A stretch of DNA of 40,474 nucleotides from Rickettsiales bacterium (GTDB taxonomy: Bacteria > Pseudomonadota > Alphaproteobacteria > Rickettsiales > UBA1997). The notes under the pieces are model-generated. The model was given only the letters and a program-made list of their open reading frames with translations. It had not been told where the DNA came from and did not search any database. The stretch covers positions 1 to 40,474 of the forward strand of contig JAIRXW010000003.1 in assembly GCA_031268035.1 (NCBI GenBank). The letters are read 5' to 3'. The position numbers were made by a program, and so were the translations under genes. Below, in pieces: positions 1 to 40,474 of this stretch (its first letter is position 1; every line of letters begins with the position of its first letter).

Positions 1-19
1 GAACTCCAGAGGAGGGACT

Positions 20-763
20 CTAGAGGGGCATTTTGTAGTGGTCAGACAAACAGACACCTTTCTCCGTGAATTTTGCATTGACCTGCCAGAACTCAACTCC
101 TGAGCGCCTAGTTTTCAGCACGGCCTGGCTCACAGCATTTCCTCCCTCGTTTTGTTTCGGAATAAATTTATTCGCCTCGAACATGAAAAATACCAGGATT
201 ATGGCTTTTCTATGTTTAGATAGTTCCTCCATATGTTTTATAAATCTATCAATGGAGTACAATTTCTCCTGTTCAGTAAATTTCGCACAGCTATCGGTGG
301 TATAGCTGCTTTTCAGTGGCAGCATCACCATAGGGCTTTTGACCTCCAGATAGATATCATCATTTATGACAAAATCTAATCTCGAGTCCCCTACCCTCTG
401 TTCTCTTTTTATGGAGAATATTTTCCCCTCTGGTCCCAGGATGTCGGACAATTGATCTGTCCTGAGAAAATAATCTATATAGCTATTAGCTCTGGTCTGA
501 TTAATGCCTACCCATTTTTTATGGGAATTTGCCACTCCGTTAAGTGATATGGCCTCCACAGTGTAGCGTGTTTTTCTCTTTCCACCGTCCTCAGCACTCC
601 GCAAAAGACAGGGAATATTGTCAAAGATAACTCTAGCAATTCTGCCGGTACACGGACAGTGGCACATGACAATTTCATCATCCACGCGAACGTTCATGAT
701 AAATCTATTTGGTCTATTGACCACGATGGCCTCTCTGAGGGGCTCACTAAACTTCATCATCAT
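20..763 (-). CDS. sfsA: SfsA family protein (sugar fermentation stimulation protein homolog)
   Basis: The protein has the SfsA layout: an N-terminal OB-fold-like part with RPNRF followed by the HCPCTGR segment (family pattern H-x-P-x-TGR), a KTRYTVEA stretch, and a C-terminal PD-(D/E)XK nuclease-like core with RVGDSRLDF and YLEVKSP supplying the acidic residues and lysine. SfsA proteins bind nucleic acid non-specifically; their physiological role is poorly settled. An open frame continues upstream to a GTG at 784, but I prefer one of three consecutive ATG codons at 763, 760 or 757 because family members begin close to the RxNRF segment; no clear Shine-Dalgarno decides this. It follows secG on the same strand, 49 bases downstream, and may be cotranscribed with it. 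Confidence 0.88.
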   Translation of the reverse strand: MMMKFSEPLREAIVVNRPNRFIMNVRVDDEIVMCHCPCTGRIARVIFDNIPCLLRSAEDGGKRKTRYTVEAISLNGVANSHKKWVGINQTRANSYIDYFLRTDQLSDILGPEGKIFSIKREQRVGDSRLDFVINDDIYLEVKSPMVMLPLKSSYTTDSCAKFTEQEKLYSIDRFIKHMEELSKHRKAIILVFFMFEANKFIPKQNEGGNAVSQAVLKTRRSGVEFWQVNAKFTEKGVCLSDHYKMPL

Positions 764-812
764 AGAGGGATTTCCAAATAACACACTCCGGCCAAGGGCC
801 CAGAAAATAGCA

Positions 813-1115
813 CTACTTATTTTCCAAAGTTTTTTGTTCCAGATAATCTTTTATCAAGCTCTTAGTTTTTGCATATTTTCGAGCCGATATATTTGTAAGA
901 ACTGCAGAATTCACCATAAGAAAAGCACCGAGCAGAATGGTAAATTTAGTTATAAAATCCATAGATGCCCGCCCGGCTATCAGACCAAATTTAGAATTGC
1001 CCGAACTTATGTTGCTCAGTGCATCTTCATCTGAGGACTGCAGCAGAACAACTATAATCAGTACAGCACAGGCCAGAATTTGAAACATAAATAAAACTAA
1101 TAAACCGCCGCTCAT
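813..1115 (-). CDS. secG: Preprotein translocase subunit SecG
   Basis: This 100-residue protein matches SecG in size and pattern: a first membrane helix (about residues 3-25) ending in VVLLQSSDE, a Ser/Gly-rich cytoplasmic loop, and a second helix around residues 55-77. The VxLLQ motif before the loop is the family signature. SecG assists SecYE in moving secretory proteins through the inner membrane, which is relevant to the giant exported protein encoded nearby. The C-terminal tail is Lys-rich and short. The ATG at 1115 is the only start that leaves the first helix complete. The upstream DNA (minus strand) carries TTGACA- and TTGACT-like hexamers, but no well-spaced -10 that I would commit to. 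Confidence 0.9.
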   Translation of the reverse strand: MSGGLLVLFMFQILACAVLIIVVLLQSSDEDALSNISSGNSKFGLIAGRASMDFITKFTILLGAFLMVNSAVLTNISARKYAKTKSLIKDYLEQKTLENK

Positions 1116-1728
1116 TCAAACTCAAAATACAAAAACGTCTCCTCCAGGCTAGTCAAACTAATATTAATGTCAACATATGACCTCACCATCTGCCCACGCC
1201 TCCCGCATAGATTTGAAACTAATTCCGCCATGGTTCTCTGACAAACCAGAACAATGGATAAACCCCCTCCTAAAAAATAATTTAACCATTACCAACCAAC
1301 TAGCACTAGATTCTACTATTTTCATACTCTTTCATTCCCTATTTAGTAATATATTCATCGTTCATTTTAGCTCCTGTCTTATTCCAATAAATCCATGATA
1401 GTGGTCGAGAGCATGGTATCTCATTTGTTTTTTGTCCATGATTCTCCTCCCGAAACCCTACGATTTTTCTAGAGAATCCTAGATGGGCTCGTTGCCTTTC
1501 GAACAGCAGCCTAGCCAGAGTCACATTTCAGAATCTATGGGAAATTGGGTTTGGCGGGAGACATAACTACAGATAGAATGCCCAAATATCTTTGTTAAAA
1601 ATGATATCTCCAGAATTACTAAATATCCCCATTACTGAGTGCTGAATTTTTACATAATCTATTGATTTTTTTAATAGGTCTAATATTGATCTAGTCAGAT
1701 ATTTTGTATAGGTTCCAGGGAGTCCTAG
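1116..1728. other. Intergenic region of about 610 bases without a convincing gene
   Basis: This is the longest stretch without a supported gene. It holds a 73-codon plus-strand frame (1177-1398) and a 61-codon minus-strand frame (1339-1524), neither with a plausible ribosome binding site or recognisable protein character. I found no tRNA, tmRNA or SRP-RNA consensus by eye. An 11-base sequence TCCTAGATGGG occurs at about 1479-1489 and again at 1723-1733, where it contains the start codon of the next gene. The last 40 bases before 1729 are AT-rich and probably carry the promoter of the next gene. Decayed gene sequence is a possible origin, not shown. Confidence 0.5.
1717..1722 (+). promoter_or_regulatory. 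Shine-Dalgarno AGGGAG for the 66-aa protein
   Basis: AGGGAG lies six bases before the ATG at 1729. It is one of the better ribosome binding sites in the window, where most genes have weak ones, and it is the main reason to accept the short ORF as real. Confidence 0.6.
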
Positions 1729-1929
1729 ATGGGAACAAAAAATAACCCGAAAAACAGAGCGGGGACAAGTAAAAACAAAACTTTTGATGGCAAGGAGGTC
1801 GAGCCTGCAGTATTCTATGATTTTGAAAAGGGAATCAGCTATTTATCTGCAAAGACCATTAAGACAAATGACATTGTCTGCGATAGCGGGGGCAGGCCAC
1901 TGAAATGGAAGAATATATCTAGTAAATAG
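1729..1929 (+). CDS. Small unrecognised protein (66 aa) upstream of the giant gene
   Basis: I do not recognise this gene. It encodes 66 residues with a Lys/Asn-rich, probably disordered N-terminus (about residues 1-20), then a compact segment containing FYDFEKGISYLSAKTI and DIVCDSGGRPLKWK. There is no signal peptide or membrane helix, so it is predicted cytoplasmic. Support for coding comes from a good Shine-Dalgarno six bases before the ATG, a start at the first available ATG, and codon use (AGA, ATA, AAA rich) like that of its neighbours. The stop is 63 bases before the giant ORF on the same strand, with a perfect stem-loop between them, so the two may form one transcription unit. The single CDSGG is too little to assign a function. 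Confidence 0.6.
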   Translation: MGTKNNPKNRAGTSKNKTFDGKEVEPAVFYDFEKGISYLSAKTIKTNDIVCDSGGRPLKWKNISSK

Positions 1930-1949
1930 ATAAAACGGTTATTGGGTAG

Positions 1950-1966
1950 GCAACCTAAAAGGTTGC
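1950..1966 (+). promoter_or_regulatory. Perfect stem-loop between the 66-aa gene and the giant gene
   Basis: GCAACC, a five-base loop TAAAA, then GGTTGC form an uninterrupted 6-bp stem. No run of T follows (GATATT), so it is not a typical intrinsic terminator. It sits 27 bases before the giant gene's ATG and just ahead of that gene's AAAGGT ribosome binding site. It could stabilise an mRNA end, mark a processing site, or partly attenuate readthrough; the sequence alone does not decide. Confidence 0.5.
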
Positions 1967-1992
1967 GATATTAGATCTATAAAGGTAAAAAA

Positions 1993-4900
1993 ATGAAGAA
2001 AAAGGGAGGCTATTTTTGTCTTGTGCCGTGGTATCTTCGCGGAGCGCTGGTACTATGTCTGGGTTGTTGTATCGCATACATGCATCCCGAGCATGTCCGG
2101 GCTAAAGAATATCTAAATTGCAATGATATTGGGACTATTGACGAGCTAGCAGATTCTAATTTTCTTAGCTATAAAAGTAGAATTGGTACTATTGTTAATA
2201 GTAGAGATCTTTCTACTCTACAGTTCATCTTTTATTATTTTTTAAAATTACCAGACAGTCTGGATGATGACGACAATCCCAGAGAACTTTTTATTCCCGT
2301 TATAAACGATGAAAATTTGGACAGTGATTTTTTGAGCTGCGGCTTTGATGCCGAAGAAGTTTTCGAGTGTGAAAACTCTAGACTCTGGAACAGTGGAGAA
2401 TGCACAAGGGAGACAAACATTGACGGGAATGTCCAGGAAATAATCGACTGTAAAAAATTTGATAATCAAAGGCTGCTGGAAGAAAATTCAACACCCTCCG
2501 AAGACGGCAGCGAGACCAACAAAATAGCCTGCTACCCCCCTAATCATATTTGTAATAAATATCTGGAGAATGTATTTAACAATTATTACAATGTTAATGG
2601 AATCCATTTTAGCAGCGATGAAACACTCCCCGGAACATTTTTCATATATAAAAAAAATGTTATTCCAGAGGGCGAATTTAAAAACTGTGAACTCACCAAA
2701 TTTACCTGTGATATAAAACTAAAAAATGAATCTCCGGGTCATGGAAAGAATATAGTTTTTAAAAATTTATTAAATCAGGAACGACATAGCGCTAATGAAA
2801 AATTTATTGAAAATATATTCGCCGGACTCGGCATCAAGGCATTTTTTAAGTTTGTGGGATCCTGTAAGACTGGCGATGCTGATTGTAATCAAATTCTAAA
2901 TAGTTATTTTTACTACAAATATATTGATGGTACCCAATTAGACAGCCAGACCACCGTCTATTATTTTGAAAAAAACATTTACTATCAAAATATAGGCCAG
3001 CTCTGTGACGGCTATTTACCAACGTGTAGAGAAATCAATGTTGGGGAAAGTTTTTCTTCGGCCCTCTATAATAATGGAAAAAATAGCAATAACAATTTTG
3101 GAGCTAGAAAGAATTTTTACGAAACACAGCTGGGCAACGGTAAAATAAATTCCCTGTATGAAATACAGGAGGAAAATGTATGGTTCGCTAACAACGACAA
3201 TTTTAAGAATTACAATTGCCTAGCCATCCACAGCGACTCCGCCAATGAAAATGATTCAGATATAGGTTATTGTTCAGATCTTAGCGAAGAAAAAAATAAT
3301 CTAAAATACGAAAATGGGCTAACAACGAAGGGTAAGAGTATAGCTTCCGGTGGAACTCTACTTAAAATGCCAAATTGCTATCTGAAAAGTTGCATAGATC
3401 TGACCACAGAAGAATTAACTGTGATAGCCGAAAAGGGGAAAATAGATGGAAAATATTGTAGTGAATACTACTGGCTTTCAAATACCGAAGGATTTAAATA
3501 TTTTCCCCGGGAAAATCCAATCTACTGTTCCAATTTGGAAAATAAAATCCCCGAAGGGAAACAGTTAGTTTTCCGTCAGGGTATTTTTGAATATGTTGGC
3601 TGTAAAAGAGGAGACAACGGATACCCGCTTATGGACGAAGATGGAATCTGCAAAAGCAACGAGGCAGCCACGTACTACAGCTATGGAGGGGGCCTAAATA
3701 AAAAAAGAGATAATTGTTATCTGAAAAACTGCTTTTCTCTAACCAGCGCCGAAAGAAAGGTGATTTCAGAGGCAAAACTTACGAATATAGGCTTCGAACT
3801 TGAACGTAGCTATGGAATTGACGTTGAAAATGGAGTAGAAAGTGAATACGATAAATCTAATATTCCTCTCTATTGCGATAGCGGTTTTGTATTCAGCGAG
3901 GATATAGCCGATTTTAAAGGATTCGATCATTTAAATCTAAACGTGATTCCCTGCTTCGAAATGAGTCCGGAACAGCTAAGGGCCATGGGTTCTAGAGGCG
4001 CCAGCAGTATGATACTTTTCACAAATCTCCTGAAATCCTATGACACAAACAATGTATATGGATTTTGTAGAACCCACTATATTCCACTGGATACTCTAAA
4101 CCAGCAGCATGATGAATATAGTCTTTTTCTAGAAAACGTCTTCGTACTGGCTAATGAGATTGACAGGGCCCCCGGTAACGACGCCTACATGTCATTTTTT
4201 AACTCTGGCGTCTTCGGGACATTAAATATGTATAATACTAAAAAAATGAGTGATTTTAATCTTCAGAGTATTGTAAGATCCGATTATCGGAAAGTTCCCT
4301 TTAGCCACAACGACATTAAAAAATTTAAAAATATCGCCCAGTACGGGAATATATGCGGGTATTTAGATAATAATTTCCCCTACTATAATGCCGATATTAT
4401 AACCTACGATAGCACTCTTATAAAAAATAATCCTAAATTATCCAGCGTAGTCAGCATAATCAAAGATAAAAATGAGAACTACACAAAATGTTTATCTGAA
4501 GCTAATGGGCAAACAAGCAAATCTTTTAATCTCGGCGATAGCACTATTCCGGAAGATTGTAAAAGTTGCTACAATGCTGACAGCTCTGAACAGGACAAAT
4601 GTCTCTATGGAAAAGATAATTGTAAGATCTATGCCTATAACTATGGCTGTAAAGTCGCCAACTGTTCTGGGAATAATCTCAAATACTGTGAGGAGGAGGA
4701 TAGGGTTATGGAAAGAATTGCAGAATGCAGCAAATATAAGGCATTATCAAATGGTTACAGCAGTAGCTTTTTTGACTGTGGGCTCTATGACCGCGAAAAT
4801 GAAAACAAAAAAAAGATATTTAAAGATTTTGAAACCGATCTTGGGAAGGAAAATATAAATAAAATAAATAATGCCTGTAATTCCCTATTACCTCTCACAG

Positions 4901-7900
4901 ATTCTAGACCAGAGGTCAAACCAGATACTCTCTCAAAAATTATAAAACCCTATAAAAAAACCACAGGCACCACAGGTATATTAGGCACTATACTATTAAC
5001 GATCTTGCCGGGTAAGGATTCTCTCGAAAGATATGGTTGCACTGAATTTAAAAGACCAACTTTTAACTACGGACAGTATGGCTGTAAGATTCCAAATGAC
5101 GATAGTAGCTACATAAGTATTTCCTCAAATCCCGAAAAGGCCATCAATGGAATGGATATAAACTCCTTTAGTGCACCGAGGGATGCTAAACTTAAAATAA
5201 ACGTTTGTTCAAGGTACACCAGTGATGTATATTCGAATAATACATGTGGCGAAAGAGAAAAAAGTGATTATAGCGATAAATGCGTATACATTGGTGATTC
5301 TGGCCAGGAAACTCTAGAGGAAGCCAAAAACGGGGTTTGGTATTTTACAGAATCCACTGGAGGCACTAGGTTTCGTACTGAACAGAAAACAAGTAGAGAA
5401 ACATTGGTCTTTAGGGATTTCCACACATACCACTACTGCTATTCGGATATGAACAGAGAATTTCAGGACGGTTCAAGTGTCGGAGTCATATACGGGGATG
5501 GAGTATTAAGCGGAGCTATCATTTCTTTAGTAGCATGTCCCATCGCATTTTTTTTTATATGTGCTCCCCTAGTAACAACCGTTATCACTCCCGGAATATT
5601 TTTGGCAGTTAGAGCTTCAGATTGGCAGATTAATTTACAAAATGATCTGCAAATTGCTCGTGACTACAATAAAATTACAGGCTATGAAGAAAAGGGTTTT
5701 ATCAGTAAAGCATTTGTAACTGATAATAACGATTATATGTACAGGTTCTATCCAAGAGCTAAAAATATAGAAGATGATCTGAGAAATAAATTGGAAACCA
5801 ATGTTGACAGCGAAGGAAGTAGATTCTACCACGGCAACACTAGAGGCAGGGATATAATAGAAAAATGTAATCTGGGTAATCTATTCCAAGATTTGAATAA
5901 CTGCAGGGGCTCAAACGAGTGCAACTATAAATACCAATATAACAAACTAGCCGAAGATGGTTCCTCTTTAGGGGTCTGCGAAGAGGAGAATTTAATGAAT
6001 TGTATCCAAGACTCTCAAAAAATCTGTTTAGAATCCTATGGAGCTAGCTTCGTGTCCAATTCTGGAATAGACAATGATTTTTTAACCAAAACTGGTGCTT
6101 TCCTAAAATATTTTGAAAACGGGGCTATAATAAAAGATGAATGGGGAACTTCAAGCACGAAGGGCCACACTGACTACGTGCCCGTTGATATAGTTTATTT
6201 TACAAAAGACAAACAAACATTGGCGCAACTTAAAAACAATGAGAATTGTAAGTTTAGCAAATATGGAGACCCGATTGGGGATCTTTCTAGATGCAGGGGC
6301 TTTGAGCATGAAAACCTATTCTACACAGAAAGTCAAACGGTAAAGATGCCGCTCCTAACTTCACCATTTTTTTTCTACACTCTGGTCACACCTAAAAATA
6401 TGCCAGAATTATTTAACCCCACATTGATAGTAGTTGGTTATTATCTCTTCTCTAATGCTGATATTGAGGTAACCTACAGCACCCCAGATAATGTAATTTT
6501 AGATTTTTTTAACCCAAAAATAAGATACGACTATTCCTTCATAGGAGGGGTTAACGACCCAGATTTTGATAATATTTTGGCTGAATATAATAACTTTATA
6601 TCCGCAGTGCCGATATATGACGAATACAGCAGCCCCTATATTCTAAAATATAAAAGTAATAATATTTCCGAACTAGAGTATAGTTATGTACTGCATAAAA
6701 CCTACAGCAAGGACATTCACAATGAATATATACCTAAAGTCTGTCTATATAAAATATCGGTCGTTCCCGAGAAGGGCAATAATAATGTTAGTTTGAATTT
6801 GACACCCTGTTTAGGCACCGGATGTTTCCGGGCGATTAGCGGAGATGAGAATTTTATATTGGTAGATAATGACGTAGAGTGTCATCCGAGAATACCGCCA
6901 AATTTTAGTGATTTCATATTTAAACCCGACAAAAACATGGCCTACAACAGGGCATTTATAAATGTCTACCTAGGGCCAAAAAATATATCTAGTGAAAATA
7001 TAATGGATGAAAAAAATGCCAAATATTACAGTCTAAGAGAGGGAGATAAATCGTACGTAGAAAATTTTGGAGAAAATAAAATTCTGGGCTATGGTCTAAA
7101 TTTTTCACACAGTTATTGTTCCAAAGCCTACCACGACTATTACCTGTATCTCGACCAAATCGCAAAGGAAAAGGCTTCTCCAAACGGGGATACGGCCAAA
7201 ATTAACAGACTGCTTAAAAATATAGGGACCATCGAAAATATAATTATGCCGGATTGTGACGAAGAGGAGGGCATTGTCAGCGAAGTGCTAATAAATGCAG
7301 ATAAAATGAAAACCCTGAAGAATGTCGGGGTTAGCACAAAAGTAGTTGTGAAAGAGATCGCTAGAGTCAAAAAATATAATGAAAACTATGGGGGACACAG
7401 TGAAATATGTGTCAGCGATTACGATATTGAAAAAATATTCAAATTACGGGAAAAATTTGGAGCAGACGAGCGCGAAATGCCGACGGTTTTGGTTTTCAAA
7501 GCAAGCCCCGGTAGAAAATCGAAAACAAAATGTGTTTTGAGTAGCCTAAGCATGAATCAGAAAGATTGTCTCGAGGCAGAACAGGTATACGTGTTTTGTT
7601 CCGATTACGACATAAAGCAAACATCTAACTGTGAATATGTTTTAAATGTTAATAGTTTTGAAATGGTCTATGTGAAAAAGATTAACTGCCTAAATTATCT
7701 GGGCGCCACCATAAATGAAAATAACATCGAGGCCATAAAGGCCTGCTTCAAGGGTGGTTTTAACTATAGGGGAACCATTTACAACGCAGATGGGGGGAAA
7801 AAAGAAAAATGCACCTGTAAGATTTTAGGGTCAAGAGAAATGTTCGAAACAGAGTTATATGATTCACGGCCCATGACTCCAAGAGAGTACGGCCTGTGCA

Positions 7901-10900
7901 TTGATCTAAAAAAACCTATAATATGTCCTGCAGTTAAATACTACGACTCCTCAAAACAATATACGAATAATGAATTGGCACTCAACAGAACAGAGGAAGA
8001 ATTAGAAGAAGGGCTAAAAACCGACTATGAACAACACATCTGGAGAGCTGACGAAAAACAGGTTGGCATACTACCCGCCGTCTTCTATAATATAACCCTG
8101 GGACATGCTGAATTTCCATCCAGTGTCTACTGCGAAGCAGATATCGGAAGAGAAGATGGGGAATCCTACTATAATGAAAATTGTATTGGGGGCAGTAAAT
8201 TTGTAATGGGCGAGTGTGTTGGATTTTGGAAACAGAATGATAATAATGTACCAAAAGCCATATGTACAGCTAAAAAAAGCAACACTGGAACGATACTATA
8301 CGAATACGAATTAGTTAGAGAGGCCGATGACGAAAATTCATCGGATAGAAATAAATATGAATGCGTCAGATACTACTGCCCAAACGTCGGCTATGATGAT
8401 CTTGGCTATGAAATATTAGACGAAAGAGATATTGACATTAAATTTGCTAGTCAATTTTCCAAAGTTGAAATAAATGACTATGTGAACGTGGCACTGACTG
8501 ACTATAGATCCTTTGTAAATAATGAGGAAAAGAGCCCTAAAACAATAGACACCCGGGGCTCTTTCAACGGCTTTGCTATATGGAAAAAAATAGTGTCCCT
8601 GGACTACGCCCAGCTAGTCCAAAGTAAACAGTGCCTAACTGGCTTTGCTCCGGCTGGTTCCAGCTATATAATAAAAATATCATCATACAATGATGATAAT
8701 AATGACTATGATGCAATTATTCTCCCCTATTCGAGTATTGTAGCATTGTATAAAAATCAAGTCACAACTGCCAACAGCTACTATTCGAGACAAAATTTTC
8801 CAAAAAGAATATGTAATCAGATGGGAGAATGGTTAAAGGTGGATGATATGTATAATAATGCAACCATAGACAAAAACAACAAGGCCCAAAATTTTTATCA
8901 TAACGCTACAGGTAATTTTTGGCTGTCCGTTCTTGCCAATGATGTCAACCAGGGTTTAACTGATAACATAGGCCTATATGGTAATAATTATTGCGAAAGA
9001 CTGGTTTGCGGCACCATTATTACTAAAAATGAAAACATATATTTAAACGAAGTGCTGAACGGAGCACGTCAAGCTAACTATGGCCAAATCTCAAAATACA
9101 CCACCTGGAGACATTCGGGGGGCGCAAATTGGGATAATATCTCAAGTAGCAGAAATTCAACATCAAAGATAGAAATGGAGGGAGCCTTCAGTGACTCCAG
9201 CAGAAATATAATGAACATATTTAATAACAACAACATAAGCGACACCATTATCGACAACAAGTATAAATATGTTAAAAAAGTCCGGGGAACGTGCTCTAAT
9301 ATTTTTGGATATTATAATAGAGACAGCGAATTTAGTGGACTGGGCGAATTTGCTGGACAGTTGTCCTCCCTGAGGCCTAGGGGGTTCGCAGAGGTCGATC
9401 CAAGGGAAACGACTCTGCTACTCGATGGTAAAAAGACCTCGGAGCCAACTAGAGTCTGCACAAGCGTCAGCCTATGGGGGGGTATCACCAATAGATGTTT
9501 CAGAGCCTGTGAAATGCTGAATATATATAACGCAAAACTCCATCCTTCACTCTACGAGAACAAGAAAAATCTCAAGCCATCCGAAAATTATTACGTAGAA
9601 AATCATCATATACTCAATGTAGACACTAGAGGAGAAGAAGCCCTCAGCGAAAGTTACCGGGAAAGTCGTCTGAGCCTCTACTCTCTTCGCGAATCCGATA
9701 GCTACAGAAACTTTATGCTCGGAGACTATCTAACGGGTGGAGCAACATGGCCACGTAGTATTGTAAATACCAAAAGCGCCATAGAAACTAAAACCAGTAG
9801 CGAAAAAAAGGGGCTGAGATATGTGGAAGTTACGGGTAATTGCGATTCCACCTATAATAGGACTAGCGACAATAAACCAAGCCAATATGTGGTCCGAAGT
9901 TTAGAGTCCAGGCCAAAACGCAAATGCTACGAGGATGGCACCTGGGGTCAGGTCGAGGGTGACACAAGATGTCTTTTGGCCAAAAACTGCGTGCCATTTG
10001 ATTTCAGAGTGGAGGATATGGCTAATTTGATCAAATTGGGAGAGGGCGGCAGGCAAAATTTTGATGCTATCAATACATTCATCACAAATATTTACTACAA
10101 CCAAAGAAGTTCTACGGCCACCTGCACGGCAAATGAAAATGGCAGAAACGAATACGGCTGCGCAATTCTACGGTTTGATGCTGGAAACACCACCATAGAT
10201 ACAGTTATAAAAAGCACTGAAAATAGCAGTGATTCCGGAGCCTTTAGTGAAAACGATCTAGGCATTGTAAATAGCTCCTATAATAAACCGAAGTTAAACC
10301 AACAGTCAATATGTTGTCTGTCGGAGGTATGTCGCTCGGCAGACAATAGTAAAAACTACGTTGCCGGCTGGAGTCTAAATACCTATGATATTGGAGACTA
10401 TTTTGTGCCAAAAAGCTGCAAAGTTTTGGACTATATTAACGCCGAATACACTACAAATAATTTTTATATTTATACGTCCGGTGTTGAGGATATCGGTATA
10501 AAAAACACAAAATATCTGAACCGTCTAAAATTTGTAAGTGATGAAAATAAGGCAATAAAACCGCACTATGCCAAAAGTAGTTTTTTGCATCTTGTCTATA
10601 ATAGACTACACAGTGATTTGATGGGTAATTATGTAGAAAAATTACTCCTAGACGGAGAAACCATAGATGATTCAGAAAAAAGTATCCAGATAGGTACACA
10701 GCAATACGAATCCTATCAGGTTAGAGCGACATGTGATGAAAGGCTATTTTACAATGAAAATACGGGAGATCAATACTTCAGCAAAGATATAGTTTTTGAG
10801 TGCAGAATTCTTAACAATGATGAGGTTCAATTTGCCTACAGTGATAAAACAAAAAGCACCAATGGTTCCCTGGGTGATAAATTAATAAGGGCGGAGGATT

Positions 10901-13614
10901 GTAAACCAAAAATGTGTGGGGTCGGTCCCGTATACCAAAGCCAATGGAGTCACAGCTACGTCAAGGATGTGGCGGTTTCGGAAGATAAATATGGTCTAGA
11001 GAAGAATATTTTTTCAGCATATAAATCATCTCTAACCTGTGAAACTAATAATAAAGCTTTTATCGTAGATGCTGGGGAAAGTAATCTTAATGAAGAAAAT
11101 GTGGAATTCTATACAAATAGCGGCACAAGTTATAAACAATATGGATTCATCAAAAAATTAACAGCCGAATGCCTCACCTCAACTCATGAAAATAATAAAA
11201 TAAATGGCAAAACAAAGTTGAAGGACTATGACCTACATGTCTACGGCGAGTTAGACAATGCACCATTGCCCCATAGATTTTGCAGCGACATTGGCAAAAC
11301 AGAATGCGCTACGGTCAGTGAAAACGAACTGATAAACAATGAAAAAGATTTTTTGGAAAAATACTGTGTAAAAATGAGTTGCCCGGGAAAAGGATTAAGG
11401 TATGACAGTGAGGACAGAAAAATTCTATACAAACAAGACAGCAACTTTTTCAACCTGCCGAATGAGGACTATAATTTTGGTGATGTAATTGTAATACAGT
11501 CCTATTTGGGTGATTTTGATGACAATAAAATAGTTTCAAAGGGAGCAATAAAAAAGAACATGATTAAAGGAGAATATCTCCAGAACCCAAATAATGCCTT
11601 CAATGGGATCACCGGAAGTGTCTGTCCAGAAACTTCCGACATATATAATGATACAATACCAAATTACTCTATCAGCACATTTATTGCAAATAATGGAGAT
11701 GATCCAGATATTGTTCAGGGATGCTTCAACTTACTCGAAGGTGGAGCCAACAGCCTAAAGAAATCCTCTAGCTGCGAGGAGGGCTATAAGAGCCTAGGTG
11801 ACAATATGTGCGCTCAATATAGAATTAAAAAAACGGCAGAAGGAGAAGAGGAAATTGAAATTGTAAGCACATACGATAGCATTTCGGAATTTAAAGCTAC
11901 CATTAGAGTATACCTAACCGGAAACGCTGGCTATTCGGAGGAAACAAAACAGGCTGCCGTAGAATCTCTAATGACCATGTACCCACCCAACAGTCAGATA
12001 ACGAACGAATTGAATATTATAGATAAAGAGGCGAAACAATATGCCCACGAAGATACTGTGACTAAGTTCAAAGATCTAAAGGAGTCTCTGATATGTAAAT
12101 ACGATGATGAAATAACCGCCTACAGCGAAACAGATGAGAAATACGCGGGAGTTGAGTGGTACCAATTTGATGGTAAAATCTATGGTCTGGTGGAAAATGC
12201 ACTTGAAACAGAGGGATGTACTAAAGATGTGCAGGATGGAGAAACCCCTAGAACAATATCTGGGAAATTTTTTCAGGCACGCAACGTATTTGACGGTTAT
12301 TATATAGAGTCTTACAACAACAAATATAGAGACCTTTTAAGCGCCTTTAAAAATAAAATAAAATCTGGACAGGCGGCTTCTGAAATTAACGATCTATATA
12401 TGAAATGGTGTAAAATGTACAAAATGAAGAATTTCCTCCTGAAAAACTGTGTAGATGTTCAAGAGACAAATGGAGAATCCGAAATAATTATGGTAAAAAA
12501 ATGTACAAATCTCGATAATTTTAATTTGTATCTCAAAGAGATAGCTGGAATAGAATATGAAGTTCTCTATACCGAAGGAGCTTCGCCTATGTTTAATTTC
12601 CAAGTGACTGAAACTGAAATAATGGAAGAAAATGATTCAGAGACTATCACTAAAACAAAATCCTACGGCCTGAATTTAAATAAAAACTCTAGTAATCAAT
12701 TTTTTTGCACCATCGGCATCGGATCCAGCGGGGGAGAAACTATTTCTGAGGAGACAGCTTGCACCGACAACCTAGATATGTATGCCTGGGATGCTAATAA
12801 TGCCTATAGTAAATATTTTTTAGATTTTCTAGGAAGTTCAGAAACAACTGGTTCCAGTGAAGAGAATGATAGTCTATTCAGCCCAAGATATCAGATAACC
12901 AAGTACATTGAAAGGGAAGATTCTCTAAAAAAGAATTGTGAATCTATCTATAAAAAATTTCTAACGGCTAAGGAGATTTTCGAAGGAAATACCGGCAACG
13001 CTAGTTTTAGAAGTGGATTTTTTATGGCAATGAAGTGCACTCCAAATGGGTGGGAAATATTAGATTCCCCGTCATGCAAAAAAAGGTGTTCTACTAACTC
13101 TGGTGATTTCATAGTTAATTCGTCGGGAGTTGGAAGATGGGCTGTCAAAATAACTGCTAACAATATTAGGCATAGCAGAAGCTATAAACACACAATAAGT
13201 GCCACCGCATCTTCAGCCTGTTGTGGAGGGGATTCTAGAAGCCAGAGGGCTGAAGTTTGGTACAGCTGTGAGGACGGTGTGGCCGCCACTTCCAAAAAAA
13301 CGGAAACTGACTATGGTCTCGAATGGAGCTTAGATCATAAAGCAAATGGATGCTATTGGGCAGCTTTTGCAGCGTGGTGGGCTGTTATAGCTTGCCTATG
13401 TGCGCAGCAGGAATGCTCGGTTGTGTCTAGAATTCAGAGTCTTGACGGTGTTGGCCCAGATTACTCCCACAGGGGGAAAAGCGACAGTAAGGCCAGACTT
13501 GTTATTGTATGCCCGGGAGGAAACGATGATGGATTTCTATATAATGAAAGGGGAGACAGAGACTGTAAAATAGATAACTGCACTGATATACGCTATAGTG
13601 TAATAAATAAATGA
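1993..13614 (+). CDS. Giant secreted cysteine-rich repeat protein (3873 aa), function unknown
   Basis: I do not recognise this protein. Residues 1-37 look like a Sec signal peptide: KKK, a hydrophobic core near 17-30, and cleavage after VRA. The mature part is rich in Asn, Tyr, Ser, Asp and Glu and contains about 130 cysteines (hand count) spread over its whole length, suggesting an oxidised extracytoplasmic fold. Visible structure: two related segments beginning NCYLKSC (461) and NCYLKNC (574); four or more modules with Cys, a few residues, Gly-x-Trp and further Cys (from C2274, C2489, C2645, C3682); a strongly hydrophobic stretch at about 1174-1206; and a Trp/Ala/Cys-rich hydrophobic patch near 3787-3803. 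An AAAGGT ribosome binding site precedes the ATG. Codon use resembles the neighbours and the frame is uninterrupted, which argues for active selection. A surface adhesin, a conjugation/T4SS-associated exoprotein (compare Cys-rich TraN or the extended VirB6 proteins of Rickettsiales) or an effector are all possible; none is shown. Confidence 0.85.
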   Translation: MKKKGGYFCLVPWYLRGALVLCLGCCIAYMHPEHVRAKEYLNCNDIGTIDELADSNFLSYKSRIGTIVNSRDLSTLQFIFYYFLKLPDSLDDDDNPRELFIPVINDENLDSDFLSCGFDAEEVFECENSRLWNSGECTRETNIDGNVQEIIDCKKFDNQRLLEENSTPSEDGSETNKIACYPPNHICNKYLENVFNNYYNVNGIHFSSDETLPGTFFIYKKNVIPEGEFKNCELTKFTCDIKLKNESPGHGKNIVFKNLLNQERHSANEKFIENIFAGLGIKAFFKFVGSCKTGDADCNQILNSYFYYKYIDGTQLDSQTTVYYFEKNIYYQNIGQLCDGYLPTCREINVGESFSSALYNNGKNSNNNFGARKNFYETQLGNGKINSLYEIQEENVWFANNDNFKNYNCLAIHSDSANENDSDIGYCSDLSEEKNNLKYENGLTTKGKSIASGGTLLKMPNCYLKSCIDLTTEELTVIAEKGKIDGKYCSEYYWLSNTEGFKYFPRENPIYCSNLENKIPEGKQLVFRQGIFEYVGCKRGDNGYPLMDEDGICKSNEAATYYSYGGGLNKKRDNCYLKNCFSLTSAERKVISEAKLTNIGFELERSYGIDVENGVESEYDKSNIPLYCDSGFVFSEDIADFKGFDHLNLNVIPCFEMSPEQLRAMGSRGASSMILFTNLLKSYDTNNVYGFCRTHYIPLDTLNQQHDEYSLFLENVFVLANEIDRAPGNDAYMSFFNSGVFGTLNMYNTKKMSDFNLQSIVRSDYRKVPFSHNDIKKFKNIAQYGNICGYLDNNFPYYNADIITYDSTLIKNNPKLSSVVSIIKDKNENYTKCLSEANGQTSKSFNLGDSTIPEDCKSCYNADSSEQDKCLYGKDNCKIYAYNYGCKVANCSGNNLKYCEEEDRVMERIAECSKYKALSNGYSSSFFDCGLYDRENENKKKIFKDFETDLGKENINKINNACNSLLPLTDSRPEVKPDTLSKIIKPYKKTTGTTGILGTILLTILPGKDSLERYGCTEFKRPTFNYGQYGCKIPNDDSSYISISSNPEKAINGMDINSFSAPRDAKLKINVCSRYTSDVYSNNTCGEREKSDYSDKCVYIGDSGQETLEEAKNGVWYFTESTGGTRFRTEQKTSRETLVFRDFHTYHYCYSDMNREFQDGSSVGVIYGDGVLSGAIISLVACPIAFFFICAPLVTTVITPGIFLAVRASDWQINLQNDLQIARDYNKITGYEEKGFISKAFVTDNNDYMYRFYPRAKNIEDDLRNKLETNVDSEGSRFYHGNTRGRDIIEKCNLGNLFQDLNNCRGSNECNYKYQYNKLAEDGSSLGVCEEENLMNCIQDSQKICLESYGASFVSNSGIDNDFLTKTGAFLKYFENGAIIKDEWGTSSTKGHTDYVPVDIVYFTKDKQTLAQLKNNENCKFSKYGDPIGDLSRCRGFEHENLFYTESQTVKMPLLTSPFFFYTLVTPKNMPELFNPTLIVVGYYLFSNADIEVTYSTPDNVILDFFNPKIRYDYSFIGGVNDPDFDNILAEYNNFISAVPIYDEYSSPYILKYKSNNISELEYSYVLHKTYSKDIHNEYIPKVCLYKISVVPEKGNNNVSLNLTPCLGTGCFRAISGDENFILVDNDVECHPRIPPNFSDFIFKPDKNMAYNRAFINVYLGPKNISSENIMDEKNAKYYSLREGDKSYVENFGENKILGYGLNFSHSYCSKAYHDYYLYLDQIAKEKASPNGDTAKINRLLKNIGTIENIIMPDCDEEEGIVSEVLINADKMKTLKNVGVSTKVVVKEIARVKKYNENYGGHSEICVSDYDIEKIFKLREKFGADEREMPTVLVFKASPGRKSKTKCVLSSLSMNQKDCLEAEQVYVFCSDYDIKQTSNCEYVLNVNSFEMVYVKKINCLNYLGATINENNIEAIKACFKGGFNYRGTIYNADGGKKEKCTCKILGSREMFETELYDSRPMTPREYGLCIDLKKPIICPAVKYYDSSKQYTNNELALNRTEEELEEGLKTDYEQHIWRADEKQVGILPAVFYNITLGHAEFPSSVYCEADIGREDGESYYNENCIGGSKFVMGECVGFWKQNDNNVPKAICTAKKSNTGTILYEYELVREADDENSSDRNKYECVRYYCPNVGYDDLGYEILDERDIDIKFASQFSKVEINDYVNVALTDYRSFVNNEEKSPKTIDTRGSFNGFAIWKKIVSLDYAQLVQSKQCLTGFAPAGSSYIIKISSYNDDNNDYDAIILPYSSIVALYKNQVTTANSYYSRQNFPKRICNQMGEWLKVDDMYNNATIDKNNKAQNFYHNATGNFWLSVLANDVNQGLTDNIGLYGNNYCERLVCGTIITKNENIYLNEVLNGARQANYGQISKYTTWRHSGGANWDNISSSRNSTSKIEMEGAFSDSSRNIMNIFNNNNISDTIIDNKYKYVKKVRGTCSNIFGYYNRDSEFSGLGEFAGQLSSLRPRGFAEVDPRETTLLLDGKKTSEPTRVCTSVSLWGGITNRCFRACEMLNIYNAKLHPSLYENKKNLKPSENYYVENHHILNVDTRGEEALSESYRESRLSLYSLRESDSYRNFMLGDYLTGGATWPRSIVNTKSAIETKTSSEKKGLRYVEVTGNCDSTYNRTSDNKPSQYVVRSLESRPKRKCYEDGTWGQVEGDTRCLLAKNCVPFDFRVEDMANLIKLGEGGRQNFDAINTFITNIYYNQRSSTATCTANENGRNEYGCAILRFDAGNTTIDTVIKSTENSSDSGAFSENDLGIVNSSYNKPKLNQQSICCLSEVCRSADNSKNYVAGWSLNTYDIGDYFVPKSCKVLDYINAEYTTNNFYIYTSGVEDIGIKNTKYLNRLKFVSDENKAIKPHYAKSSFLHLVYNRLHSDLMGNYVEKLLLDGETIDDSEKSIQIGTQQYESYQVRATCDERLFYNENTGDQYFSKDIVFECRILNNDEVQFAYSDKTKSTNGSLGDKLIRAEDCKPKMCGVGPVYQSQWSHSYVKDVAVSEDKYGLEKNIFSAYKSSLTCETNNKAFIVDAGESNLNEENVEFYTNSGTSYKQYGFIKKLTAECLTSTHENNKINGKTKLKDYDLHVYGELDNAPLPHRFCSDIGKTECATVSENELINNEKDFLEKYCVKMSCPGKGLRYDSEDRKILYKQDSNFFNLPNEDYNFGDVIVIQSYLGDFDDNKIVSKGAIKKNMIKGEYLQNPNNAFNGITGSVCPETSDIYNDTIPNYSISTFIANNGDDPDIVQGCFNLLEGGANSLKKSSSCEEGYKSLGDNMCAQYRIKKTAEGEEEIEIVSTYDSISEFKATIRVYLTGNAGYSEETKQAAVESLMTMYPPNSQITNELNIIDKEAKQYAHEDTVTKFKDLKESLICKYDDEITAYSETDEKYAGVEWYQFDGKIYGLVENALETEGCTKDVQDGETPRTISGKFFQARNVFDGYYIESYNNKYRDLLSAFKNKIKSGQAASEINDLYMKWCKMYKMKNFLLKNCVDVQETNGESEIIMVKKCTNLDNFNLYLKEIAGIEYEVLYTEGASPMFNFQVTETEIMEENDSETITKTKSYGLNLNKNSSNQFFCTIGIGSSGGETISEETACTDNLDMYAWDANNAYSKYFLDFLGSSETTGSSEENDSLFSPRYQITKYIEREDSLKKNCESIYKKFLTAKEIFEGNTGNASFRSGFFMAMKCTPNGWEILDSPSCKKRCSTNSGDFIVNSSGVGRWAVKITANNIRHSRSYKHTISATASSACCGGDSRSQRAEVWYSCEDGVAATSKKTETDYGLEWSLDHKANGCYWAAFAAWWAVIACLCAQQECSVVSRIQSLDGVGPDYSHRGKSDSKARLVIVCPGGNDDGFLYNERGDRDCKIDNCTDIRYSVINK
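3373..3900 (+). repeat. Two related segments inside the giant protein (about 113-residue spacing)
   Basis: The protein segment starting N461 (NCYLKSC-IDLTTEELTVI, later IYCSN) is matched by one starting N574 (NCYLKNC-FSLTSAERKVI, later LYCDS). The underlying DNA is similar too, with aattg(c/t)tatctgaaaa(g/a)... at 3373 and 3712. The spacing of 339 bases is a whole number of codons, so this looks like an old in-frame tandem duplication that has diverged. Confidence 0.65.
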
Positions 13615-13626
13615 GATTAGCTGATT

Positions 13627-13651
13627 AAAAATTTAGAAATTTAGAAATTTT
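13627..13651. repeat. AAATTTAG direct repeat and AT dyad between the giant gene and feoB
   Basis: AAATTTAG occurs twice in tandem followed by AAATTTTC, and the ends (AAAATTT at 13628-13634 and AAATTTT at 13645-13651) are inverted repeats. The element covers the feoB stop codon and lies 13 bases after the giant gene's stop, between convergent genes. It could act as a weak bidirectional terminator, but the stem has only A-T pairs. Confidence 0.4.
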
Positions 13652-15726
13652 CCCAGCTGGTAAAATATGGTGGATACCGTAACGGCTAGAACAAATGTAT
13701 AACCCAGCATGAAAAATGTCCAACCCCAGGACTTGGTTTCCCTTTTGAACACTAGTGTCGCACTTAGACACGGCGGATAGAGGAGCACAGTAATAAGAAA
13801 AGAAAATGCGGAGAGTGGACTGAAATAATTTCTAAGAGCAACAGCTAAACCGTCACCACTGACAGAAAGGATAGCGGCTAGAGAGCTGGCCACAACTTCC
13901 TTCGCCATCAGGCCAAAAATAATGGCGACCACGGCCTGCCAAAAGCCATAGCCTGTGTATTTAAATAGGAATGTCAGTTTAGTTCCAAGTATCCCCAGTA
14001 AACTATGTTCCGATGCATATTCAACTCCCAGCGGGAGGCTACTGAAAAGCCACACCACAAGAATTCCAGCCATAATGTAGGTTCCAGCACTTCTTAGAAA
14101 TTCCATGGCATTGCGAAATCCATATTTTAGAACATTTCGAAGTATCGGCCTGTGATATGGAGGTAGTTCAACGAAGAGAGAAGAGGAGTAGCGATTTCTC
14201 AGAATGGTTTTGCTGAGAATTTTTGCTGCCACGGCAGCCATTATAAGCCCGATCACATAGAGCAGAAGCACTATGGCCGCCGAATTATTTGGGAAAAATA
14301 CTGAGGAAAATAATGCAAAAATTGGTAATTTAGCAGAACAGGACATGAATGGAATCACGAGCATTGTCAGTATTCTGTCTCTTTTTCTATCCAAAATCCT
14401 CGTGCCCATCATGGCTGGAACACTGCAGCCGAAACCCATCAGCATGGGTATAAAACTTTTGCCCTCGAGGCCAATGGAGGCCATGATTCTGTCCATAAGA
14501 AATGTTCCTCTGGAAAAATATCCACTATCCTCTAAAAATCCTAGAAAGGTAAATAGTAGGAAAATATTTGGGAAAAAAGCCACAACGGTCCCCGCTCCAC
14601 TGACTATACCGTTAACCAGCAGGGATATGAGTAGAGGATGAGCTTTTCTAGCCAATAGAAAAGTCCTAAGATACTCAGCTGCCCATTTGAGTGAATATTC
14701 CGTCAGAGCAACTATTGGTTTGCTAAGTCTAAAGACAAGACTAAATATTATAAACATTACCAATAGAAATATTGGAACGCCCACAAATCTGTTTAGCAGT
14801 ACTTTGTCAATTTTTTCCGAAATACTTTCACTTTCGGCTATTTTACGTGTTACACCGGTTGCTATACTGTGTACAAAATTCCATCGATCTTCTATCAGCA
14901 TAGTCTGCAGATCTAATTCGGGTTCCAGCTCCGCAGAATCACCAGTTTCTCCCACTAGCTTTTTTATCTTTTCCACACCGCTGAGATGTTTGTCCCATCT
15001 GGATTCTTTTTCCAGTAATTTTATAGAAATGGCATTTTTTAGATTTTCAATGTCCCTAGTTCTCTGGCCCTCCTCGAATCGGACATTGCCATAGGATCTC
15101 TGACTGCTCGCCAAATTATTCCTCAAAATCTCACTAACCTCTGCCTCCGAAAGATTTGTTTTCACCTTTCTGATGGTTTCATTCAAAATTTCTCGAAAAT
15201 AATCGGCTGCACCTGTTTGCTTTTCGTCTAGAGCTTTTAGAATGGTATTTTTTATAGATGCCACATCCATTGTTCTGTTGGCCAGCGTTTTCACAACTGG
15301 ACAGCCAATTTTCTTTGATAATTTTTCACTGCCTATAAAAACTCCTTCCGACAGGGCCACATCATTCATGTTTAAAATCACCAGGACTCTAGATCCCAGT
15401 TCTTTTATCTGACTGTAGAGGTATAGGCTTCTCTCTAGTCTCGAGGCATCTAGCACCACTATCACCATGGAAAGATAATTCCCCAGTATAAATCTGGATG
15501 CCACCGCCTCATCTTCGGATTTGGTTCTTAGAGAATATAGGCCCGGCAGATCCACGAGAGTTAGTCTAACATCTTCATTTTCAAGAATTGTACCGGATCT
15601 ACTATCCACCGTGACACCCGCCCAGTTACCAACTCTTTGATTCTGTCCCGCCAGAGCATTAAATATAGATGTTTTCCCTGAATTTGGGTTCCCCACCAGG
15701 GCTATGATATGGTCAGTTTTTGTCAT
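13633..15726 (-). CDS. feoB: Ferrous iron transporter FeoB
   Basis: This 697-residue protein has the FeoB architecture. The N-terminal G domain has GNPNSGKTS (G1, about residues 12-20), DLPG (G3) and NMND (G4), followed by a helical linker. The membrane part carries the two conserved gate regions GFGCSVPAMMGTR and PFMSCSAKLPIF. FeoB takes Fe(II) across the inner membrane and depends on GTP hydrolysis. It is somewhat shorter than the 773-residue E. coli protein, mainly from shorter terminal regions. It lies 11 bases downstream of feoA on the same strand and probably shares its promoter. The ATG at 15726 starts directly before the TDHIIALVGNPNSG strand, as expected. There is no obvious Shine-Dalgarno, so translation may be coupled to feoA. 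Confidence 0.96.
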   Translation of the reverse strand: MTKTDHIIALVGNPNSGKTSIFNALAGQNQRVGNWAGVTVDSRSGTILENEDVRLTLVDLPGLYSLRTKSEDEAVASRFILGNYLSMVIVVLDASRLERSLYLYSQIKELGSRVLVILNMNDVALSEGVFIGSEKLSKKIGCPVVKTLANRTMDVASIKNTILKALDEKQTGAADYFREILNETIRKVKTNLSEAEVSEILRNNLASSQRSYGNVRFEEGQRTRDIENLKNAISIKLLEKESRWDKHLSGVEKIKKLVGETGDSAELEPELDLQTMLIEDRWNFVHSIATGVTRKIAESESISEKIDKVLLNRFVGVPIFLLVMFIIFSLVFRLSKPIVALTEYSLKWAAEYLRTFLLARKAHPLLISLLVNGIVSGAGTVVAFFPNIFLLFTFLGFLEDSGYFSRGTFLMDRIMASIGLEGKSFIPMLMGFGCSVPAMMGTRILDRKRDRILTMLVIPFMSCSAKLPIFALFSSVFFPNNSAAIVLLLYVIGLIMAAVAAKILSKTILRNRYSSSLFVELPPYHRPILRNVLKYGFRNAMEFLRSAGTYIMAGILVVWLFSSLPLGVEYASEHSLLGILGTKLTFLFKYTGYGFWQAVVAIIFGLMAKEVVASSLAAILSVSGDGLAVALRNYFSPLSAFSFLITVLLYPPCLSATLVFKRETKSWGWTFFMLGYTFVLAVTVSTIFYQLGKFLNF

Positions 15727-15750
15727 TATAGGTTACTTTATAGGTTACTT
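15727..15750. repeat. 12-base perfect tandem duplication at the feoA/feoB junction
   Basis: TATAGGTTACTT occurs twice in succession (15727-15738 and 15739-15750). The repeat makes up the gap between feoA and feoB and the last codons and stop of feoA, so a recent duplication or slippage event has shaped the end of feoA. Confidence 0.75.
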
Positions 15751-16025
15751 GCAATCTTCTTTACTATTATAGTTTCAGCATCTTTTTTCCTCAGCATCAG
15801 CTGATAGCCCCTCACCCTAATAGATATAGGATCTCCTAGAGGGGATTTATTTATCACCTCAAGCCTAGTTGCTCTCACTAGACCCAGCTCCATAATTCTT
15901 AATTTCGTATTGTTTTCCGCTAGGATATCTATGATTAGACCGCTGCCGCCCACAGGTACATCACTCAACTTTACCACACATTCGCTTCGAGAGCAGGCTT
16001 TACTGCAACCACTGCACGACTCCAT
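15738..16025 (-). CDS. feoA: FeoA family protein with N-terminal cysteine cluster
   Basis: The protein is 95 residues. From about residue 17 it is a normal FeoA SH3-like domain (VKLSDVPVGGSG, then RIMELGLVRATRLEVI, SPLGDPISIRVRGYQLMLRKKDA). FeoA interacts with FeoB and is needed for efficient Fe(II) uptake. The extra feature is an N-terminal tail with four cysteines, C4, C7, C11 and C16 (CX2CX3CX4C), absent from the plain 75-residue FeoA proteins; such a tail could bind iron or a cluster (inference). The chosen ATG at 16025 includes this tail and no other ATG gives a complete domain. A promoter with consensus TTGACA lies 34-63 bases upstream. Confidence 0.92.
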   Translation of the reverse strand: MESCSGCSKACSRSECVVKLSDVPVGGSGLIIDILAENNTKLRIMELGLVRATRLEVINKSPLGDPISIRVRGYQLMLRKKDAETIIVKKIASNL

Positions 16026-16058
16026 GGAACCAATTACCTAATAAAAAAAACTACGTTT

Positions 16059-16088
16059 TTAGTATGGCCATAAACAATTAAATGTCAA
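16059..16088 (-). promoter_or_regulatory. Putative sigma-70 promoter of feoAB
   Basis: On the minus strand TTGACA (16083-16088) is followed after 16 bases by CATACT (16061-16066) or after 18 by TACTAA (16059-16064). The -35 box is a perfect consensus. I did not find a convincing Fur box, so iron control is not shown. Confidence 0.6.
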
Positions 16089-16254
16089 CTCTCAGATGGC
16101 GGTGCATATAAACTCCTAGCCCGGGGTATTCGGAGTATATGCTCCACAGCAACAGACACTCGACTGGAAAATTTTTTATCTCAAATTAATTTAAACTAGA
16201 ACATTGCTTTTAGAACTCTCCCAGAGTAATTTTGGCTCCAAAGCGGTATACTCT

Positions 16255-17121
16255 ATGGAACAAAACCAGGGAAAAATAGACTTTCTAGTTGACAGCCACT
16301 GTCATCTATTACATTTGGCTAGCCAAGGGAAAAACATTGATGAGGCTGTGGAGAGGGCTAAGGCCGGAGGGGTGACCCTAATAAATAATGTGTGCGCCAC
16401 TATGGACGAAGCGCCAGAAATCGTACGGATCACTAACCAGTACAGAAATGTTTTCTGCTCTATAGGGCATCACCCGGACGAGGTGCCCAATAGAAAAACA
16501 ACAGTCGATGAACTAATGCGCTATGTTGGCTTCGAAAGAGTTGTGGCTCTGGGAGAATCTGGGCTGGATTATCATCGAAACTCTGAAAATAAAGCAGATC
16601 AAATTAGAAATTTTGAGATGCACATCGAGGCAAGTAGGCAAAGCCGTCTGCCACTAATAATTCATTCCAGGGAGGCCGACGAGGACATGGCGGAAATGCT
16701 CAGATCCGAAAGCAAAAACGGCCAATTTACGTTTGTTCTACATTGTTTTTGTTCGGGTAGAAAATTAGCCGAAACGGGACTGGACCTCGGAGGATATATA
16801 TCTTTTTCCGGCATAGTAACATTCAAAAATGCCGTCGAAGTGAGAGATATTGCTAACTTTGTACCGGCTGACAGACTAATTGTGGAAACTGATTCCCCCT
16901 ATCTGGCCCCCGTGCCCCATAGAGGAAAGGTCAATGAGCCTCTCTATGTTAGGCATGTGGCGAAATTTTTATCGGACCTATTGGCCAAAAATCACAGTCT
17001 ACTATGCGAAGAAACGACCCGCAACACTCTCAGACTATTCAGTAAAATCACAAAAATAATTCAATTAGAGGAAAAATATGGTATGGACTCAGAAACTATA
17101 GTAGGCCTAAGTCGTATATAA
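16255..17121 (+). CDS. tatD: TatD family metal-dependent DNase
   Basis: The TatD/YcfH metal site is complete: DSHCHL at the start, GESGLDYH, IIHSREA, LHCFCS and ETDSPYLAP, which supply the His, Glu and Asp ligands of the two-metal TIM-barrel hydrolase. Family members are 3'-5' exonucleases or DNases with a role in DNA repair and quality control. The open frame extends upstream to a TTG at 16204, but the ATG at 16255 places the DSHCH strand about ten residues in, like other TatD proteins, so I use it; the product is 288 residues. No operon partner is evident: feoA diverges upstream and the pilin gene downstream has its own promoter. Confidence 0.93.
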   Translation: MEQNQGKIDFLVDSHCHLLHLASQGKNIDEAVERAKAGGVTLINNVCATMDEAPEIVRITNQYRNVFCSIGHHPDEVPNRKTTVDELMRYVGFERVVALGESGLDYHRNSENKADQIRNFEMHIEASRQSRLPLIIHSREADEDMAEMLRSESKNGQFTFVLHCFCSGRKLAETGLDLGGYISFSGIVTFKNAVEVRDIANFVPADRLIVETDSPYLAPVPHRGKVNEPLYVRHVAKFLSDLLAKNHSLLCEETTRNTLRLFSKITKIIQLEEKYGMDSETIVGLSRI

Positions 17122-17153
17122 ATACAATAGCACATAGAAAATAAAAAAATCCC

Positions 17154-17183
17154 TTGACTCTTAGAAGAGATAATATATATGTA
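17154..17183 (+). promoter_or_regulatory. Putative promoter of the VirB2-like gene
   Basis: TTGACT (17154-17159) is followed after 16-18 bases by TATATG/TATGTA (within 17176-17183) in an AT-rich context. The predicted transcript would begin about 20 bases before the ATG. AAGAGA at 17198-17203 is a modest ribosome binding site. Confidence 0.6.
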
Positions 17184-17209
17184 TAAGCACTACTCATAAG
17201 AGATTTTAT

Positions 17210-17539
17210 ATGAAAAAATTATTTCTAATCCTACTCTTATCTATGGCTATAAATATCAACAGCGGAGGTCTCACCCCAGCTAATGCTAACGAAGAAACGG
17301 TCAACACAACGATGACCATGGAAGATCTTATTTGCAATGTTCTGGGATTTTTAACTGGAAAAGTTGGTAAGGCATTGGCGGCCTTCGCCTGTATGGGCGT
17401 TAGTTTAGCCTTTTTGGCAGGAAAAGTTTCCTGGACCCTTGTGCTCACGTTTTCATTGGCCATGGCCTGTATTTTTGGAGCCCCAACTATAATTAAGGTC
17501 TTCACCGGCGGAAATGAGGCGGCCTGCAGCAATACCTAA
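17210..17539 (+). CDS. VirB2/TrbC-like type IV secretion pilin
   Basis: The 109-residue product has the VirB2/TrbC layout: a signal peptide (MKKLFLILLLSMA, cleavage likely near ANA at about 26), a short hydrophilic N-terminus, then two hydrophobic helices separated by a small turn (GFLTGKVGKALAAF and LAGKVSWTLVLTFSLAMACIFGAPTII). The GxxGKAL and FLAGKVSW motifs are typical of the family. These proteins are the major pilin of type IV secretion or conjugation pili. No other vir/trb gene lies in the window, so the gene stands alone here, as scattered and duplicated virB2 genes do in Rickettsiales (established for that order). It has its own promoter and is preceded by tatD and followed by addB, neither related in function. 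Confidence 0.82.
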   Translation: MKKLFLILLLSMAININSGGLTPANANEETVNTTMTMEDLICNVLGFLTGKVGKALAAFACMGVSLAFLAGKVSWTLVLTFSLAMACIFGAPTIIKVFTGGNEAACSNT

Positions 17540-17620
17540 ATAAATTTGTGTATGTTTCGATTTGGCATGGTACTTATAAATTAAAAATTTTACGTTATAC
17601 TTTTCCAAAAGCGGAGAGAT

Positions 17621-17650
17621 TTCTGATTATCGTCGAAGCAACAATCAGAA
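17621..17650 (+). promoter_or_regulatory. Dyad element upstream of addB
   Basis: TTCTGATT (17621-17628) and AATCAGAA (17643-17650) form an 8-bp perfect inverted repeat with a 14-base loop. It lies between the VirB2-like gene and addB, without a following T run. It could be a terminator remnant, an mRNA structure or a protein-binding site. Confidence 0.45.
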
Positions 17651-17676
17651 GTTTGATCTACGACCTATAGGATAGA

Positions 17677-20613
17677 GTGCATTTTTTAAACGTAGAGGCT
17701 AACTATGATTTTCTTAGAAGTGTTTGCAAATTTGTAAACCATACCTTTGGAGTCAGTACAAATATTTGTAACGTACTTCTACTGATGCCAAATCGAAGGT
17801 CGGCAAACGCGCTGAGAACGGTTTTTCTGGAAGAAATAGAGAGCGGCAGTAGGATTCTCCCTAGCATAGAGGCCATCGGAGATCTGGACGAAAAAGCCAT
17901 AGTTCTGAGTGGCGTCGACTCTGATTCACTGTTGGAATATTTAAAATCTCAGAAAACAAGCCTCGAGATAGGCTACAGGCTGCTGCTGCTGAGAGAAACC
18001 ATGCTGAATTACAGCCACAGTAGTATTGAACAGGCCATGGGCCTTTCGAAAGAACTTGATGTGTTTCTAAGAGACATAGAAAACTACGAGATAGATTTTA
18101 GCAAACTGGATAACCTGGTTGGCGAAGATCTGGCAATACATTGGCAACAAATCCTTGATTTCCTAAAAAATTTTGGAACCCGGTGGCAGGATTTGCTGAA
18201 CAAACACAATATAGCATCAACCTATGGTAACAGAGTCTCTAGCGTAAGATTCTATGAGAAAATCCTGAAAAAAGTTGGTTTAAAAAATCCTCTGCTGATG
18301 GTGGGTAATTTTGAACCATCGGAGAGTACTCTAAATCTTATGAAAACACTGCTGAAATGCGACAACGCCTATCTGATATTTAAAGGTTTAGAGAATGTAA
18401 TGACTGCGGAGGAATGTCAGAGCATAGATGAAACCCATAGCCATTTTCTCTCCGAAAAAACACTAGAAAAGTTAGCCCTGGATAAAAGATCTATGGTAAA
18501 TCTAAGATATCCAGAATACAAAACCATTGGAAATGATTCTCTCCAAAGCCTATATATTTCCATGTTGCCACCGGAATTAACCTACAGATGGCAAAATAAT
18601 GATAAAATATGTGAATTAAAACATATTCAATACATTGAGTGCAGGGAAATACACGACGAGCTGAATCTGATAATGGTGTATCTTCTGGACCATATAGCGA
18701 AAAATGGTTTGAAAAATATAGCTCTGGTTGCTAATCAGGAATTATCCCAGAGATTAGAGCTACTGCTGAGCTATTGGAATATTCCCTTCAACAACAACTA
18801 CGGAAAAAAATTTATTCTCCATGGTGTCGTTAGGTATTTGATGCTCATTGTGGAAGTTTACAATGAAAACTATAGGGCAAACAAGTTACTTAGCCTACTT
18901 AAGAATAATTTTACTAGATTTGGCTACGACAGAGAGAAACTTCTCAAAAACATTCAGCTTTTTGAGGAATACATTCTACACAATGGGGTTAATAGAAATG
19001 GCATGGAGTCCTACAGAGTGAATCTCAGATCTGTGGAAAATGAACAGACCCGAGAAGATTTGACCGAATTTTTTGATAGAATAGAAAGCTATTTCGCTAT
19101 ACTAGATGGAAAAAATTTGCCTCTGGAAAAACTGGTCCAAAACCATTTGCAATTGGCCGAAAAACTGGCTGGTTCTGTCGAAAATGATGGAGCCGATATT
19201 CTATGGCATTCGGAGGAAAGCGGGGAGAAGGTCCGAGAGCTTTTCTATGGGGAACTTCTGCTCCAATCAAAGTACTTTGGAAATTCCAACATTGCTGACT
19301 ACGAATACATATTAAATTTTCTAATATCCGAACGCTCCTACAGTGATGACTATTCGCTATACCCGGCAGTCAATATAACCTCTGTGCAGGAGGCCCAGCT
19401 TATAAATTATGATCTGGTGATTATAGCAAATCTAAATGACGGTGCTAACCCTATGAATACACCCCCGGATCCATGGATGAGTAGAAAAATGAGAATAGAT
19501 CTTGGCCTGCCTCCGAGAGAAACGGAAATCGGCAAATCGTATTTCAACCTCATACAGCTTGTGGCACAAAAAAAAGTTCTACTGACAAGGTCTAGAAATG
19601 TCGATGGAACGCCCAGCATTAAATCAAGATTCTTACAGAGATTGGAGACTATGCTCCACTGTAATGGTCTCGGTTTGGCGACAAACGAAGCCATAGTCCG
19701 TGGATTTCAGAAATACCACAGTTTTGAATATAACCTAGAAAACAACATCTATAAGGTGCGCCCGCAACCAAAACCACCAGTAAATCTAAGGCCGCGAAAT
19801 CTATCGGCCACAAATATAGATCTTTTAAATCTGAATCCATATGATATCTATGTAAAAAAAATTCTCGCCCTGAAAAAAACAAACCCGCTCGAGAAGGAAA
19901 ATATCCACGCAAGGGTAGGAATAATTCTTCATAGTATATTTGAGCGGTATTCTAGAGACTATGAAAAATATAGACGCAGCGGATCCGGCGCATTGGCTCT
20001 TCTGGTGAAAGACACTCTGGACCACAGTTTCGCAAATGACCAGCTGCTAACGGAGCTGTACTATGACAGAGTTCTGGAAACCACCAGATATTTTATAGAG
20101 CTGGACGAGAGGTCGAGAAAGGAGAATTATTCCATAACACTTGAGGATTGGAACGAATGTGATTTGGGAGCGGGGAAGAATTTTTTTCTATCGGCCAGAA
20201 TAGATAGAATGGAAAAATTAAATAATTCTATGAGAATAATTGACTATAAAACCGGAACGGCGCCGTCAAAGACCGATATAATCTGTGGCTGGAGGCTGCA
20301 GCTCCCAGTCGAGGCTCTGATCCTGAGTAAAAGCAGACCCGGAATAGACATAGAATCCCTGCAGTATTGGCTAGTAAAGCAAAAAAATTGTAAAGTCACT
20401 GAAATTAACGATGGAGAAAAGATGCGGGGCACAAATAATATAATCCTAATTAGAGAACTGGTTAAAAAAACAGAGGAGTTTGTGATGAAACTGGTTGATC
20501 TGTTTGACAATGAATTCACAGGCTACACGGCCACAAATAGAAATTCACACTACAGTGATTTTAATCATCTAAGTAGGTTAGAGGAATGGCTCTACGGAGA
20601 ACGTCCTCTATGA
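17677..20613 (+). CDS. addB: Double-strand break repair protein AddB (alphaproteobacterial type)
   Basis: This 978-residue protein matches alphaproteobacterial AddB. The N-terminal region contains VLLLMPNRRSANALRTVF (around residues 33-50), the inactivated-helicase start typical of these proteins. The C-terminal nuclease domain shows GIILHSIFERY (near 745) and RIDRME ... IIDYKTGTAPS (about 840-865), the PD-(D/E)XK core with catalytic Asp and Lys, followed by WRLQLPVEALIL. AddAB resects DNA ends for RecA-dependent repair; addA is not in this window. The start is a GTG at 17677 with AGGAT seven bases before it; there is no ATG that keeps the first strand. Its stop precedes the eptA-like gene by about 110 bases, which contain a promoter. 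Confidence 0.9.
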   Translation: MHFLNVEANYDFLRSVCKFVNHTFGVSTNICNVLLLMPNRRSANALRTVFLEEIESGSRILPSIEAIGDLDEKAIVLSGVDSDSLLEYLKSQKTSLEIGYRLLLLRETMLNYSHSSIEQAMGLSKELDVFLRDIENYEIDFSKLDNLVGEDLAIHWQQILDFLKNFGTRWQDLLNKHNIASTYGNRVSSVRFYEKILKKVGLKNPLLMVGNFEPSESTLNLMKTLLKCDNAYLIFKGLENVMTAEECQSIDETHSHFLSEKTLEKLALDKRSMVNLRYPEYKTIGNDSLQSLYISMLPPELTYRWQNNDKICELKHIQYIECREIHDELNLIMVYLLDHIAKNGLKNIALVANQELSQRLELLLSYWNIPFNNNYGKKFILHGVVRYLMLIVEVYNENYRANKLLSLLKNNFTRFGYDREKLLKNIQLFEEYILHNGVNRNGMESYRVNLRSVENEQTREDLTEFFDRIESYFAILDGKNLPLEKLVQNHLQLAEKLAGSVENDGADILWHSEESGEKVRELFYGELLLQSKYFGNSNIADYEYILNFLISERSYSDDYSLYPAVNITSVQEAQLINYDLVIIANLNDGANPMNTPPDPWMSRKMRIDLGLPPRETEIGKSYFNLIQLVAQKKVLLTRSRNVDGTPSIKSRFLQRLETMLHCNGLGLATNEAIVRGFQKYHSFEYNLENNIYKVRPQPKPPVNLRPRNLSATNIDLLNLNPYDIYVKKILALKKTNPLEKENIHARVGIILHSIFERYSRDYEKYRRSGSGALALLVKDTLDHSFANDQLLTELYYDRVLETTRYFIELDERSRKENYSITLEDWNECDLGAGKNFFLSARIDRMEKLNNSMRIIDYKTGTAPSKTDIICGWRLQLPVEALILSKSRPGIDIESLQYWLVKQKNCKVTEINDGEKMRGTNNIILIRELVKKTEEFVMKLVDLFDNEFTGYTATNRNSHYSDFNHLSRLEEWLYGERPL

Positions 20614-20651
20614 ACTATGGCTCAGGTACAGTGCAGCGGGAAAAAATTCTA

Positions 20652-20680
20652 TTGAATTTAATTCCCCCACTTTGTATAAA
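20652..20680 (+). promoter_or_regulatory. Putative promoter of the phosphoethanolamine transferase gene
   Basis: TTGAAT (20652-20657), a 17-base spacer and TATAAA (20675-20680) form a near-consensus sigma-70 promoter. The start codon follows about 44 bases later. Confidence 0.65.
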
Positions 20681-20723
20681 ATTTTCTAATTCTTTACCGA
20701 AAATTATTAATTGAAAAGAAAAC

Positions 20724-22373
20724 ATGTTTGCATCGTTAGTCGATAACTTCAAAAAATTTGATAGATGGCAGCTTAAAATCCCGCATTGGGTGTATCTACA
20801 AATGTTTACAGTGGTAAATCTGCTGCTATACAGCAGACCATTTTTCATATACTTCCTGCAAAAAAGACAGTTCATAGCTCCCTGGGCATTTTATCCAACT
20901 GTCCTTCTATTCTACCTGTTTTTTGGAGCACTGCTGAATGTAATTTTTCTAATAATTCTTCGCTATCCGGGCCCTAAAATAATGGGTGTTCTGATACTGA
21001 TGATCAATTCTGTCTGCCTCCATTTTATGAATCTCTACGGAATACAGATTGATGTCTACATGGTAATTAATGTGTTCGAAACCAATGGCAAGGAAATCGT
21101 TGATTTGATAAATTCGAGATTGTTTTTACATATGTTCCTTATGGGGGTACTGCCCTCAATATTCCTGATCAGAAAGATTAAAATAACCGAAGAAAACCCA
21201 AAGAGCAGCATTGCCTTCGGATCCGCATCTCTGGCCATAGCAGCTCTGTTTCTATTTTCAGGTGTTTTTCCTAAAAAATCCCGCAGATTTCTAAGGGCAG
21301 AGAACAGATACACCATGAACCATGTAATACCAACCAACTATATTCTTGCCGTTGGAAGATTTGTTAGCATAAAAATAAAAAAACTTATTTTTTCAAGAAA
21401 AATTATAGCCATAGGAGAGGATGCAAAAATTAGCTATAGAACAAAAATCAATGGGAAAAAAAATCTCATAATAATAATCATCGGAGAATCCGCCAGATCT
21501 CAAAATTTCTCTCTGAATGGCTATGGGGTAAAAACTAACGAACCTCTAGAAAGATTCAATGTCATAAGTTATCGAAACACCTACTCCTGTGGAACCAGCA
21601 CGGCACACAGTATTCCCTGTATATTTTCCCATAAAAGTAAGTCAGAATTTAATCCTCTGGAAAGTAAAAAATACGAAAATGTCCTGGATATTTTTAAAAA
21701 ATTTGGATTTGGCCTACTGTGGCTGAGTAACAATGGCGACTGCAAAGGGGTTTGTGGGAGAATCAAATATCTATCAACCAAAAATTTGGATATAAATAAT
21801 TTTGACCGGTCTCTAACGGTGGCCCTTCGCAGAGCTATCGTGCATCTGGACAGAGAAAATAACATCATAATTCTAAACCAACGGGGTAGCCACGAGCCCT
21901 ACCACGAAAGATATCCCGCCGAAATGGAAAAATTTAAACCCAGCTGTAAAAAAAACGAAGATCAGTGTTCCCTAGAGGAATTGACTAACGGCTATGACAA
22001 TAGTATATACTACAGTAGTCTAAACTCCAGCGAGATATTGGATCTGCTGGTGTCTAAAGAGAATGAATACAACAGTATGCTTCTCTACGTATCTGATCAC
22101 GGCACAGGCCTTGGCGAGGATGGCATTTGGACGCACGGCATGCCCTATGATGTAGCTAATGATTATGTGAAAAAAGTTCCTATGTTCCTGTGGTTTTCAA
22201 GCGGCTTTCTGGAGGAATTTCGTATCGATACTAAATGTCTGGGAAATATGATTGATGACAAATTGGCCCACGATAATCTGTTTCATTCTCTGCTGGGACT
22301 CTACGGAATAGAAAGTAGATACTATAGGGGCGATTTAGATATTTTTAAAAATTGCAGAGTCAAAGACAGGTAG
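20724..22373 (+). CDS. eptA: EptA-like phosphoethanolamine transferase (membrane sulfatase-fold enzyme)
   Basis: The 549-residue protein has about five N-terminal membrane helices (residues 25-200) and a periplasmic alkaline-phosphatase-fold domain. Diagnostic segments are IIIIGESARSQNFSLNGYG (from about 250; Glu metal ligand), SCGTSTAHSIPC (from about 289; the Thr is the expected phosphoenzyme nucleophile) and SDHGTGLGEDG with a following HGMPY (from about 457; Asp/His ligands). Paired cysteines match the disulfides of the family. EptA-type enzymes transfer phosphoethanolamine from phosphatidylethanolamine to lipid A or core sugars; related enzymes modify other glycans, so the exact acceptor is uncertain. 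Its presence suggests lipopolysaccharide or a comparable surface glycolipid. The porin-like gene follows 34 bases downstream and could be cotranscribed. Confidence 0.87.
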   Translation: MFASLVDNFKKFDRWQLKIPHWVYLQMFTVVNLLLYSRPFFIYFLQKRQFIAPWAFYPTVLLFYLFFGALLNVIFLIILRYPGPKIMGVLILMINSVCLHFMNLYGIQIDVYMVINVFETNGKEIVDLINSRLFLHMFLMGVLPSIFLIRKIKITEENPKSSIAFGSASLAIAALFLFSGVFPKKSRRFLRAENRYTMNHVIPTNYILAVGRFVSIKIKKLIFSRKIIAIGEDAKISYRTKINGKKNLIIIIIGESARSQNFSLNGYGVKTNEPLERFNVISYRNTYSCGTSTAHSIPCIFSHKSKSEFNPLESKKYENVLDIFKKFGFGLLWLSNNGDCKGVCGRIKYLSTKNLDINNFDRSLTVALRRAIVHLDRENNIIILNQRGSHEPYHERYPAEMEKFKPSCKKNEDQCSLEELTNGYDNSIYYSSLNSSEILDLLVSKENEYNSMLLYVSDHGTGLGEDGIWTHGMPYDVANDYVKKVPMFLWFSSGFLEEFRIDTKCLGNMIDDKLAHDNLFHSLLGLYGIESRYYRGDLDIFKNCRVKDR

Positions 22374-22407
22374 TTTTAAATGATATAATGACAAAAATCC
22401 ACTACAT

Positions 22408-23859
22408 ATGGTGTATATAGCCCTACTATTGGCCCTGTCTATGGCCAGTCAATTTTCCAGGATTTCTTTAGCCCAGAACCCCAGGAAAGGCGATATTTCA
22501 GAGACAAAATTCTATGGCAGTTTTGAATGCGGCTACACTAACAACAGAGCTCTCTACGCAACATTTGGCTATGAAAGACAACTGTGGACCTGTAGCCAGG
22601 CTATTTTGGGAGTCGAAGGTGAATATAGGTGGGCAGATAATCAAAATGGGTATATGATTTTCAAATTTGAGTTTGCTCCTCTATACAATTCAATAAAAAC
22701 CATCAATGGAAGAAAAACTGACATGGTGTCACTTCCAGAGGCGGAAGTTGAAAAATATAGAAAAAATGGAATAGTGGTCCCGGACACTGGAATTCATAGA
22801 CTAACCTATGAGCTGATTAGAAGCCCTCTGGGCAACGGAAGAATTTTGGAAATAGATGGCAGTTCAGAGTACGTGAATTGGTATAAAAATCAGGGAAATA
22901 GGCTCTACTATCTGGAAGATCACCCGATAAGAGAAATGTACATAGGATTTTTTTCGGAAAATAGAAAACATAAAATTTCTGTCGGAAGAATGAAAAACCT
23001 GTTGAGTTTTGATGAACAGGATATGATATGGCACGAAGACGCGTGGTTTGCGCCAATGTCCTATTGGATCTCGAGGGAAATATATTCTGGAATTAAATAT
23101 TCTTTCAAAACAAATTTTGGTCCAGTTCTGGAGATAGCAATTTTTTCCGGGGATGGTAATCCGACAAAAAACGGAATTTACTATATAGACAATAGCGGCA
23201 GTCCGAACAAAAAAAGCAATAACACTCCCACCATAGAACTTAATCTAGGGAGTAGTCTGAACTACGGTAATTTAGACAGCAGTGTGTTCTTTGGCCTGGA
23301 AAGAGGAACTATCGGCTCTGTCTGGGATGTGGCCATAGAGGAGGGAAAACATAATAAAAACATAGTGGCTGCCGGGTTCGATACAAAATACCACCTAAAT
23401 GGCTCTATTCTGGATAAGGTTAGATTATACTTCCAATATACAAAATTCACCTCGGGACTAAAGAGTGCCTCCAGCCAAAATAAGGGCCACCCAGCCTTTA
23501 GGGATATTGTGCAGGACGGTTTCTTTGTTGGCCTGGATTTTACTCTTGGGCGCGATCTTTTTGGTCAGGCAAAACTTGGTTTTACCTGGGAATTGTTTAG
23601 CAGATATGACTATAGAGCTCATGTCTACTCACTGGGCAATGCCTATGAAAATGAAGGGAGAGAGGGAAAAGAATGTCTAAAGGAATATGTAAATTCGAAA
23701 CAGAGAAGCTTTATAGTGAACGCTAAATTTTCAGTGAATAAAAATATTTTTCTGAATCTGGCCGCGCACTTTCTCTACGATCCGCTCTATTGGATTTCCG
23801 ATGTTCTGAAAAACCACGGCAACAATAGATACAAACTGTCCCTGGAGGTAAAATTCTAA
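22408..23859 (+). CDS. Porin-like outer-membrane beta-barrel protein
   Basis: The 483-residue product starts with a signal peptide (MVYIALLLALSMASQFSRISLA, cleavage before QNP) and ends in LSLEVKF, with a C-terminal Phe preceded by alternating hydrophobic residues, the usual signal for outer-membrane barrel insertion. The body is rich in Tyr, Asn and Gly with many alternating amphipathic stretches and no membrane helices. It resembles Gram-negative porins in size and composition, but I cannot place it in a named subfamily. An ATG at 22388 is out of frame and closes after ten codons. The gene ends 42 bases before the tRNA gene on the other strand. Confidence 0.72.
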   Translation: MVYIALLLALSMASQFSRISLAQNPRKGDISETKFYGSFECGYTNNRALYATFGYERQLWTCSQAILGVEGEYRWADNQNGYMIFKFEFAPLYNSIKTINGRKTDMVSLPEAEVEKYRKNGIVVPDTGIHRLTYELIRSPLGNGRILEIDGSSEYVNWYKNQGNRLYYLEDHPIREMYIGFFSENRKHKISVGRMKNLLSFDEQDMIWHEDAWFAPMSYWISREIYSGIKYSFKTNFGPVLEIAIFSGDGNPTKNGIYYIDNSGSPNKKSNNTPTIELNLGSSLNYGNLDSSVFFGLERGTIGSVWDVAIEEGKHNKNIVAAGFDTKYHLNGSILDKVRLYFQYTKFTSGLKSASSQNKGHPAFRDIVQDGFFVGLDFTLGRDLFGQAKLGFTWELFSRYDYRAHVYSLGNAYENEGREGKECLKEYVNSKQRSFIVNAKFSVNKNIFLNLAAHFLYDPLYWISDVLKNHGNNRYKLSLEVKF

Positions 23860-23901
23860 TGCCATCAACCAGGTCCCTATGAGATTCCACCACAGATACT
23901 C

Positions 23902-23978
23902 TGGTGCATCCTGAGAGATTCGAACCCACGACCTACAGCTTAGAAGGCTGTCGCTCTATCCAACTGAGCTAAGGATGC
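23902..23978 (-). tRNA. tRNA-Arg (anticodon UCU), CCA encoded
   Basis: A complete cloverleaf is visible on the minus strand. The acceptor stem is GCATCCT/AGGATGC with discriminator A, the D arm is GCTC/GAGC with AGTTGGATA loop, the anticodon arm ACAGC-CTTCTAA-GCTGT gives anticodon TCT, and the T loop is TTCGAAT. The three bases after the discriminator read CCA, so the tail is encoded. The T stem (GTGGG/CTCTC) has a T-T mismatch and a G-T pair. It decodes AGA/AGG, the arginine codons that dominate this window. Confidence 0.96.
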
Positions 23979-24006
23979 ATCTAAATAAGAAGTAAAGGCG
24001 GTACGC

Positions 24007-24034
24007 ATTGTACAGTTCGCGCTTTAAAAAGCAA
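24007..24034 (-). promoter_or_regulatory. Putative promoter of tRNA-Arg(UCU)
   Basis: On the minus strand TTGCTT (24029-24034), a 16-base spacer and TACAAT (24007-24012) lie about 30 bases upstream of the tRNA 5' end. A GCGC-containing stretch lies in the spacer. Confidence 0.5.
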
Positions 24035-24175
24035 TAAATAAGTACCAACCCACTGAATTTAAAAACCATTCAGAGAAACCAACTAATTCAAGAATGGTAA
24101 ATTACCCGGCAAAACTGGAACAGAGGGCTAGAGGCTTCGGCGAGCCGATCCACTTTTATTTTATAAATAAAATAC

Positions 24176-24188
24176 TAGCATGATGCTA
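24176..24188. promoter_or_regulatory. 13-base palindrome upstream of glyS
   Basis: TAGCAT-G-ATGCTA is a perfect palindrome around a central G, 31 bases before the glyS ATG and next to an AT-rich symmetric stretch (ATTTTATAAATAAAAT). It could be an operator or part of the promoter region; no regulator is identified. Confidence 0.35.
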
Positions 24189-24218
24189 ATATTCACTGGC
24201 GCGTAGGAGTATAAAACA

Positions 24219-25589
24219 ATGGGAACCGGCCCAAAGATGGAGGAGTTAGTATCCCTTTGCAGAAGAAGAGGATTTGTTTTTCAAAGTTCTGAAATCTATG
24301 GAGGTCTGCAGGGTGTGTATGATTTTGGCCCTCTGGGAGTAGAGCTGAAAAATAATTTGAAGACCTCCTGGTGGAAGGCTCTGGTCTACGGAAGAGACGA
24401 TATAGAGGGATTTGACAGTTCAATTTTGACACATAGGTTGATACTTGAACAGTCGGGCCACTGTGAAAATTTCGTTGATCCCCTCTGCGAATGCAACAAA
24501 TGCGGAGAAAAAATGAGAACGGATCATCTCCTGGCAGGGAAATGTGAAAAATGTGGTAGTTCTGATATTAGGAATTTGAGTAATTTTAATCTCATGTTTA
24601 GAACCAACATAGGCGCTGCCAGTGATGGAAGCAATTTTTGCTACCTGAGACCAGAAACTGCCCAGGGTATTTTTACTAATTTTAAGAATGTTTTAGATAG
24701 CACCCCAAGAAAATTACCCTTCGGCATAGCCCAGATTGGAAAGGCCTTTAGAAACGAAATAACACCAAGGAATTTTATATTTAGAGTCAGGGAATTCGAA
24801 CTGATGGAACTGGAATTTTTTGTGGAGCCGGGAACGGATGAGGAATGGCACAGAAAATGGCTGGAAACCAAAATTAACTGGTGGGTTGAACAGGGAATTT
24901 CTAGAGAAAATATCGAAATTGAGTACCACAGGCCCGAAAATTTGTCCCACTATTCTAAAAATACAGCCGATATACTCTATAGATTCCCCAGTGGTTTTCA
25001 GGAACTTGAGGGTGTAGCAAATAGGACAGATTTTGATCTTGCTGCCCATTCAAAAGATCAAAAAACTCTAAATATCTCAGCCAAGGTCAAAAATAATATT
25101 GTTTCGAACAGCAGGCTAGCCATAAAGGATATTGAATCCGATAAATTCACCGTGCCCTATGTGGTGGAATCCTCGGCTGGACTAGAGCGGGGTATTTTGG
25201 CTCTAATGAATGAGGCCTACAGTGAGGAAAAACTGCCAAATGGAGAAACAAGAACGGTGTTGAAATTCAAAAGGCACATAGCACCAATTAAGGTGGCTGT
25301 GATCCCACTGGCTAGAAATAATCAAAACATAGTTAACAAAAGTTTAGAGCTGAAAACAAAATTACAGAGGTTAGCAATTGGTAGAATAAGGTACGAAGAC
25401 ACCGGCAATATCGGTAAAGCCTACAGACGAAATGATGAAATCGGAACTCCTCTCTGCATCACTGTCGATTTTGAGACTTTCGAAGGGAAAAACGAAACGG
25501 TTACTCTAAGGGATAGAGACACAATGGAACAAAGAAGAGTAAATGTAGAGGAACTTGAATTTATCATTAGAGATTATTTTAACAACTGA
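24219..25589 (+). CDS. glyS: Glycyl-tRNA synthetase, homodimeric (alpha-2) type
   Basis: This 456-residue class II synthetase is of the single-chain type. It begins with the [18 protein letters not shown] and YDFGPLG segments of that family, contains a CxxC ... CxxC zinc-binding insertion (CNKCGEKMR ... CEKCGS), motif 2 around [16 protein letters not shown], motif 3 as [11 protein letters not shown], and a C-terminal anticodon-binding domain starting near [10 protein letters not shown]. It attaches glycine to tRNA-Gly. Most bacteria, including typical Alphaproteobacteria, use the unrelated alpha2-beta2 GlyQ/GlyS enzyme, so this type suggests gene replacement. The ATG at 24219 has AGGAG ten bases upstream, one of the clearest ribosome binding sites here. 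The NadM-like gene follows after 11 bases and is probably cotranscribed. Confidence 0.95.
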
Positions 25590-25600
25590 TTTTGGATTCT

Positions 25601-26134
25601 ATGAAAAGATATAAACATAGCTTTTTAACGGGAAGATTCCAGCCATTCCATAATGGTCACAGATCTCTCATAGACAAAATGTTGAGGGAGACAGTAAATT
25701 CCACAATAATTGTTGGATCGGCCCAGGAGAGCAGAACAGAAAAAAATCCTTTCAACACAGAGGAGAGGTTTCTTATGCTCGACAATATCTATGGCCACGG
25801 GAAGAACATTAGGATGTTTGCTCTAGATAACATTCCCAACGATGACGAGTGGTATGGCCACGTACTAAAAAATATTAAAAATAATTGCTTTCCATTCGGG
25901 AAGCCGGAAGCTTTCTACTGCGGCGGCCTCGAAGAGGCGAGTTGGTTTGATAAAGGGGAACTGGCAATAGAAATTTTAGATAGAAAGAAACAAATAGGAT
26001 ATTTTGATATATCTGCCACCTCTATAAGAAATATGATAAAAAACCATGATGACAGCTGGAAAAAATTTATCCCCGAAGAAAACCTAGAGCTCGTAGAAAA
26101 ATTACTCACCCAAATACCAAATAACCCCAGCTAA
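25601..26134 (+). CDS. NadM-like nicotinamide-nucleotide adenylyltransferase
   Basis: The 177-residue product is a small nucleotidyltransferase-fold protein. TGRFQPFHNGH near the N-terminus carries the HxGH-type motif, and ISATSIRNMI near the C-terminus is the ISxTxxR motif, both typical of the archaeal-type NMN adenylyltransferase (NadM) family also found in some bacteria. SRTEKNPFNTEERFLML is also characteristic. The predicted reaction is NMN plus ATP to NAD. The usual bacterial enzyme NadD is different, so the organism may depend on imported or salvaged NMN (inference). A TTG at 25592 is in frame upstream, but the ATG at 25601 gives a more typical N-terminus. It lies 11 bases after glyS. 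Confidence 0.83.
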   Translation: MKRYKHSFLTGRFQPFHNGHRSLIDKMLRETVNSTIIVGSAQESRTEKNPFNTEERFLMLDNIYGHGKNIRMFALDNIPNDDEWYGHVLKNIKNNCFPFGKPEAFYCGGLEEASWFDKGELAIEILDRKKQIGYFDISATSIRNMIKNHDDSWKKFIPEENLELVEKLLTQIPNNPS

Positions 26135-26154
26135 ACAGTAGCCCGAAGACAAAA

Positions 26155-27474
26155 CTATGGGAAATTTTTCAAAACTAACTCTTTAAATTTGTTTCCACGT
26201 TCTTCAAAATTTTTAAACATATCAAAACTAGCCGCTCCGGGAGAAAACAGAACTGTGGCATCTTCGAGATCCTGGGTTCCCAGGGATTCCAGTAATTCCT
26301 CCAGGCTACTAGAGTATTCGGCACCAGCTAGGATATTCATCATTTTTTTCCCAGTCTGGCCAATGAGAAATATTTTTCTGATGTTTCCAGTTTTATTTAT
26401 AAAATCCACAATTTTTGAACAATCCTGTTGCCTATCGAAACCACCCACTATGAGAAAAATATTATCCCCCCCAAAGGTTTTTAGAGCCTCTAGGGTTGCC
26501 TCTGGTATGGTGGATATGCTATCGTCCACAAACTTTGTTCTGAGTTTATTATTTTCATGAAAAATCTCTAGTCTATGGGGTAATGTTTTAAACTCCACCA
26601 GTCCCTCTAGAGCGCTAGCTGTATCAAGTTTTTCCTCCCGAAGAACAGCTAGAATGGCACATAAATTTTTAAACAGGTGAGCGCCCCTCACATTGCCTAG
26701 AGAATTTATATCTATCAGCCTATCTTTAGCATAGCACAGAAAGTTATTCTCTAGATGAAAAACATGGGGGTCATTGAAAAAATATTTATGCTCATTCACA
26801 TCAATGTAACTGAGTGTTATCGGGTCCTGGCGATTAACAAAACATTTTTCGCTATACTCTAATATTTTCAATTTGTCCCTAAAATAGTTTTCATGGCTTC
26901 TGTGCCAGTCTATATGCTCTGGAAAAAGGTTAAGCAACACGCCATAGTCCATTCTATAGCATATATTTTCCAACTGGCAACTTGACAATTCAAGCACTAT
27001 ATAGTCACAGGTATCGAGACACTCCAGCGCATCGAGGAACGAAATCCCCATGTTACCGAGCATCAGGACCCTAAAACCCAGATATTTTAGCATGCTGTAG
27101 CACATCGATGTCGCTGTGCTTTTACCTTTGGTTCCAGTTATACCAATGGTTTTCAAGTTTTTTTTAGCCCCGACTTCGGCCAACAATATGTTAAGAATTG
27201 ACGTGACCAAAACACCTCTGCCTCTGATGATCGCCATTTCTTCTCTATAGGAAGACACTCCCGGCGACTTCAGGAGAACTTCAAAGTCCTGTTCCAGAAT
27301 TTGCTCCTCACTGATAAATTTTACACCATCTATTTTTTCATTTGGCATCGGGCTAGCAGCGACTATCAGATCATTTGGATTGCCGCCTCTAAGAAGTAAT
27401 TCCAGAGCCGACTTCCCCTCTAGCCCATAGCCCCACAGCAAAACTTTTTTTTTCAAAACATCAACAACTTTCAT
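26155..27474 (-). CDS. murD: MurD-family UDP-MurNAc-L-alanine glutamate ligase
   Basis: The 439-residue protein has the three-domain Mur ligase build. It shows GYGLEGKSALELL in the N-terminal nucleotide-sugar domain, GITGTKGKSTAT (P-loop, about 113-124), LELSSCQLE, NLFPEHIDWH, and a C-terminal domain with LPHRLE and LFSPGAASFDMFKNFEERG. It adds glutamate to UDP-MurNAc-L-Ala in the cytoplasm, so the organism makes a peptidoglycan precursor. The C-terminal segment FVDDSISTIPEATLEAL and VGGFDRQQD differ from the NDSKATN and GGxxK patterns of classical MurD and resemble the MurD2 branch that adds L-glutamate and works with the epimerase MurL; the subfamily needs a tree. hemW lies upstream on the same strand. 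Confidence 0.88.
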   Translation of the reverse strand: MKVVDVLKKKVLLWGYGLEGKSALELLLRGGNPNDLIVAASPMPNEKIDGVKFISEEQILEQDFEVLLKSPGVSSYREEMAIIRGRGVLVTSILNILLAEVGAKKNLKTIGITGTKGKSTATSMCYSMLKYLGFRVLMLGNMGISFLDALECLDTCDYIVLELSSCQLENICYRMDYGVLLNLFPEHIDWHRSHENYFRDKLKILEYSEKCFVNRQDPITLSYIDVNEHKYFFNDPHVFHLENNFLCYAKDRLIDINSLGNVRGAHLFKNLCAILAVLREEKLDTASALEGLVEFKTLPHRLEIFHENNKLRTKFVDDSISTIPEATLEALKTFGGDNIFLIVGGFDRQQDCSKIVDFINKTGNIRKIFLIGQTGKKMMNILAGAEYSSSLEELLESLGTQDLEDATVLFSPGAASFDMFKNFEERGNKFKELVLKNFP

Positions 27475-27540
27475 CCTGCAAACTGTTTTAATTACAGATA
27501 CGGCCTCTCCTGCCGTTCGCTCACCTCGAATCTGCTAATT

Positions 27541-28710
27541 CTATTTTATAATTCTCTCCACTATGGAATCTAGAACTCGAAGGTATTCTGGCGGTACTCT
27601 AAGACCCTGATCGGAAACTTCAATAGAGCCACTGTCGCTGAGATATCTATAGCTGCCGCCCAGTAGATCTAAAACACCCCCAGGGCCCAGAGTCAAGTAT
27701 TTTTTAACATTATCTATCCTGAGGCCGCTTCCCAGGCGTAGACCCATCAGTAAAACCTCTTCGATAAACTCCTCTCTAGCTAGAATTTCCCTAGTTTCAA
27801 CCCCATGGCCATAATTTGCGACACTCTGCTGCCATTTTTGAGGGTTTTTTATATTTTCCAATGCGGTTCTTTCCTTATATTTATTGATAAATATGTCTTC
27901 GAAACATAATCTACTGTGCGCCCCGGCCCCAATGCCGAGCCACTCACCGCTATTCCAGTAATTTAGGTTATGGCGACACTCATAGCCGTCTCTGGCATAG
28001 TTCGATATCTCGTAGAGATGGAGCCCTCTAGACTCTAAAAATTTATTGGTCATTTCGTACATTTCGGCCGCCATGTTATCTTCCAGCGCCCTAATGCCGT
28101 CTCTATAAAATTTAGTCCCCGGCTCAATGGTTAGCTGGTAGAGGGACAAATGGTTTGGAGATAAAATTGTGGCCTCCTCTAATTCTTCTAGCCACTGTTG
28201 CACGTTCTGCTCTGGTCGAGCATAGATTAGATCTATGGAATAATTTTCTCCAAAACATTTCTGAACTACATCCAGAGCCCTTAAAATCTCTCCTCGACCA
28301 TAGGTTTTTCCAAAAAATTTCAACTGCTGGCTATTCAGAGATTGAACACCTACCGATAACCTATTAATTCCAAGAGATCTAAATTCACTGAATTTTTTAG
28401 TCTCAAGGGTTGTGGGATTGGCCTCCAGAGATATTTCCGCATCTCGGTCTAGCCTGAATTTTTCGTCTATCCTGTCCAAAATACCCCCCAGAGAACCACT
28501 GGACATTAGAGAGGGAGTTCCTCCTCCAAAAAACACTGTCTTTATGGTTCTATCCCCAAAAATTTCCGAATAGTGGGAAATCTCTCTGAGATAGGATTCA
28601 AAAAAATCATCCACTCCTCGAATGCCCAATCCATAGGAATTAAAATCACAGTATGGGCATTTATATGTACAAAACGGATAGTGCACGTATAGAGAAATAT
28701 CTTCTTTCAT
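27541..28710 (-). CDS. hemW: HemW, radical SAM heme chaperone-like protein
   Basis: The 389-residue protein begins with VHYPFCTYKCPYCDFNSYG, in which CxxxCxxC is the radical SAM cluster site and the extra Cys-Asp-Phe is the HemW/HemN-like form. FFGGGTPSLM, SLEANPTT, RLSVGVQS and a C-terminal HemN domain (NLNYWNSGEWLGIGAGAHS) follow. HemW binds heme and is thought to hand it to respiratory enzymes; such genes are often mislabelled as coproporphyrinogen III oxidase. Length is normal for the family. The ATG at 28710 leaves the usual short lead before the cluster motif. It diverges from the transporter gene at 28936, and murD follows it after 66 bases. Confidence 0.93.
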   Translation of the reverse strand: MKEDISLYVHYPFCTYKCPYCDFNSYGLGIRGVDDFFESYLREISHYSEIFGDRTIKTVFFGGGTPSLMSSGSLGGILDRIDEKFRLDRDAEISLEANPTTLETKKFSEFRSLGINRLSVGVQSLNSQQLKFFGKTYGRGEILRALDVVQKCFGENYSIDLIYARPEQNVQQWLEELEEATILSPNHLSLYQLTIEPGTKFYRDGIRALEDNMAAEMYEMTNKFLESRGLHLYEISNYARDGYECRHNLNYWNSGEWLGIGAGAHSRLCFEDIFINKYKERTALENIKNPQKWQQSVANYGHGVETREILAREEFIEEVLLMGLRLGSGLRIDNVKKYLTLGPGGVLDLLGGSYRYLSDSGSIEVSDQGLRVPPEYLRVLDSIVERIIK

Positions 28711-28877
28711 CCAACTAACGAGGGTAATTCAGAAACTATAGTGAAAAGATTAGCGCGCAGAGCTAACCTGTAAAGAGTGCATAAATTTGGCACGGACCTT
28801 TGACTAGCAGACAAATTTGTCAATTTTACTTTTGTCATTGTCGCAGGAAATTAATATGTATAAATTTTATTCACCAG

Positions 28878-28905
28878 TTGACTTGGTATTTAGAGTAAAT
28901 ATGCT
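28878..28905 (+). promoter_or_regulatory. Putative promoter of the eamA-miaA-DUF2628 operon
   Basis: TTGACT (28878-28883), a 16-base spacer and TATGCT (28900-28905) lie about 30 bases before the ATG at 28936. TATACC at 28905-28910 is an alternative -10 but at poor spacing. Confidence 0.5.
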
Positions 28906-28935
28906 ATACCAAAGATATTTTTATCGAGTAATTCT

Positions 28936-29856
28936 ATGTCAAACTATGGAGCACTCTTCGCATCAGTTACGGCTATAATGTTCGCCTCCTTCGGAATAAT
29001 AGCAAAATTTTTGTATACCTACGGCCTAACCAGTAATATGATATTTTTGCTATCCAGTCTGTTCAGTGTTATAATTTTATTTTGTTCCCTACTCTACAAA
29101 AATAAAAATTTAAAGTTTTTAAAAATAAAACGCGAAGAGTTCCTGCTGTCCTTTATTGGAGCAGGACTGGTGGGATTATTTTTGACTAATATTTTTGTAC
29201 TCAGGGCTCTCCAGTACATAGGAATTGGCCTACAGAAGGCTATAACCTACTCTAATCCTATTTTCACTATGCTTGTGTACAGATTTTTTTTCAAGAAAAA
29301 ATTGTCTCCAAATGAAAAGGTTGGTTTGATTTTGATGATCATTGGTCTAATTCTCACAGTCGGAAATGCTAAAACAGAGGCAAAATTATTTTATGGGGTG
29401 ACATTCTCGCTGTTGGCCGCATTTTTTTCCTCGACCCATTCTATGATAACGGAAACCTACCGAACAAACCTAAACGTAACGCTCTACTGGTTCTATGCCT
29501 TCCTCGGAGCTTCCCTTTTCGCACTAGTGGCTATGCTGCTGGGAAGAGAAAATATAAATATTTTTATAGTGTTCAGCGACGTTAGACTGCTGTCTCTAAT
29601 TTTTCTGTGCGCCACGCTAAATTTTGTTTTGCCCTACCTGTCTTTTTTCAAAGCTGTCACAACAATCGGAGCCATGAGAACGGGCATAATAATGACAATT
29701 GCGCCAGCTCTAACGGCTATTCTAGGTGTGCTTGTATTTAAAGAAAAAATAACCACACTGCAGATCATAGGAATAACTGGAATCATATCTGCCTCTCTGG
29801 TGTCAGCCCTGGGCAAGAATAAAACACCTCCAGAGGGATTAAAGGTAGGAATTTGA
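28936..29856 (+). CDS. EamA/DMT-superfamily transporter
   Basis: This 306-residue protein consists of about ten hydrophobic helices arranged as two EamA repeats, with basic loops between them. The end of the first repeat shows ALQYIGIGLQKAITYSNPIF followed by FFKKKLSPNEKVGLILMIIGLIL, and the second ends in ALTAILGVLVFKEKITTLQIIGITGII, the usual drug/metabolite transporter pattern with a conserved Glu in the second-last loop. The substrate cannot be read from sequence; family members in intracellular bacteria carry amino acids, S-adenosylmethionine or other metabolites. It is the first gene of a tight operon: the miaA start overlaps its stop by four bases. Confidence 0.9.
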   Translation: MSNYGALFASVTAIMFASFGIIAKFLYTYGLTSNMIFLLSSLFSVIILFCSLLYKNKNLKFLKIKREEFLLSFIGAGLVGLFLTNIFVLRALQYIGIGLQKAITYSNPIFTMLVYRFFFKKKLSPNEKVGLILMIIGLILTVGNAKTEAKLFYGVTFSLLAAFFSSTHSMITETYRTNLNVTLYWFYAFLGASLFALVAMLLGRENINIFIVFSDVRLLSLIFLCATLNFVLPYLSFFKAVTTIGAMRTGIIMTIAPALTAILGVLVFKEKITTLQIIGITGIISASLVSALGKNKTPPEGLKVGI

Positions 29857-30812
29857 TAGGAACTAGCACAAAAAAAAATGTTATAGTTATAGCTGGTCCG
29901 ACTGCTAGCGGTAAGTCCTGTCTGGCATTGGAGTTAGCAAAAAAAATTGGGGGCGTCATTGTCAACGCCGATTCCGTGCAGCTGTATCAGGGTTTGCCGA
30001 CATTGGCGGCACAGCCAGGCCCTATGGATATGCAAATAGTAGAACACAGGCTCTATGGAATATTTTCTCCCAGAGAAAGGGGCACTCTGTTTGACTGGCT
30101 GATGCGCACAAAAATCGAAATAGAAGGGATCTCAAATGATAGCAATTTGCCGATAGTTGTCGGAGGAACTGGATTGTATATATCTAGATTACTCGATGGA
30201 ATAATTCTAGATATGCCAGATGTTGACCCAGTTCTTCGAAATGAATTAGACGCTCTATACAACGAGCTCGGCTGGGATAAATTTTTTAAAATCGTCCAGC
30301 AAATTGACCCAGAAAGCGCCGCTAAAATTAGCTTTCACAACAGACACAGGCTCCTGAGGGTCTATGAGGTCTATAGACTTTCCGGGAAAAAATTGAGTGA
30401 ACTGACTAGACTGCCCAATGAAAGAATAGTTGAACGCACTAGAATATTTCTAATAAATATTGTTCCGGCCAGAGACACGCTCTACGACAGGTGCAGCTCT
30501 CGCTTTAAAAATATGTTGGCCAACAGTGCTCTGGAGGAGGTCAGAGAATTTATAGCCAATTATCCTGATATCTCTGGCTCCAATTTGCCCATAGGGCACA
30601 CCATAGGGTTCTGCGAAATTAGCAGCTATTTAGACGACAAACTTAGCTATGGGGATATGATCGATCTAGTCATAAAAAATACCAGACACTACGCTAAAAG
30701 GCAATACACTTGGTTTAAAAATCAATTGAAAGATGTAGACCACAGCATAGATTACATTTTAACAGAGGACAATGTGACCGAAGCGGTAGAGGAAATTATT
30801 TCTAAATTATGA
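29853..30812 (+). CDS. miaA: tRNA dimethylallyltransferase MiaA
   Basis: The 319-residue protein carries IAGPTASGKSCLALELA (P-loop), VNADSVQLYQGLPTLAAQP, VVGGTGLYISRLLDG and a C-terminal ARRQ-like segment (YAKRQYTWFKNQ), all diagnostic for MiaA. It puts a dimethylallyl group on N6 of A37 in tRNAs that read codons beginning with U. The only suitable start is a TTG at 29853 inside the TTGA overlap with the transporter gene; AGGTAGGA lies just upstream. The stop overlaps the next ATG by four bases, so all three genes are probably translationally coupled. Confidence 0.94.
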   Translation: MIGTSTKKNVIVIAGPTASGKSCLALELAKKIGGVIVNADSVQLYQGLPTLAAQPGPMDMQIVEHRLYGIFSPRERGTLFDWLMRTKIEIEGISNDSNLPIVVGGTGLYISRLLDGIILDMPDVDPVLRNELDALYNELGWDKFFKIVQQIDPESAAKISFHNRHRLLRVYEVYRLSGKKLSELTRLPNERIVERTRIFLINIVPARDTLYDRCSSRFKNMLANSALEEVREFIANYPDISGSNLPIGHTIGFCEISSYLDDKLSYGDMIDLVIKNTRHYAKRQYTWFKNQLKDVDHSIDYILTEDNVTEAVEEIISKL

Positions 30813-31198
30813 AAATATATAACATATTTGTGAAGGAAAATGAAAAAATTGGCGGAGTGACCGATGTAATTGTTATAAAATCAGGCTTTAGCCCAAAAGC
30901 AGCAATTTTTAACATTTTTTGGTTTCTATCCAAGGGAATGTGGTGGGAGGCACTACTATACACCATAGCTATTGGATTGACGACCCTAGCGCCTCCCGTT
31001 TTCCGGATTTTTATCATATTCATATTTTCACTAGCAATTGGATTTTTTGCCAATTATCTGGAGATCCGCAATTTAGACAGGAAAAGAAACTATTATTTTG
31101 TGGGTTCAGCCCCTGGTAGGAACAAACGAGAGGCCAGATTAAATTTTCTGGAGGATATAAATAGAAAATACAGGGATAAAAATCAGGTTATATACTAA
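30809..31198 (+). CDS. DUF2628 family membrane protein
   Basis: The 129-residue protein begins MKIYNIFVKEN and continues with a GFSPKAAIFNIFWFLSKGMWWEALLY segment, the pattern of DUF2628 proteins: a short N-terminal strand region, then two or three membrane helices (about residues 50-95), ending in a basic cytoplasmic tail. The function of the family is unknown. Translation starts in an ATGA overlap with the miaA stop, which fixes the start and ties it to the operon. About 65 bases separate its stop from the stop of murF on the other strand. Confidence 0.75.
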   Translation: MKIYNIFVKENEKIGGVTDVIVIKSGFSPKAAIFNIFWFLSKGMWWEALLYTIAIGLTTLAPPVFRIFIIFIFSLAIGFFANYLEIRNLDRKRNYYFVGSAPGRNKREARLNFLEDINRKYRDKNQVIY

Positions 31199-31262
31199 AT
31201 CTAGCGCGAAAACCTTTCTGCCTTCCGCTAGACAATAGTATTCTAATAATTCTATATGACAA

Positions 31263-32696
31263 TCATTGAAACGCTCCCGTTCTATCTTCCAACAGATAGT
31301 TTAAAACTTCATAGGTCTTCATTCCTTTGGAACTCTTTATAAATACAAGATCTCCATTTTTTAAAATATTTTTGATATTTAAAATTATTTCTCCAACACT
31401 ATCAAAATGCGCCAACTGAACTTCCCCACCCTCCAGAGAGATACTTAATTTTTTCATATTTTCCCCAATGGTGATGAGAAGGCTAATTTCTGCCCCTATC
31501 ACCCATTCCCGTAGTGATAGATGAAATTCGTCGGCCATATTGCCAGTCTCCAACATATCGCCCCAGAGACAAACCTTTCTGATCGTTTTGCCCTGGGCAA
31601 ATATGTTATTCATAAGTTTCAGCCCACTGATAAAGGTATCCGGAATCACGGCATTATAGGATCCATTAATTAGTGTAATATTTATAGTTTCACCCTTTCC
31701 CACATAGGAGGCATATTCAATATTATTTCTCCCCCGAGTTGTTACGTAGGAGGATAGAGATTCCAGAGCAATATCAAGAGCAAAACCCATGTACCTTACT
31801 AGAGCTATAGCGGCCATGGCATTATAGGCAGTGCTGTAGTCTAAATTTTTCGAACTGTAGAAATAGCTTTGGCCCCCTACCCTGTAAAAGGTGACCGACT
31901 CCTCGCCCGCCAGATCATGTTGTTCTAGACAAATGTCGGCCTCGGCACTAGTTCCAAAGGTGATAATTTCATTTTTGTTCTCCAGAGCCCTAGTTCGCAT
32001 AAATTTGTACCAGCTGTCATCCATATTTAGAATGGCCAGTCTTGTTTTCGTACTAATTATTTGCGATTTTTCGACGGCCACATTTTTTTCGGAACCCATG
32101 TAACTAATGTGAGATGATTTAACATTTGTGACTATGACTATTTCCGGCTTAACCAAATCTACCAATGTGGCCATTTCGCCAATGCCCCCGATCCCCATTT
32201 CACAGAGAAGATATTCACTCTGGGGAGGCGCATTAAGTAGTGTTATCAACACCCCCGTATAATTATTAAAACTATATTGATTACAATAGACCCTCTTTCC
32301 GTAGCGGGAAAGCACGCTAAAAACAATATCCTTTGTGCTGGTTTTTCCCACGCTTCCCGTTATGCCGATGGTGGTGCCCCTAATTCTATTTCTCGAAAAT
32401 CTAGCAAGGTTCTCCAGGGCTTTGTTTATATTTTTGACCAAAATTATTCTTCCATCGTTCTCCAGGCCATTGGGCACACGCTCGCCCAACACCACGGCAC
32501 TAGCGTTTGTTCCCAGAACAGAAATTATAAAATCATGGCCATCATTTATACTGCCTTTTCTCGCCGCGAAAAGAGCATTATCTTTAATTTCTCTACTGTC
32601 AAAAACAACACATTCTATAGTAATTTCTCTGCTGTCATCTATAAAAACAATCTCACCTTTCAGAGCTTTTTTTAAATCATCTCGATTGAATAACAT
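31263..32696 (-). CDS. murF: UDP-N-acetylmuramoyl-tripeptide--D-alanyl-D-alanine ligase MurF
   Basis: The 477-residue protein has FDSREIKDNALFAARKGSINDGHDFI in the N-terminal domain, as in MurF, then IGITGSVGKTSTKD (P-loop), SFNNYTGVLITLLN, EMGIGGIGEMATLVDLVKPEIVIVTNV, and a C-terminal region with LINGSYNAVIPD, which corresponds to the family's DxYNANP segment. It adds D-Ala-D-Ala to the peptidoglycan precursor. The frame begins at a TTG at 32708, but the ATG at 32696 (MLFNRDDLKKAL) is a better start. The upstream neighbour ychF diverges, with 250 bases between the start codons. With the MurD-family gene this supports retention of cell-wall synthesis. Confidence 0.93.
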   Translation of the reverse strand: MLFNRDDLKKALKGEIVFIDDSREITIECVVFDSREIKDNALFAARKGSINDGHDFIISVLGTNASAVVLGERVPNGLENDGRIILVKNINKALENLARFSRNRIRGTTIGITGSVGKTSTKDIVFSVLSRYGKRVYCNQYSFNNYTGVLITLLNAPPQSEYLLCEMGIGGIGEMATLVDLVKPEIVIVTNVKSSHISYMGSEKNVAVEKSQIISTKTRLAILNMDDSWYKFMRTRALENKNEIITFGTSAEADICLEQHDLAGEESVTFYRVGGQSYFYSSKNLDYSTAYNAMAAIALVRYMGFALDIALESLSSYVTTRGRNNIEYASYVGKGETINITLINGSYNAVIPDTFISGLKLMNNIFAQGKTIRKVCLWGDMLETGNMADEFHLSLREWVIGAEISLLITIGENMKKLSISLEGGEVQLAHFDSVGEIILNIKNILKNGDLVFIKSSKGMKTYEVLNYLLEDRTGAFQ

Positions 32697-32945
32697 AAAA
32701 AATATCAAAGGATTATGTTAACCTAGTACATAGGGGATTTATTTTCAATGATAATTTCATTCCCCCATTGGACCAGTGACCTAGGAAGGAGCATTAAAAT
32801 TAAAATATGATAATAACGACAGAGAGAAACTGCCGGTAAAACCCATCTACAGTCCTAGCGGAACATCGCAGGAATCTCTTGTTTCTTTAGTTATTTAATA
32901 TATTTCATAGACCATAGTTAGCTATCAAAAAGCATACCTATACCT
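32697..32945. other. Divergent intergenic region between murF and ychF
   Basis: About 250 bases separate the two divergent starts. A TTGAAA on the minus strand and a TTGTTT on the plus strand are weak -35 candidates, but neither has a well-spaced -10 that I would call. No RNA gene or ORF is visible. Confidence 0.4.
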
Positions 32946-34049
32946 ATGGCGCTACAATGTGGGATAGTCGGATTACCCAACGTTGGGAAATCCACCTTAT
33001 TTAATGCTCTGACTCAGACAATGAAGGCCGAGGCATCAAACTATCCGTTCTGCACAATAGCCCCCAATGTTGGTAGGGTTGCGGTTCCAGACAGAAGACT
33101 GGAAAAACTCGCTAAAATGGCAAATTCTAAGGAAATTATCAGTTCCCAGATGGATTTTATCGACATAGCGGGGCTGGTCCGCGGGGCCAGTAGAGGCGAA
33201 GGCCTTGGCAACCAATTTCTTTCAAATATTCGGGAGGTTGATTGTATATTAAATGTTGTCAGATGTTTTGCCGATGAAAATGTGACCCATGTCGAAAAGA
33301 ACATTGATCCAATTAGAGATATTGAACTGATACAGACAGAACTAATTTTGGCCGACATAGAAAATCTAGATAATCGGCTGCGAAATCTCACTAGGAAAAA
33401 TAAAATTTCAGATAATATAAATTCCGATGGACAGAGCGCGCTCATAGAAAAGATTTTATCCACTCTGAATGAAGGAAGGCCGGCCTTGGACAGTCGTATT
33501 TCTCCAGAGGAAGAGAAAACCTTCAGGATGCTGCAGCTTCTAACGGCGAAGAGGCAATTTTTTGTTTGTAATGTCGAAGAAAGGGATATCGGCCATGGCA
33601 ACGACTATACAAATGCAGTGAAGAAATATTGCGAACAAAATCACTATCAACAGGTGATCTGCTCCGCCAAGATAGAATCTGAAATTGCTCTGCTGGAGAG
33701 CGAGGAGGAGAAAATGGAATTTCTTTCGGCCATTGGCCTCCCCGAAAGAGGGCTTGATAAAATTATAAAAATATCCTATAGTCTACTGGGTTTGATTGAT
33801 TTTTTTACCGTTGGCCCAAAGGAAGCCCACTCCTGGACTCTGAAAAAGGGGCTGACGGCTCCTAGGGCAGCAGGGGTCATCCACACAGACTTTGAGAAGG
33901 GCTTCATTAGCGCAGAGGTCATAGGCTATGAGGATTACGTAAATCTTGGGGGCGAAGAAGCCTGCAGAACAGCCGGGAAAATGAGGCTGGAGGGGAAAGA
34001 ATATGTGGTGAGAGATGGAGATATTGTACATTTTAGATTTAATGTGTGA
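32946..34049 (+). CDS. ychF: Redox-regulated ATPase YchF (Obg-like)
   Basis: The 367-residue protein starts with QCGIVGLPNVGKSTLFNALTQ (G1) and has the YPFCTIAPNVG segment, DIAGLVRGASRGEGLGNQFL (G3 and following loop), a central coiled-coil insertion (about 130-200), and a C-terminal TGS domain beginning IDFFTVGPKEAHSWTLKKG and ending near RDGDIVHFRFNV. YchF/OLA1 proteins belong to the Obg GTPase family but prefer ATP and associate with ribosomes. The NVGKST and following motifs are intact and the length is standard. The unidentified membrane protein at 34077 follows after 27 bases. Confidence 0.97.
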   Translation: MALQCGIVGLPNVGKSTLFNALTQTMKAEASNYPFCTIAPNVGRVAVPDRRLEKLAKMANSKEIISSQMDFIDIAGLVRGASRGEGLGNQFLSNIREVDCILNVVRCFADENVTHVEKNIDPIRDIELIQTELILADIENLDNRLRNLTRKNKISDNINSDGQSALIEKILSTLNEGRPALDSRISPEEEKTFRMLQLLTAKRQFFVCNVEERDIGHGNDYTNAVKKYCEQNHYQQVICSAKIESEIALLESEEEKMEFLSAIGLPERGLDKIIKISYSLLGLIDFFTVGPKEAHSWTLKKGLTAPRAAGVIHTDFEKGFISAEVIGYEDYVNLGGEEACRTAGKMRLEGKEYVVRDGDIVHFRFNV

Positions 34050-34076
34050 TTAATATTTGGATTGAATTGAATTAAA

Positions 34077-34937
34077 ATGATAAATTTCAAAAGTGTTTTT
34101 AATGGCAAGAGACTGGGAAATTTATGGAATAAAATAACCTATTTTATGGGCAATTTCTGGCCCCAGATCCTAGTGCTATTCTCTATAGCTGCTGTTCTGT
34201 CTCTAAAATATACCTATGACAGAACGTTTCGTTCGAGCGAGATGACAAAATTTGTAAAAAATTCAAGACATGCGGGCAATGCAATCTTTATAAATAAAGG
34301 ATTTTTATTGACGAACTACAAATCACTAGCAACAATATGCAAAACAACAAAATCCGACCAGAGCATCAGAGTTTTCATAATTTTTAACGGCGAAGCCATA
34401 AAGGTCGACATTGTAGAAACCGACCGGGAGGCTAATCTCACTCTACTGAAGATAGACCCTAGTGAAAGATACTATATAAATGTAAATAATTTTGCCCTAT
34501 TCCCTAATGTCAGTGGCAGTAACTATGAATATATGAATTCCAATGTTTTCATATCAAAAATGGTGAACAACCCAGATAGTAGTTTCTATGACCACTATGT
34601 AATAACAGGAATTTCGGAGGGAGGTTACAGCGTAAAAAGCTTAGATGTGTTCAGAAAAAACTTTGGCGAAGCCGTTCTCGATGAAAGACTTGAACTCATT
34701 GGTCTGACCGACGGTAACACCGCTAGCAACAAACTAAAATTTTTTAACAACGAAATCAGAATCATAGAGCAGGGAAGAATAAAAAATTTCCTAAAAAAGC
34801 ATAACATACGCTACTACAAAAACATAAAAAATGCAAATCTTAGGGACCTTCAGAACTATTCTGGAGATATAAATGTAGAACTCATATGTTACATTAAAGA
34901 GGCCATTCCGCAGAGAGTGATAAAAAGATATAGATAG
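34077..34937 (+). CDS. Membrane-anchored trypsin-fold pseudoprotease-like protein
   Basis: The 286-residue protein has a basic N-terminus, one membrane helix at about residues 29-46 and a likely periplasmic domain. That domain resembles the HtrA/trypsin-2 fold: GNAIFINKGFLLTNYKSLA matches the strand and loop with the catalytic His (TNxHV), ETDREANLTLLKID matches the Asp loop (DLALLKI), and RKNFGEAVLDERLELIGLTDG matches the Ser loop (GNSGGPVLD...GLIGI). In this alignment His is Lys, Asp is Asn and Ser is Phe, so the whole catalytic triad is gone. It is most likely a catalytically dead binding or scaffold protein, if the fold is right. It lies 27 bases after ychF and has no good ribosome binding site. 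Confidence 0.55.
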   Translation: MINFKSVFNGKRLGNLWNKITYFMGNFWPQILVLFSIAAVLSLKYTYDRTFRSSEMTKFVKNSRHAGNAIFINKGFLLTNYKSLATICKTTKSDQSIRVFIIFNGEAIKVDIVETDREANLTLLKIDPSERYYINVNNFALFPNVSGSNYEYMNSNVFISKMVNNPDSSFYDHYVITGISEGGYSVKSLDVFRKNFGEAVLDERLELIGLTDGNTASNKLKFFNNEIRIIEQGRIKNFLKKHNIRYYKNIKNANLRDLQNYSGDINVELICYIKEAIPQRVIKRYR

Positions 34938-35005
34938 AACCAGAATAGTATTTTTAATGCTCCCGCCCCAGAGATAAACACCCTATTATATGAAATAGCT
35001 GATCC

Positions 35006-36424
35006 ATTGGTCATTATTTTACGAAATCAGAGACTATACAAAAATATATATATGAAACCTCGCTAAGATATTTTATAGAGAGAAGTTTTTACCTGGTTAA
35101 TCCGGGAGTTAGATATGTACATAATTGGCACATAGAGGTTCTGGGAAAGGCACTGGAAGAGGTCTATAGAGGCAATATTAAAAGACTAATAATAAATATT
35201 CCTCCACGTTACCTCAAATCATTCTGCGTCAGTGTTTCATTCCCCGCTTGGATTTTGGGCAAAAATCCCAGCAGAAGAATAATAGTTGCAAGTTATTCTG
35301 AAAAATTGGCCATCAGACACTCGCTGGACTGCAGAATTATTATCCAAAGTCTCTGGTTCAGAAATATTTTTCAAAATTGCAAACTAAGCGCCGATCAAAA
35401 CGAAAAACATAGATTTTCCACAACAAAAAATGGCTATAGATTTGCCACTTCCATAGGCGGAACTCTAACCGGAGAAGGCGGAGACATTTTAATAGTGGAT
35501 GACCCCCATAATCCCCAGCAGGTGATGAATAGCAAGTACAGACAAAAGGTATTTGATTGGTATGGAAACACATTCGTTAGTAGATTAAATGATAAGAAAA
35601 ATGGATCAATAGTAATTGTTATGCAGCGTCTGCATGCAAATGATCTGACGGGCTACCTGCTAGATAGAGACTACGGCGACTGGACTCACCTAAGTTTGCC
35701 CATGCAATTTGATAGCGATAGAACCATTGTCCTGGGCGATTTCCGTAAAAAAGTCAACGCCGGTGACTTTCTATTCCCCAAAAGAGAGGCTGGAGATGAA
35801 ATGAAAAAAATGAAGCTGGCTATGGGCAGCTATTTTTTTAATGCCCAATACCAGCAGAAACCAATGGCCAACGACTTCGGTATGATCAGAAGCGAATGGT
35901 TCCGGGAATTTACTGAAAATTATCAGTTCAACGACATATACCTGAGTTTCGACACAGCTATAAAAAGTGGCGCCAATAATGATCCAACAGTTTGCACTGT
36001 GTGGGGAAAATATGAAAATAACTACTATCTGCTGGAGGTCATTAGAAAATGGCTAGAATATCCAGAACTTAAACGCCAATCCATCGATCTTATCAGAAAA
36101 TGGAAGCCTCTTCATGTTCTCATAGAGGACAAGGGTAGCGGCCAAGCCCTTGTGCAGGATCTCAAAAGAGAAACGGGCCACAGCATTATAGCCATCGGGG
36201 TTAAATCCGATAAGATAACAAGATTTGCCAGCATAACGCCTCTATTTGAAAGTGGCAGAATATTTCTAAAAAGTAATGAAGATTGGTTATTTGACTATAA
36301 AAATGAACTGTTAACTTTTCCAAATGGAATCCATGATGATCAGGTTGACTCCACTAGCCAATTCCTGGGTTGGATCATAGGCCACAATGGTGGCCTCCGG
36401 AACATAAGAATGATTCGTCTCTAA
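35006..36424 (+). CDS. Phage/GTA-type terminase large subunit (TerL), orphan, start unresolved
   Basis: The translated frame matches a large terminase throughout. It has NWHIEVLGKALEEVYRG, IINIPPRYLKS (ATPase P-loop region), FPAWILGKNP, SYSEKLA, ATSIGGTLTGEGGDILIVDDP (Walker B region) and VIVMQRLHANDLTG, then the RNase-H-like nuclease with SFDTAIK, IEDKGSGQAL and IHDDQVDS. It thus keeps both the ATPase and the nuclease residues of a DNA-packaging motor. There is no ATG in frame: an in-frame stop lies at 35000-35002, the first frame-compatible codon with any start potential is ATT at 35006, and the first standard start (TTG, 35255) falls after the P-loop. I give the extent of the homologous frame. 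No portal, capsid or small terminase gene lies nearby. It may be a decaying relic, use a rare start, or contain a sequence error upstream. Confidence 0.8.
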   Translation: MGHYFTKSETIQKYIYETSLRYFIERSFYLVNPGVRYVHNWHIEVLGKALEEVYRGNIKRLIINIPPRYLKSFCVSVSFPAWILGKNPSRRIIVASYSEKLAIRHSLDCRIIIQSLWFRNIFQNCKLSADQNEKHRFSTTKNGYRFATSIGGTLTGEGGDILIVDDPHNPQQVMNSKYRQKVFDWYGNTFVSRLNDKKNGSIVIVMQRLHANDLTGYLLDRDYGDWTHLSLPMQFDSDRTIVLGDFRKKVNAGDFLFPKREAGDEMKKMKLAMGSYFFNAQYQQKPMANDFGMIRSEWFREFTENYQFNDIYLSFDTAIKSGANNDPTVCTVWGKYENNYYLLEVIRKWLEYPELKRQSIDLIRKWKPLHVLIEDKGSGQALVQDLKRETGHSIIAIGVKSDKITRFASITPLFESGRIFLKSNEDWLFDYKNELLTFPNGIHDDQVDSTSQFLGWIIGHNGGLRNIRMIRL

Positions 36425-36622
36425 ATAGTTCTGGACTCCGATTAATTTCTCCCCAGCATCCTCTAGAAAAGATGAAAGCCCCGGGGGAGCTGGACACCAG
36501 ACTCGCCATTACCCAAAGGATTTTAGCTGTCTATTGCCTCCAGAAATCTAGATCAACAACTTGCAAAAATAAGCCTCTAGTCTAGCATAGTGAACTGAAA
36601 TCATTTTAATCACAGTGCAGAC

Positions 36623-39142
36623 ATGAAAGAACTAGAAAAGAATTTCAACAGAGGGGAAATTGAAAACAAATGGCAAACATACTGGCGGGAAAAGGGAATA
36701 TTTAATTTTAATTGGGAGGAAAACCAGAGGGAAAACATGTATCTAGTGGATACTCCTCCTCCGGGCGTGTCTGGCACTCTACATATGGGACATGTGTTTG
36801 GCTATTCGCAGATGGATATGGTCGTGAGATTCCAGAGAATGCAGGGAAAAAATGTATATTTCCCCATTGGCTATGATGATAACGGCCTTCCTTCGGAGAG
36901 ATATGTCGAAAAAAAAATAAAAAGAAAAAGCAAACATATGGATCGCAGCGAATTTATAAAAATTTGCAACGAAGAGATTAGAGATGCTGAAAATTCTATG
37001 GAAAATTTGTTCGGAAGAGCAAGTTATTCCTTTGATTTCCGTGAAACTTACAGAACCATTTCAGAAACATCTTCAAAAATTTCCCAGATGTCTTTTCTGG
37101 ATTTGTATGCCAGAGGACTCATCTACCAAAAGGAGGGGCCGATACTCTGGGATATCACCGACCAGACAGCAATCGCCCAGTCGGAGCTAGAGGACCGAGA
37201 CTTTGAAAGTCAAATGAACTACATAGAATTTGGAGTAAAAAATGGAACTAGCATTGTGGTTATGACAACAAGACCAGAACTACTGCCTGCCTGCGTCGCG
37301 CTGATGTGCCATCCGGAGATCCATAGATCTCTAGAGGAAAGAGAAATAGAAACTCCTCTGGGAGTGAGGGTGCCAATCATAGCCGACGAAAAGGTAGATA
37401 GAGAAAAAGGAACGGGTTTTGTTATGTGCTGCACATTCGGAGACCAGACGGATGTTGACTGGTGGGGGAAATACAATCTAAAAACCCGAATAATCATTGA
37501 TGATCACGGATTAATAAATATGAGTAGAGTCAGCGAACTGATAAACCAAAAATACCTCGCTCTAGAGGGACTCAGTGTTGAAGACGGCAGAAAAAAAATC
37601 CTGGAATTATTGGGCGAAGACAATAAAATAACTAGAAATCCGGAAAAAATAACCCATTCGGTTAGAATCAGCGAAAGATCCAAATCTCCTATCGAATTTT
37701 TGGTGAAAAAACAATGGTTCATCAGAACCATGAATTCAAAGGATGTTCTCCATAGGCACACTGACCAGATAGAATGGAAACCAAATTGGATGAAAACAAG
37801 GCTGCATAATTGGATAGAGGGCCTCACCATGGACTGGTGCATATCAAGACAGAGATCATTCGGAATTCCAATCCCTCTATGGTATTCCAAAAGAGATGGG
37901 GAACAGGACAAAATACTGACTCCCAGAATTAGCCAATTGCCCATCGATCCACTGGTGGATATCCCAGATGGCTACGGAAAGGACGAAATATATGGCGAAA
38001 GCGACATAATGGATACCTGGGCAACCTCGGCTCTCACCCCCCAGCTAGCGTCCCGGGGTATCAACGCCGACACAAGCCTGGATCCAGAAAGATACAGTAA
38101 ACTCAGGCCACCCTTTGATCTCAGGGCCCAGGGACACGACATCCTGAGAACCTGGGCGTTCTATACAATTCTAAGGACTAATTATCATGGCGGTCATATT
38201 CCTTGGAAAAACATAATGGTAAATGGCTGGTGCCTGGCGTCCGATGGAACAAAAATGTCCAAATCCCTTGGCAATACCTTAGATCCTATAAAAATATTTG
38301 ATCAATTCGGATCCGACGCTCTAAGGTATTGGACGGCGAAGTCAACTCTGGGCATAGATAATAGTTATCAAGAAAATTTGGTTAGGAATGGCCAAAAACT
38401 AATTATAAAGCTATACAACTGTGCTAAATTTCTAGAAATTCATCTTAAAAATACAGAGGATACTATCGGAGAAATGGGAAACAGTCTAGACAGTTCAAAG
38501 GTATTCGAAACCATGGATCTGTGGCTGCTGGTTGAAATGAACCGCCTAATAGAAAATTATAATAAAACATTCAGTGAATACGAATACAGTAAAGCTTTAG
38601 AATCATTAGAAAATTTCTTCTGGCATCAACTATGTGATAATTATTTGGAAATAGTAAAAATCAGATGTTATGGCCCTAATAGTAATAAATATAAGGAAAA
38701 AGAATTAGCCAAGGCCGAACGGGATAGAATCCTAAGATCTCAGAGATCGGCCCTTGAGACAATCTACCACGTATACAGAGCTCTGCTGAAGATGTTTGCT
38801 CCCTTTGTTCCGGTGATATGCGAAGAAATATACTCTTGTCTTTTCGAGGAAGAGTTTACCCGGACAAAATCTATCCATAGCCGGGGCAACTGCGCAAAAG
38901 CTATCGAAATGGCGCCTGATAAGAATCTAGAAGCCATTGGGCTGGCCATTCTCCAGATTGTTGCAGATGTTAGAAAATACAAATCCGAAAAAGGCATTTC
39001 CCTGAAAGAAACCCTGGAAAAATTAACCATCCACGGCCTGACAGGTCTAGAGTCGGCCAGAGAGGACATAGAGAATGTCTGCAACACTCCCTCTGTCATC
39101 TTCCTAGATGACACCGAATATAGACTCGAGATAGCCCAATAG
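36623..39142 (+). CDS. valS: Valyl-tRNA synthetase (archaeal-genre type)
   Basis: The 839-residue class I synthetase has PPPGVSGTLHMGHVFGYSQMD (HIGH motif) and DGTKMSKSLGNTLDP (KMSKS motif). The editing domain is between, with VVMTTRPELLPACVALMCHP and GTGFVMCCTFGDQTDVDWW, followed by the DWCISRQRSFGIPIPLWY segment. It charges tRNA-Val. The GYDDNGLPSERYVEKK region (DDNGL) and the absence of the long C-terminal coiled coil fit the archaeal-genre ValRS known from Rickettsia and relatives; E. coli ValRS is about 110 residues longer. The ATG at 36623 begins MKELEKNFNRGEIENKWQTYW, the usual N-terminus. The 198 bases before it contain only an unsupported 38-codon frame at 36470. Confidence 0.96.
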   Translation: MKELEKNFNRGEIENKWQTYWREKGIFNFNWEENQRENMYLVDTPPPGVSGTLHMGHVFGYSQMDMVVRFQRMQGKNVYFPIGYDDNGLPSERYVEKKIKRKSKHMDRSEFIKICNEEIRDAENSMENLFGRASYSFDFRETYRTISETSSKISQMSFLDLYARGLIYQKEGPILWDITDQTAIAQSELEDRDFESQMNYIEFGVKNGTSIVVMTTRPELLPACVALMCHPEIHRSLEEREIETPLGVRVPIIADEKVDREKGTGFVMCCTFGDQTDVDWWGKYNLKTRIIIDDHGLINMSRVSELINQKYLALEGLSVEDGRKKILELLGEDNKITRNPEKITHSVRISERSKSPIEFLVKKQWFIRTMNSKDVLHRHTDQIEWKPNWMKTRLHNWIEGLTMDWCISRQRSFGIPIPLWYSKRDGEQDKILTPRISQLPIDPLVDIPDGYGKDEIYGESDIMDTWATSALTPQLASRGINADTSLDPERYSKLRPPFDLRAQGHDILRTWAFYTILRTNYHGGHIPWKNIMVNGWCLASDGTKMSKSLGNTLDPIKIFDQFGSDALRYWTAKSTLGIDNSYQENLVRNGQKLIIKLYNCAKFLEIHLKNTEDTIGEMGNSLDSSKVFETMDLWLLVEMNRLIENYNKTFSEYEYSKALESLENFFWHQLCDNYLEIVKIRCYGPNSNKYKEKELAKAERDRILRSQRSALETIYHVYRALLKMFAPFVPVICEEIYSCLFEEEFTRTKSIHSRGNCAKAIEMAPDKNLEAIGLAILQIVADVRKYKSEKGISLKETLEKLTIHGLTGLESAREDIENVCNTPSVIFLDDTEYRLEIAQ

Positions 39143-39173
39143 ATGTGCCCTACCCCCTAGTTCTGAGTGCGTC

Positions 39174-40241
39174 TCATTTGTCTGTCTTCTTTTCAGATTT
39201 CTCTTTTTCAAGTCTCCTATATTCTTCATAAACTGCATCCGAGTAGTCTATGGAGTTTTTGGTGAAAACATTATAATTTTCGGCTTCAAATTTATGTTCC
39301 ACATTTTTTTTGGCCTGTAATATAATGTCTAGATCTCCCACCATACAATCTGCTACATGGTATTTAACCGTACTCTCTTCGACCTTCTCTTCGATTATCA
39401 AATCTTTTCTACAGTCTTTCCTGAAGCTAAATTTAGAAAAATCATAGTTTTCTCTATCGGGGGCAAAAACCATATCATCAAAAAACCCGTGGTTTTTAGC
39501 CCAAAAATGGAAAATTTGGCGCCTATAGGGAGCGCATATGGACATTTGTCTATAGTATAAAATGGGGATAGGAAATACCATGGCTGTAAAAACCATTGTT
39601 TTAAATAGAAATTTTATGCGGGGCCGAATATTCGGGAAAAATACAAAAAATTGCCCTCTTCTCTGGGAAATAAATTTTTCACAGGCCCCACAGAGCAAAC
39701 GGAAAAAATGCTGAAGCATCAACAGAGGTTTCAGCACTAGGATAATTCCTGTGTAGAGAGTCCAAACTATGTTGGTAAACATAAACCAATTGAACTTCAT
39801 CACAGCAGGGTTGGTGGAATAGTAGGTGATCATTAGCTCCAGAGGCAAAATTTCAAAGATTATGCAGACACTGACCACCATGTTTTGTTTTCTAAAGTAT
39901 AGCAGCATTGCAATTACGTCTAGAGTTAAAAATATAGCAAATATAAAAGAATACCAAATGTATATGGCCAATTCATCTTCTAATTCTAAATCATAGAGCA
40001 AAAAGTCAGTGATATGATTATTCGGTGGAAACACACGCAGATATACTCTATAGTAGGCAATGGAGCAATAGCAAATTATAAAAGTAATCCCGAAGAATAG
40101 CCATAAATTATTCTTTCTGTTCTTTAGTTTGGAGAGGTAAAAACTAAGGAGCGCATTGGCGCTGAAAATCAAAGACCAGATCGACAAAATCAGAGATGGT
40201 TTCGAAAGAATTTTAAAGATTCTACTAAATTTGACTAGCAT
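39174..40241 (-). CDS. Unrecognised multi-pass membrane protein (355 aa)
   Basis: I do not recognise this protein. It has about six hydrophobic segments (near residues 12-35, 45-63, 92-116, 122-140, 150-175 and 208-228), followed by a soluble C-terminal part of roughly 120 residues containing WAKNHGFFDDMVFAP, two Cys (FRKDCRKD, VADCMVGD) and a Lys/Glu-rich end with an EEYRRLEKEKSEKK helix. The start ATG at 40241 opens a short basic lead before the first helix. It is convergent with valS and diverges from the gene starting at 40306. Membrane topology and codon use support a real gene; function is open. Confidence 0.7.
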   Translation of the reverse strand: MLVKFSRIFKILSKPSLILSIWSLIFSANALLSFYLSKLKNRKNNLWLFFGITFIICYCSIAYYRVYLRVFPPNNHITDFLLYDLELEDELAIYIWYSFIFAIFLTLDVIAMLLYFRKQNMVVSVCIIFEILPLELMITYYSTNPAVMKFNWFMFTNIVWTLYTGIILVLKPLLMLQHFFRLLCGACEKFISQRRGQFFVFFPNIRPRIKFLFKTMVFTAMVFPIPILYYRQMSICAPYRRQIFHFWAKNHGFFDDMVFAPDRENYDFSKFSFRKDCRKDLIIEEKVEESTVKYHVADCMVGDLDIILQAKKNVEHKFEAENYNVFTKNSIDYSDAVYEEYRRLEKEKSEKKTDK

Positions 40242-40305
40242 AGTTGGCTCCTATAGAAAACACAGTAAAAAAAAAGTAAATTAGACAATTGGCGAATCAC
40301 TGGCC

Positions 40306-40474
40306 ATGGAACAAAATCATCTTCAGAAAATATTAACTACATTTTCCAAAATTGCCAGCTCCTCCAAACCAGAGAGAATGCTCCGGGGAGCGGCGGATCG
40401 GATCACTGCTGTAGGTGCCACCTCACAGTACATCTACCGCATGCATCCTCCTCCAGAGATCTCTCTTTTTTTAG
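40306..40474 (+). CDS. 5' part of an unrecognised gene, truncated by the window end
   Basis: An ATG at 40306 opens a frame of 56 codons still open at the last base. The translation (MEQNHLQKILTTFSKIASSSKPER, then MLRGAADRITAVG and MHPPPEISLF) has no signal peptide or membrane helix. It diverges from the membrane protein gene, leaving a 64-base region that would hold both promoters. Bases are GC-richer than the surroundings. I cannot assign a family from this fragment, and no clear ribosome binding site is seen. Confidence 0.45.
   Translation, partial: MEQNHLQKILTTFSKIASSSKPERMLRGAADRITAVGATSQYIYRMHPPPEISLFL

Follow-up and report, generated by a model that had tools for sequence, protein, structure and literature searches.

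A trypsin-fold membrane protein of Rickettsiales without a catalytic triad, probably kept as a periplasmic binding module

DegS is a catalytic protease with a periplasmic trypsin-like domain, a PDZ domain and an N-terminal membrane anchor, and it is activated by peptides of outer-membrane proteins. Two bacterial trypsin-type pseudoproteases were found in a literature search: MamO and PflC. According to its description (PMC4794232), MamO from Magnetospirillum is an alphaproteobacterial HtrA-type pseudoprotease working without catalysis, which promotes MamE-dependent proteolysis and binds metal; it keeps the His and Asp of the triad, has Thr for Ser, and possesses two surface metal-binding histidines and a C-terminal transporter domain. 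PflC from Campylobacter jejuni is presented in its source (PMC12222027) as a periplasmic, HtrA-derived protein without the triad, in which Asp is replaced by Asn and which, with its two PDZ-like domains, is a scaffold in the flagellar motor. Intact single-domain trypsin-like proteases (Trypsin_2; e.g. L066 and L075) are encoded in other Rickettsiales families; their start reads as a signal peptide, and His, Asp, and Ser are in place in 13/13 of them.

Here, we analyzed a gene from a 40,474-nucleotide stretch of DNA (the window; contig C25) belonging to a reduced Rickettsiales assembly of 922,595 bases (0.92 Mb). The genomes of its relatives are Rickettsiales MAGs, among which two originate in the rumen of roe deer and the colon of water deer. 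No paper describing the encoded protein was found in the literature search, most subscription journals lying outside its scope. An earlier note had proposed a trypsin-fold membrane protein in which the motifs TNYK, NLTLL, and KNFGEAVLD mark the replaced catalytic His, Asp, and Ser; each motif occurs once in the protein. The gene and its features are as follows.

32946..34049, + strand: ychF, directly upstream of the pseudoprotease gene with 27 bases between them; the two genes stay together across the window's subclade
34077..34937, + strand: putative pseudoprotease gene, a 286-aa ORF with an ATG start and homologs in relatives
34143..34229, + strand: predicted N-terminal transmembrane segment, residues 23-51, N-terminus inside (AlphaFold2 helix 11-51, hydropathy, and charge)
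34245..34811, + strand: residues 57-245, predicted to form a trypsin-like double-barrel domain (Z 15.1 for the model versus DegS/HtrA)
34320..34322, + strand: K82 at the catalytic His position (motif TNYK; profile and joint alignment)
34338..34340, + strand: C88, the family-wide cysteine after the His loop (Cys in 32/32 aligned rows)
34434..34436, + strand: N120 at the catalytic Asp position (motif NLTLL; profile and joint alignment)
34653..34709, + strand: putatively remodeled former Ser loop, residues 193-211, where the window's subclade has its highest density of invariant residues
34662..34664, + strand: F196 at the catalytic Ser position (motif KNFGEAVLD; profile and joint alignment)
34812..34934, + strand: C-terminal tail, residues 246-286 (41 residues), bearing C271 and aligning with the tail of intact relatives
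34887..34889, + strand: C271, the second family-wide cysteine, in the C-terminal tail (Cys in 32/32 aligned rows)

The protein shares its domain order, both cysteine positions, and the C-terminal tail with the intact Rickettsiales proteases, but it has no triad residue and a longer charged N-terminus before the membrane helix. MamO and PflC are its precedents, and it is a member of neither type. The seven closest proteins, which include the window protein, have no invariant His, so the surface di-histidine metal site of MamO is missing from this subclade; MamO-like metal binding was considered and found unsupported, the best His column reaching 3/7. No Pfam match to a MamO-type C-terminal transporter (TauE) domain was found in the window protein, whose tail comprises 41 residues. 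It likewise differs from PflC in having a membrane anchor and no PDZ-like domain in either the Pfam scan or the AlphaFold2 model, and from DegS in lacking both the triad and a PDZ domain (no Pfam match at E up to 10). The anchor, which agrees with the earlier description as a membrane protein, is predicted from a hydropathy peak of 1.68 at residues 23-41 and a net charge of +4 preceding that segment; the peak is borderline, and in the closest relative it is 1.44, i.e. below 1.6.

Single-sequence family searches and PDB sequence searches are, taken alone, too weak to decide homology. The score of Pfam Trypsin_2 (PF13365) on the window protein is 12.4 bits and does not reach the curated cut-off of 27.6, and that of the NCBIfam DegS model is 14.7 bits against a cut-off of 422.95. 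A phmmer match to the designed SAKe proteins (E 2.3e-12 for the whole chain) was discounted as a sum over near-identical repeats of approximately 8.5 bits each. A reference set of 14 intact single-domain relatives was aligned; it comprises 13 proteins from other families of the order and one from genome G007, and His, Asp, Ser, and two Cys are invariant in it. Profile-profile comparison of nine triad-less proteins with this set gave a probability of 97.9% and E 3.4e-13 (one comparison) over 227 columns, and the seven closest proteins alone gave 95.8% and E 7.8e-9. The alignment reaches into the tail and the second Cys, and pairs K with H, N with D, and F with S as well as the conserved Cys pair, which places K82, N120, and F196 opposite the triad as the motifs had suggested. 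In a shuffle control, 3,900 shuffled sequences from 13 homologs (300 each) were scored by a model of the 14 intact relatives. The window protein scored 22.7 bits versus 10.4 for the best shuffle, and 11/13 homologs beat every shuffle, the exceptions being the two proteins of genus g5. When the one row from the same family was removed from the model, the window protein scored 18.4 versus 8.8, and 10/13 homologs beat every shuffle. By this measure, the resemblance of the window protein to the intact relatives exceeds chance.

The fold was modeled by AlphaFold2 from the window protein and six named relatives (seven sequences). The best model (pLDDT 73.6, pTM 0.68; the remaining four models, pLDDT 59.5-66.6) has a long N-terminal helix at 11-51 and strands from 64 to 274. 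Foldseek found 286 matches in the PDB (E 0.001 or better), and V8, HtrA, DegS, DegP, Deg, and similar proteases fill the best 50 of them. A second structural aligner ranked DegS 6ew9 first (Z 15.1, 157 residues aligned, 2.7 A). A second AlphaFold2 model, led by the g5 relative L055 (32% identical), is weaker (pLDDT 69.7, residues 164-206 below 50); its best Z is 12.5, again to DegS (154 aligned, 3.1 A), and two MamO entries are among the matches listed, with Z 11.5. These models support a trypsin-like double-barrel fold matching the protease domains of DegS/HtrA, as the earlier note had anticipated, and not an unrelated one.

The first protein search covered 83 genomes, the window's own included, and produced clear matches (E 2.7e-6 or better) in 8 other genomes; the remaining rows had E 0.0016 or worse, and from these G032 was kept since its ORF had the same layout. 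A profile of nine rows revealed further members, while its weaker rows (DegP-sized frames, one tandem protein of G007, and short fragments) were not counted. In total, the set comprises 13 full-length proteins, the window protein among them, and one partial member, in 14/61 genomes of one Rickettsiales family and in five genera (g1, g5, g6, g7, and g10). The stops flagged in G029, G025, and G015 fall at the ORF ends or past them and leave the frames open for 290, 280, and 296 codons; the partial member, in G005, consists of the last 72 codons of the gene at a contig start.

In the 32-row joint alignment, the full-length members retain His in 0/13, Asp in 4/13, and Ser in 1/13 proteins, and none has two of the three. 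The His/Asp/Ser columns read K N F (window), R G F, K G F, I N N, D N I, N D T, and K D T, and in the remaining members S D I, S N V, K N S, S D V, E N L, and Q G I; the lone Ser, in G029, hinges on the alignment of a rebuilt loop. An intact triad was sought and found in no homolog of the clade, whereas it is present in 13/13 single-domain relatives outside the family. The three replacements themselves are variable already among the seven closest proteins (K/R/K/I/D/K/N, N/G/G/N/N/D/D, and F/F/F/N/I/T/T). Thus, as read from the alignment, the conserved trait is the absence of the triad rather than particular replacing residues. Both Cys columns contain Cys in 32/32 rows, hence in all 13 members, and C88 and C271 are probable disulfide partners. 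In a tree with 13 intact relatives of other families as outgroup, the 13 members form one clade (support 98/94), whose sister group consists of six G007 and G092 domains. The branches are long, and the program warned of this; the clade is recovered when the triad columns are left out (95/92), and either half of it, taken alone, still groups with the G007/G092 domains.

The order of ychF (named by reading and homology, without a family scan) followed by the pseudoprotease gene on the same strand, 8-30 bases apart, was observed for 7/7 full-length members from g1, g5, and g6. The g7 and g10 members have other neighbors, where seen, so the pairing characterizes the window's subclade rather than the clade as a whole. 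The gene is absent from G001 and G006, but ychF stands at a contig end in both, so that the neighboring position is off the assembly and the absence is uninformative; ychF was not found in G005, G011, and G022 at E 1e-20. The promoter and terminator scans of the region gave no useful signal, with 14 promoter-like sites versus 8.8 expected and no terminator-like site between the two genes.

Taken together, the protein is probably an inner-membrane-anchored periplasmic pseudoprotease that goes back to a secreted single-domain protease and has been retained as a module for binding without catalysis. A narrower form of this reading is that the dead paralog regulates DegP directly, pairing with it or feeding it, like MamO with MamE; PMC4794232 describes MamE-dependent processing as requiring MamO. 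The genome has one clear Trypsin_2 match, a 563-codon frame (DegP) in which His, Asp, and Ser were all seen on reading; the other match is faint (16.4 bits, contig C21, a 59-codon frame with a stop). The intact-family profile detected one long, DegP-sized frame (423-563 codons) in 14/14 pseudoprotease genomes, of which only that of the window genome was read as DegP; in three of these genomes it also matched the dead protein itself. An intact single-domain copy was not detected by this profile in any of the 14, several of whose assemblies are incomplete. However, no genetic linkage of the pseudoprotease to degP was seen, and genomes lacking the pseudoprotease have the DegP-sized frame as well, so their co-occurrence says little. 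In the class-wide search with the intact profile, 21/190 genomes had matches at E 1e-33 or better, with frames of 254 codons in G068 and 302-951 codons in all others. Direct regulation of DegP appears unlikely, and any link between the two proteins is a guess.

It is very improbable that enzyme activity persists through other residues. The invariant positions of the seven closest proteins include two cysteines and several polar residues but no His or Asp, on which ground this possibility was rejected; moreover, the cysteines are equally conserved in the 13 intact relatives with a normal triad and so are probably structural. Among the seven closest proteins, 35/286 positions are invariant, 29 of them in residues 52-286. 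Nine of these 29 lie within 193-211, in one 23-residue window (permutation p 0.026), a modest clustering in the old Ser loop. Here, E198 is invariant where the intact proteins have the second Gly, and F196 itself varies. From this pattern we infer that the former Ser loop may be a remodeled binding surface.

The gene could also be a decaying, functionless remnant in a reduced 0.92-Mb assembly, given that it evolves faster than ychF (43-64% versus 65-75% identity to the window within the genus), but this explanation is hardly credible. None of the 12 other full-length frames contains an internal stop, and both cysteines are kept in all members. The window protein and those of G002 and G004 share 51-64% identity, although 58-79% of the shared fourfold sites have changed in pairs with the window, a combination that a gene free of constraint would not show. 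For the closest pair (64% amino-acid identity), NG86 gives dN 0.29 versus dS 3.09 and YN00 0.33 versus 1.55; these ratios are rough, dS being near or beyond saturation, and for most other pairs dS is saturated, many allowing no estimate. Since the frames are intact while the synonymous sites are near saturation, selection appears to preserve the protein, and the computations indicate retention under purifying selection. Finally, the probability that the fold resemblance is only a product of motif picking or AlphaFold2 memory, as the single-sequence Pfam score below the cut-off might suggest, is negligible in view of the independent profile-profile and shuffle evidence and the second AlphaFold2 model.

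For the preferred reading of a retained binding module, the following course of events can be proposed. The ancestor would be a secreted single-domain trypsin-like protease of Rickettsiales with the conserved Cys pair, which in one family of the order gained a membrane anchor and lost catalysis. The trypsin-fold domain would then face the periplasm from the inner membrane, and its fold, Cys pair, and remodeled Ser loop would persist owing to a binding function that the domain still has, the target being most likely an envelope protein. It may act as an adaptor or regulator by non-catalytic binding at the periplasmic face of this membrane; by analogy, the chaperone or adaptor function suggested earlier is plausible. 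The case suggests that an old protease has apparently turned into a binding or regulatory protein in Rickettsiales, and points to an uncharacterized envelope factor kept by small-genome bacteria. The clade supplies many members, intact outgroups, and intermediate states, which allows the transition from enzyme to binding protein to be put in order step by step and tested.

Two tandem double-trypsin proteins were observed in G007 (L122:1-1308 and L120:2248-3516, frames of 436 and 441 codons), the 436-codon frame opening at the first base of its contig with the start missing. In both, Ser is the only triad residue left in copy 1, and copy 2 has His and Asp but no Ser. Scores against the intact relatives are high for the inner halves and low for the outer ones: a first-barrel half-domain model gives 42.6 and 38.5 bits in copy 2 versus 7.4 and 19.4 in copy 1, and a second-barrel model gives 16.5 and 24.9 bits in copy 1 versus 3.2 and 7.1 in copy 2. 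This pattern, seen in two proteins of one genome only, resembles what circular permutation by duplication would be expected to leave. Intact relatives with a single domain and a hydrophobic N-terminus are encoded at L121:1723-2508 (G007; a 279-codon frame) and L118:1514-2317 (G092), each adjoining a gene that reads as sucB. It is possible, though rather doubtful, that the secreted protease of the family moved to the membrane and then decayed in two ways, giving fully dead binding proteins in the five genera and, in a further genus, tandems whose inner halves (the second barrel of copy 1 and the first barrel of copy 2) form an active, circularly permuted protease caught midway.

Elsewhere in the window, ORFs of 3,873 aa (1993-13614), 483 aa (22408-23859), and 355 aa (39174-40241) have no Pfam match at E 0.001. 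Positions 20724-22373 encode a phosphoethanolamine-lipid A transferase-like protein (NF028537, 403.5 bits, below its cut-off of 500), and positions 30809-31198 a DUF2628 protein that faintly matches the Erum7620/ECH_0207 family. Directly downstream of the pseudoprotease gene, at 35255-36424, is an ORF similar to the phage terminase large subunit (TIGR01630, 85.3 bits), and a terminase-like ORF likewise lies 3' of the partial gene in G005.
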